Below, in pieces: positions 1 through 43,994 of a stretch of DNA of 43,994 bases. A program made the position numbers and the translations under genes. The DNA is from Clostridia bacterium (GTDB lineage Bacteria; Bacillota; Clostridia; Christensenellales; Borkfalkiaceae): positions 3,310 to 47,303 of the forward strand of contig JAJPZA010000051.1 of assembly GCA_021204625.1 (NCBI GenBank), given 5' to 3'. Within the stretch, counting starts at the first letter, position 1. The number at the start of each line of letters is the position of its first letter. The notes under the pieces were generated by a model. That model saw only the letters and a list, made by a program, of their open reading frames with translations. It did not search any database and was not told the origin of the DNA.

Positions 1-1
1 A

Positions 2-223
2 GAAGCACCCACCGAGGAGCCTGCGGCAGAAGAGGCCGTAGCTGAAGAAGCACCCACCGAGGAGCCTGCGGCAGAAGAGGCCGTAGCTGAAGAAGCACCC
101 GCCGAGGAGCCTGCGGCTGAAGAGGCTGTTGTTGAAGAAGCACCCGCCGAAGAGCCTGCGGCCGAGGAAGCTGTTGTTGAAGAAGCACCCGCTGAGGCAG
201 AGCCTGTGGCTGAGGAAGTTGTA
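2..223 (+). repeat. In-frame 45-bp tandem repeats encoding acidic EEAP units
   Basis: Near-identical 45-bp units start at about 44, 89, 134 and 179, and a further copy runs in from the left edge. Each encodes 15 residues, so the frame is kept. The first two visible units are identical as far as they can be compared, and later ones drift (ACC to GCC, GTAGCT to GTTGTT), as expected for expansion by slippage or unequal crossing-over. Confidence 0.9.
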
Positions 224-766
224 GCCGAGGAAGTACCCGCTGAAGAGCAGCCCGCAGAGGCTGAAGCTCCTTTAGAGCAGGCACCTGTTGAAGAGCAGCC
301 CGCGGCAGAAGAGCCCGTAGCTGAAGAAACGCCGGTTGCAGAAGAGGTTGTTGAGGAGGCACCTGCTGAGGCAGAGCCCGTCAAGGATGAAGAGGCTATC
401 ATAGAAGAAGAGATAGAGTCTCTCAAGAAGGAGACAATATCCGCTCAGGAAGCCCACAACATCATCACGGACGCTGAGGCAGAGACGGTTCTCGCTCATT
501 ATGTAGAGTCAGAGAAATCTCAGGGTACCAAGAAGGCCATCATCAACATAGACACCATTTCCGCCAAGTTCAAGGCCGGAGACGTGGTAACGCTTGCAGC
601 CCTCAAGAAGAAGGGCCTTGTGGATTCCAAGGCCGGCAAGCTCAAGGTTCTTGCACGCGGAAAGATTGACAAGCCCCTCACCGTCAAGGCCAATGACTTC
701 TCAATGGACGCTGTCAAGATGATTCTTCTCGTAGGCGGCCATGTAGTGAAGGTTCGCAACGACTGA
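2..766 (+). CDS. Acidic-repeat protein with C-terminal ribosomal uL15-like domain (5' truncated)
   Basis: The frame is open from the first bases, so the start lies upstream of the window. The visible part begins with Glu/Pro/Ala-rich repeats of about 15 residues ([15 protein letters not shown] type), predicted disordered and strongly acidic. After a short helical linker, the last 75 or so residues closely match the C-terminal half of bacterial ribosomal protein L15: an INID start, a [11 protein letters not shown]-like segment, then LTVKANDFS and a final GGHVVKV strand. The rRNA-binding Gly/Arg-rich N-terminal half of true L15 is missing and the acidic repeats take its place. It is therefore unlikely to be the structural L15. 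It may be an accessory uL15-family protein, and its function is unknown. A strong terminator follows 20 bases after the stop. Confidence 0.75.
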
Positions 767-785
767 TCCGTTTTTCTGGCAATTT

Positions 786-813
786 AAAAGGCAGGCCGCA
801 AGGCCTGCCTTTT
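786..813 (+). terminator. Rho-independent-type terminator
   Basis: A perfect 12-bp stem (AAAAGGCAGGCC paired with GGCCTGCCTTTT) encloses a GCAA tetraloop. The 3' arm ends in four T residues. It lies 20 bases after the stop of the acidic-repeat gene and separates it from the next transcript. Confidence 0.9.
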
Positions 814-896
814 ATAGTGTCCTCCATGCATCCGCTGTCCTCTCTTGCTGTCCGGTGGCGCATGTGTTGGCCCGGATGATATTTATGGCAAAATCA

Positions 897-925
897 TTGC
901 AAAAGGGTCTGCCTTGTGGTACACT
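897..925 (+). promoter_or_regulatory. Candidate sigma-70-type promoter
   Basis: TTGCAA and TACACT are separated by 17 bases, about 45 bases before the next start codon. The elements match the consensus only partly, but the spacing is ideal and the site follows a terminator. Confidence 0.45.
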
Positions 926-970
926 CTAATATAAGCGGAGTGTAAACTCCGGACATTAAAGGCGTATGAG

Positions 971-1492
971 ATGAAGGAAGACACCAGAAGACAGCTTAAG
1001 ACCATGCGCAACGCTCTTTCCATAGAAGAGCGCAATGCGAAGGCGGAAGCCATCTGCAGGCTGTTCATGGGCTCATATGGCCGATATTCCAGCTTCCTGG
1101 CATATTCTTCAATACGCAGCGAAGTGCCGACAGAAGACCTCATACAAGCCCTGCTGGCCTCCGGGAAGCAGGTATTCCTTCCACGTGTGGAAGGAGAGGA
1201 TATTGCCGTAGTGCCGTACGGAAAACTGGAAAAAGGATCTTTTGGAATTATGGAGCCTGCCGGCAAAGCAACGGAGATTGTTCCGGAAGTCTGCATAGTG
1301 CCGCTTCTTGGCATTAACAGGGAAGGGTACCGGATAGGATACGGCAAGGGCTTTTATGACAGGTATCTCAAGGGCCACAAATGCTGCAGCGTCGGCCTTG
1401 GATACAGCTTCCAGCTGGCGGACTTTGTAAAGGATCCCTGGGACATGAAGCTGGATGCCTTCATCTCGGAAGACGGCATCATCCGTTTTTAA
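971..1492 (+). CDS. ygfA: 5-formyltetrahydrofolate cyclo-ligase
   Basis: This 173-residue protein is the normal family length. It converts 5-formyl-THF to 5,10-methenyl-THF with ATP in the cytoplasmic one-carbon pool. The family signature GYRIGYGKGFYDRYL lies at residues 119-133 and forms the nucleotide and folate site. The basic N-terminal stretch KEDTRRQLKTMR is also typical, as is the PLLGINREGYRIG approach. The ATG follows a candidate promoter and terminator, so it may head the transcript that continues into rsmD and coaD. Nothing looks broken. The family assignment is firm, while the operon membership is inferred from same-strand spacing of about 110 bases. Confidence 0.9.
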   Translation: MKEDTRRQLKTMRNALSIEERNAKAEAICRLFMGSYGRYSSFLAYSSIRSEVPTEDLIQALLASGKQVFLPRVEGEDIAVVPYGKLEKGSFGIMEPAGKATEIVPEVCIVPLLGINREGYRIGYGKGFYDRYLKGHKCCSVGLGYSFQLADFVKDPWDMKLDAFISEDGIIRF

Positions 1493-1602
1493 CCGCCGGC
1501 GCAAAACGCTGGAAGAATCCGGCCAAAACACAAAGCATTTTGGAACAGAACGCAATTCAGAAGCCATATCCATTAGGATATGCATGATTTTAGAGAGTTA
1601 AT

Positions 1603-2190
1603 ATGAGAATCATAAGCGGAGAGCACAGAGGCTTAAAGCTCTGTGAATTTGAAGGAGAAGACATACGGCCTACATCGGACAGGGTTAAGGAGAGCATGTT
1701 TGCAATACTTGGCCCGGTTAAGGACTGCACTGTTCTGGATCTTTTCTGCGGGAGCGGGAATCTGGGCCTGGAGGCCGTCTCCCGCGGCGCGAAGAAGGTT
1801 GTGTTCAATGACTCGTCCAAGGACAGTCTGGCGCTTCTGAAGAAGAATATAGCCAGGTTCAAGACGCCCATCCCTGCTGAAGTGAAGAACATGGATTTCA
1901 TGGAGTGCCTTGCATCCCGCATGCGTTATGACGTCATATTCATAGACCCTCCGTACAAGTCTGAGATTGGTCTCAAGGCATTGCAGACGATTGGCAAGCG
2001 CAATCTTTTAAATAAGGACGGCGTGGCCGTGTACGAGCGTTACTGTCCGTTTGAGGGCGAAATAAGAGGCCTCACGAAGATAGACGAGCGCAAGTACGGA
2101 AAGACGTACATAACGTTTTTCAAGCGCACAGAGGACGTGGACGCCGCTGAAGAGCCTGCTGCATCCGAAACGCCGGCAGAGCAGAAATGA
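1603..2190 (+). CDS. rsmD: 16S rRNA (guanine(966)-N(2))-methyltransferase RsmD
   Basis: A 195-residue SAM-dependent methyltransferase that modifies G966 of 16S rRNA in the assembled small subunit. The start MRIISGEHRG and the RPTSDRVKESMF segment (residues 22-33) are characteristic. Motif I, LDLFCGSG, is at residues 45-52, and the catalytic DPPY motif is at 115-118. The last 18 or so residues form an acidic Ala/Glu/Pro tail beyond the usual end of the family, similar in flavour to the acidic repeats at the start of the window. The coaD gene follows 28 bases later, the rsmD-coaD pairing common in Firmicutes. Confidence 0.93.
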   Translation: MRIISGEHRGLKLCEFEGEDIRPTSDRVKESMFAILGPVKDCTVLDLFCGSGNLGLEAVSRGAKKVVFNDSSKDSLALLKKNIARFKTPIPAEVKNMDFMECLASRMRYDVIFIDPPYKSEIGLKALQTIGKRNLLNKDGVAVYERYCPFEGEIRGLTKIDERKYGKTYITFFKRTEDVDAAEEPAASETPAEQK

Positions 2191-2218
2191 GACGGAATTG
2201 CGAGGCATGAGATATAAT

Positions 2219-2725
2219 ATGAGAAAGTGTGTATTCGCAGGGTCTTTCGACCCGCCCACGACAGGTCACAAGTATGTTGCGGACTGCTGCCTTCAGATGT
2301 TCGACGAGGTCATTCTGGCCGTGATGGTCAACACGCAGAAGAAGGGCTTCCTGCCCGTCATAGAGCGCAAAAAGCTTCTGGAGAAGCTGTATGAAAACGA
2401 GCCCCGCGTGAGAGTGATAACATTTGAAGGCGCGGCCGTGGACCTGCTCTCAATTGAGAACACCCGGTTTTACGTCCGGGGCGTGAGGGACTGCCTGGAC
2501 TTTGAATATGAGAACAGGGACCTGTACGCAAGCCGCCAGTACATGCCGGGCATGATAGGCATATACATCCCGGCCCCGGAGGAGGGCAGGCACATAAGCT
2601 CCACGCTGGTAAGAAACTGCATATACTTCGGCAAGGATTACACATATATGATCCCGGAAGAGATACGGGAGGATTTTGACGCCGCCGTGAAGAGGCTGGC
2701 GGCCAAAGGAGAGAGCGATGTTTGA
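2219..2725 (+). CDS. coaD: Phosphopantetheine adenylyltransferase
   Basis: CoaD transfers AMP from ATP to 4'-phosphopantetheine, the penultimate step of coenzyme A synthesis. The nucleotidyltransferase signature GSFDPPTTGH is at residues 8-17, RGVRD at 87-91 and the ISST loop at 126-129. Starts at TTG 2198 and ATG 2207 are in frame, but ATG 2219 places the protein start exactly where CoaD proteins begin (MRKCVFAGSFDP) and gives 168 residues, near the family length. The 3' end overlaps the next gene by 8 bases, which suggests translational coupling to the DAHP synthase. Confidence 0.93.
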   Translation: MRKCVFAGSFDPPTTGHKYVADCCLQMFDEVILAVMVNTQKKGFLPVIERKKLLEKLYENEPRVRVITFEGAAVDLLSIENTRFYVRGVRDCLDFEYENRDLYASRQYMPGMIGIYIPAPEEGRHISSTLVRNCIYFGKDYTYMIPEEIREDFDAAVKRLAAKGESDV

Positions 2726-3740
2726 GAAGCAGAAAAGGATACCGGATCCGGAAGTCATAGTGGACATGATGCCCCTTCCGGACGGTCTCAAGGCCATAAA
2801 GGCGGAAAGGGACAGGATGGTCACGGACGTCATAACCGGCGTCTCGGACAAGTTCCTTGTAATCGTGGGCCCCTGCTCCGCCCATGAGCAGGCTCCCGTT
2901 CTGGATTATGTGGAACGCTTGGGAAAGCTCAACGAAAAGGTGAAGGACAAGCTCGTCCTGGTTCCCAGAATATACACCAACAAGCCCAGAACGAAGGGCG
3001 TGGGATACAAGGGCATGTTCTCGCAGCCGGATCCCACAAAGGGAGAGGACATCTTAAAGGGCATCTTCGCCATCCGTGAGCTCAACATAAAGGCCATAGA
3101 GGCCTCCGGCCTTGCGGCCGCGGACGAGATGCTTTATCCCGCCAACATCCACTATGTGGAGGACCTTCTTTCATACATAGCCGTAGGCGCGCGCTCCAGC
3201 GAAAACCAGCTGCACCGCCTGGTTTCCAGCGGCGTGGACGTTCCCGTGGGAATCAAAAATCCCATGTCCGGCTCGCTTTTGGTGCTCCTCAATTCCATAT
3301 ACGCCGCCCAGTCCCCGCAGATCTTCAAGCTCAACGGCTGGCAGGTCAAAACAGACGGCAACCCTTTGGCGCATGCCATCTTAAGAGGGGCCGTGGACAG
3401 TTACGGCAACGATATCCCCAACTTTCATTACGAGACCGTAATGCAGCTTGCGGAAGGCTATGCCCATGCCGGCCTGCAGAATCCTGCATTAATCATAGAC
3501 GCCAACCATTCCAACAGCGGCAAGCAGTTCAAGCAGCAGATCCGCATCTGCGAAGAGGTCATGCAGAACCGCAATTATGACGCGGACTTCAAGAGAATCG
3601 TAAAGGGCTTCATGATAGAGTCCTTTATAGAGGAAGGCTGCCAGACAGAGGACGTCATATACGGCAAGTCCATCACAGACCCCTGCCTCGGCTGGTGCGA
3701 CACGGAGCGCCTTCTTCTGGATATTGCAGAAAAGGTATAG
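2718..3740 (+). CDS. aroF: 3-deoxy-7-phosphoheptulonate synthase, class I, copy 1
   Basis: This enzyme condenses phosphoenolpyruvate and erythrose-4-phosphate to DAHP, the first step of the shikimate pathway. The protein has 340 residues, the length of E. coli AroF/G/H-type enzymes. The metal-binding Cys lies in GPCSAHE (51-57). PRIYTNKPRTKGVGYKG (83-99) binds substrate. ANHSNS supplies the metal His, with later Glu (MIES) and Asp (TDPCLGW) ligands. The start overlaps coaD by 8 bases. A second, highly similar copy lies 1.1 kb downstream. The two differ next to the position equivalent to the E. coli effector pocket (GVDVPVG here, GIDGSVG in copy 2), so different feedback control is possible but unproven. 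Confidence 0.93.
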   Translation: MFEKQKRIPDPEVIVDMMPLPDGLKAIKAERDRMVTDVITGVSDKFLVIVGPCSAHEQAPVLDYVERLGKLNEKVKDKLVLVPRIYTNKPRTKGVGYKGMFSQPDPTKGEDILKGIFAIRELNIKAIEASGLAAADEMLYPANIHYVEDLLSYIAVGARSSENQLHRLVSSGVDVPVGIKNPMSGSLLVLLNSIYAAQSPQIFKLNGWQVKTDGNPLAHAILRGAVDSYGNDIPNFHYETVMQLAEGYAHAGLQNPALIIDANHSNSGKQFKQQIRICEEVMQNRNYDADFKRIVKGFMIESFIEEGCQTEDVIYGKSITDPCLGWCDTERLLLDIAEKV

Positions 3741-3921
3741 AAAAGCCGCTTAAAACGCGCATATCCCATCTCTATCGCTTTTTTTTGTGCGATAAATCCG
3801 GCCATGTGCCGGGGAGGAGCACAGCAATGAGAATTCCGTCCACAGCCACAAAAGGTGCTGGGCCCCGTTCCAAAGAAACATGGAAAACGTATGGAAGACA
3901 GTCAAGGAGGATGCCGGTGTG

Positions 3922-4770
3922 ATGAACAGCAATATCAAGGGTTCGCTTTTGCAGCTCATATTTCGGACCGCGCATGACTTGCAGGAATATGAAAGTCTGT
4001 ACAGCCGTTACGGCGGCAGGAAGACCGGATCATTCCGCGATGCAGTAAAGCATCTTACGGAAATCGGGCTCCTGTTAATTGATGTCGATATTCCGGATAC
4101 TGAGGCGGTGGAGGCGGAATACAGCATAATCTGCGGTGATTTGTCGTTTCTCCGCAGTTCCATCGATGGCGGAAAGATGGACGGCGCAGATGTTGTCGCA
4201 GACTGGGTTGACCAGGATACCGGCATGCTCTATATGGCGGCAGCTGAAGAATCCAAACACGTGAACAACCCGGATCTGGAGAAGCCGTACACTGACACGG
4301 ATGAGACGGTGACATGCGGAATAGATGCGGACATGGCAGATGCCCTCACCGCTGGCTTGGCTGTATTCAAGGCCTTGAATCAGGCGGACGATTTTATTGG
4401 CCAGATGCGCCGCCTTGCGGACCGGATAAAGAAAAACAGGAATGCAACAAAGGCAGAGAGACAGGAACCTGCCGCATACATGGAGGCATGCGGCGAAGTG
4501 GCCTCGTGCATGGAGTCCCTCAAGGCCAGTTTCGTTCCGCTTTCCGGAGAATACCCGGCTGCGCTGAAGAAGATTCAGGAATTCCTCAAGTGCGTGGAGA
4601 AGGATATCAATGCCCGCCGTCCGGCCGGCAGGGAAGAAAAAGTGGCTGTCAACAGCTTCGCTGATGTCATGAGGCTGTATCTTAACGCCATAAAGGAGCA
4701 GGACAGCGAAACTGCAGAAATCATAAAGTCCTCCATAGGCCATAACGCCCCGGCCCGCTTCCCAGAATGA
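3922..4770 (+). CDS. Hypothetical helical protein between the two DAHP synthases
   Basis: I do not recognise this 282-residue protein. An upstream in-frame ATG exists at 3880, but AAGGAGG at 3904-3910 sits 11 bases before ATG 3922, so I choose the latter. There is no signal peptide or membrane segment. The sequence is rich in Ala, Glu, Asp and Lys and looks largely helical. It has an acidic middle (about residues 55-125) and a more basic stretch around RRLADRIKKNRNATKAERQ. No catalytic motif stands out. It sits alone between two copies of a DAHP synthase with base composition like its neighbours. A regulatory or partner role for the synthases is possible, but only the position suggests it. 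Confidence 0.7.
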   Translation: MNSNIKGSLLQLIFRTAHDLQEYESLYSRYGGRKTGSFRDAVKHLTEIGLLLIDVDIPDTEAVEAEYSIICGDLSFLRSSIDGGKMDGADVVADWVDQDTGMLYMAAAEESKHVNNPDLEKPYTDTDETVTCGIDADMADALTAGLAVFKALNQADDFIGQMRRLADRIKKNRNATKAERQEPAAYMEACGEVASCMESLKASFVPLSGEYPAALKKIQEFLKCVEKDINARRPAGREEKVAVNSFADVMRLYLNAIKEQDSETAEIIKSSIGHNAPARFPE

Positions 4771-4858
4771 AGCACACAGAAAAAGTCATATAACATCCCC
4801 TTTGCAGGCCGCATGCGGCGCAGGGAAGCAAGTATCATATAGACAGAGAGAATATACT

Positions 4859-5881
4859 ATGTTCAGAAAAACAAGGAGAATTCCGGATCCGGAAGTCGTT
4901 GTGGAAATGATGCCCCTTCCGGACAATCTCAAGGCCGTAAAGGCGGAAAGAGACCAGCTTGTAACAGACGTAATATCGGGCGCCAGCAGCAAGCTGCTGG
5001 TAATAGTGGGCCCGTGCTCCGCCCATGAGGCGGCTCCCGTGCTGGATTACGTGGAGCGCCTGGGAAAACTCAACGAAAAAGTGAAGGACAAGCTCGTCCT
5101 TGTGCCCAGAATATACACGAACAAGCCCAGAACCAAGGGCGTGGGATACAAGGGCATGTTCTCGCAGCCGGACCCCGCCAAAGCGGAGGATATCTTAAAG
5201 GGAATATTCGCCATCCGCGAGCTCAACATTAAGGCCATAGAGGCCTCCGGCCTTGCGGCCGCGGACGAGATGCTTTATCCGGAGAACATGAATTACGTGG
5301 CAGACCTTCTCTGCTACCATGCAGTGGGAGCCCGCTCCAGCGAGAATCAGCTGCACCGTCTTGTGGCTTCCGGCATAGACGGGTCGGTGGGAATAAAGAA
5401 TCCCATGTCCGGATCCCTTCTCGTCCTTCTCAATTCCATATACGCCGCCCAGTCCCCGCAGGTCTTCAAGCTCAACGGCTGGCAGGTGGAAACGGACGGC
5501 AATCCCCTTGCGCACGCCATTTTGAGAGGGGCCGTGGACAGCTACGGCAACGATATCCCCAATTACCATTACGAGACCGTAATGCAACTTGCGGAGGGGT
5601 ATGCAAAATCTGATCTCAGGAATCCGGCCATCATAATAGACGCCAACCACTCCAACAGCGGGAAGAAGTTCAAGCAGCAGATACGCATCTGCGAGGACGT
5701 GATGCATGACCGCAATTACGACGCAGATTTCAAGAGAATCGTAAAGGGCTTCATGATTGAGTCCTTCATAGAGGAGGGCTGCCAGAAAGAGGACATCGTG
5801 TACGGCAAGTCCATCACGGACCCCTGCCTCGGCTGGTGCGATACGGAGCGCCTTCTTCTGGACATCGCGGACAAGGTCTGA
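4859..5881 (+). CDS. aroF: 3-deoxy-7-phosphoheptulonate synthase, class I, copy 2
   Basis: A 340-residue paralog of the upstream synthase with all catalytic features kept: GPCSAHE near 51-57, the PRIYTNKPRTKG loop, ANHSNS and TDPCLGW. The frame is open upstream to 4802, but ATG 4859 aligns exactly with the start of copy 1 and is preceded by an AGAGAG-type ribosome site. Long stretches are nearly identical to copy 1 at DNA level, pointing to recent duplication or ongoing gene conversion. The first 20 residues, the TTESQ-equivalent region and the effector-site neighbourhood differ. It lies 110 bases upstream of pheA, which suggests linkage to Phe synthesis. Confidence 0.93.
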   Translation: MFRKTRRIPDPEVVVEMMPLPDNLKAVKAERDQLVTDVISGASSKLLVIVGPCSAHEAAPVLDYVERLGKLNEKVKDKLVLVPRIYTNKPRTKGVGYKGMFSQPDPAKAEDILKGIFAIRELNIKAIEASGLAAADEMLYPENMNYVADLLCYHAVGARSSENQLHRLVASGIDGSVGIKNPMSGSLLVLLNSIYAAQSPQVFKLNGWQVETDGNPLAHAILRGAVDSYGNDIPNYHYETVMQLAEGYAKSDLRNPAIIIDANHSNSGKKFKQQIRICEDVMHDRNYDADFKRIVKGFMIESFIEEGCQKEDIVYGKSITDPCLGWCDTERLLLDIADKV

Positions 5882-5908
5882 CGCCGTTCAATCGCACATA
5901 AACCAGCT

Positions 5909-5922
5909 CAAACATATGTTTG
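5909..5922 (+). promoter_or_regulatory. 14-bp perfect palindrome upstream of pheA
   Basis: CAAACATATGTTTG is a perfect palindrome about 70 bases before the pheA start. Its 12-bp core, AAACATATGTTT, recurs at 35244-35255 in the gap before the trp leader. Shared flanks (AGCT before, TG after) extend the match. It may be an operator for an aromatic amino acid regulator. No regulator gene is visible here. Confidence 0.4.
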
Positions 5923-5991
5923 TGATCAAATTTATTCAAAAATCAGTGTCTGCGGCGGAAGGCCCGGGCAAAACATAACAGCAGGCAATAC

Positions 5992-6792
5992 ATGAGCAAA
6001 ATAGGATATTTAGGCCCGGAGGGCAGTTACTCGGAGATAGCGGCGGAGAGGATCATGCCGGAAGCGGAGAAGGTGGCGTACCAGAATTTCCCTCTTCTCA
6101 TGAAGGCCCTTCTTTCCAAAGAGGCGGACGTCATAGTGGCCCCCATTGAAAACAGCATAAACGGGGGCGTACTGCAGAACATAGACCTTCTGCAGAGCAC
6201 GGACGGCGTGTGCGCCGTTCAGGAATGCGTGGTTCATATAGACCACAGGCTTGCGACAATGGAGGGAGCTCCTTTATCCGGCATAAAGCGCATATACTCT
6301 CACCAGCAGGCCCTGGACCAGTGCGCAAGATACATCAACGCCAATTACCCCACGGCCCGCCTGATTGCCACATCCTCCACGGCGGCCGGCATCCAGAAAA
6401 TCCAGTCCCCGGAGGACGCCGGCATCTGCGGCTCCCACATGAAGGCAGAGGGCATAACTCTCTCCGGGGAGAATATAGCGGATGAGAAGAACAACTTCAC
6501 TCATTTCCTTCTCGTGGTCCGGGGCGCCGCAGACCCTGCAAAGCCCTCCCGCAAAATATACTTCTCATTCACCTGCAGGCATGAGCCGGGAGCTTTGTTC
6601 AAGATTCTCAAATGCATGGCGGATGACAACGTGAACATGACCAAGATAGAGTCCAGGCCCATAAAGGACAAGCCGGGCGAGTACCGTTTCTTCATAGAGA
6701 TAGAAGGGGATTATTCCAACGCCGCAACCAGAAAGACTTTGGGAAGAGTTGCGGATGCCGCCAACTCGTTCAAAATTCTCGGCGCATACTGA
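5992..6792 (+). CDS. pheA: Prephenate dehydratase
   Basis: This 266-residue monofunctional enzyme converts prephenate to phenylpyruvate in the Phe branch. The periplasmic-binding-like catalytic domain spans about residues 1-180, with IENSINGGV (52-60) and SSTAAGI (128-134). A C-terminal ACT domain (about 190-266) carries the Phe-binding HEPGAL (197-202) and KIESRP (218-223) motifs, so allosteric inhibition by Phe is expected. There is no chorismate mutase domain. One oddity is that the family motif TRF reads THF at residues 170-172. The Thr is kept but the Arg is replaced by His, so activity should be checked. It follows DAHP synthase copy 2 and completes an aromatic cluster. Confidence 0.92.
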   Translation: MSKIGYLGPEGSYSEIAAERIMPEAEKVAYQNFPLLMKALLSKEADVIVAPIENSINGGVLQNIDLLQSTDGVCAVQECVVHIDHRLATMEGAPLSGIKRIYSHQQALDQCARYINANYPTARLIATSSTAAGIQKIQSPEDAGICGSHMKAEGITLSGENIADEKNNFTHFLLVVRGAADPAKPSRKIYFSFTCRHEPGALFKILKCMADDNVNMTKIESRPIKDKPGEYRFFIEIEGDYSNAATRKTLGRVADAANSFKILGAY

Positions 6793-6944
6793 ATCCGCCG
6801 GAAGAGGCGGCCCGGATTCCATCCGTCCAAACAGGACCGGACAGGGCCGGCAAGACCCGCCATCCGTCCAAACGGCGGCGGATATGCATAAGTTAAGCAA
6901 AACACTGCGCTTTGCGGGCGCATATACAGAAGGCTGGAAGACAT

Positions 6945-7736
6945 ATGAAGAAATTAGGACTGGCGCTTGGCGCCGGAGGATCCAGGGGAGTGGCCCATAT
7001 AGGGTTTATCAAGGCTCTGGAGGAAAACGGAATACGCGCGGACTATGTTGCAGGCTGCAGCATGGGAGCGGTAGTTGGGGCGTGCTATGCGAACGGCATG
7101 TCCGCCCTGGACATGAAGGCTGCGGCCATGAATCTTAAGGCCGGGGATATCATAGACGTGTCCCTCGCTTTCATAACCCGCCTCTCCATCCTGCAGTCCA
7201 AGAAAGTTTCCAAGCTCATAACCTCGCTTCTCGGGGACACGCAGATAGAGGACCTGCAGATTCCCTTCAAGTGCGTTGCCACGGACATCACCAACGGACA
7301 GGTGCGCGTCTTTGACCACGGTTCTGCGGTGCAGGCCGTCCTGGCCTCAAGCGCAATCCCCTGTGTTTTCCGCCCCGTGCAGTATGACGGCGGAATATTC
7401 GTGGACGGCGGATGTCTTTGCCGCGTGCCTGTGGGAACAGTCAAAGAGATGGGAGCGGACGTTGTCGTTGCCGTGGACGTTCTCAAGAACACACAGGAGA
7501 AAGTGGACGGAATCAAGAATATCCTGGATCTCATCCTCCGCGTATATGACGTCATGGACACCCAGATGACCCTGCGCACCAGGGTGCTGGAGAGGAAGAT
7601 CTGCGACCTTCTCATAGAGCCGGAGATGAAGGGCATGAGCCAGTACGCCATAAAGGATCTGGACAAGGCATATGACGAGGGCTATGCGGAAGGCATTGCC
7701 CACATGGATGAGATAAAGGCCCTGCTTGAGGACTGA
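6945..7736 (+). CDS. Patatin-like phospholipase family protein, copy 1
   Basis: A 263-residue bacterial patatin-family serine hydrolase, probably cytoplasmic, acting on lipid or acyl ester bonds. The oxyanion-hole motif GAGGSRG is at residues 9-15, the nucleophile elbow GCSMG at 37-41 (Ser39), and the dyad Asp in VDGG at about 154. The frame is open upstream to 6912, but ATG 6945 begins the protein at the conserved KLGLALGAGG strand and follows GGAAG. It lacks a signal peptide and membrane segments. A clear paralog follows 113 bases downstream. The true substrate cannot be told from the sequence. Confidence 0.88.
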   Translation: MKKLGLALGAGGSRGVAHIGFIKALEENGIRADYVAGCSMGAVVGACYANGMSALDMKAAAMNLKAGDIIDVSLAFITRLSILQSKKVSKLITSLLGDTQIEDLQIPFKCVATDITNGQVRVFDHGSAVQAVLASSAIPCVFRPVQYDGGIFVDGGCLCRVPVGTVKEMGADVVVAVDVLKNTQEKVDGIKNILDLILRVYDVMDTQMTLRTRVLERKICDLLIEPEMKGMSQYAIKDLDKAYDEGYAEGIAHMDEIKALLED

Positions 7737-7849
7737 CCTGACCAGACCGTCCGTCCGGCGGTTCATGCCGCAGGCGTCATGCATGACACACGGCCCGTGC
7801 AAGGCCGCGCAGGCCCCGAAAGAGGCCGGCAAAAACAAGGTGGAAGAAG

Positions 7850-8644
7850 ATGAGCAAGACACTTGGCCTCGCGCTTGGCGGAGGGTGCGCCAACGGAGCG
7901 GCGCATATAGGCGTGCTGCGGGCATTGGAAGAAGAGGGCATCCGTCCGGATTATATTTCCGGATGCAGCATAGGCGCTGTCATAGGCGCCTGCTATGCGC
8001 ACGGCATGACGCCCCTTGAAATCCGTGAGGAAGTGCTGAAACTTAAGACCCGCTCCATAGCAGACTTCCGCTTAGGGTTTATCCGCAGAAAGTCCCTCTT
8101 TGCCACAAAGAAGGTAAAAAAGCTCCTTTTGAAGTACATAGGGGAAGGGAACATAGAGGATTTCAATATTCCGTTCAGCTGCATAGCCACGGACGCATTC
8201 AATGCGCAGACTGTTGTTCTGGACCACGGCCCGGCAGTGCAGGCAGTGCTGGCATCCCTTGCGGTTCCCTGCGTTTTCCGTCCTGTGGGGATAGACGGCA
8301 AGACCCTTATAGACGGCTCCGTCATGTGCAGGGTGCCCAGCAGATTCGCCAAGGACATGGGAGCGGACGTGGTTGTATCCGTGGACGTCTTAAGCAATCT
8401 GGAGACTCCGCCGGAGAAGATAAAGAACATCTTCTCCATGATGATGCGTTCATATGAGCTCATGGACATGCAGATAACGAGGAAGACGAAGGAGCTGGAG
8501 GAAGGTGTGTATGACCTCTTCATAGAGCCGGACATGACCGGCCTTTCCCAGTACACCGTCGAAGACCTGGACATCACATATGACCGCGGCTATGAGGCCG
8601 GCAAAGCCTTCATGCCGCAGATTGTGAAGCTCCTGGAGGATTAG
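7850..8644 (+). CDS. Patatin-like phospholipase family protein, copy 2
   Basis: A 264-residue paralog of the preceding gene, colinear over its length. The nucleophile elbow GCSIG is intact (residues 38-42), and the dyad Asp sits in IDGS rather than IDGG/A. The glycine-rich oxyanion motif reads GGGCANG (10-16). The Arg or Lys normally present before the last Gly is Asn, and the DGG/DGA Gly is Ser. Activity may be altered or specialised compared with copy 1. The ATG is preceded by GGTGGAAGA. The arrangement is a tandem duplication followed by divergence. Confidence 0.85.
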   Translation: MSKTLGLALGGGCANGAAHIGVLRALEEEGIRPDYISGCSIGAVIGACYAHGMTPLEIREEVLKLKTRSIADFRLGFIRRKSLFATKKVKKLLLKYIGEGNIEDFNIPFSCIATDAFNAQTVVLDHGPAVQAVLASLAVPCVFRPVGIDGKTLIDGSVMCRVPSRFAKDMGADVVVSVDVLSNLETPPEKIKNIFSMMMRSYELMDMQITRKTKELEEGVYDLFIEPDMTGLSQYTVEDLDITYDRGYEAGKAFMPQIVKLLED

Positions 8645-8771
8645 CCGGAATTTTCTCCGAAGCGCGCAGCCCTGCATGAATATGCCTGATCCGGGGCAAA
8701 ATTCCGTCATAATGAATACACCGCTTCATATGCAGCCTTCAAGGGCTGCATATTACAGGTAAGAGCATATC

Positions 8772-10112
8772 ATGGACCTTTTTGATTACAACGGAAACGA
8801 AGAGAAGGCCAGGCCGCTTGCAGACCGCATGCGGCCCAGCTGCCTTGCGGACTTCATTGGCCAGAAGCATATAGTGGCGGAGGGGTCCCTGCTTCGCAGG
8901 GCCATTGCCCTGGACCGCCTTGGAAGCTGCATATTCTGGGGTCCTCCGGGAACAGGCAAGACCACGCTTGCTCATATAGTGGCGCAGACTACCCACGGTG
9001 AGTTCATAAAGCTCAACGCCGTCCAGGCGGGCGTCGCGGACGTAAAGAGGGCCGTGGACCAGGCTACGGAAAACCTGCGCCTCTACAACAAGCGCACGTA
9101 CCTTCTTCTGGACGAGTGCCACCGCTTCAACAAGACCCAGTCCGACTCCCTTCTCCCGGCCATAGAAAAAGGCACTGTAATCTTCATAGGCTCCACAACA
9201 GAGAACCCGTACGCATCCATGACTCCTGCCATAGTCTCCAGGTGCCGTGTGTTTGAGTTCAGGCAGCTCTCGGAAGAGGAAATCGCCGGAGCCATACGCA
9301 AGGCCCTTTCAGACACCCGCAGAGGCCTGGGCAACTACGGCGCCGTTGTGGACGATGACGCCGTCTCCCATATAGCCCGCACAGCCGGCGGAGACCTCCG
9401 CGCGGCATACAATGCCATAGAGCTTGCAGTCCTCACGACCCCGCCCTCCGAAGACGGGAAAATACATGTTACCCTGTCTGATGCGGAGCAGTCCATCCAG
9501 CGCAAATCCATGTCCTTCGGCGAGGACGCATACTATGATTATCTGTCCGCATTCTGCAAATCCCTCCGCGGGAGCGATTCCAACGCAGCACTCTATTACG
9601 CCATGCGGCTCATAGAGGGAGGATGCGACCCCATGATAATAGCCCGCCGCCTTGTGATCCATTCATCCGAAGACGTGGGCATGGCAGACCCCAACGCCCT
9701 CGTTGTTGCATCCTCCGCAATGTACGTCCTGGAAAAGACCGGATATCCGGAAGGGCTCATTCCCCTTTCCAACGCCATAATATACGTCTGCGAAGCTCCT
9801 AAGAGCGGCACGGTTAAGGCCGCCATGAGAGCGGCGCAGGAAGACGCCAGATCCACACGGGATGACGAAGGGGTCCCGCCGTACATAAAGGACAACTCAT
9901 ACGGAGACAAGGCCACAAAGGCCCAGTCCCTGAATTACAAATACCCCCACAACTATCCCGGAGGCTATGTGGAGCAGCAGTACCTCCCGGACAAGCTGAA
10001 AGACCGCATATATTACGTTCCCACGGACTACGGCTACGAGAAGCAGGTGAAGGCGAACCGCGAGGCCAAAGGCATGCCGTCCGCGCCAGAAGAGAAGGGG
10101 GATGAAGACTGA
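8772..10112 (+). CDS. rarA: Replication-associated recombination protein A (RarA/MgsA AAA+ ATPase)
   Basis: A 446-residue AAA+ ATPase of the RarA/MgsA/WRNIP1 family, related to clamp-loader subunits and acting at stalled replication forks. Walker A GPPGTGKT is at residues 57-64, Walker B LLLDECH at 111-117 (Cys where many have Ile), sensor 1 in STTENP near 141-146, and the Arg finger in SRC near 157. The C-terminal tetramerisation region with EDVGMADP and PEG motifs is present, and the length is normal. Its stop overlaps the start of array gene P1 by one base (TGATG), so P1 can be translationally coupled to it. Confidence 0.93.
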   Translation: MDLFDYNGNEEKARPLADRMRPSCLADFIGQKHIVAEGSLLRRAIALDRLGSCIFWGPPGTGKTTLAHIVAQTTHGEFIKLNAVQAGVADVKRAVDQATENLRLYNKRTYLLLDECHRFNKTQSDSLLPAIEKGTVIFIGSTTENPYASMTPAIVSRCRVFEFRQLSEEEIAGAIRKALSDTRRGLGNYGAVVDDDAVSHIARTAGGDLRAAYNAIELAVLTTPPSEDGKIHVTLSDAEQSIQRKSMSFGEDAYYDYLSAFCKSLRGSDSNAALYYAMRLIEGGCDPMIIARRLVIHSSEDVGMADPNALVVASSAMYVLEKTGYPEGLIPLSNAIIYVCEAPKSGTVKAAMRAAQEDARSTRDDEGVPPYIKDNSYGDKATKAQSLNYKYPHNYPGGYVEQQYLPDKLKDRIYYVPTDYGYEKQVKANREAKGMPSAPEEKGDED

Positions 10113-11725
10113 TGGCCAGAGGCAGAAAAAGACATTTCTTGAACGGCAATTCCCAGGAAACCTTCGCCGAGTCCGCAAGCGTCCCCGCAAACGGAGTTTA
10201 CAAGTCTGTTTCCATAGATGAAGCCGGCTTCAGCGACGAGATAGCGGACAAAATGAAGCATAGTCTGGGCATAACCACTGTAGGGCAGCTTCTGCAGTAT
10301 TCATCGTACGATCTTCGGCACAGCTGGAGCCTGAAGGAATATGTGATAGAGACCCTGGACACCTTCGACGAGTACCTTTACGAAAGCCTTGAAAAGCAGA
10401 AGAAAGAGTACTACGACAATCCTGAGCCCATATACAGGCTTCTGGGGCTGAAGGATCCGGGCCGTTACGCAAACTATCTCATTTATGATTTCAACGAGGC
10501 TGTGCTGCATTTTATCCCGGAGGTGTTCGGCTCCCTAAGGAAGAACGGGATTATAACCCTGCTGGACTTTTTCAAGCTGGATCTTGTGGCGTACCATGAG
10601 CTTTTTGAATGTAGTGACAACGAAGCCCGCCTAGTGCTGGTCTGCGTGAAGAAGGGACTTAGGTCCATAAGCAAAGTGCCTGCCATGGTCATGCAGCTGG
10701 ATTCCGCCGGAAAGGATGTAATAACATATCCTCTGCCGGAGGATGCAAGGGGAAAGGTCTCATCTCTTACCGATGACCGCATAGCGGGGGACAGAGTGTC
10801 TTTAAAGGGCATGACCTCATACGAAAAGGCTCTGTACGGCAAATCATGCGAGGCCATAGAGGACTGCGGCGAGGGATTCTATTACGATGTCATAGACAGC
10901 AAGGAGATTTTTGAGAGTTTTTCCAAAAGCCTTGCCGTATTCTATTCCCAGGAGCTGGAGCTTCTGCAGCGTAAGGAAATGATCCGCAGCCTGTACTTTG
11001 CCGTGCCGGACAGAATCCGGAAGATGCCCGCAAGGGTCCTGTGCCGTTACATGAGGCCCCGTTATACGGATACCGGCAGCGAATGGCCATACAGAAACTA
11101 TTACAATGCGAGGGAGGTTGTGTTTTTCAAAAGCTATGAACCGATCCGCACAAGCGACAGGATGATGACTCTGGAGGCAGCCTTTGGTCATATGGAGGAC
11201 CTCATGAACGGCTGCAGCACAATCGAGGAGCTGGACAAGCTTATAAACGCGGACAATGACAAGCAGTTCATGGACCTTCTGGACTGGCTTTCCCACGCGA
11301 ATATGCTCAATGCAATATATGACACCTTCATGAAGCCGCCGCGCCAGCACAGCCATGAGGCTCCTAAGCAGATGAAGCAGGAGATAACGGAGACGGACCC
11401 GGATGAGGTCATTGCCCGGTTTGCCGGGATAATGAATGACTCCCCGGATGACAGTCTGGACGGCTTTCCTTATTACCAGGATGATGACTGGAATTATTCC
11501 GCCTGGTCCATATACAGATACTGCAGATATGACTTTTTCTCTGTCTACATGCTTCTGACCGGCAAAACATCCGTGCCCGCCGGCATACTGGACGATTTTC
11601 TGTATACGGAAGACGCGGAAGACTTCAAACGTTATCTTACATACGAGAGCAGGAATGATTCTTGCTGCTATGAATACAATCCGGAGACGGGCATGGTCTC
11701 CATTAAAGCGAATGTCTTTGAGTGA
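10112..11725 (+). CDS. Array paralog P1: alpha-CTD-like HhH domain protein
   Basis: First of six paralogs (537 residues), unnamed to my knowledge. Residues about 36-90 resemble the helix-hairpin-helix C-terminal domain of RNA polymerase alpha (GITTVGQLL, then a Leu-spaced helix). The family signature NPEPIYRL is at 103-110, and a second HhH-like motif, NGIITLLDFFKLDL, is near 145-158. A conserved core starts at DDRIAGD (221-227) and continues through YEKALY and CG..FYYDV. The C-terminal domain begins at YDFFSVYMLL. No sigma region 4-like helix-turn-helix is seen, unlike P4 and P6. There are no membrane segments. The start overlaps rarA by one base, with GAAGGGGG upstream. A nucleic-acid or transcription role is inferred from the fold resemblance only. 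Confidence 0.7.
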   Translation: MARGRKRHFLNGNSQETFAESASVPANGVYKSVSIDEAGFSDEIADKMKHSLGITTVGQLLQYSSYDLRHSWSLKEYVIETLDTFDEYLYESLEKQKKEYYDNPEPIYRLLGLKDPGRYANYLIYDFNEAVLHFIPEVFGSLRKNGIITLLDFFKLDLVAYHELFECSDNEARLVLVCVKKGLRSISKVPAMVMQLDSAGKDVITYPLPEDARGKVSSLTDDRIAGDRVSLKGMTSYEKALYGKSCEAIEDCGEGFYYDVIDSKEIFESFSKSLAVFYSQELELLQRKEMIRSLYFAVPDRIRKMPARVLCRYMRPRYTDTGSEWPYRNYYNAREVVFFKSYEPIRTSDRMMTLEAAFGHMEDLMNGCSTIEELDKLINADNDKQFMDLLDWLSHANMLNAIYDTFMKPPRQHSHEAPKQMKQEITETDPDEVIARFAGIMNDSPDDSLDGFPYYQDDDWNYSAWSIYRYCRYDFFSVYMLLTGKTSVPAGILDDFLYTEDAEDFKRYLTYESRNDSCCYEYNPETGMVSIKANVFE

Positions 11726-11794
11726 CCGCCCCGTATTCCAGACTGCGGCAGACCTGCGCAGGGCACCTGCGCATTACAGGTTCCGCGCTGGAAT

Positions 11795-11833
11795 CATTTC
11801 CACACAAAGACAGCGCAGTATGCCGTATCCAAG
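11795..11833 (+). promoter_or_regulatory. Shared 39-bp leader element, copy A1 (before P2)
   Basis: This block (CATTTCCACACAAAG, then CAGCGCAGTATG) recurs nearly unchanged at 13572-13610 and 15372-15410. Copies A1 and A2 lie exactly 83 bases (start to start) before the initiation codons of P2 and P3. The conserved ATATG-like part could be a -10 region. Its full 34-bp palindrome partner is missing here. Confidence 0.55.
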
Positions 11834-11877
11834 CGGGATGCCGGCATTGCAGAAAATACAAGGACGCAGAGGGCACA

Positions 11878-13497
11878 ATGGCCGGAAAGTACAAAAGGCA
11901 GATTATACAGGACACGAGGACCCAGACCAGGCTGGACGACTTGCTTGAAGTCTCGGTGGACGGGTTTTTCTCCAAAATCCCGCTGGAGCATGTTGGCTTC
12001 AGCGTGGAGGTCCTGGATCTGCTTAAAAGCCACAAAATAACCATGATCGGGCAGCTTCTGAAGTTTTCTCCGGCAAGCCTGAGAAAAAAGAAGTACCTGA
12101 CGGGGCATGTCATAAAGATGCTGGATGCCCTGGATGAGTATTTCTGCAACGCCTTCGAGGAGGGCAGAAAGGCATACTATGAAAACCCTGTGCCCTTATA
12201 CAAGCTCCTGCGGCTGAAGGATATAGACTTCTGCAGAAACTATCTGCTCTATGATTACAGGCAGAGCGAATACGGCTACAGAGAGGACTTCAGAAACTTC
12301 AGAGCCCACGGCGTCATCACGCTGTATGACTTTTTAAAGCTGGATCTCGGCACATACCACGAATACGGCATCTTATGGGGTGAATCCCTGCGCGGCATGC
12401 TGAGGTCTTTCCGTTCCGGCCTGGATTTCTGTATCAAAATCTCGCAGCGCATGACATATCCCCTGAATGAACACGAGACGGAAGTGATATCCTACCCGCT
12501 GCCGGAAGCGGCAAGGTACAAAGTGTCCTGTCTCACAGATGACCGCATAGCGGGGGACGAAGTTTCCACAGCACGCTTAAGCTCCTATGAAAAGGCCCTT
12601 TATGACAGGACGCAGGGAGCATTAGAGGACTGCGGGGAGACCTTCTATTATGACGTCCTGGATAATCGTGAGGCCTTCTCCAATCTTGCCAAAAGCTTTG
12701 CCTCATTCTGCGCTCCAGCCTTGGAGTTCATGCAGCGGAAGATCATGATCCGCAATCTGTACATGGGAGTGCCGGAAAAATTCCGGCAGATGCCGGCAAG
12801 GGCTCTGTATCATTACATGGTGCCCAGACACAGCGGCCCGCGCCAGACCTCCCCGTACGACAAGTACCGCATCGGACGGGATGCTTCGTTTTTCAGGAAA
12901 TGGGAGCTGTTTCGCACCACGTGCAGAATGGCCACGGTTGAAGAGGCATACTGGCATCTGGAAGAAATCACGGAAGCATGCAGGGACATAAGCGACTTTG
13001 ACCGGATGCTGGAAAACGACATGATCTGGCCTTTTCTGGACCTTATGCACTGGCTGGGAAGAGTTAGCATGCTCTCGGCCGTGTATGACTGCTTCCTGCG
13101 CTATTCCGAATATGACAGGCACGAAGCGGCGGATGAAATGAAGGCCATTGTTCCTGTGACAGACCCGGACGAGGTCATTGGCCGCTTCGCCGCAATAAAC
13201 AATGGGAAAGCCAAGGTGAAGCCCGGCATCTTCGTTTACTATGACAGTGAGGAGGACCACACCTGGTTCGGCTTCCGTGACCGCTATATCTCATACCGGT
13301 ACGATTTCTTCGCCGTGTACATGCTCTTAAGCGGCAAAACCTCCGTGCCGCTTGAAAAGGCGCGCAAAGTCCTCCATCCGGAAGAGTCAAACAGGCTGAT
13401 AAATTTATTCTGCGAGTTCGCGGATTACACATACCTGTACGAATACAACCCGGACACGGACTCCGTAGACATGAAGCCGCACGCCCTGGAGTGGTAG
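11878..13497 (+). CDS. Array paralog P2: alpha-CTD-like HhH domain protein
   Basis: This 539-residue protein belongs to the P1/P3 subgroup. The frame is open to 11722, but ATG 11878 follows CAGAGGG and its distance from the leader element equals that of P3. Basic N-terminus (MAGKYKRQ). The alpha-CTD-like segment is at about 33-90 (IPLEHVGFS through MIGQLLKFS), the signature NPVPLYKL at 103-110, and the second HhH-like motif HGVITLYDFLKLDL near 143-156. The core DDRIAGDEVS, CG..FYYDV and MQRK...PEKFRQMPAR follow, then the C-terminal YDFFAVYMLL domain. Its last 67 coding bases and the following 13 bases are identical to the end of P3, implying recombination between the two genes. Function unknown. 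Confidence 0.7.
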   Translation: MAGKYKRQIIQDTRTQTRLDDLLEVSVDGFFSKIPLEHVGFSVEVLDLLKSHKITMIGQLLKFSPASLRKKKYLTGHVIKMLDALDEYFCNAFEEGRKAYYENPVPLYKLLRLKDIDFCRNYLLYDYRQSEYGYREDFRNFRAHGVITLYDFLKLDLGTYHEYGILWGESLRGMLRSFRSGLDFCIKISQRMTYPLNEHETEVISYPLPEAARYKVSCLTDDRIAGDEVSTARLSSYEKALYDRTQGALEDCGETFYYDVLDNREAFSNLAKSFASFCAPALEFMQRKIMIRNLYMGVPEKFRQMPARALYHYMVPRHSGPRQTSPYDKYRIGRDASFFRKWELFRTTCRMATVEEAYWHLEEITEACRDISDFDRMLENDMIWPFLDLMHWLGRVSMLSAVYDCFLRYSEYDRHEAADEMKAIVPVTDPDEVIGRFAAINNGKAKVKPGIFVYYDSEEDHTWFGFRDRYISYRYDFFAVYMLLSGKTSVPLEKARKVLHPEESNRLINLFCEFADYTYLYEYNPDTDSVDMKPHALEW

Positions 13498-13511
13498 CCG
13501 CCGCTCCAAAC
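13432..13511 (+). repeat. 80-bp exact direct repeat, copy 1 (3' end of P2)
   Basis: Bases 13432-13511 are identical to 15218-15297. The repeat spans the last codons of P2, its stop and 14 bases of intergenic DNA. The matching genes are otherwise clearly diverged, so this is a recent exchange or conversion tract. Confidence 0.9.
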
Positions 13512-13526
13512 TTCCAAACTTATTAC

Positions 13527-13560
13527 AAACTTGTATGCTGCAAATGCACGCAGCAAGTTT
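13527..13560 (+). repeat. 34-bp palindromic element, copy 1
   Basis: First of seven 34-bp imperfect palindromes. The consensus arm RAACTTNTATGTTGCA (16 bp) is followed by a 2-bp A/T centre and the inverse arm. This copy starts 30 bases after the P2 stop. It is 128 bases (start to start) before P3, and its right arm is partly degenerate (ACGCAGCAAGTTT). Confidence 0.8.
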
Positions 13561-13571
13561 CATAGATGCTG

Positions 13572-13610
13572 CATTTCCACGCAAAGACAGCGCAATATGC
13601 CGCATTCAAG
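13572..13610 (+). promoter_or_regulatory. Shared 39-bp leader element, copy A2 (before P3)
   Basis: Near-identical to 11795-11833, with an ACGCAAAG variant and CAATATG in the ATATG block. It begins exactly 83 bases before the P3 start, as copy A1 does before P2. It lies just downstream of palindrome copy 1. A promoter or 5' leader role is inferred from the conserved position. Confidence 0.55.
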
Positions 13611-13654
13611 ATGGATAAAGGAATCCAAACGACCCCGGGGACGGATGAAAACTG

Positions 13655-15283
13655 ATGGCTAAAGTCAAAAGAAAAAGGCAGCTGATTACGGACGCAAGGT
13701 GCGTGCAGCCTTTGAACTGCATGCTCAGCATTTCCAATCTTGGGTACTTTGACAGGATCCCGCTGGAGCATGTCGGGTTTTCCGATGACATTCTGGAGCT
13801 GCTCAGGGAACACGGGATGACGGTTTTGGGGGACATATTGGGACAGTCTCCGGCTGCGCTGAGAAGAAGGAGGTACCTGTATGCATACGTTCCTGACATG
13901 CTGGATGCCCTTGACGCATATTTCTGCAAGGCCTTTGAGGAAGGGGAAAAGGCATACCGGGAAGACCCGGTGCCCATATACAGGCTCCTGAAACTGAGGG
14001 ACATTGAAAAATACAGGTTTTGCCTCTTGCATGACTTCAGCTCGAATGTAACAAAGTCCTTTCCGGATGTTTTCAAGGCTCTTAGAGCCAGCGGAATCAT
14101 TACCGTTTATGACTTTTTCAAGATGAACCTCATTGATTATCATGAGTGTGTTGATCAGGATGATTCATCGCTCCGTTACATGCTGAACTGGATCAGCATT
14201 GTTTTGAAAGGATCTGTCTGTAATACCCTCCCGATGCCTTGCCCCGTAAATGACCGCGAGACGGAAGTGATAACATATCCGCTGCCGGCAATTGCAAAGC
14301 GGAAAGTCTCCTTGCTTACGGATGACCGCATAGCGGGGGACGATGTTTCCGTAAAAAGGCTGACCCCGTATGAAAAGGCCCTGTATGACAGATCCGAAGA
14401 AGCTATAGAGGACTGCGGCGTGGGTTTCTACTATGACGTCGTTGAAGACAAAGAGCCATTTGTGAGTCTTTCAAAAACCCTGGCCGCGTTTTACGCCCCT
14501 GTTCTGGAGCTGATGCAGCGGAAAGTCTTGCTCCGCAATCTGTACATGGCCGTGCCGGAAAAGTTCCGGCAGATGCCCGTCCGGGCCATGTATCATTACA
14601 TGGTGCCAAGGAGCATGAATCCGGAAGGAAATTCCCCATACTGCAGGTTTGCATGCTGCGGCAGGGAAGTTCCTTTTTTCAAGGAATGGGAGCTGTTTCA
14701 GCACCAAGGCAGAATGATGCCCCTTGAAGATGCATACAGGCATTTGGAAGAGCTTGTTGAGGAATGCGGCACCATTGAGGATTTTGACCGGATAATGGAG
14801 ACAGACGGAGACTGGGAGTTTCTGGACCTTCTGCACTGGCTGGGAAGCGTGAGCATGCTGACTGCGGTATATGACAGCTTTCTTAAAACCTCATACAAAG
14901 ACAGTCATGAGGCTCCAGATGCCATGAAGGCCATTATCCCTGAGGCGGATCCGGACGAAGTCATAGCAAGGCTCTGCGCCATGAAGCATGATCAAAAACA
15001 GGTCAATCCCGATGTTTTCCCGTATTACAAGAAGCCTTACGACGCATTCCGGCTGACAATGAGCGGGCGTTTCAGCTCATCCAGATATGATTTTTTTGCC
15101 GTATACATGCTGCTTGCCGGCAAGACATCCGTGCCGTATTCCATTGCCAGAAACATCCTGCATCTGGCAGACGGGAGAGAGCTTCTGCTTTTTTTCCGCG
15201 ATTTTTCCAATAAGAATTACCTGTACGAATACAACCCGGACACGGACTCCGTAGACATGAAGCCGCACGCCCTGGAGTGGTAG
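13655..15283 (+). CDS. Array paralog P3: alpha-CTD-like HhH domain protein
   Basis: This 542-residue protein is closest to P2. Basic start MAKVKRKRQL. The alpha-CTD-like segment runs about 34-90: IPLEHVGFSDDI, then GMTVLGDILGQSPAALR. Signature DPVPIYRL is at 104-111, and the second HhH-like motif SGIITVYDFFKMNL near 145-158. Core blocks DDRIAGDDVS, CG..FYYDV, MQRK and PEKFRQMPVR are present, and the C-terminal domain starts at YDFFAVYMLL. No intact helix-turn-helix is visible ahead of it. The gene has a 34-bp palindrome and the 39-bp element in its leader. Its 3' end is identical to P2 over 80 bases. Function unknown. A nucleic-acid-binding role is inferred. Confidence 0.7.
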   Translation: MAKVKRKRQLITDARCVQPLNCMLSISNLGYFDRIPLEHVGFSDDILELLREHGMTVLGDILGQSPAALRRRRYLYAYVPDMLDALDAYFCKAFEEGEKAYREDPVPIYRLLKLRDIEKYRFCLLHDFSSNVTKSFPDVFKALRASGIITVYDFFKMNLIDYHECVDQDDSSLRYMLNWISIVLKGSVCNTLPMPCPVNDRETEVITYPLPAIAKRKVSLLTDDRIAGDDVSVKRLTPYEKALYDRSEEAIEDCGVGFYYDVVEDKEPFVSLSKTLAAFYAPVLELMQRKVLLRNLYMAVPEKFRQMPVRAMYHYMVPRSMNPEGNSPYCRFACCGREVPFFKEWELFQHQGRMMPLEDAYRHLEELVEECGTIEDFDRIMETDGDWEFLDLLHWLGSVSMLTAVYDSFLKTSYKDSHEAPDAMKAIIPEADPDEVIARLCAMKHDQKQVNPDVFPYYKKPYDAFRLTMSGRFSSSRYDFFAVYMLLAGKTSVPYSIARNILHLADGRELLLFFRDFSNKNYLYEYNPDTDSVDMKPHALEW

Positions 15284-15297
15284 CCGCCGCTCCAAAC
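15218..15297 (+). repeat. 80-bp exact direct repeat, copy 2 (3' end of P3)
   Basis: Identical to 13432-13511. Downstream of it the two gaps stay near-identical for a further 85 bases (palindrome and 39-bp element), broken only by a size change in the CTCCAAAC motif run. Confidence 0.9.
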
Positions 15298-15330
15298 AAT
15301 CTCCAAACGTGCTCCAAACATGCTCCAAAC
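15289..15330 (+). repeat. Short CTCCAAAC motif run
   Basis: CTCCAAAC occurs four times, separated by 2-3 bases, ending at the left edge of palindrome copy 2. The matching gap after P2 holds only degenerate versions and is 14 bases shorter, so the run is probably a slippage-prone tract. Confidence 0.75.
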
Positions 15331-15360
15331 TTGTATGCTGCAAATGCACGCAACAAGTTT
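15327..15360 (+). repeat. 34-bp palindromic element, copy 2
   Basis: It differs from copy 1 at one base (ACGCAACAAGTTT right arm). It starts 44 bases after the P3 stop and 105 bases before the chosen P4 start. Confidence 0.8.
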
Positions 15361-15371
15361 CATAGATGTTG

Positions 15372-15410
15372 CATTTCCACGCAAAGACAGCACAGTATGT
15401 CTTGTTCAAG
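15372..15410 (+). promoter_or_regulatory. Shared 39-bp leader element, copy A3 (before P4)
   Basis: Third copy of the CATTTCCACGCAAAG block with CAGTATG. It starts 60 bases before the chosen P4 start rather than 83, so the downstream part of this leader has diverged. Confidence 0.5.
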
Positions 15411-15431
15411 GCATCTGCGCGGGTGAATGGC

Positions 15432-17102
15432 ATGAAAGATTACAAGACAAATCCCAATATAAAAAAGCAGGCTCAGGAGCTTGCCCGCACCATAATGAAG
15501 TGCCGTACGGGCGGATGGCTCTTCAGCTCCTTTGGCCTTCGCATGACAGACTGGTACGACGATCTGGACGTGGACGGCCTGGACCTCGGAACGGACATTA
15601 TTGAGCGTCTCAGAAGCAACGGGTACGGAACAATAGGTTCAGTTCTCAGTGCAGAGCCCAAAAATCTGCGCAGAAAGGAAGGCATGGAGGAGCATATGGA
15701 GGAAGTCATTGGGGCCGTGGCGGAATATGTCCTGGAAGACAGGGCTCTTCTATCTGCTTACGCCGCAAAGAATGATCTTCCGCTGTACAGGATTCTCAGG
15801 TATGAAGACATACGCCAGTACAGAAACGTGCCTGTGGACATATATGCGGAGGAGTGGGATATGCGTGACTGTATTGAAGTGCCCAGGGCCGCCCGGTACA
15901 GCAGGGTTGTAACCCTGTATGAGTTTCTCAAACTGGATCTCACGACAATCCGCGGCATGATTCTCACCTACCGCAGCGACAATAAACAGAATATGCCTGC
16001 GGCCGTATCGGATCATGACCTGCTGTTCAATTATCTCGTTCGCCTGGATATGCGTCTCAAGAAGTTTGGAATTCCGCCGGAGTGCAGATATCTCACTCTG
16101 CTGGATACGGATGATGATCCCCAGCCTGTCACATACCCCATAAACCCTTTCTGGCAGCATAGAATCCGCACCCTTTTGGACCGGCATATCGCGGGGAAGG
16201 AAGTATCCCTCAAAGGCCTGCCGCCCGCAGCCAGGGCTGCATACAAAAAGGCCGCTGAAGCAATGGACATTTGCGGAACAGATGTCTTCGACGGCATCCT
16301 GGAAGACCCTGATTATTCCGGATACTTTGCGGAATGCCTCGGCTACCATGTCACCTCGACACTCCGCGAAACGGAGCTGTGCGCATGGCTTCGCACATAC
16401 CTGTACGGCATACCTGAGAGCATCCGTGACAGGAAGGTGTCCGAGGTCATAAAATATTATGACCTTTATGAAGATCTGGATCACAATTATCTGGCAGGAG
16501 CCATGGACAAGACGCTGTACGGCTATTTCTCCGCATACGTGGACTCATGCCTTTCAAATGACCTGCAGGAAGCACTCAAGGCGCGGCCCGTCAACGAGTT
16601 CCTCAAGTGGGCCGGCTCTGCAGGCATGGAGCAGGTCATACAAGAGACTTTCACAAGCAGCATGGGAGACAGGATACCCCTTTTGGACGGGGAGCTGGAG
16701 GAGATGCAAAAGGTGGTCGAGCTCAGATCCGCCGGGATGACCAGAAAAGAAGCCGGCGCCAAAATCGGCATAACCAACATGAAAGTCGCCGCAGTCGAGA
16801 AGAACATAGACTGGTGCCTCTGGCATCATATAAATGAAGGAGAGAACCACTGCATCCATGACCTCGTGGCCGTATATTTCCTCTTGAACCCCGGCGCAAA
16901 AACCCTGGACAGAAAAACTCTGGAAGGCCTCCTGGGCCCGGGGAAGGCCTTCGTATACTGGAATTACATACAGAGGAATTACGAGGATCTCACAAACAGC
17001 CTGTACGCTTATTCTCCGGACAAAGACTCCATCCACCTGAAGCGCACCCGCAAAAAGACTGCGGATTTACCGGTCCGGCTGGACTTTGATGACCTGATGT
17101 AA
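15432..17102 (+). CDS. Array paralog P4: alpha-CTD-like plus sigma4-like HTH protein
   Basis: This divergent 556-residue member starts at ATG 15432, though the frame is open to 15366. The alpha-CTD-like part is about residues 43-100 (DLGTDIIERL, GYGTIGSVL, then NLRRKEG). Family signature DLPLYRIL is at 115-122, and the second motif VVTLYEFLKLDL follows. The core is looser (DRHIAGKEVSLKGL, CGTD). Residues about 425-461 form a clear helix-turn-helix like sigma-70 region 4: SAGMTRKEAGAKIG followed by ITNMKVAAVEKN. The shared C-terminal domain (HDLVAVYFLL) comes next, ending in a basic KRTRKK tail. The pairing of alpha-CTD-like and sigma4-like modules suggests a transcription-related DNA binder. 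That is inference. Confidence 0.72.
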   Translation: MKDYKTNPNIKKQAQELARTIMKCRTGGWLFSSFGLRMTDWYDDLDVDGLDLGTDIIERLRSNGYGTIGSVLSAEPKNLRRKEGMEEHMEEVIGAVAEYVLEDRALLSAYAAKNDLPLYRILRYEDIRQYRNVPVDIYAEEWDMRDCIEVPRAARYSRVVTLYEFLKLDLTTIRGMILTYRSDNKQNMPAAVSDHDLLFNYLVRLDMRLKKFGIPPECRYLTLLDTDDDPQPVTYPINPFWQHRIRTLLDRHIAGKEVSLKGLPPAARAAYKKAAEAMDICGTDVFDGILEDPDYSGYFAECLGYHVTSTLRETELCAWLRTYLYGIPESIRDRKVSEVIKYYDLYEDLDHNYLAGAMDKTLYGYFSAYVDSCLSNDLQEALKARPVNEFLKWAGSAGMEQVIQETFTSSMGDRIPLLDGELEEMQKVVELRSAGMTRKEAGAKIGITNMKVAAVEKNIDWCLWHHINEGENHCIHDLVAVYFLLNPGAKTLDRKTLEGLLGPGKAFVYWNYIQRNYEDLTNSLYAYSPDKDSIHLKRTRKKTADLPVRLDFDDLM

Positions 17103-17173
17103 CCGTCCGGTCCAATTATGTCTTAAACAAGAAATGATGCCGGCGCACTTAAGCCGCCGCGCAGGGGGAAAAT

Positions 17174-18151
17174 ATGTATTTCAAGACACCGGTTCCTATT
17201 CCGTATGAGACAAGGAAAGTGACACGCACAAAGGCTACTAACGGCGAAGTGTATATCGGATATACAATCAGTGTCAAGTATGATTCCTCTCTAAAAAAGT
17301 TCCGCTCTGTCCGCAAGGCCATCGGCAGAATGTGCCAGGACGATGAGAGCATGATGTACCCAAACGAGAACTACTACAAGCTGTTCCCGGATGAGCATCC
17401 TGCAGAGGACAATGATTCTGCTCTTACGGAATACATGCAGACGCATGACCTTCATGCTCCGGCCGCAGACAGGGCAAAGCGGTTGCCCAAAAAGAACCGG
17501 GTGATGTCCGCGGATGAAATCATGACCGTCCTGAACGTGCAGGGAGAGAAGAATCTGGAGAGGCGCAAGGCCGGCCTGCCGTACTGGTGCAACGATCCGG
17601 CTCTCTTTTCCGAGCAGCACGTGTACCAGGACAGGATGGTTGAATACAACCGCACCATGCCCACAGAAACGGATCTAAGGCAGAAGCTTCTCAAGGAGAT
17701 GTTTGCGGAGATTGGAGAGGATTGCATGGTTGAGACTCCGATAAACGCCAACTGGGGCTGCCATAACGTGCATCTAGGAAGCGGCGTCTATATAAACTCC
17801 AATGTGACTTTCGTGGATGATGCGGACATATATATCGGGGACAACTGCCTCATAGCCCCCAACGTGGTCTTTGCCACGGCCGGACATCCCATCCTTCCGG
17901 AGCTCCGGGAAAATGATTACCAGTACGAGCTGCCAATCCATATAGGCCGCAACGTCTGGATAGGCTCCGCAGTGCAGATTATGCCGGGAATAACCATAGG
18001 GGACAATTCTGTAATAGGCGCGGGAAGCGTAGTCACGAGGGATATCCCCGCAGGCGTAGTGGCATACGGCGTTCCCTGCAAGGAAAGGCGGAAAATAGGC
18101 TTAAGAGACAGGGAGTTCTATTACAGGGACAGGAGATTTCCCAGGGACTGA
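17174..18151 (+). CDS. Chimeric protein: IS transposase N-terminal domain fused to maltose/galactoside-type O-acetyltransferase
   Basis: A single 325-residue frame with a good ribosome site (AGGGGG) before ATG 17174. Residues about 1-75 match the N-terminal domain of IS4/IS1634-type transposases of Clostridia: a basic lead, VYIGYTISVKYDSSLKK, then RKAIGRM, DDESMMYPNENYYKLFP. Residues about 110-310 form a complete maltose O-acetyltransferase-like enzyme: a MAC-type N-terminal helix region, left-handed beta-helix hexapeptide repeats, catalytic His238 in TAGHP, and the SVVTRDIPAGVVAYGVP end. It should transfer acetyl from CoA to a sugar hydroxyl. The fusion is unusual, and the N-domain could bind DNA. 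The gap before it lacks the 34-bp palindrome found before its downstream neighbours. Confidence 0.8.
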   Translation: MYFKTPVPIPYETRKVTRTKATNGEVYIGYTISVKYDSSLKKFRSVRKAIGRMCQDDESMMYPNENYYKLFPDEHPAEDNDSALTEYMQTHDLHAPAADRAKRLPKKNRVMSADEIMTVLNVQGEKNLERRKAGLPYWCNDPALFSEQHVYQDRMVEYNRTMPTETDLRQKLLKEMFAEIGEDCMVETPINANWGCHNVHLGSGVYINSNVTFVDDADIYIGDNCLIAPNVVFATAGHPILPELRENDYQYELPIHIGRNVWIGSAVQIMPGITIGDNSVIGAGSVVTRDIPAGVVAYGVPCKERRKIGLRDREFYYRDRRFPRD

Positions 18152-18170
18152 TCTCCTTCAAACTTGCCCC

Positions 18171-18204
18171 AGACTTCCATGTTGCATTTGCACACAACAA
18201 GTTT
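18171..18204 (+). repeat. 34-bp palindromic element, copy 3
   Basis: It starts 20 bases after the acetyltransferase stop and exactly 112 bases before the transposase-like gene's start. The inner GTTGCA-TT-TGCA part and the right end AAGTTT are kept. The left end reads AGACTT. Confidence 0.8.
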
Positions 18205-18282
18205 GAGAAATATTGCAAACAGTTGCAGGCAAAGCGCATACGCAGCGGTATATGAAGCAAACAATCAATGGAGCAAAAATAT

Positions 18283-19362
18283 ATGAGTACAAACCGTCCC
18301 GGAGACAAGATTTTAAGAGCCCCCTATTGTAATGAAAGGGTGGATTTAAATCCGTTTGCAATTGAAGAACTGTATAAATTTCACAATAAACATTTTTATT
18401 CTGACTTATCTGACTTAGAGGCACCGAAAACCGAATTCAACGGGCATTATCTTTTTACGCTGGATGAAACTGAAATCAAAGTCCCTGCCACTGCTGAAAA
18501 CATTGAACAGTTCGGGGATATCCGGGTGGGAAACAGGATTGAATGCCACATGAGGCTGGGCGCTGTATATGACCTGCGGAACCATCTGATTGTGGATGCG
18601 GCGTGCAATCCGTACATTTATGTTGACAGGAACCTGGCAATATATGAACAGATAAAATCCATTCCGGAATATATCGGAGTGGATCATCCGTACATCACCG
18701 TGCTGGATTCCAGCTGTGAATCACTGCCCCTGATTGTAAGGCTTTTGGCGTCAGGGAAGAAATTTGCAGTCATGCTGAAAAATAACGGGTTCTTTGAGGA
18801 CGAGCTGCATTCCATGAGGGCCGATGACGAAGATATTGTGATAAATCCAGTGCGGTACCGCTCGGAGTTTATTTCAGAAACCGATGAGCCTTATATGAGG
18901 AGTCATGCCTGGGCGTTCAGGATAGTGACGGTATGGTATAAAGGCCAGAGAGCGTCATTGGCAACCAATCTGTCCAGGGAAGAATTCCCGCAGGAAGCTT
19001 TCCGTGAACTGTACAATCTGCGCTGGGGAGACAAGGCCGGTTTCAGGCATCTGCAAAAGCGCCTGCAGATCAAACAGTTCACCGGGACAAGGTGCGCAAC
19101 GCTGCTGCAGGACATATTTGGCATAATCTATATAGCCAATACTGCCGAAGACGTGGCCAGAGACTATGCGGAATTGGCGGGTCTGGATCTTACGTTCATT
19201 GATTGCGTCCAGTCCAGGCTGGTAAACCGCCTGATTGACTTCGCAACCCTGAAGAATGACTTGATATACGCATTGCTGGTCGACAGCGAGGAAAAGTCGG
19301 AAGTGATGACAAAGCTGTACCAGGATATAGAAGACAGAATCAAGCAAGGCATAAAGGGCTGA
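18283..19362 (+). CDS. IS4-type transposase-derived protein lacking catalytic Glu
   Basis: A 359-residue protein with the IS4-family DDE fold but shorter than usual, lacking the N-terminal part. Recognisable blocks are HYLFTLDETEIKVPAT with EQFG, the first catalytic Asp (Asp97, VYDLRN), the second (Asp142, VLDSSCES) and the LATNL strand. The Y-(2)-R-(3)-E-(6)-K block reads Tyr244, Arg247, Lys251, Gln258, so the catalytic Glu is Lys and the Lys is Gln. Transposition activity is therefore unlikely. An ATG at 18268 is in frame, but 18283 has GGAG with 9-base spacing and a 112-base leader identical in layout to P5 and P6. No flanking inverted repeats were seen. It looks domesticated, and its present role is unknown. 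Confidence 0.75.
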   Translation: MSTNRPGDKILRAPYCNERVDLNPFAIEELYKFHNKHFYSDLSDLEAPKTEFNGHYLFTLDETEIKVPATAENIEQFGDIRVGNRIECHMRLGAVYDLRNHLIVDAACNPYIYVDRNLAIYEQIKSIPEYIGVDHPYITVLDSSCESLPLIVRLLASGKKFAVMLKNNGFFEDELHSMRADDEDIVINPVRYRSEFISETDEPYMRSHAWAFRIVTVWYKGQRASLATNLSREEFPQEAFRELYNLRWGDKAGFRHLQKRLQIKQFTGTRCATLLQDIFGIIYIANTAEDVARDYAELAGLDLTFIDCVQSRLVNRLIDFATLKNDLIYALLVDSEEKSEVMTKLYQDIEDRIKQGIKG

Positions 19363-19395
19363 AGGTTCAGGACTGGGCCCATTCAAACCAGTCCC

Positions 19396-19429
19396 GAACT
19401 TGTATGTTGCATTTGCAGCACACAAGATT
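19396..19429 (+). repeat. 34-bp palindromic element, copy 4
   Basis: It starts 34 bases after the transposase-like gene and exactly 112 bases before the P5 start codon. The left arm GAACTTGTATGTTGCA is near consensus, and the right arm ends AAGATT. Confidence 0.82.
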
Positions 19430-19507
19430 GAGAGATGTTGCAAGCAGATGCCTGCAAAGCGCATACGCAGCGGAATATGGCGCAAATAATCATTGGAGTC
19501 AAGCACA

Positions 19508-21112
19508 ATGGCTAAATCTCAGGGAAGCAAGAAGACAACTAAAAAGCGCAGGAAGTACCTGAAGGCCACGAGTGAGGAGCCTCTGTACAAGCAGCTGGGC
19601 CTGACTCTTTGCGGGCGCTTTTCCGAGATGGATATCGGAGTGCTGGGGCTGCCTAAAGAGATAGTTTCTTTCTACAGGGATATAGATTTTAATTCCGTAA
19701 GCCATTATCTGGACCAGACCCCGGAAAATGTATGGCATTTGCTGTTTGTCTATGTGGACAGGAACAAAGTTCTGGACACATTGGACGATTTCTTTGTGGA
19801 TTACTTTGAGTCTGTTAAAAAGGCATACGAGGCCAATCCCGTGCCCATATACAAGCTTATTGAAATCCCTGACTTGAAAAGGTACATAAACAAGTCCATA
19901 TGGTCTTTGATTGCAAGGGATGATCAGGATTATGAAATGATTCCTAAGGCAATCCGCTCCCTTGAACAGCATGGAATCATATCCATGTATGAGTTGCTCA
20001 AACTTAATCTGCATGACTTTCACAGTTATACAGATGTCAATGAAAACGAGGCACGTGAGTTCCTTTCCCATATAAAGAGCGTGGATGTTGAGCATTTTGA
20101 TACTCTTACAACATTCTGTGCCCCCATGAAAGTGAAGGAAGATGTGCCTGTCATTCCGCCGTTTCCGGTGAAAAGCAAGGCCAGAGTTTCGGCCATGATT
20201 GATGACGCCCTTGCCGGCGACGATGTGTCCACGGAGGGATTGTCCGATTATGACAGGACGCTTTATTCCATGGCGAAAGCGGCAGCAGACCTCTGCGGCT
20301 CAGACTTTTACTTTGATGTTGCGGACAATCCGGACATATTCCGGAACCTTGGCGAGGCGCTGGTCCGGTTCAGCGGGCCTATGCTTGAGATGATGGATCT
20401 TAACTATAAGAGAGCATGCCTTTACAACAAAGTGCCTGAGGGAATCCGACCGTTTACTACGGGTTTGCTTTATCAATACCGCCATCCTCAAGACTATTTT
20501 GATGCAACCAAACTCAAATCCTACATGCGCGGCATAGATCCGGACATGCCGCTTGAAGAGGCATACATGCTCATGGATGAGAAACTGAGGTCCGCACAGA
20601 GCATAGGCGAATACAATCGCATCCTCTTCGACTGCAATGCCTCTGCTTTGGACGATATCATGGAGTGGGTGGCAACGATATCAATTGAGAGAGCGGTGGA
20701 TGAGTGCGTTTACAAACTCAGGGACGGATTAATCAACCGGGACAGATGGAAGGACAACCCGCTCATATGTGCGGTAGTCAGCGGCCGGAAGCTATTTCCT
20801 GCTGAGGAAGAAGCATGCAGAAAGTTGGGAAAAAACACCATGGTGCGGGAGAATGCATGCCGTGAAATCCTTTACAATTTCCGCTCGGCAAAACATGACC
20901 TGTTTGCTGCGATGTTTCTCATGAACGGCAACAAACCCGTGACCAAAAAGGATCTGGAGAAAATCATGTCTAAAGAAGCGGCCCATATGGTCTGGAACGC
21001 TGTAAAAGACGAATATCTGGACGAAGGGCTGTACATTTATTCACGTCAGGCGGATGCGGTTATGACTCGTTCAAAATATATTGAAATGTACTCCCGCAAA
21101 TACTTGTTCTGA
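19508..21112 (+). CDS. Array paralog P5: alpha-CTD-like HhH domain protein
   Basis: A 534-residue protein forming a subgroup with P6. Both begin with a basic stretch, KKTTKKRRKYL, and then a LGL..GGRFSEMD-like segment. Start ATG 19508 has GGAG with 9-base spacing in the shared 112-base leader. The alpha-CTD-like part (about 42-100) is more degenerate (SVSHYLDQTPENV, VLDTLDDFF). Signature NPVPIYKL is at 110-117, and the second motif HGIISMYELLKLNL follows. The core is IDDALAGDDVSTEGL with CGSDFYFDV. The helix-turn-helix seen in P6 is eroded here, but the C-terminal KHDLFAAMFLMNGNKPV domain is kept. The sequence is visibly more A/T-rich than the housekeeping neighbours. Function unknown. Confidence 0.7.
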   Translation: MAKSQGSKKTTKKRRKYLKATSEEPLYKQLGLTLCGRFSEMDIGVLGLPKEIVSFYRDIDFNSVSHYLDQTPENVWHLLFVYVDRNKVLDTLDDFFVDYFESVKKAYEANPVPIYKLIEIPDLKRYINKSIWSLIARDDQDYEMIPKAIRSLEQHGIISMYELLKLNLHDFHSYTDVNENEAREFLSHIKSVDVEHFDTLTTFCAPMKVKEDVPVIPPFPVKSKARVSAMIDDALAGDDVSTEGLSDYDRTLYSMAKAAADLCGSDFYFDVADNPDIFRNLGEALVRFSGPMLEMMDLNYKRACLYNKVPEGIRPFTTGLLYQYRHPQDYFDATKLKSYMRGIDPDMPLEEAYMLMDEKLRSAQSIGEYNRILFDCNASALDDIMEWVATISIERAVDECVYKLRDGLINRDRWKDNPLICAVVSGRKLFPAEEEACRKLGKNTMVRENACREILYNFRSAKHDLFAAMFLMNGNKPVTKKDLEKIMSKEAAHMVWNAVKDEYLDEGLYIYSRQADAVMTRSKYIEMYSRKYLF

Positions 21113-21134
21113 AGCCCGCAAATAAACTTGTCCT

Positions 21135-21168
21135 AAACTTTTAAGTTGCATTTGCAACACATAAGTTT
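21135..21168 (+). repeat. 34-bp palindromic element, copy 5
   Basis: AAACTT and AAGTTT ends enclose a perfect GTTGCA-TT-TGCAAC core. It starts 23 bases after P5 and exactly 112 bases before the P6 TTG start. AAACTTGTCC lies just upstream as an extra partial copy of the arm. Confidence 0.88.
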
Positions 21169-21246
21169 GAAAGATGCTGCAAACAGATGCTAGCAAGCGT
21201 AAAACGCTGCTGAATATAGCAAAAACAAGCACTGGAGCTAAACAAA

Positions 21247-22827
21247 TTGGCTGAATCCCGGGGAAAACAGAAAACAACTAAAAAGCGCAGGAAGTATCTG
21301 AGAGCCACAAGCCCGGAGCCCATGTACAGCCAGCTGGGCCTGCTTCCGGGCGGCCGTTTTTCTGAGATGGATTTGAATGTGCTTGGGTTGAACGAAGATG
21401 CCGTTGACTACTTCGACAGGGTGGGATACAGAAACGTAGGTGAATTGCTGAAAAAGGATCCTCCGGGGCTTGGCAAGATATACTGGTATGGCGTAGACAA
21501 GAACGAAATTCTGAATGCTGTGGATTCTTTCTTCGTGGACTATTTTGATTCCGAGAGGGAGAAATACGAGGCCAATCCGGTCCCCATATATGAGCTTTTG
21601 GGAATCAATGACCTCAAAAGGTACATGAACCGGACCATATGGACTATGCAGATGCAGAACGCCTGCAGCTCCGTGCCTAGGGGCATAAGCTCCCTGGTGA
21701 AGAGCGGGATTGTATCCATGTATGAGCTTTTGAAGCTCAATCTGCCGGATTTTCACAGGAAAGCCAAACTGGATGAAGACAAGGGCCGTGAATTCCTTTC
21801 TGCCGTAAAGTGGTGTGACGAGCATTACTTTGATGATTATACGACTTTCTGCGCCCCCTTGGATGAAGATGAGGAAGTGCCTGTTTTGCTTCCTGTGCCG
21901 GAGGAAAGCAAGGACATTGTCTCGCGCATGATGGACGATGCGCTTGCAGGGGATGAAGTGTCCACAGAAGGTCTGCCTGCATACGAGAAGTCACTGTACG
22001 CCAGGACAAAGGCGGCAGCGGACATCTGCGGCCCGGACTTTTATTTCGATGTCATTGAGAGCCCGTACAAATTCTGGAAATTTTCAAAGGAGCTGGTCCG
22101 CATGACCGGCCCGGCTCTTCAGCTGATGGATGACAACTACTACATGGCATGCCTTTTTAATGAAGTGCCTGAGCAGCTGTGCAAGCTTTCATATCGTTAC
22201 CTCATGCATTTCAGCCATCCGCACCATATGTATTATGAAGATGACGCTTCGCTGTTTCCGTACGGGTTCAGCAGATCCCTTTCCATTGAGGATATGTTCA
22301 ATTCAATGGAACCCATACTGAGATCTGCCCGGAGCGAAAAGGAATACAATGCCGCATATGAAAAATACAATATGGGTGTGTTGGTCAATATGATGATGTG
22401 GGCTGTGACCGCAACGGTTGAAAAGGCAGTGGATGATTGCATGTACAGACGGAAAAGATCCCCACACCGGGACAAGTGGGATGAACTGAACGATAAAATC
22501 ATAGATTACAGGGCCAACGGATACACCATCAAGAAAACCGCGGAGCTGACCGGACAGACTCAATACTATGTGACCTCTGTTGAAAAGGATATTCCGGCCA
22601 TGGTCAGAAGATATTTCTGGAACGCCGAGCATGACCTTTTCGCCGTTCTTTTTCTCCTGTGCGGATTCAAGCCCATAACCCAGAGCGAAATAGAAAGACT
22701 CATGACCAAAGAAGCCTCCTACATGCTTTGGAAGGCCGTGACCTCCGGCGCAATTGACTGTGAGCTTTACAGCTACTCTCCCCGCCGGAACGCTGTAATT
22801 ATATCAGCTGAGAAGCTTCCTTCCTGA
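21247..22827 (+). CDS. Array paralog P6: alpha-CTD-like plus sigma4-like HTH protein (TTG start)
   Basis: A 526-residue protein, sister of P5. It starts with TTG at 21247, at the same position in the 112-base leader (GGAG plus 9 bases) where P5 and the transposase-like gene have ATG. The basic N-terminus KTTKKRRKYLRATS matches P5. The alpha-CTD-like part is about 43-100 (VGYRNVGELLKKDPPGL), signature NPVPIYEL at 110-117, and the second motif SGIVSMYELLKLNL follows. Core MDDALAGDEVSTEGL and CGPDFYFDV. Residues about 410-453 hold a helix-turn-helix of sigma4 type (NGYTIKKTAELTGQ, then YYVTSVEKD), followed by the shared C-terminal HDLFAVLFLL domain. DNA binding is likely. The target is unknown. 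Confidence 0.72.
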   Translation: MAESRGKQKTTKKRRKYLRATSPEPMYSQLGLLPGGRFSEMDLNVLGLNEDAVDYFDRVGYRNVGELLKKDPPGLGKIYWYGVDKNEILNAVDSFFVDYFDSEREKYEANPVPIYELLGINDLKRYMNRTIWTMQMQNACSSVPRGISSLVKSGIVSMYELLKLNLPDFHRKAKLDEDKGREFLSAVKWCDEHYFDDYTTFCAPLDEDEEVPVLLPVPEESKDIVSRMMDDALAGDEVSTEGLPAYEKSLYARTKAAADICGPDFYFDVIESPYKFWKFSKELVRMTGPALQLMDDNYYMACLFNEVPEQLCKLSYRYLMHFSHPHHMYYEDDASLFPYGFSRSLSIEDMFNSMEPILRSARSEKEYNAAYEKYNMGVLVNMMMWAVTATVEKAVDDCMYRRKRSPHRDKWDELNDKIIDYRANGYTIKKTAELTGQTQYYVTSVEKDIPAMVRRYFWNAEHDLFAVLFLLCGFKPITQSEIERLMTKEASYMLWKAVTSGAIDCELYSYSPRRNAVIISAEKLPS

Positions 22828-22842
22828 CTATAAACTTGTCCA

Positions 22843-22876
22843 AAACTTATATGTCGCAAATGCAACATATAAGATT
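22843..22876 (+). repeat. 34-bp palindromic element, copy 6
   Basis: The best-formed copy: left arm AAACTTATATGTCGCA, centre AA, right arm TGCAACATATAAGATT. The arms pair over nearly their whole length. It starts 16 bases after the P6 stop, with AAACTTGTCC just upstream. Confidence 0.9.
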
Positions 22877-22940
22877 AATGAATGTTGCAAATACGGCGGA
22901 CTGCAATCTGAAGCCCGACAAAATAGGGTGCGACTTGCCT

Positions 22941-22974
22941 GAACTTCTAAATTGCATATGCGACTTAAAAGATT
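22941..22974 (+). repeat. 34-bp palindromic element, copy 7 (degenerate)
   Basis: Same length and layout (GAACTT at the left end, TTGCA-TA-TGCGA core, AAGATT at the right end) but more degenerate. It covers the -35 and spacer of the promoter for the next gene, which makes an operator role plausible. Confidence 0.65.
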
Positions 22975-22980
22975 TATAAT
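22952..22980 (+). promoter_or_regulatory. Candidate promoter of the HTH-DUF3990-like gene
   Basis: TTGCAT and TATAAT are separated by 17 bases. The -35 lies in the centre of palindrome copy 7 and the spacer in its right arm, so a protein bound to the palindrome would block the promoter. Confidence 0.6.
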
Positions 22981-23038
22981 AGATCTTGCCTTTTCAACGG
23001 GAAAGCCCGGATGCATTGGCATGGCTTGGTAATTGCAT

Positions 23039-23905
23039 ATGGATTATGATTACATCAATGACTTGAAGGTTATAAAAGATGTTGCAGGTCTTTCCTGGAA
23101 TGAACTGGCGGAAGGGATTGGCATTCATCGGGCGACGCTGTTCAGGTGGCTGGACGGAACCGCTGTTCCGTCTCCGGCGAATCTGGACAGCATATACTCT
23201 TATGCCTTCATCCAAAATTGCCGTCTGAACGAAATGCAAGTCAGGCTGTACAATGACATGTATGCCGGTTCGGACACGGTTGTCCTATTTCATGGCGCAA
23301 AGACGGAGGTTGCCAGCGGCATATCATTTGCGAACTCCAGAAAGAAGAATGATTTTGGGCAAGGCTTTTATTGCGGAGAGACTTTCGTCCAGGCAGAAAA
23401 ATGCGTGGCTCAGTTTCCCGATGGGTCTGTTTACATCCTGGCTTTTGACCGGAATGGCCTGAATTGCCAATCTTTCTCAGTTAGCGCGGAATGGATTTTG
23501 GCGGTTTCGTATTACCGCGGATATTTGGATCCGTATCCAGAGTACCGGAATCATCCCAAGATGCAGGCAATAATTGAAAAAACCGAGGCGGCAGATTACA
23601 TATGCGCCCCGGTAGCGGACAACACAATGTATGAAATGATACATGATTTTGCAGAAGAGTTTACAACAGACGGACTGTGCTGTCGCTGCCTGGCTGCCTC
23701 AGATCCGGGGTATCAGTACATATTCAGAAAAGGCAGCGCCTTAGAGCGTCTGACCATGCTGCACCGCTGCTATCTGACGGAAGAAGAGAAGACGGAATTC
23801 ATCAGAAATGGCTTGACGAATCAAACATATGCGGCAGGCAATGTGAGAGCCGCAAGAAGAGAATACATGAGGGAAGGCCAAACTATTGGCCAGATACTGT
23901 CATGA
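23039..23905 (+). CDS. HTH protein with DUF3990-like (ADP-ribosyltransferase-like) domain
   Basis: A 288-residue two-domain protein. Residues about 5-60 form a Cro/C1-type helix-turn-helix (LSWNELAEGIGIHRATLFRWLDG). From about 80 on it resembles DUF3990, a family placed near ADP-ribosyltransferases: LFHGAK at 83-88, then FANS...DFGQGFYCGE (98-114), an AEKCV helix and a YILAFD strand. I start it at ATG 23039; an in-frame TTG lies 6 bases upstream. The stop overlaps the next gene (ATGA), so the two are made together. A toxin-like effector with its own DNA-binding domain, paired with an antitoxin, fits the layout. The biochemical activity is not proven by the sequence. Confidence 0.65.
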   Translation: MDYDYINDLKVIKDVAGLSWNELAEGIGIHRATLFRWLDGTAVPSPANLDSIYSYAFIQNCRLNEMQVRLYNDMYAGSDTVVLFHGAKTEVASGISFANSRKKNDFGQGFYCGETFVQAEKCVAQFPDGSVYILAFDRNGLNCQSFSVSAEWILAVSYYRGYLDPYPEYRNHPKMQAIIEKTEAADYICAPVADNTMYEMIHDFAEEFTTDGLCCRCLAASDPGYQYIFRKGSALERLTMLHRCYLTEEEKTEFIRNGLTNQTYAAGNVRAARREYMREGQTIGQILS

Positions 23906-24429
23906 GAGATATGGATGGAAATGGCTTGATGCTGTGCAAAATGCAGGCCAGAATGTTTGCAGACTCATTGAAGGAAACAGAGTGCAGTTCTCCTGTGTTC
24001 ATCCGGAGATTTATGAATTCAGATTTTGTCACTCATCTGGATTCCGGATATTATCTGTGTGAAAGTTCTGCGCCGGATGAGCCTTTTCTGGCCTTGGAGG
24101 AGCAGTATGGCCGCAGCGAATACGGCAAGATAAAGTATTCCGAAGACCAGCTGTACTGGATTGGGTACATGTACAGGCACTGGTGCTATACCCGTGAGAT
24201 GTCCAGCAAGCGTCTGTACAAGCTTGTAAAGCCCAATACCCTTAGAGAAGTGTATTTGCCATATCATACGCTGGATCCGGAAAATGCCATAGAACGCATC
24301 AAAGAGGCGAAAGGCTTTGAGGATGATTGTGACATAATTGCGAGGGGAGTTGAATGCGCGCGCAGGCTTCTGTATGAGAATGAAGCAAAGGAAGCCGCTG
24401 CCATGGCTGCTCATAAAGACGAACCATAA
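23902..24429 (+). CDS. Hypothetical partner of the HTH-DUF3990-like gene (possible antitoxin)
   Basis: The 175-residue frame starts at ATG 23902 within the ATGA overlap with the upstream gene; the open frame extends further 5' but inside that gene. No membrane or signal segment. It contains a helical N-terminus with FIRRFMNSD, an acidic stretch, and a conserved-looking central block YWIGYMYRHWCYTREMSSKRLYKLV read in parts (YWIGYMYRHW, then SSKRLYKLVKP), followed by YLPYHTLDPENAIERIKEA. The C-terminus is acidic and Ala-rich. I do not recognise a named family with certainty. Translational coupling to a possible toxin suggests an antitoxin or cofactor. Confidence 0.6.
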   Translation: MRDMDGNGLMLCKMQARMFADSLKETECSSPVFIRRFMNSDFVTHLDSGYYLCESSAPDEPFLALEEQYGRSEYGKIKYSEDQLYWIGYMYRHWCYTREMSSKRLYKLVKPNTLREVYLPYHTLDPENAIERIKEAKGFEDDCDIIARGVECARRLLYENEAKEAAAMAAHKDEP

Positions 24430-24484
24430 GCCCGTGGTTATGGTTTGGTTATATCCGGTTTAAGAATAGCTTATATCAAATCGT

Positions 24485-24514
24485 TTGACACAGGGCCCGG
24501 CCTTGTGATATAGT
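24485..24514 (+). promoter_or_regulatory. Promoter of the aspS-gatCAB operon
   Basis: TTGACA (24485-24490) and TATAGT (24509-24514) with an 18-base spacer stand just ahead of the T-box leader. The -35 is a perfect consensus. Confidence 0.75.
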
Positions 24515-24539
24515 TTAGGCACAACAGAACATTCAATAA

Positions 24540-24799
24540 AAGCTGAGACGGAGAGAAGTAACGCACCTTATCGCTCACAGAGAGCAGGGGCCGGTGAAAT
24601 CCCTGCAGAATGAATCTGCGCGAATAACACTCCCGAGCTGCAGCCTGAAAAGCAATGAGTAGGGTGAGCCGTAAGTTCCACGTTACGGAACAGGGGTTTT
24701 GTGAACCCCGCAGAGAGCCGCCATGGATATGGCGGAAATTGGGTGGCACCGCGAACATCGTTCGTCCCGATAGAGAGTTATCGGAACGGGCGTTTTTTT
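24540..24799 (+). promoter_or_regulatory. T-box leader (Asn/Glu-type specifier) of aspS-gatCAB
   Basis: A tRNA-sensing transcription attenuator. Stem I carries an AGTA loop-E-like motif (24557-24560) and ACAGAGAGC. The specifier side reads CGAATAACAC at 24621-24630, where GAA (Glu), AAT and AAC (both Asn) overlap. The T-box GGGTGGCACCGCG is at 24741-24753. Its TGGC pairs with the GCCA end expected of tRNA-Asn and tRNA-Glu. The terminator stem is 24763-24792, followed by seven T. Intermediate hairpins (CCGTAAG/TTACGG-type, GGGGTT/AACCCC and CCGCCAT/ATGGCGG) fit stems II-III. Uncharged tRNA should permit read-through into aspS. This fills the 436-base gap before aspS. Confidence 0.92.
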
Positions 24800-24865
24800 A
24801 TACATACATTCAGAAACAGCATCAGCGCTTAGGCCGCGTTTTGCGGCGGAAAAGGAGAATGAGAG

Positions 24866-26605
24866 ATGGCAGACATGTATCGCACGAAGACGTGCGGGGA
24901 TATCGGAGAGCAGTGCGTGGGAGAGACAGTGAGGCTTGCCGGATGGGTTGAAAACATCAGGGACCATGGTGGCATATCCTTCATAGACCTCAGGGACTTT
25001 TACGGCGTAGTGCAGGTGGTAATGAGGGACGTATCCCTCCTCAAGGGAATTTCACGCGAGGACTGCGTTTCCGTGGAAGGGCTCATAGAGCACAGGGATG
25101 AGGAGACGTACAACCCCAAGATTCCTTCCGGCACCGTGGAGCTGGACTGCAAGTCCGTGGACATGCTCGGAAAGGTCAGGGAGACCCTGCCCTTTGAAAT
25201 AGTCACATCCAAGGAGATCCGTGAGGATTTAAGGCTCAAGTACAGGTTCCTGGACCTTAGAAACAGGAAGGTCAAGGACAACATAGTTTTGAGGGCCGAG
25301 GTCATAAAGTTCCTCCGCCAGCAGATGGAGGACATGGGCTTTCTGGAGGTCCAGACGCCAATCCTCTGCGCATCCTCTCCGGAAGGCGCAAGGGATTACA
25401 TAGTTCCGTCCAGAAGATACAAGGGCAAATTCTACGCTCTTCCCCAGGCTCCCCAGCAGTACAAGCAGCTGCTCATGGTCTCCGGAATAGACAAGTACTA
25501 CCAGATAGCACCTTGCTTCCGTGATGAGGACGCCAGGGCGGACCGGTCGCCCGGAGAGTTCTACCAGCTGGATTTTGAGATGGCTTTCGCAACGCAGGAG
25601 GATGTGTTTGCGGTAGGAGAGAAGGTCCTGGAGGCCACGTTCAAAAAGTTCGCACCCGCAGGATACAAGGTAACAAGCGCCCCGTTCCCGGTATATTCAT
25701 ATGAGCAGGCAATGCTGGAGTTCGGCACGGACAAGCCGGACCTTAGAAACCCGCTCCGCATTATAGACCTCTCAGAGTTCTTCCTGCACTGCACCTTCAA
25801 GCCGTTCATCGGCAAGACGGTAAGAGCTATAAAGGTCCACGCGGACATGAGCAAGAGCTTCCATGAGCGCATGCTCCAGTTCGCTACATCGCAGGGCCTC
25901 GGCGGCCTCGGGTACCTTGAGGTATTGCAGGACGGCTCATACAAGGGCCCCATAGACAAGTTCATTCCGGCAGAGTACAAGGAAACACTCCGCTCCATCG
26001 CATCCCTTGAGATAGGAGACACCATCTTCTTCATCGCGGACAACGCGGTGGAGGCGCCGCGCCTTGCGGGCATAATCCGCCAGGAGCTTGGCAAGCGCCT
26101 CAATCTTCTGGAGCAGAATGCATACAGGTTCTGCTTCGTGGATGACTTCCCCATGTACGAAGAGGATGAGAACGGCAAGCCTGCCTTCACGCACAATCCC
26201 TTCTCCATGCCCCAGGGAGGCTTGGAGGCTCTGAACGGAGACGTGTACAAAGTCCTGGCATACCAGTACGATATAGTCTGCAACGGCGTGGAGCTCTCAT
26301 CCGGAGCCGTCAGAAACCATGACCTTGATATAATGAAGAAGGCCTTTGAGATAGCCGGATACGATGAAAAGACCCTTGAGGAGAAGTTCGGCGCCCTGTA
26401 TACGGCCTTCAAGTTCGGCGCTCCCCCGCACGCCGGCATGGCTCCAGGCATAGACCGCATGCTTATGCTCCTTCGCGGCGAAGAGAATATCCGCGAGGTC
26501 ATAGCTTTCCCCATGAGCGCAAACGCGCAGGATCTCATGTGCGGAGCCCCCAACGAAGTCACGGAGCTGCAGCTTAGGGAAGTGCACATCAAGGTGCGCC
26601 AGTAA
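24866..26605 (+). CDS. aspS: Aspartate--tRNA(Asp/Asn) ligase, probably non-discriminating
   Basis: A 579-residue bacterial-type class II synthetase. It has an N-terminal OB-fold anticodon-binding domain, class II motif 2 (FRDEDARADRSPGEF), the GAD insertion domain in the middle, and motif 3 (GMAPGIDRMLML) near the C-terminus. In the anticodon-binding fold the sequence reads NIRDHGGISFIDLRD with His34. His at this site, rather than Leu, marks AspRS enzymes that also charge tRNA-Asn, as shown for the Pseudomonas enzyme. That fits the co-transcribed gatCAB genes, which convert Asp-tRNA-Asn to Asn-tRNA-Asn. No asparaginyl-tRNA synthetase is visible in the window. Expression is set by the T-box leader 70 bases upstream. 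Confidence 0.94.
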   Translation: MADMYRTKTCGDIGEQCVGETVRLAGWVENIRDHGGISFIDLRDFYGVVQVVMRDVSLLKGISREDCVSVEGLIEHRDEETYNPKIPSGTVELDCKSVDMLGKVRETLPFEIVTSKEIREDLRLKYRFLDLRNRKVKDNIVLRAEVIKFLRQQMEDMGFLEVQTPILCASSPEGARDYIVPSRRYKGKFYALPQAPQQYKQLLMVSGIDKYYQIAPCFRDEDARADRSPGEFYQLDFEMAFATQEDVFAVGEKVLEATFKKFAPAGYKVTSAPFPVYSYEQAMLEFGTDKPDLRNPLRIIDLSEFFLHCTFKPFIGKTVRAIKVHADMSKSFHERMLQFATSQGLGGLGYLEVLQDGSYKGPIDKFIPAEYKETLRSIASLEIGDTIFFIADNAVEAPRLAGIIRQELGKRLNLLEQNAYRFCFVDDFPMYEEDENGKPAFTHNPFSMPQGGLEALNGDVYKVLAYQYDIVCNGVELSSGAVRNHDLDIMKKAFEIAGYDEKTLEEKFGALYTAFKFGAPPHAGMAPGIDRMLMLLRGEENIREVIAFPMSANAQDLMCGAPNEVTELQLREVHIKVRQ

Positions 26606-26767
26606 TCCGCGGGCCTGAAGGCCGCGGGAAACTCCCCGCAAACTTCGTTTGCGCTGGCAGTATGATTGATTCAACCATGTTTTTTGCACTCTCTGAAGGG
26701 CGCAAAAATCATGTTCAGGCGCAGGCCCGAGAAGGGTTCTGGCCGTACAAATGCAGGAGGTGTTAGG

Positions 26768-27058
26768 ATGGTAACACGTGAGGAAATAAAGACTCTCGCG
26801 AAGCTCGCCAAGCTGGACTTCGATGACGCCCGCTGTGAGGCGTTTGAGAACGAGTTCGCAGAGATAATAGCTTTCGCAGACACCATAAACTGCGAGATTT
26901 CCGGAGACAATGACACCATTAACGAAGTGGGCGGCAGAAGCGAGGACATCATGGACCTTCGCGAAGACACCGTCCGCCCCAGCCTGGACAATGAGAAGAT
27001 AACGTCCAACGTGGAGAGCGAGAACGGGTATTTCCCCGTACGGAGGGTTGTAAAATGA
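26768..27058 (+). CDS. gatC: Asp-tRNA(Asn)/Glu-tRNA(Gln) amidotransferase subunit GatC
   Basis: The small 96-residue subunit that bridges GatA and GatB and stabilises the complex. It shows the typical start VTREEIKTLAKLAKLDFDD and the later RSEDIMDLREDTVRPS segment. The frame extends upstream to 26666, but AGGAGGTG at 26755-26762 sits 5 bases before ATG 26768, which gives the usual GatC length. It overlaps gatA by four bases (ATGA), so expression is coupled. The 162-base gap after aspS contains a GC-rich hairpin but no T-run, so read-through from aspS is expected. Confidence 0.93.
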   Translation: MVTREEIKTLAKLAKLDFDDARCEAFENEFAEIIAFADTINCEISGDNDTINEVGGRSEDIMDLREDTVRPSLDNEKITSNVESENGYFPVRRVVK

Positions 27059-28503
27059 CAAGCACAATCTCCCGTCTTTCCGCGCTGCTCCATGCCGGCG
27101 TGATTTCTTCCGTAGAGCTCACCAGGCTCTATATCGCAGAAATTGAAAAGCAGAACAAGGACCTGAACGCATACGTCTTGAAGACTTATGACGAGGCCAT
27201 CTCCAACGCCAGGGCCGCGGACAAGCTTCTTAAAGAGGGATGCGCGTCTCCCCTGTGCGGCATCCCAATGACCCTGAAGGACAACATAGCCACGGACGGA
27301 ATAGAGACTACATGCTGCTCCAAGATTCTACGTGGATACAAGCCCATATATGACGCAACCGTCTGGACAAAGCTCAAGTCCCAGGGAGCGGTTTTGCTTG
27401 GCAAAACCAACATGGATGAGTTCGCCATGGGCTCAACGTCCGAGACTTCCGTATACGGCCGTCCCAAAAATCCCAGGGACCTTGGAAAGGTTACCGGCGG
27501 CTCTTCCGGCGGCGGCGCTGCCGCTGTATGCGCTCATATAGCGGGATATGCCATAGGCTCCGACACTGGCGGCTCCATACGCCAGCCTTCATCTTTCTGC
27601 GGAGTGGTAGGATTCAAGCCCACGTACGGTGCGGTCTCCAGATACGGCCTCATAGCATACGGCTCATCCCTGGACCAGATAGGCCCGCTTACGACGTCCG
27701 TCTCGGATGCGGCACTCGTATATGATGCCATAAAGGGAATAGACCCCATGGACATGACCTCCACGGACATCTCCCTGGAGCCCACAAACCTCGAGTCCAG
27801 CGCGAAGGGCCTTCGCATTGGCCTTGCCAAAGAGTTCTTTGAAGGCCTCTCTCCCGAGATGACGGCGGTAATCCGCGGGGCTGCGGAAAAGTACAGAGAG
27901 GCGGGGGCTGAGATAATAGAGCTCTCCGTGCCGTCACTCAAGGCCGCACTTCCCGTGTACTACATAATAGCCTGCGCGGAGGCTTCTTCCAACCTCGGCC
28001 GTTATGACGGCATCCGTTACGGATTCCGCGCGTCCAACTATTCCTCCGTGGATGACATGGTAATAAAGACCAGGACGGAGGGCTTCGGCCGCGAAGTGCA
28101 GAAGCGCATAATGCTGGGCACATATGTGCTTTCCAGCGGATACATGGACGCGTATTACAAGAAGGCCTGCCTGCTCCGCGAAAGGATACAGGCCGAGATG
28201 AACGGCGTCTTTGAAAAGTGCGACGTCCTGTTCGCACCCACGGTTCCCGTGACGGCTTTCGTTGAAGGATATTCCGGGGGCAACGCCATTGAGACATATC
28301 TTTCCGATGTGTGCACGGTGCCTGTGAACATAGCTGGGCTTCCGGGAATCTCCATTCCCGCAGGGAAGATAGACGGCATGCCCGCAGGGCTGCAGATAAT
28401 AGGAAACAAATTCCAGGACGCAAAGGTGCTCCAGACGGCGTACATCGCCGAAAGAGATGGCTTCTTTGATGTGGAAGATGTGAAAGGGGGTGTCCGGTTA
28501 TGA
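27055..28503 (+). CDS. gatA: Asp-tRNA(Asn)/Glu-tRNA(Gln) amidotransferase subunit GatA
   Basis: A 482-residue amidase-signature subunit that hydrolyses Gln and channels ammonia to GatB. The Ser-cisSer-Lys triad is intact: Lys75 in TLKDN, Ser150 in GGSSGG and Ser174 in DTGGSIRQP. The spacing is the same as in the Staphylococcus enzyme. It overlaps gatC and gatB by four bases on each side (ATGA), a tightly coupled gatCAB operon. It acts in the cytoplasm on mischarged Asp-tRNA-Asn and/or Glu-tRNA-Gln. Confidence 0.96.
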   Translation: MTSTISRLSALLHAGVISSVELTRLYIAEIEKQNKDLNAYVLKTYDEAISNARAADKLLKEGCASPLCGIPMTLKDNIATDGIETTCCSKILRGYKPIYDATVWTKLKSQGAVLLGKTNMDEFAMGSTSETSVYGRPKNPRDLGKVTGGSSGGGAAAVCAHIAGYAIGSDTGGSIRQPSSFCGVVGFKPTYGAVSRYGLIAYGSSLDQIGPLTTSVSDAALVYDAIKGIDPMDMTSTDISLEPTNLESSAKGLRIGLAKEFFEGLSPEMTAVIRGAAEKYREAGAEIIELSVPSLKAALPVYYIIACAEASSNLGRYDGIRYGFRASNYSSVDDMVIKTRTEGFGREVQKRIMLGTYVLSSGYMDAYYKKACLLRERIQAEMNGVFEKCDVLFAPTVPVTAFVEGYSGGNAIETYLSDVCTVPVNIAGLPGISIPAGKIDGMPAGLQIIGNKFQDAKVLQTAYIAERDGFFDVEDVKGGVRL

Positions 28504-29918
28504 AATATGAGCTTGTAGTAGGCCTTGAGACTCACGTTGAGTTGGCCACCAAAACCAAGATTTTCTGCGGATGCACGACGGCTTTCGGCGGAGCTCCCAA
28601 CACCCATTGCTGCCCCATATGCACAGGGCAGCCCGGCACTCTGCCGGTCCTTAACAAGCGCGTCATGGAGTACGGCATCCGCGCGGGCCTTGCGACCCAC
28701 TGCTCCATAAACACGGTGACCCATCTGGACCGCAAGAATTACTGCTATCCGGACCTTCCCAAGGCATACCAGATCTCGCAGTTCGACAAGCCCCTCTGCT
28801 ACGGCGGATACGTGGAGCTGGAGAGCGGCAAGCGCATACGCATAAAGCGCATCCACGTGGAAGAGGACGCCGGAAAGCTTGTGCATGAAAGAGGGTACAC
28901 GTTCGTGGATTACAACCGCGGCGGCGTGCCTCTCATTGAGATAGTGGCAGAGCCGGACGTCTCCAGTCCGGAAGAGGCCAGAGAGTACGTAGAGCGTCTC
29001 CAGCAGATCATGCGCTATGTGGGAGTCTCGGACTGCAAGATGCAGGAAGGGTCCATGCGCTGCGACATAAACATCTCCGTCCGCGAGGCCGGCACTACGG
29101 CCTTCACGACCCGCACGGAGATCAAGAACATGAACTCCGTGAACTACATGGAGAAGGCCATAGCATACGAGTTTGAGCGCCAGAAGGAAGTGTATTCCTC
29201 CGGCGGCAAGATAGAGCAGGCAACGCTCCGCTATGATGAGCGCACAGGCGAGACGTATCCCATGCGCACAAAGGAAGACGCGCAGGATTACCGCTACTTC
29301 CCGGAGCCTGACATACTCACCGTCAACATCCCGGAAAGCTATGTGGAGTCCGTCCGCACCTCTCTTCCGGAGCTCCCCCTGGAGAAGCTTCGCCGCTACA
29401 CCGCGGAGCTTGGGATCTCGGACGCAAACGCAAGGCTTATCGTAAAGTACAAGGCCGTTGCGGACTATTTTGAAAAGGCCGTCTCCCTCGGCGCCTCTCC
29501 CCGCAGGGCCGCCAACATGATAGTGGGCAACATATACGCCTCCATTGCCACAGAGGAGGAAAAGGAGAAGTTCCAGCTGGCCGTATCCGTGGAGGAGTTC
29601 GCCAAGCTCATTAAGCTCACGGACGAGGGCAAGATAAACACGACCATGGCCCAGATAACTCTCGGCAAGCTTCTTGAGTCCGGCGGCGCCGTGGAGGATT
29701 ATATCTCCAAGGAAGAGCTTGCCGGCATGGGCGAAGATGACCTCCAGAAAATCTGCGAGGAGGCCATATCCGCCAACCCCAAAGCCGTCTCGGACTTCAA
29801 GGCAGGAAAGGAAAAGGCCATCTCCGCAATGTTCGGCTACGTGAAGCGCGCCACCCAAGGCAAGGCGGACATCCGCAAGGCAGAGGCCATCATCCGGGAC
29901 CTTCTCAAGCACCAGTAA
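28500..29918 (+). CDS. gatB: Asp-tRNA(Asn)/Glu-tRNA(Gln) amidotransferase subunit GatB
   Basis: The 472-residue tRNA-binding subunit that phosphorylates the mischarged Asp or Glu and accepts ammonia from GatA. It starts with the conserved YELVVGLETHVEL. The zinc cysteines appear as CGC (23-25) and CCPIC (37-41). The catalytic kinase-like cradle continues through LDRKNYCYPDLPKAYQISQ-type sequence. The C-terminal YqeY-like helical tail for tRNA recognition is complete and ends in AIIRDLLKHQ. It overlaps gatA by four bases. No clear terminator follows. A long open frame on the opposite strand here is only a codon-bias shadow. Confidence 0.96.
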   Translation: MKYELVVGLETHVELATKTKIFCGCTTAFGGAPNTHCCPICTGQPGTLPVLNKRVMEYGIRAGLATHCSINTVTHLDRKNYCYPDLPKAYQISQFDKPLCYGGYVELESGKRIRIKRIHVEEDAGKLVHERGYTFVDYNRGGVPLIEIVAEPDVSSPEEAREYVERLQQIMRYVGVSDCKMQEGSMRCDINISVREAGTTAFTTRTEIKNMNSVNYMEKAIAYEFERQKEVYSSGGKIEQATLRYDERTGETYPMRTKEDAQDYRYFPEPDILTVNIPESYVESVRTSLPELPLEKLRRYTAELGISDANARLIVKYKAVADYFEKAVSLGASPRRAANMIVGNIYASIATEEEKEKFQLAVSVEEFAKLIKLTDEGKINTTMAQITLGKLLESGGAVEDYISKEELAGMGEDDLQKICEEAISANPKAVSDFKAGKEKAISAMFGYVKRATQGKADIRKAEAIIRDLLKHQ

Positions 29919-30045
29919 CGCCTCTGAGGAGCCGTTAAATAACGCACTTCCTTGGCCGTTACAGCCAGAATATAGAGATTTTAAGCCAATCCCAGGCTAA
30001 CAAAAAGGCCCGTCACAGGGCCTCATAGAGCCCGCATGAGAGAGC

Positions 30046-30066
30046 GTGCCGCAAGGCTTGCGGCAC
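30046..30066 (+). repeat. 21-bp near-palindrome just before prmA
   Basis: GTGCCGCAAG and CTTGCGGCAC are perfect inverse arms with a single G between. As RNA it would fold with a small loop about 13 bases before the prmA start, where it could influence initiation. There is no T-run, so it is not a terminator. Confidence 0.5.
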
Positions 30067-30079
30067 ACAAGACAAAGAT

Positions 30080-31030
30080 ATGAAATTCACAGAAGTTACC
30101 ATACACACAACCACAGAGGGCAGCGAGCTCGTTGCAGACGTCCTCTGGAGATACACCGTATACGGCGTGGCCATCTCGGACGTTGCGGACGTAATCGCCC
30201 TGCAGCAGAACAAGGTCATGTACTGGGATTATATGGATGAGTCCCTCACGGACCAGTCCGCAAACAAGGAGGTCCTTGTTAAATCCTTCATAGCCCTGGA
30301 CGAAACGGATACCATCCTTCCGGAGATCCGCGAGGATATAGAGGAGCTTGGCCGCTCATGCGTCGGCAACCTGTATCCCGGCAGCCTTGAGATAACTCTC
30401 CGCGAAGTGGAAGGGGATGAATGGCACGCCATCTGGAAAGAGCACTTCAGGCCCATCCATATAGGAGCGGATGTTGTTGTCGTTCCGGAATGGATCCGGT
30501 ATGACAGGAAGCCCGGCGAGAAGGTTGTGTATCTGGATTCCAACATGGCTTTCGGCACGGGGGAGCATGAGACCACATCCATGTGCCTGGAGCTCATGCA
30601 GGATTATATAAAGCCCAAAACGGTGTGCATAGACGTGGGATGCGGAAGCGGAATACTAGGAATCGCGGCAATTAAGCTCGGGGCAAAGCACGCTTACCTT
30701 ACGGATATAGACAAGGTGGCGGTTGAGAGCGCGGCCCATAATGCGAAGCTGAACTGTGTGCAGGACAACGTGGACATAGTCCAGACCAACCTCATAGACG
30801 GCTTTGACGTCCAGGGAGATCTCGTTGTGGCCAACATAACGGCGGAGATCCTCTGCGGCCTCGCGTCCGCCATCCCCAAGTGCCTCAATAAGGGCGGCAC
30901 CTTGATCCTTTCCGGAATCATTGAGGACAGGGTGGACATGGTGCTGGAATTCTTCCTTCCGCAGGGCCTGGAGCTTGTGAAGCGCAGGCAGAAAGGGGGG
31001 TGGATAGCCCTGGTATTCAAATCCGTATAA
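30080..31030 (+). CDS. prmA: Ribosomal protein L11 methyltransferase
   Basis: A 316-residue PrmA. It has an N-terminal substrate-recognition domain (MKFTEVTIHTTTEGSE, WYK-like contacts) and a C-terminal SAM-dependent methyltransferase domain. Motif I is VDVGCGSGILGIAA (about residues 180-193). The catalytic-side motif VVANITAEIL follows, and the family end GGWIALVF is kept. It trimethylates amino groups on ribosomal protein L11 (uL11). The start is set by family alignment, as no strong Shine-Dalgarno is seen and a hairpin lies just upstream. The rsmE gene follows 63 bases later, the usual prmA-rsmE-mtaB order of Clostridia. Confidence 0.94.
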   Translation: MKFTEVTIHTTTEGSELVADVLWRYTVYGVAISDVADVIALQQNKVMYWDYMDESLTDQSANKEVLVKSFIALDETDTILPEIREDIEELGRSCVGNLYPGSLEITLREVEGDEWHAIWKEHFRPIHIGADVVVVPEWIRYDRKPGEKVVYLDSNMAFGTGEHETTSMCLELMQDYIKPKTVCIDVGCGSGILGIAAIKLGAKHAYLTDIDKVAVESAAHNAKLNCVQDNVDIVQTNLIDGFDVQGDLVVANITAEILCGLASAIPKCLNKGGTLILSGIIEDRVDMVLEFFLPQGLELVKRRQKGGWIALVFKSV

Positions 31031-31093
31031 GCACATCCAAACGAAAATATACGCAAAACACCCACGGGCGGAACAAAAAGAGAGAGCATACAC

Positions 31094-31822
31094 ATGAGCG
31101 GACGCTGCAGGTTTTTCCTGGACACAATTTTATATCCGGATGAAACGGAAGTCTCTCTCACGGGAGAGGAGTTTTCACATGCCGTAACGGTGCAGCGCCT
31201 CCGTGAGGGCAGCGAGATAGTCCTTTTAGACGGCACTGGCAAGGAGTATTCCGCAATAGTCACCAAGGTGGAGAAGCGCTCACTAGGCGCCCATATAATC
31301 TCATCTTCCGTCTCGGACAAAGAGCCGGCTGCGGACATATATCTTCTCTGCGGGGAGCTTAAAGGAGACAAGACGGAGCTTGTCGTGCAGAAGGCCGTGG
31401 AGCTCGGGGCCTCAAGGATAGGCATCTTCTCTTCGGAATACTGCGCCGCGTACATGAACGCAAACAAGCTGGAGCGGCTCAACAAAGTGGCCCGTGAGGC
31501 CGCAAAGCAGTGCCTTAGGGCAAAGTCCGTTCCCGTGGAATATTACCCCTCACTGCAGGAGGCCCTCGCATCCGCAAAAGAATATGAATCCAGGATATTC
31601 GCCTGCGAATTCGTAAAGGAGTCAGACAAAGGCCTTGGCAGCATAACAAGCCCCTGCGCCCTCATTGTGGGCAGCGAAGGGGGCTTTTCAGAGGCAGAAC
31701 TGGCCTGCGCCAGAGACGCCGGCTTTTCCGCCGTAACGCTTGGAAAGCGCATACTCCGTGCTGAAACAGCGGCAATAGCTCTTCTGGCCGTTGCGGCATA
31801 CAATCTGGGGGAGCTCGGATGA
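31094..31822 (+). CDS. rsmE: 16S rRNA (uracil(1498)-N(3))-methyltransferase RsmE
   Basis: A 242-residue SPOUT-class knotted methyltransferase that methylates U1498 of 16S rRNA. The N-terminal PUA-like domain starts with RFFLD and contains HAVTVQRLREGSEIVLLDG. The trefoil-knot SAM site has the motifs IVGSEGGFSEAE and LGKRILRAETAAIA at the C-terminal end. The length is normal. AGAGAG precedes the ATG. It overlaps mtaB by four bases (ATGA), so the two are coupled. Confidence 0.95.
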   Translation: MSGRCRFFLDTILYPDETEVSLTGEEFSHAVTVQRLREGSEIVLLDGTGKEYSAIVTKVEKRSLGAHIISSSVSDKEPAADIYLLCGELKGDKTELVVQKAVELGASRIGIFSSEYCAAYMNANKLERLNKVAREAAKQCLRAKSVPVEYYPSLQEALASAKEYESRIFACEFVKESDKGLGSITSPCALIVGSEGGFSEAELACARDAGFSAVTLGKRILRAETAAIALLAVAAYNLGELG

Positions 31823-33036
31823 AGGCCGTAGTGTTCACCCTCGGGTGCAAGGTTAATGAAACGGAGTCCGGCTCCATCTTAGCCGGTCTGGAGGCCGCAG
31901 GATGGGACGTCTCAGATGCCCTGGAGCCTGCGGACGTGTACGTCCTCAACACCTGCGCCGTGACAGCCGAGGCGGAGAAAAAGAGCAGGCAGCTTGTGGC
32001 CCGCGCAAGGCGCTTCAATCCGGAGGCCAAAGTGTACGTCTGCGGCTGCGCCTCGCAGAACTCTCCCGTGTCCTTTGAAGAGAAGAACGTCACATACGTC
32101 TGCGGCACGGAGGGCAAGGAAGAGAAGATTCTCGCAAGGATTGCGGAAGACTTTGGCATGGCCTGCTGCAGCGGCCTGTATCCCAAGCAGACCCGGACAA
32201 GGGCTTTCATTAAGATCCAGGACGGGTGCAACTCATTCTGCTCATACTGCCGCATACCGTACCTTCGCGGCCGCACCTGGTCCAGGAGCATAGATGATAT
32301 ACGGCGTGAGATAGCCTCCTGCACAAGTCCGGAGATAGTCTTGAACGGCATAAACCTTACCGCGTACAATTATGAAGGCAAAACTCTAACAGACCTCATG
32401 CTGGCTTTAAAGGACGTCCCCGCAAGGATCCGCCTGGGTTCTTTGGAGAACGGCATAATCTCGGAGGACTTCCTGCAGGCCTGCACGCAGCTTAAAGACT
32501 TCGCCCCTCAGTTTCATCTTTCCCTGCAGAGCGGCAGCACGGCAGTGCTCAAGGCCATGAACAGGCATTACACGAGGGAGCAGTATCTGGAGCGGTGCGC
32601 CTTGGTGTACAGATATTTCCCGGAGGGGAGCATTACAACGGACATAATAGCGGGCTTTCCCACGGAAACTGAAGAGGATTTTGCGCAGAGCCTTTCCATC
32701 ATAGACGAGGCGGGATTTGCAAGGGTGCACGCTTTTGAATACTCCCAGCGCGCCGGCACTGTTTCCGCACGCATGAAGGACCTTCCGCATGCGGTAAAAA
32801 ACGCCAGACTGCAGCAGCTTCTTTCCAAGGGCAGAGAGGCGGAAAAGAAGTTCGTGTCCGGCTTCGCCGGAAAGACCTTGGACTTCATTGCAGAGGAGAA
32901 GCAGGGGGAGTACTGCACCGGTTATACCGGCAATTACATAAAGATATACGCTTCCGGGGAGTTTGTTCCCGGGCAGAAATATAAGGTGGAAATAGAGAGA
33001 GCGCATGAAGACGGAGCAATCGCCCGGCGCATCTGA
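31819..33036 (+). CDS. mtaB: tRNA (N(6)-L-threonylcarbamoyladenosine(37)-C(2))-methylthiotransferase MtaB
   Basis: A 405-residue radical-SAM methylthiotransferase that adds a methylthio group to t6A at tRNA position 37. The UPF0004 domain supplies cluster cysteines Cys10 (LGCKVNETES), Cys46 (NTCAVT) and Cys77 (CGCASQ). The radical-SAM CxxxCxxC is Cys137, Cys141 and Cys144 in GCNSFCSYCRIPYLRGR. The expected NGINLTAY, QSGS and FPTET motifs follow, and a TRAM-like domain lies at the end. The VNETES motif separates it from MiaB and RimO. It overlaps rsmE by 4 bases and the next gene by 32 bases, which suggests tight coupling. Confidence 0.93.
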   Translation: MKAVVFTLGCKVNETESGSILAGLEAAGWDVSDALEPADVYVLNTCAVTAEAEKKSRQLVARARRFNPEAKVYVCGCASQNSPVSFEEKNVTYVCGTEGKEEKILARIAEDFGMACCSGLYPKQTRTRAFIKIQDGCNSFCSYCRIPYLRGRTWSRSIDDIRREIASCTSPEIVLNGINLTAYNYEGKTLTDLMLALKDVPARIRLGSLENGIISEDFLQACTQLKDFAPQFHLSLQSGSTAVLKAMNRHYTREQYLERCALVYRYFPEGSITTDIIAGFPTETEEDFAQSLSIIDEAGFARVHAFEYSQRAGTVSARMKDLPHAVKNARLQQLLSKGREAEKKFVSGFAGKTLDFIAEEKQGEYCTGYTGNYIKIYASGEFVPGQKYKVEIERAHEDGAIARRI

Positions 33037-34861
33037 GACTCCTGAAACGGACCCGGAGCAGATGAGCGAAAACAAGAAGCAGGGCTGGCTTTCCAGGGCA
33101 CGGCATGCCGTGGCCGTCTTTTTCGTGCAGACTTTCCGCCCACGCACAAGGGAAGATTACACAGAGCTTTTCCAGCGCGGCTTCAAGGGCCACAAGGAGG
33201 GAGTGCGCAACAAGTACCCCTGGATGTATGTCCGTTTCTTAGGCCTCTGCATCGTCCTTTTTGCCATAGCCGCCAGCGTGTATTATTTGACGGGCAACAC
33301 CCTTGGCGCCCCGCAGCTGCTGTTTTTCGGCGCAGGATTGGGATGCATAACATTCCTGCTTCTCATATATGAGCTCTATACCGGGAATGACATGTCCCTG
33401 CTGCTGGTCCTTGGCGTGTGCATCATAGGGGGCTTCATATCCGTCTGTCTTGCGCAGCTGGGATACCTTGCGTACATCCCGGACGGGGACTGGGCGGAGC
33501 CGTTCTGGGTAGGATTCTGGGAAGAGTTCTGCAAGGCCCTTGTCACCATCCTGGTCATCGTGGTCCTCAGAAAGCAGGACCCGTTCGCAGCCTTTCTTAT
33601 CGGCGTGGCCATTGGAAGCGGCTTCGCCCTTTCAGAAGACGCCGGATACATCTACGTATATTCCGCAGGCCTCTTACGCGTCACGGACGCATCCATGCTT
33701 GCCCTGGAGCGCGCATGCATGGCAATCTGCACACACGCAACATGGACGGGAATCATAGCCTGGGCATTCGCTAAATTCAGGAATCCCTTCATAAACCTGC
33801 GCTTCTGGGGATGCGTTGCATTATGCATGCTCATGCATGCCCTGTGGGACCTGCCGGATGTGGGATGGATTAATATCGTCATAAAATTCTTCCTTGTCGT
33901 GGGAGGCATATGGTTTGAGGCCTGGATCATATACAAGTGCAAGAAGCCCACGCTTGCAGTCTCGCCCGGGGACACTGCCGAAGTGCAGCTGTCCATAAAC
34001 CTTGAGACGGGCCTCATCGGCGGAAAGGAGAAGGACGCCGGTTATTTCTCCAGAGCAGGCAACCTTGCCGGGTGCCTCTGCATCGTAGGCGCAGCCCTGC
34101 TGCTTTCCATCTTCTTTGCCTTTAATCCGTTTGCAGCCCGCAAAAAGACCGTGACCTACACGGACGTGGACCAGTTCATCTCCGTGGCACAGTTGGGTCT
34201 TTCCATAGAGACGGATCCAAGCCGCCCTTATGATGACACCGTTCCCCTTGAGGACAACTATTCATACACCGTGACGGACGGCCTTCCGGATACCATAACC
34301 CAGCGTCTCCCGGCCGTAATAAACGGCGTGGAAAGCGAAGAGAACTACATCCTTTACACATACTCGTTCAGCTACAGCAATGACGACGAAGAGGACGAGG
34401 CCCTGGACCCGGACGAAGATCAAAACACCATAGACCCTGACGAGGATACGGATTCCACGAATCCGGACGATAACCCGGACGAAAATCAGGAATCCACAGA
34501 GCCGGACAATAACCCGGACGAAAATCAGGAATCCACAGAGCCGGAGGAAAATACGGACGGCGAAGAGGAAGAGACGGAGCCTGTGACCCCGGCCTATGTA
34601 GAGCTCTGTTACGAAGGCATTTACTACAGGGGCCGGACTATCGGGGACAGGCTGGTATTCATTCTCAACAGTGATTACAGCAGCTGGTCTGTCAGCGAGG
34701 ACGCCACGAAAGTATACCTCACTATTGTGGATGACAGCCCCTGGTACGAGGTTGGCGGAATAATACTTTTAACTTTAGCAGGATGCGCCTTTTTAGGCGG
34801 AGTAATAGCCTTTGCGGCATGCAAAGCAAAATCCAGGAGGATGAAGAAAAATGCTCAGTGA
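33005..34861 (+). CDS. PrsW-family intramembrane metalloprotease with acidic linker and C-terminal anchor
   Basis: A 618-residue membrane protein. After a charged cytoplasmic N-terminus, about eight hydrophobic segments span residues 75-310. PrsW/CAAX-protease-like motifs are present: Glu173-Glu174 with Lys177 (FWEEFCKA), Glu211 (FALSEDAGY), His244 (CTHATW) and His278 (LMHALWD). A further membrane segment lies near 350-370. After it comes a probably external region with acidic Asp/Pro/Asn/Glu repeats (DNNPDENQESTEP twice), and then a last membrane helix near 585-610. The extra C-terminal half is unlike the short classical PrsW, which cleaves an anti-sigma factor. The substrate here is unknown. 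ATG 33005 follows AGAGAGA; ATG 33062 is an alternative. Confidence 0.8.
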   Translation: MKTEQSPGASETPETDPEQMSENKKQGWLSRARHAVAVFFVQTFRPRTREDYTELFQRGFKGHKEGVRNKYPWMYVRFLGLCIVLFAIAASVYYLTGNTLGAPQLLFFGAGLGCITFLLLIYELYTGNDMSLLLVLGVCIIGGFISVCLAQLGYLAYIPDGDWAEPFWVGFWEEFCKALVTILVIVVLRKQDPFAAFLIGVAIGSGFALSEDAGYIYVYSAGLLRVTDASMLALERACMAICTHATWTGIIAWAFAKFRNPFINLRFWGCVALCMLMHALWDLPDVGWINIVIKFFLVVGGIWFEAWIIYKCKKPTLAVSPGDTAEVQLSINLETGLIGGKEKDAGYFSRAGNLAGCLCIVGAALLLSIFFAFNPFAARKKTVTYTDVDQFISVAQLGLSIETDPSRPYDDTVPLEDNYSYTVTDGLPDTITQRLPAVINGVESEENYILYTYSFSYSNDDEEDEALDPDEDQNTIDPDEDTDSTNPDDNPDENQESTEPDNNPDENQESTEPEENTDGEEEETEPVTPAYVELCYEGIYYRGRTIGDRLVFILNSDYSSWSVSEDATKVYLTIVDDSPWYEVGGIILLTLAGCAFLGGVIAFAACKAKSRRMKKNAQ

Positions 34862-35189
34862 TGACTGCCTTTTCTGTAAAATCATAGAAGGGAAGATCCC
34901 TTCAACCAAAGTGTACGAAGACGACAAGATGCTCGTCTTCAAGGACATTGAGCCCAAGGCAAAGGTCCATCTCCTTGCCGTGGCCAAGAACCACTTCAAG
35001 CTCCTTGCGGACATGAATGAGGAGCAGGCGGAGCTTGTTAAGTACATGCTCACCAAGATCCCTGCAATAGCCGCAGCAAACGGCTGTGAAAAGGGCTTCC
35101 GCCTTGTGATCAACCAGGGCGAGGACGCCGGTCAGTCTGTCTTCCATCTCCACATCCACATTCTCGGCGGCGAAACCTTAGGCTGGTAA
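34851..35189 (+). CDS. HIT family protein (Hint-type nucleotide hydrolase)
   Basis: A 112-residue histidine-triad protein of the HINT branch. It begins CLFCKIIEGKIPS with the zinc-type cysteines and ends with the histidine triad HLHIHILGG. These enzymes hydrolyse phosphoramidates such as adenosine 5'-monophosphoramidate and are cytoplasmic. The start lies inside the 3' end of the PrsW gene (11-base overlap), with AGGAGGATG upstream. It closes the rsmE-mtaB-PrsW-HIT gene run, and a probable terminator follows. Confidence 0.92.
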   Translation: MLSDDCLFCKIIEGKIPSTKVYEDDKMLVFKDIEPKAKVHLLAVAKNHFKLLADMNEEQAELVKYMLTKIPAIAAANGCEKGFRLVINQGEDAGQSVFHLHIHILGGETLGW

Positions 35190-35192
35190 TTG

Positions 35193-35227
35193 CGTCCCGA
35201 GGGCAGCTCCCCGGCACGGTTTTTTTT
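35193..35227 (+). terminator. Probable terminator after the HIT gene
   Basis: An imperfect GC-rich stem (CGTCCCGAGG opposite CCCCGGCACG, with two mismatches) is followed by eight T residues starting at 35220. It is placed directly after the HIT stop. Confidence 0.6.
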
Positions 35228-35242
35228 GATTGGATTGGAGCT

Positions 35243-35256
35243 GAAACATATGTTTC
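35243..35256 (+). promoter_or_regulatory. 14-bp perfect palindrome upstream of the trp leader
   Basis: GAAACATATGTTTC is a perfect palindrome sharing the 12-bp core AAACATATGTTT and short flanks with 5909-5922 upstream of pheA. It lies about 170 bases before the trp promoter, in an otherwise gene-free 637-base gap. Confidence 0.4.
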
Positions 35257-35426
35257 TGCTCTGGTTATTCTGATCTGGAACCGCGATAAAAAAGGCATAG
35301 TTGCAGTGGAATCGTAATTTTTCGCTGCAGTTTATTAACCGCGCAACGGCTGATTCAGTAGGGAAACCCGCCGTTCGTGCATGGAAATTTTCACAAAAAC
35401 GAGGCCGGAAATATTGCAAATTTTCC

Positions 35427-35455
35427 TTGACATTGAAAAATGCCGAGTGTAGAAT
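35427..35455 (+). promoter_or_regulatory. trp operon promoter
   Basis: TTGACA and TAGAAT are separated by 17 bases, immediately ahead of the T-box leader. The -35 is perfect and the -10 has four of six consensus bases (TAgAaT). Confidence 0.8.
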
Positions 35456-35461
35456 TGCAGA

Positions 35462-35754
35462 CAAGAACTGAATCTGCTTCAAACCGTTGATGCGGGAGTA
35501 AAGACAGTAGATGCGCTCACAGAGAGTCCGGGCGGATGAGAGCCGGGCAGAAAGCAGACTGTCAAATGGGCCGCGGAGGGCGCAAGGAAAAGGCATTTGC
35601 CTTAGTATTTTGCGACGTGCATGGCATACGTCAGTTGCCAGGGATATGTAAGTATCCGGAAAGAGTGCAGCGCAAAGCTGTGAAGCAAGGTGGCACCGCG
35701 GGTGTATTGTATGCTCGTCCTTGACAGAATGTTGAATTTTGTCAGGGACTTTTT
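35462..35754 (+). promoter_or_regulatory. T-box leader with Trp (TGG) specifier
   Basis: A tRNA-Trp-sensing attenuator. Stem I has AGTA (35506-35509) and ACAGAGAGT. The specifier side reads GTCAAATGGG, with TGG at 35567-35569. The T-box AAGGTGGCACCGCGG is at 35687-35701, and its TGGC would pair with the GCCA end of tRNA-Trp. The terminator is a 10-bp stem, GTCCTTGACA (35717-35726) with TGTCAGGGAC (35740-35749), one G-T pair, then five T. Low charged tRNA-Trp should favour read-through into trpE. Confidence 0.93.
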
Positions 35755-35826
35755 GTTTGTTCAAAACCTGCGGCAGGGCACAGATGCTTTAATGCCGCAT
35801 GCATCCGGAAAAAGAGGAGGCGTCAT

Positions 35827-37299
35827 ATGAAAATCACACCGTCTTTGGAAGAAGTGGAAAAGCTCGCGGGGAGCGGGGAGTACGGAATAATTCCCGTCTG
35901 CGGGGAGATATACGCAGACAGCACAACAACCATAGAAGTGCTCAGGGTGCTTCAGAGCGTGAGCAGCCATGTGTATCTTCTGGAGAGCGCGGAGGCAAAC
36001 AAGCGCCAGGGCAGATATTCGTTCCTTGGCTATGACCCCACGCTGGACATCAAGTGCACGGATTATGAGATCACCATCTCTTCGGCTGTCGCAGACCAGA
36101 CCTTCAAGGGGAATCCCCGGGATGAGATAAGAAAGCTTCTGGCCCAGAACAAGAGCCCGCAGCTTCCCGGCATGCCTCCTTTCACCGGCGGGCTTGTGGG
36201 ATACTTCTCATATGACTATATCAAGTACAGCGAGCCTTCCTTGAAGCTGGACGCGCTGGATGAGGACGGGTTCAGGGACGTGGACCTCATGCTCTTTGAC
36301 AAGGTCATAGTCTTTGACAACTATCGCCAGAAGATCATGCTCATTGCAAACGTCAAGGCGGCCTCCCCGGAGAAGGGATACCACAAGGCCGTGCTGGAGA
36401 TAGAGAAGATGGCGGACCTTATCCGCCGCGGCGCAAAGGAGCCTTCGCAGCCTTTGAAGCTTAAGACGGACTTCAAGCCCCTGTTCAACAAAGAGGCGTA
36501 CTGCCGGATGGTGGAAAAGGGCAAGGAGTACATATACGAGGGAGACATCTTCCAGGTGGTCCTTTCCAACAGGCTGGAGGCGGAGACGGAGGGAAGCCTT
36601 CTGGACACGTACAGGGTCCTGCGTACAAGCAACCCCTCGCCGTACATGTTCTACTTCTCCGGCGAAGACGGAGAGATAGTAGGCGCCAGCCCGGAGACGC
36701 TTGTTAAGCTGGAAAACGGAAAGCTCTTCACATTCCCCTTAGCCGGAACAAGAAAGAGAGGGGCAACGCCGGAAGAGGACAAGGCCCTGGAGGAAGAGCT
36801 TTTAGGAGATGAGAAGGAGAGGGCGGAGCACAACATGCTCGTGGATCTCGGCAGAAACGATATCGGCAAGGTGTCCGAGATAGGCTCCGTGAAAGTGGAG
36901 AAGTACATGGGCATAGAGAGATACTCCCATGTCATGCACATAGGCTCCATGGTAACGGGAAGAATCCGTGAAGGGTATGACGCGCTCAACGCCGTGGACT
37001 CCATCCTGCCTGCCGGAACGCTTTCCGGAGCGCCGAAGCTCCGCGCATGCGAGATCATAAACGAGCTGGAGAACAATAAGCGCGGCATTTACGGCGGGGC
37101 CATAGGGTACATCTCCTTTGACGGCAACCTGGACGTGTGCATAGCCATCCGGCTTGCATTTTCCAAGAACGGCAAAGTTTTCATCCGTTCCGGCGCGGGA
37201 ATAGTTGCGGACAGCGTTCCGGAGAACGAGTACCAGGAGTGCCTCAACAAGGCGGCTGCGGTAATAAACGCGGTGCATGAGTCAGAGGGCGGCATATAA
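35827..37299 (+). CDS. trpE: Anthranilate synthase component I
   Basis: This 490-residue chorismate-binding enzyme makes anthranilate with ammonia from TrpG. The N-terminal LLESAE at residues 51-56 is the Trp-binding element, so feedback inhibition by Trp is expected. The catalytic domain is intact, with RNDIGKVS, the ERYSHVMHIGS segment, PAGTLSGAPKLRA, and a C-terminal GAGIVADSVPENEY. AGGAGG at 35815-35820 lies 6 bases before the ATG. First gene of the T-box-controlled operon. Confidence 0.96.
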   Translation: MKITPSLEEVEKLAGSGEYGIIPVCGEIYADSTTTIEVLRVLQSVSSHVYLLESAEANKRQGRYSFLGYDPTLDIKCTDYEITISSAVADQTFKGNPRDEIRKLLAQNKSPQLPGMPPFTGGLVGYFSYDYIKYSEPSLKLDALDEDGFRDVDLMLFDKVIVFDNYRQKIMLIANVKAASPEKGYHKAVLEIEKMADLIRRGAKEPSQPLKLKTDFKPLFNKEAYCRMVEKGKEYIYEGDIFQVVLSNRLEAETEGSLLDTYRVLRTSNPSPYMFYFSGEDGEIVGASPETLVKLENGKLFTFPLAGTRKRGATPEEDKALEEELLGDEKERAEHNMLVDLGRNDIGKVSEIGSVKVEKYMGIERYSHVMHIGSMVTGRIREGYDALNAVDSILPAGTLSGAPKLRACEIINELENNKRGIYGGAIGYISFDGNLDVCIAIRLAFSKNGKVFIRSGAGIVADSVPENEYQECLNKAAAVINAVHESEGGI

Positions 37300-37354
37300 A
37301 CCGCCTTTCGGCGCGGATCCCATTGCAGTTTGTAAGAGTTTGGAAGAGGGTATC

Positions 37355-37921
37355 ATGATACTGCTTATAGATAATTATGACAGCTTTTCATACAACGTGT
37401 ACCAGCTTGTGGGCGGGATAAACCCGGATATAAAGGTCATCCGCAATGATGAGATGACCATTGAAGACATTTCCGCTCTCGCGCCCAGCCACATAATAAT
37501 CTCCCCGGGCCCCGGGAGGCCTGAAGACGCCGGCATCTGCGAAGACGCTGTAAAGGCCTTTGCGGTCAAAATTCCCATCCTCGGCATCTGCCTGGGCCAC
37601 CAGGCGATATGCGAGGCCTTCGGCGGAGACATAGTGCACGCGCGCCAGCTCATGCACGGCAAACAGTCCGAAATCCTTCTGGATACATCCTGTCCGCTTT
37701 TCAGAGGCATGGAGCCGGAGATGGTGGCGGGAAGATACCATTCCCTTGTGGCAGACCCAGGAACCCTTCCAAAGTGCCTCAAGGTTGTGGCCAGGACAAA
37801 GGACGGGGAGCTTATGGCGGTGCAGCACAAAGACTGCCGGATATACGGCGTTCAGTTTCATCCGGAATCCGTTTTAACCCCAGACGGCAAGCAGGTCCTG
37901 GAGAACTTCCTGTCCCTGTAA
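37355..37921 (+). CDS. trpG: Anthranilate synthase component II (glutamine amidotransferase)
   Basis: A 188-residue class I glutamine amidotransferase that supplies ammonia to TrpE. The triad is Cys79 in GICLGHQ plus His169 and Glu171 in FHPES. SPGPGRPEDAG near 50-60 is the oxyanion-side motif. The frame is open upstream to 37277, overlapping trpE, but ATG 37355 gives the standard start ILLIDNYDSF and follows GAGGG. It is a stand-alone TrpG, not fused to TrpD as in enterobacteria. Confidence 0.95.
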   Translation: MILLIDNYDSFSYNVYQLVGGINPDIKVIRNDEMTIEDISALAPSHIIISPGPGRPEDAGICEDAVKAFAVKIPILGICLGHQAICEAFGGDIVHARQLMHGKQSEILLDTSCPLFRGMEPEMVAGRYHSLVADPGTLPKCLKVVARTKDGELMAVQHKDCRIYGVQFHPESVLTPDGKQVLENFLSL

Positions 37922-38075
37922 CGGCAGGAATATGCAGGATTCACGCATTCCCGGCAACGGAAAATCCGGGGCCGCAGGCGCGGGAACACATAAAAAGCGC
38001 ATGAATGGATGATTCCATTGCGGATATACAAGAATTAAACAATGCGCTGCTTCCAGGCGGCGGGTGGAGGACATT

Positions 38076-39086
38076 ATGATAATACGGGATGCATTGGCGC
38101 AGCTTGTTGCAAAGAAAGACATAGGATATGAAACGGCGTATGCTGTCATGAATGAAATCATGACGGGCCAGGCAAGCGATGTTTTAAAGAGCGCGTATCT
38201 CACGGCTCTTGCAATGAAGGGCGAGACCATAGAGGAGATCTCCGGGTCCGCGGCGGCAATGAGAGACCATGCTTTAGTCATGCCCCATGAAGGGGATGCC
38301 CTTGAGATAGTGGGAACGGGCGGAGACGGATTCGGCTCATTCAACATCTCAACCACAGCGGCCTTCGTAATCTCTGCAGCCGGCGTTCCTGTCGCAAAGC
38401 ACGGCAACCGCGCGGCAAGCTCCAAGTGCGGCGCGGCAGATGTCTTAGAGGCCCTCGGCGCAAACATCATGATTTCCCCGGAGAGGAGCTCGGAGATTTT
38501 CAAGGAGATAGGCATGTGCTTCATGTTCGCGCAGGTATATCATATCGCCATGAAGTACGTAGGACCCATAAGAAAGGAGCTTGGCATCCGCACAGTGTTC
38601 AATATCTTAGGGCCCATAACCAACCCGGCGCGCACAAATCTGCAGGTTCTGGGCGTTTATGACGAGGCCATCATGGAATCCCAGGCCAAGGTGCTCACAA
38701 ACCTCGGCGTGGAGAGGGGAATGGTTGTGTACGGCCAGGACAAGATGGACGAGATAACCGTAACGGCTCCCACAAGCATCGTTGAGATAGACCACGGCTC
38801 GTACAAAAAATACGTCATCACCCCGGAGCTTTTCGGCATGAAGACGGCCGCAAGGGAAGAGCTGGTCGGCGGCACTCCCGCGGAGAACGCAGAGATAACC
38901 CGCGCCATCCTTTCAGGCGCTGAAGGCCCCAAGACAGACGCCGTCCTTTTAAACGCCGCAGCAGGCATTGTCGTAGGCGGAAATGCAAAGAATCTTGCAG
39001 AGGGCGTTGCCATAGCAAGGGAAGTCATCTCCAGCGGCAAGGCAAAAGAGAAGATGGAGACCTTCATCCGTCTCACAAACGAGTAA
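38076..39086 (+). CDS. trpD: Anthranilate phosphoribosyltransferase
   Basis: A 336-residue enzyme joining anthranilate and PRPP. The PRPP-binding motif GTGGDGFGSFNIST is near residues 83-96. Downstream, KHGNRAASSKCGAADVLEALG and the GPITNPA segment are typical. GTG 38064 is in frame, but GGAGG at 38066-38070, 5 bases before ATG 38076, decides the start. A 155-base gap separates it from trpG without an obvious terminator. Confidence 0.95.
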   Translation: MIIRDALAQLVAKKDIGYETAYAVMNEIMTGQASDVLKSAYLTALAMKGETIEEISGSAAAMRDHALVMPHEGDALEIVGTGGDGFGSFNISTTAAFVISAAGVPVAKHGNRAASSKCGAADVLEALGANIMISPERSSEIFKEIGMCFMFAQVYHIAMKYVGPIRKELGIRTVFNILGPITNPARTNLQVLGVYDEAIMESQAKVLTNLGVERGMVVYGQDKMDEITVTAPTSIVEIDHGSYKKYVITPELFGMKTAAREELVGGTPAENAEITRAILSGAEGPKTDAVLLNAAAGIVVGGNAKNLAEGVAIAREVISSGKAKEKMETFIRLTNE

Positions 39087-39206
39087 TATCCGGACCGGCA
39101 CACAGGCCATCCAGGCTCCAAAAAGCCTGCACGGCAAGAATCATACAGAAACACACAGAAGCATGCATTGCGCCTGTAATATATGGGATACAACGAGGGA
39201 GAGAGC

Positions 39207-40031
39207 ATGGCAGAGGAGAAGAGAAACATTCTGGAGACCATTACAGACTGCACGAGGGAACGTGTGGCAGAGCACAAGGCCAGACTGCCCTTGGCGGACT
39301 GCAGAAAGATGGCGGAAGAGCTGCATGAAGAAGATGGGCTCACTTTAGAGGCCAATCCCTTTTACAAGGCCCTGAAAAGGCCCGGCATATCCTTCATATG
39401 CGAGATAAAGAGAGCGTCCCCGTCCAAAGGGCTCATTGCCCCTGTCTTCCCGTATCTGGACATAGCGATGGAATACACTGCGGCCGGCGCAGACGCCATC
39501 TCAGTTCTCACGGAGCCCAAATACTTTCAGGGCAGTGATGACATTTTCCGCGAAATCCGGCAGGCTGTCAAAACGCCCCTGCTCCGCAAGGACTTCACAG
39601 TGGATGAGTACATGATATACGAGGCCAAGACCCTTGGCGCGGATGCCGTGCTGTTAATTGTCTCCCTTTTAAGCCGCGAGCAGCTGCAGGAATATCTCGG
39701 CATCGCGCACAGCTTAGGTCTTGCGGCCCTTGTGGAGGCCCATGACGAGACAGAGATCCAAACCGCCGTTTTTTCCTGCGGGGCGCATATCCTTGGGGTA
39801 AACAACAGAAATCTCAAGGACTTCACGGTGGATATCATGAACTCAGTCCGTCTCAGAAAGCAGGTGCCCCTGGATGTGCTGTTCGTATCGGAGAGCGGCA
39901 TGAAGACAAGGGAGAACATAGAGACTTTGGAGGCAAACGGCGTGAACGCAGTTTTAATCGGCGAGACGCTCATGAGGTCTGCAGACAAAGCGGCCGAGAT
40001 TGCAAGGCTCAAAGGCACAGAGAGAGGCTAA
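39207..40031 (+). CDS. trpC: Indole-3-glycerol phosphate synthase
   Basis: A 274-residue TIM-barrel enzyme that closes the indole ring with loss of CO2 and water. Substrate and catalytic motifs are present: EIKRASPSKG (catalytic Glu and Lys), LLRKDFTVDEYMIYEAK, GADAVLLIVSLL, VNNRNLKDF and SESGM. The frame extends to 39183, but ATG 39207 follows GAGGGAGAG and gives a normal N-terminus. It ends four bases before trpF. The two are separate proteins here, unlike the E. coli fusion. Confidence 0.95.
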   Translation: MAEEKRNILETITDCTRERVAEHKARLPLADCRKMAEELHEEDGLTLEANPFYKALKRPGISFICEIKRASPSKGLIAPVFPYLDIAMEYTAAGADAISVLTEPKYFQGSDDIFREIRQAVKTPLLRKDFTVDEYMIYEAKTLGADAVLLIVSLLSREQLQEYLGIAHSLGLAALVEAHDETEIQTAVFSCGAHILGVNNRNLKDFTVDIMNSVRLRKQVPLDVLFVSESGMKTRENIETLEANGVNAVLIGETLMRSADKAAEIARLKGTERG

Positions 40032-40034
40032 GAC

Positions 40035-40637
40035 ATGAAGATAAAGATATGCGGCCTAACCAGGGAGGAGGACATCCTGGCCGCGAATGAGATCCGCCCG
40101 GATTACATTGGCTTTGTCTTCGCCGCGGGCAGGCGCAGAACGGTCACGCCGGAGAAGGCAAAATCATTGAAGGCCCTTCTGGATCCCGCCATTCCATCCG
40201 TTGGTGTCTTCGTGGACCAGAGCACGGAAGAGATTGCAGGGCTCCTCAAAGAGGGCATCATAGATATTGCGCAGCTGCACGGAAACGAGACGGAAGAGCA
40301 GGTAAGAGAGATTAAGGCTCTCTCCGGAAAGCCTGTCATAAAGGCCTTCAAGGTCACAGGCAAGGAGGACATCATTCGCTGGAAGGACTCTAAGGCGGAC
40401 TATCTGCTCCTGGATGCAGGGCAGGGCTGCGGCGAGCAGTTCGACTGGTCTCTCCTCTCCGCAACGTCCAGACCGTACTTTCTGGCCGGAGGCATAAACA
40501 CCGGGAACATAGGCGAGGCCCTTAAAATGCCCAACGCATGTTGCATAGACGTAAGCTCCGGAGCGGAGACAGACGGCTTCAAAGACCCTGCAAAAATGCG
40601 GGCCCTGGTGCAGGCGGCGCACGGCTTCAAGGCATAA
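40035..40637 (+). CDS. trpF: Phosphoribosylanthranilate isomerase
   Basis: A 200-residue TIM-barrel isomerase that opens phosphoribosylanthranilate to CdRP. The general base Cys lies in KICGLT (Cys6) and the general acid Asp in LLLDAGQGCGEQFDW. The LAGGINTGN and VSSGAE phosphate-binding loops are present. The usual DT.GGTG stretch reads DAGQGCGEQ, a variant that keeps the key Asp and the FDW end. Three bases separate it from trpC. Confidence 0.93.
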   Translation: MKIKICGLTREEDILAANEIRPDYIGFVFAAGRRRTVTPEKAKSLKALLDPAIPSVGVFVDQSTEEIAGLLKEGIIDIAQLHGNETEEQVREIKALSGKPVIKAFKVTGKEDIIRWKDSKADYLLLDAGQGCGEQFDWSLLSATSRPYFLAGGINTGNIGEALKMPNACCIDVSSGAETDGFKDPAKMRALVQAAHGFKA

Positions 40638-40787
40638 TCCCGCCGGCGAATGGCAGGGCGGAAAAACCATTGTCTGCGGCATATTCCCGCTTGTATCCTT
40701 TAAATGAGCGGGCCGGGAACAGCGCATAAAAAAACAGAAGAAGAGGGCAAGCCGCGCATGGAGGAATGTGCGGAAAAGTATATAAAA

Positions 40788-40805
40788 GCCTGCCGTATGG
40801 CAGGC
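40788..40805 (+). promoter_or_regulatory. Hairpin abutting the trpB ribosome-binding site
   Basis: GCCTGCC and GGCAGGC form a perfect 7-bp stem with a GTAT loop, directly followed by the AAGGAG ribosome site (40806-40811). No T-run follows, so it is not a terminator. It may be an mRNA processing or stabilising stem in the 182-base trpF-trpB gap. Confidence 0.6.
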
Positions 40806-40819
40806 AAGGAGCATGTATT

Positions 40820-42004
40820 ATGAGCAAGGGAAGATATGGCATATACGGAGGGCAGTACATCTCCGAAACGCTTATGAATGAGCTGTACAGGCTGGAAGAG
40901 TGCTATGAGGAGTGCAAGAAGGATCCGGAGTTTCGGGCGGAGTTGCACAGGCTCCTGTGCGAGTACGCCGGAAGGCCGTCCATGCTGTATTATGCGGAGA
41001 AGATGACAAAGGACCTCGGCGGAGCGAAGATATATTTGAAGCGTGAGGACCTCAATCATACCGGCGCGCACAAGATAAACAACTGCCTGGGCCAGGCGCT
41101 TGTGGCAAAGAGGATGGGCAAGACTAGGCTCATTGCCGAGACGGGCGCAGGACAGCACGGAGTGGCCACGGCCACTGTTGCGGCGCTTCTCGGAATGGAG
41201 TGCGAAGTGTACATGGGAAAAGTGGACACGGACAGGCAGGCCCTCAACGTATACAGGATGGAGCTTCTGGGCGCGAAGGTGACCCCCGTCATGACGGGTA
41301 CGCAGACGCTCAAGGATGCCATAAACGAGGCCATGAGGGACTGGAGCTGCAGGGTGCAGGACACGCACTATATGATAGGCTCCGTAATGGGACCCCATCC
41401 TTTTCCCATGATGGTCCGTGATTTCCAGAGCGTTATATCCAAGGAGGCCCGCAGGCAGATTCTGGAGAAAGAGGGCAGGCTTCCCGCAGCCGTCGTGGCG
41501 TGCGTGGGAGGCGGATCCAACGCGATGGGCATGTTCTACAATTTCATCCCGGATAAGGAAGTGGAGCTAATCGGCTGCGAGGCGGCCGGAAAGGGCGTGG
41601 ACACGGCCCTCACGGCGGCAACCGTTGCAACCGGGTCCGTCGGAATCTTCCACGGAATGAAATCTCTCTTCTGCCAGGATGAATACGGCCAGATAGCTCC
41701 GGTGTATTCCATCTCAGCCGGCCTGGATTATCCCGGCATAGGCCCGGAGCACGCATGGCTACATGACACCGGCAGAGCCACATACGTGCCCGTAACCGAT
41801 GACGAGGCTGTGGACGCCTTTGAATACCTTGCCCGCACTGAAGGCATCATATGTGCCGTGGAAAGCGCGCATGCGGTAGCCCAGGTCCGCAAGATTGCCA
41901 AGAATTACAGCCCTGACGAAAGCATCATAGTATGCCTTTCCGGACGCGGGGACAAGGACGTCGCAGCCATTGCCCGCTACCGCGGCGTGGACATCAAGGA
42001 CTGA
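40820..42004 (+). CDS. trpB: Tryptophan synthase beta chain
   Basis: A 394-residue PLP enzyme that condenses indole and serine. The PLP Lys85 is in HTGAHKINN, the catalytic Glu in AETGAGQHG, and the phosphate loop in [10 protein letters not shown]. It is the standard TrpB1 type that pairs with TrpA, with start [13 protein letters not shown]. The frame is open to 40766, but AAGGAG at 40806-40811 is 8 bases before ATG 40820. trpA follows after 23 bases. Confidence 0.97.
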
Positions 42005-42027
42005 TGCATGGGAGGAAGGTGATTATT

Positions 42028-42870
42028 ATGACAGAGCAGAAAAAAGAGATGAAATCACAGGGGCCGGCAAGGCTGGACAACAAGCTTTCCCAAGTCTTCG
42101 CAACTCCCAACCATAAGGCGTTCATTCCTTTCATAACGGCAGGGGACCCCACGCCGGATGCCACAGTATCCTTCATTCTCAAGATGTTTGACGCCGGAGC
42201 GGATCTTGTAGAGATTGGCATACCGTTCTCAGACCCCACGGCGGAAGGTGTCGTAATCCAGGAGGCAAGTCTCCGCGCCTTGAAAGGCGGCATGACGACG
42301 GACAAGGCCTTTGAGATAGTGGAAAAGGTCCGTGAGAAGACAGATAAGCCCCTCGTCTTCATGACCTACATAAACCCCGTGTTCCATTACGGATATGACG
42401 CGTTCTTTGCAAGATGCGAGAAGCTTGGCATAGACGGCATAGTGGTTCCGGACGTTCCCTTTGAAGAGCGTGAGGAAGTATTAGGCCCTGCAAACGCGCA
42501 CAATATAAGCCTTATTTCCATGATATCCCCTACATCAGAGAGCAGAATCCAGAGCATAGCCAAGGAGGCGGAAGGGTACATTTACGTAGTCTCCTCCATG
42601 GGAGTCACCGGCATGCGCGGGCAGATAACCACAGACATAGGAGCAATGGTACAAAGCATCCGTGCGGTCACAGACGTTCCCTGCGCCGTAGGCTTCGGCA
42701 TCTCCAATCCGGAGCAGGCCGCCAGAATGGCCGCTGCCTCAGACGGAGCCATCGTAGGCAGCGCAGTGGTCAACATCATAGCAAAGTACGGGGCCGAGGC
42801 CGGAGACAAAGTGGCAGATTTCGTCCGCTCCATGAAGGCCGCCATATCGGCCCTTCCCAAAGACATCTGA
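42028..42870 (+). CDS. trpA: Tryptophan synthase alpha chain
   Basis: A 280-residue TIM-barrel enzyme that releases indole from indole-3-glycerol phosphate. The catalytic Glu is in LVEIGIPFSDP. The second catalytic acid, Asp60 in Salmonella (LADG), is Glu here (TAEG), a conservative change. FITAGDP, the YINPV segment and the phosphate loop VGFGISNPEQ are intact. It has about 12 more N-terminal residues than typical. GGAGGAAGG precedes ATG 42028. Last gene of the operon, followed by a strong terminator. Confidence 0.95.
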   Translation: MTEQKKEMKSQGPARLDNKLSQVFATPNHKAFIPFITAGDPTPDATVSFILKMFDAGADLVEIGIPFSDPTAEGVVIQEASLRALKGGMTTDKAFEIVEKVREKTDKPLVFMTYINPVFHYGYDAFFARCEKLGIDGIVVPDVPFEEREEVLGPANAHNISLISMISPTSESRIQSIAKEAEGYIYVVSSMGVTGMRGQITTDIGAMVQSIRAVTDVPCAVGFGISNPEQAARMAAASDGAIVGSAVVNIIAKYGAEAGDKVADFVRSMKAAISALPKDI

Positions 42871-42908
42871 GCCGCTTGTCTTACCCGCAAAATCAAACAG
42901 CATGCAAC

Positions 42909-42938
42909 CGGTCCCAGCAATTGCTGAGGCCGTTTTTT
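42909..42938 (+). terminator. trp operon terminator
   Basis: A 12-bp inverted repeat with two mismatches (CGGTCCCAGCAA opposite TTGCTGAGGCCG) is followed by six T residues, 39 bases after the trpA stop. Confidence 0.9.
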
Positions 42939-43023
42939 ATTTGGCTTGTCTGCAATCCGAATAGCTGGATTCAGGGTGTCAGAACGAGAGAATTATACTG
43001 ACAGAATATCAACACTGTTCATT

Positions 43024-43079
43024 ATTCATGTCAAAAAACGTCAAAATCAAGGTTAAATTCATGTCAAAAAACGTCAAAA
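43024..43079 (+). repeat. Two 23-bp direct repeats with four GTCAAAA half-sites
   Basis: An identical 23-bp unit (ATTCATGTCAAAAAACG, then TCAAAA) lies at 43024-43046 and 43057-43079, a 33-bp period. Inside, GTCAAAA repeats at 10-bp spacing (43030, 43040, 43063, 43073), as binding-site arrays on one face of the helix do. The region is A/T-rich and gene-free. Confidence 0.8.
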
Positions 43080-43192
43080 ATCATGCCGAAAACTTGATAT
43101 CTTATACTGTAACGGATCCCCCAAGGGCACCTGCATTCTTATTGTCCAACCCTCTCACAGCAGCTAATCATACAAAATATGGCAACACAAAA

Positions 43193-43217
43193 ATATGCGT
43201 ATAAAACATACGCATAT
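43193..43217 (+). promoter_or_regulatory. Inverted repeat upstream of the hicA remnant
   Basis: ATATGCGTAT and ATACGCATAT are perfect 10-bp inverse arms separated by five bases. It stands just upstream of the hic promoter and could be an operator. Confidence 0.6.
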
Positions 43218-43220
43218 CAG

Positions 43221-43249
43221 TTAACAAAACAATATTGTTTTGCTATAAT
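43221..43249 (+). promoter_or_regulatory. hic promoter with embedded 18-bp palindrome
   Basis: TTAACA and a perfect TATAAT are 17 bases apart. The spacer contains most of CAAAACAATATTGTTTTG (43225-43242), a perfect 18-bp palindrome. HicB antitoxins autorepress through such operators, so this fits a HicB site. Confidence 0.7.
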
Positions 43250-43267
43250 ATAAGCAAAGAGAGCGAT

Positions 43268-43456
43268 ATGAGACCTAGAGAGGTACTCCAGATTTTGCGT
43301 AAAGACGGCTGGTATGTGGTTAACAATGTTGGAGCCTATATATAGCTGAAGCATCCTAAAAAAGGTAAAGTGACAGTTTCCAATCATGGCAACGATATAC
43401 CAGTCGGTACTCTCCGTAGTATTTGGAAACAGGCAGGTACAAACCCTAAAGATATA
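43268..43456 (+). pseudogene. hicA: hicA toxin pseudogene (internal TAG, catalytic His lost)
   Basis: Reading from ATG 43268, preceded by AGAGAG, gives a HicA-like mRNA interferase: MRPREVLQILRKDGWYVVNN, then a TAG at 43343-43345, then LKHPKKGKVTVSNHGND and VGTLRSIWKQAG, ending at TAA 43454. The TAG stands where HicA proteins have Gln or a similar residue, so a CAG to TAG change is likely. The expected catalytic GSH reads GAY, so the key His is also lost (CAT to TAT). Without the stop the product would be 62 residues, the usual size. The toxin is doubly inactivated while its antitoxin partner remains intact. Confidence 0.85.
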
Positions 43457-43490
43457 AACAACAAGTAGTATTAGCATAGGAAGGTGGATT

Positions 43491-43889
43491 ATGAAAAAGG
43501 TATCATATATTGCAATTTTTGAACCAGGCAGTGATGGGTATTCGGTTTATTTTCCGGATCTTCCCGGCTGTACAAGTTACGGGAAAAACTTTGAAGAAGC
43601 TCAGAGGGAAGCGAAGGAAGCTTTGGGTTTGCATTTATATGGCATGGAAAAATCTGGTGAAGAAATACCAGCCCCCAGTGATAAAGTTGAACCTTTCCCT
43701 GGCACAGCGGAAGGCTATCTTGTGTCTATTGTTACGGTATTCCCTGAACTGGTTAGAATTGAACTTGACAACAGAAGGATAAGAACCAATGTCACTATTC
43801 CTGCATGGCTTAAAGGAGCAGCTGAAAAGAAAGGTGCAAACTTTTCTCAGTTGCTTGAAGCTGCATTGCTTGAATTTATAGAGGCATAG
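43491..43889 (+). CDS. hicB: HicB family antitoxin
   Basis: A 132-residue antitoxin. The N-terminal partial RNase H-like fold starts with YIAIFEPGSDGYSVYFPDLPGCTSYG and continues through EEAQREAKEALGLHL. The C-terminal ribbon-helix-helix-type DNA-binding part is RTNVTIPAWLKGAAEKKG, then FSQLLEAAL. GGAAGGTGG precedes the ATG. It normally binds and neutralises HicA and represses the hic promoter. Here the upstream hicA frame is broken, so it is an orphan antitoxin unless another HicA exists in the genome. The A/T-rich composition differs from the trp operon and suggests separate acquisition. Confidence 0.92.
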   Translation: MKKVSYIAIFEPGSDGYSVYFPDLPGCTSYGKNFEEAQREAKEALGLHLYGMEKSGEEIPAPSDKVEPFPGTAEGYLVSIVTVFPELVRIELDNRRIRTNVTIPAWLKGAAEKKGANFSQLLEAALLEFIEA

Positions 43890-43943
43890 CCGGCAGCACT
43901 TGTCACATCGGTACCATGCAGGATATTAATCAGCCAATGATTT

Positions 43944-43993
43944 TAGCCCCCCTTTTGCACAGTGCGGATGGAGAGCCTTCTCCGAGGGGGCTA
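43944..43993 (+). repeat. REP-like imperfect palindrome at window end
   Basis: TAGCCCCC at the left and GGGGGCTA at the right form inverse ends. An inner hairpin, GGAGA...TCTCC, lies between. Such GC-rich intergenic palindromes are common in gut Firmicutes. It could also serve as a terminator for the minus strand or for hicB. The copy may continue past the window edge. Confidence 0.55.
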
Positions 43994-43994
43994 G

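Follow-up and report, generated by a model that had tools for sequence, protein, structure and literature searches.

The window, that is, the whole stretch of 43,994 nucleotides analysed here (a Clostridia bacterium, contig JAJPZA010000051.1), carries a lineage-specific tandem paralog family of six proteins, P1-P6. These were classified as derived relatives of proteins with domains resembling the RNA polymerase (RNAP) alpha C-terminal domain (alpha-CTD) and sigma region 4 (sigma4), found here in a new arrangement and with a private palindrome. The explanation tentatively preferred, with somewhat less than even confidence, is that P1-P6 constitute a self-regulating family of DNA-binding regulators acting on the palindromes of the genomic island in which they lie. 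Alpha-CTD-like and sigma4-like modules are thereby encountered outside RNAP, in one chain, as tandem duplicates and tied to a palindrome. If the palindrome is an operator, the locus would represent a clean system for the takeover of promoter-reading modules and would show a regulator family and its site changing together. No paper naming such a family was encountered among the literature listings and abstract beginnings consulted, for which part of the search terms were weak.

Six paralogs in two genomes

All six genes are encoded on the forward strand: P1 (10112..11725, 537 aa), composed of alpha-CTD-like units, a helical core and a C-terminal domain; P2 (11878..13497, 539 aa); P3 (13655..15283, 542 aa); P4 (15432..17102, 556 aa), the most diverged member; P5 (19508..21112, 534 aa); and P6 (21247..22827, 526 aa), which begins with TTG. 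The paralogy put forward in the original prediction was confirmed, since the six frames open at the starts given there and form an end-to-end alignment in which 25 columns are invariant. The uninterrupted run that it described was not, given that an acetyltransferase gene and an IS4-type transposase-like gene separate P4 from P5. Likewise, the C-terminal motif [YH]D[FL][FV][SA][VA] was found in every member, but two other proposed signatures are looser than claimed: NP.P[IL]Y.L is exact in four of the six, with D replacing N in P3 and P4 departing from it, and the motif starting GI[IV] is exact in three. The latter falls inside the second alpha-CTD-like helix-hairpin-helix (HhH) unit.

Using a profile of P1-P6, exactly six full-length matches were obtained in the own genome, all within the window, together with weaker partial matches, among them two to a 768-aa protein on another contig (E 2e-9 and 0.05) and one to a 140-aa frame (E 0.013). 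Complete members occur in two of 93 genomes of the genus, namely this one and a sister genome (G025, contig JAJPZC010000128.1), which carries two copies, Q1 and Q2. A pattern scan across 84,980 genomes (the genome_contigs collection), which reaches only sequences with both motifs used and may have left out the own-genome records, confirmed the G025 locus alone. P1 shares 42-43% identity with P2 and P3, 20-24% with P4, P5 and P6, and 65% with its ortholog Q1; P2 is 55% identical to P3 and 56% to Q2, and P5 is 43% identical to P6. In the tree, P1 pairs with Q1 with starred support and P5 with P6 (91/99), P2, P3 and Q2 form one group (89/90) whose branching order is left open, and P4 lies on a long branch of unsure placement.

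Domain resemblances to RNA polymerase parts

The alpha-CTD resemblance, which had initially been read from residue patterns, was sustained by four lines of evidence: an order-wide profile search, profile-profile comparison, PDB sequences and the predicted fold. In the order-wide search (396 genomes, E<=0.001), nine matches outside the own genome were obtained, in frames of 318-325 aa and at profile positions 31-101, and all nine were RpoA matched in its CTD; class-wide, six of eight such matches were identified as RpoA, the remaining two lying in G779 and G730. The first unit, HhH-1 (residues about 29-91), matched the RNAP alpha-CTD by both profile and predicted fold. Its hhalign probability reached 97% and its score 55.7, whereas none of 40 shuffles exceeded 13.5, a comparison that leans toward similarity, as the RpoA set was picked through family-profile matches; with single sequences the values were weaker, ranging from 10.6% (P5) to 90.3% (P2). 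The PDB sequence search is free of this selection bias, and 14 of its 16 matches at E<=1 were RNAP alpha-type chains, but the individual E-values are weak (0.016-0.8).

Structures were predicted for P3 and P6. The P3 model shows HhH-1 at 29-91, a second unit, HhH-2, at 119-183 and a winged-helix-like domain at 461-542, so that the HhH fold expected in residues 33-100 is present, and RNAP alpha fills the seven best rows of its structural search, the VIA rows being a re-examination of Foldseek's own list. Foldseek searches of the P6 model against the PDB and of the P3 model against a viral set gave no match at E<=0.001. HhH-2 (residues about 119-191) is alpha-CTD-like by fold only, its hhalign probability being 7%. 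According to the models, a predicted C-terminal winged helix ends the chain.

Despite this shared fold and sequence pattern, P1-P6 differ from RNAP alpha in several respects. The curated Pfam score of the alpha-CTD family (PF03118) was not reached, P2 coming closest with 14.3 versus 23.8 bits and the other five having no listed match, and no Pfam match to the alpha N-terminal assembly domain was detected in P1-P6. We take R265, N268 and G296 (E. coli numbering) to be the residues through which the alpha-CTD contacts UP-element DNA. Across P1-P6 and the sister copies, the R265 position is occupied by D or E in seven of eight members and by Y in one, the N268 position by D or E in seven and by S in one, and the G296 position is a gap in all eight, the glycine of the NLGKKS hairpin being missing.

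A putative sigma4-like helix-turn-helix (HTH), resembling Sigma-70 region 4 (PF04545), was assigned to P4 (about 416-475) and P6 (about 401-462), with hhalign probabilities of 77.5% and 39.7% singly and 92% jointly against the sigma4 part of the large proteins discussed below. The same comparison gave no such signal in P1-P3, P5, Q1 or Q2, and Pfam lists neither Sigma70_r4 nor any other sigma region for P1-P6, which no Pfam or NCBIfam model covers above its cut-off. The role in transcription that had been suggested for the family is rendered likelier by the HTH of P4 and P6 and by the winged helix, and it is treated below as conditional.

The island between rarA and aspS

The array is found in a 14.75 kb island located between the housekeeping genes rarA and aspS, which follow one another at a distance of 0.2-0.74 kb in all nine relatives examined. 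These derive from an aspS search of 22 other genomes of the genus, which gave a near-full-length match in ten, the tenth neighbourhood being cut by a contig end; among the nine, one contig holds only the end of rarA and in another rarA is only 52% identical. The G+C content of island windows is 0.466-0.525, versus 0.515-0.569 outside. In G025, patatin is followed by Q1, Q2, acetyltransferase, 175-aa protein and aspS, and no rarA match was found in 20 kb of this locus.

Besides the array, the island carries four genes on the forward strand. The hexapeptide O-acetyltransferase (17174..18151), 65% identical to the sister-island copy, has an extra N-terminal part of about 130 aa without a Pfam match, and the 175-aa protein (23902..24429), of unassigned function, is 46% identical to its sister-island copy. 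The IS4-type DDE transposase-like gene (18268..19362), preceded by its own palindrome and leader copy, has no match in the sister island, nor has the HTH and DUF3990 protein (23033..23905) in 20 kb of the sister locus.

A 34-bp palindrome between the island genes

An intergenic palindrome of 34 bp, absent from the original prediction, is repeated between the island genes, with the pattern AAACTT-N7-GCA-NN-TGC-N7-AAGTTT. Copies are found after P2 (13527..13560), P3 (15327..15360) and P5 (21135..21168), after the acetyltransferase gene (18171..18204, one mismatch), between the transposase-like gene and P5 (19396..19429, two mismatches) and twice after P6 (22843..22876, one mismatch; 22941..22974, two mismatches), and a diverged copy beyond three mismatches of the pattern follows P1 (11750..11783). 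At the thresholds used, none was detected before P1 or between P4 and the acetyltransferase gene (17103-17173). At three or fewer mismatches, the pattern occurs at seven places in the window, against 0.01 expected, and these are also the only seven places in the own genome, all inside the island. The sister genome G025 has five places, three of them in its island (both exact copies and one with three mismatches) and two outside it, each with three mismatches. Four further genomes (G061, G012, G002 and G016) have one place each at three mismatches, with reversed-pattern controls giving 2, 1, 1 and 0, and the two exact single places in a viral collection were judged to be chance without a computed expectation. 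The E-values of the R1 model are largely given by construction, because R1 includes most of the palindromes that it then finds.

The core measures 34 bp in all 11 copies. Downstream of eight of the 11 lies an AATAT-like box, presumably a -10 box. The box is 49 bp away from the palindrome centre where it precedes P2-P4, 59-60 bp away where it precedes the transposase-like gene, P5 or P6, and 45-48 bp away in two leaders of the sister genome. Known elements were considered as an explanation of the palindrome and rejected. Against a live IS as its source, the IS4-type gene is single in its own genome and was detected in none of seven other genus genomes (E<=1e-5), terminal inverted repeats were not found, and the palindrome is present in the sister genome, where the transposase-like gene is missing. 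None of 28 terminator-like calls falls on the palindrome, setting aside an intrinsic terminator, and the only Rfam match within 9000-26700 is the aspS T-box (24536-24772), setting aside a riboswitch.

Possible roles of the palindrome and the array proteins

An island-encoded factor offers the best account of why the palindrome is associated with the island in both species, and the array proteins are favoured as that factor because they are the only proteins shared by the two islands that have recognized DNA-binding folds. In the preferred reading, each chain would comprise two alpha-CTD-like HhH units, a helical core, in P4 and P6 a sigma4-like HTH, and a C-terminal winged helix. The winged helix would bind the 34-bp palindromes, probably as a dimer and with the HTH assisting in P4 and P6, so that the array would regulate itself and its passenger genes. 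With no HTH signal in Q1 and Q2, the winged helix is expected to act as the principal reader; the persistence of the palindrome alongside these HTH-less copies slightly lowered the weight given to self-regulation. The alpha-CTD-like units, whose positions for UP-element contact are mostly acidic, may serve as protein-protein modules, for multimer formation or for contacts usual for the RNAP alpha-CTD, rather than as DNA grips.

A different explanation, rather unlikely but with evidence in its favour, is that the palindrome acts as an RNA hairpin, at the 3' end or in the leader, that stabilizes transcripts, is processed from them or is bound in them, in which case the array proteins, if binders, would bind RNA. 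It is consistent with the position of seven window copies, which begin 3-31 nt past a stop codon, with changes on both sides in five of 12 pairs, and with matching arm changes at one pair in the copy at 11750. Additionally, 86.7% of cells were paired, versus 81.2% in shuffles (reached by none of 500) and 25-41% when slid, and the covariation score was reached by one of 500 shuffles. However, a palindromic operator yields much of the same signal, and kinship alone can lift pair counts above shuffles. For five of ten copies, the fold is clearly better than that of shuffled sequences (z -4.3 to -2.5), whereas the other five are within shuffle range (z -1.3 to +0.3), and four of the 12 pairs are broken, each in three of ten copies. 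The terminator and Rfam results given above also argue against a hairpin.

A further, unlikely, reading is that of an autonomous, rapidly evolving regulatory unit, in which single chains that combine RNAP's readers of the promoter-upstream region (two alpha-CTD-like units and, in some copies, a sigma4-like HTH) act on a private palindrome as diversified mimics of RNAP parts under their own control. The palindrome, lying some 50 or 60 bp ahead of the -10-like box, would then resemble a class I activator site. With their reversed charge, the alpha-CTD units would attach to RNAP partners or to one another independently of DNA.

Evolutionary rate and origin of the array

The comparison with G025 showed that the island proteins evolve several-fold faster than the flanking ones, with a smaller contrast at silent sites. 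By the NG86 method, nine conserved genes, of which eight belong to this region and one adjoins the large protein described below, have dN of 0.02-0.10, dS of 0.51-1.14 and dN/dS of 0.03-0.12. In the array, dN is 0.24 for P1 and 0.35 and 0.37 for P2 and P3 versus Q2, and it reaches 0.26 in the acetyltransferase and 0.52 in the 175-aa protein; the large protein is equally fast (0.41). For island pairs, dS is 1.22-1.43, or 3.35 for the 175-aa protein, near saturation, so that ages are rough. Fourfold-site differences are 0.26-0.55 in the conserved genes and 0.45-0.65 in island pairs. The dN/dS ratio is 0.16-0.26 in island pairs and 0.32 for P2 versus P3; YN00 gave no values for eight of 19 pairs and higher dS elsewhere. 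Over seven family-member pairs, dN/dS of 0.20-0.37 with dS above 1 indicates that P1-P6 are real coding genes. Selection for diversity, which had been suggested from the six diverged copies, is thus upheld as regards fast evolution (dN 0.24-0.37 versus 0.02-0.10) but not as positive selection, given these ratios.

The same rates could reflect relaxed constraint in slowly decaying tandem duplicates of little present function, a possibility that we regard as quite unlikely. It would fit the dN/dS above that of the nine conserved genes, the missing HTH signal in four of six members and both sister copies, and the occurrence of the family in only two of 93 genus genomes; nevertheless, the six frames are intact, dN/dS is well below 1 with dS above 1, and the palindrome geometry is maintained in both genomes.

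It is improbable that the island is an integron-like or other cassette array with genes captured singly, including the acetyltransferase and transposase-like genes, and the palindrome as a per-gene recombination site. Imperfect palindromes do lie behind stops, also those of unrelated genes, and the two islands differ in gene content, but the duplicated stretch takes in the leader too (129-nt and 98-nt repeats), as expected from tandem duplication, and the Pfam scan, which covered part of the window genes, named no recombinase. There is likewise little reason to favour a conflict locus in a variable defence hotspot, whose proteins counter phage or plasmid transcription by alpha-CTD/sigma4 mimicry: the fixed-site island changes fast and its HTH-DUF3990 protein is hit by candidate-defence models of PADLOC (best E 1e-13), but P1 alone of P1-P6 is matched by PADLOC, weakly and over a PglW stretch (E 0.0013), PHROGs gave nothing for any of the six at E<=0.01, and no relatives were found in phages, plasmids or viral contigs (one query or alignment each), which also led a phage or plasmid origin to be rejected.

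Related large proteins of Clostridia

The origin of P1-P6 is best explained by descent from, or common ancestry with, large uncharacterized Clostridia proteins combining alpha-CTD/HhH and sigma4-like parts, a wider group to which these findings draw attention. In examples such as G025:C175, G586:C13 and G690:C11, HhH, helical part, sigma4-like HTH and the next domain succeed one another as they do in the array, to which these proteins are statistically linked through P5 and P6. Unlike P1-P6, they measure about 770-1340 aa and have a long extra C-terminal region of unassigned fold. In four aligned alpha-CTD repeats of these proteins, an R265-like arginine is present in all four and a GxK[ST] hairpin in three.

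The own genome encodes one such protein (768 aa, contig 19) and G025 its 864-aa counterpart, both continuing for about 340 residues beyond the end point of P1-P6. As a query, the 768-aa protein matches P6 at E 3.4e-7 and P5 at E 2e-5. The 864-aa protein matches RNA_pol_A_CTD (9e-13) and Sigma70_r4 (1.3e-5) above the Pfam cut-offs, and the 768-aa protein matches both below them. A likeness to BREX PglW, also seen in P1, is stronger in the 864-aa protein (8e-8) and consists of a single stretch of about 90 residues with no kinase match. The 20 kb surrounding the large protein contained no palindrome in either genome.

Among 61 genomes, the own one included, the large protein was matched along its full length only in these two, the same that carry the array, with partial matches in G049 and G054. 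When the class was sampled, 16 of a further 290 genomes gave matches at E <1e-16, which in 13 of the 16 span the sigma4-like part. All ten of these frames that were scanned match Sigma70_r4 at E<=0.01, six of them above the cut-off, and three exceed that of RNA_pol_A_CTD. As judged by eye, the genes for the 768-aa and 864-aa proteins each adjoin a CCA-adding-enzyme-like gene.

Genes within the island

An IS4-type DDE transposase-like gene lies within the island (18268-19362), occupies a single place in the genome under study and is preceded by its own copy of the array palindrome, the 34-bp element found behind most island genes, together with the leader (a 129-nt repeat, 79%). IS4-type DDE transposases are expected to carry the Y-R-E-K signature with a catalytic glutamate. 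In this gene the signature reads Y..R...K, and, because a lysine stands at the position of that glutamate, its residues suggest that the product may be a domesticated or dead transposase.

A galactoside/maltose-type O-acetyltransferase gene (17174-18151) is conserved in the island of the sister genome, G025, and its product carries an additional N-terminal stretch of approximately 130 aa without any Pfam match. The HTH-DUF3990 fusion gene (23033-23905) matched PADLOC candidate-defence models, and no match to it was found in the sister island.

Flanking genes

Downstream, the T-box leader preceding aspS (24536-24772; RF00230, 118 bits) is ordinary. Upstream, comparison of the loci revealed a tandem pair of similar gene copies (2718-3740 and 4802-5881), with a matching pair in G025 (L022, 2726-3757 and 3944-4978), this gene being single in the 8 other genus loci extending this far. 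RarA (8772-10112) was found in the genome under study and in all 9 relatives examined, with no match in the 20 kb taken from G025, at the position where the array starts.

The large alpha-CTD/sigma4 protein

Full-length matches to the large alpha-CTD/sigma4 protein were found only in both array-bearing genomes (G000:C19:5116-7422, locus L021, in the genome under study; G025:C175:4302-6896, locus L023), and this protein is also fast-evolving, with 52% identity between the two. A CCA-adding-enzyme-like gene adjoins its gene on both contigs.
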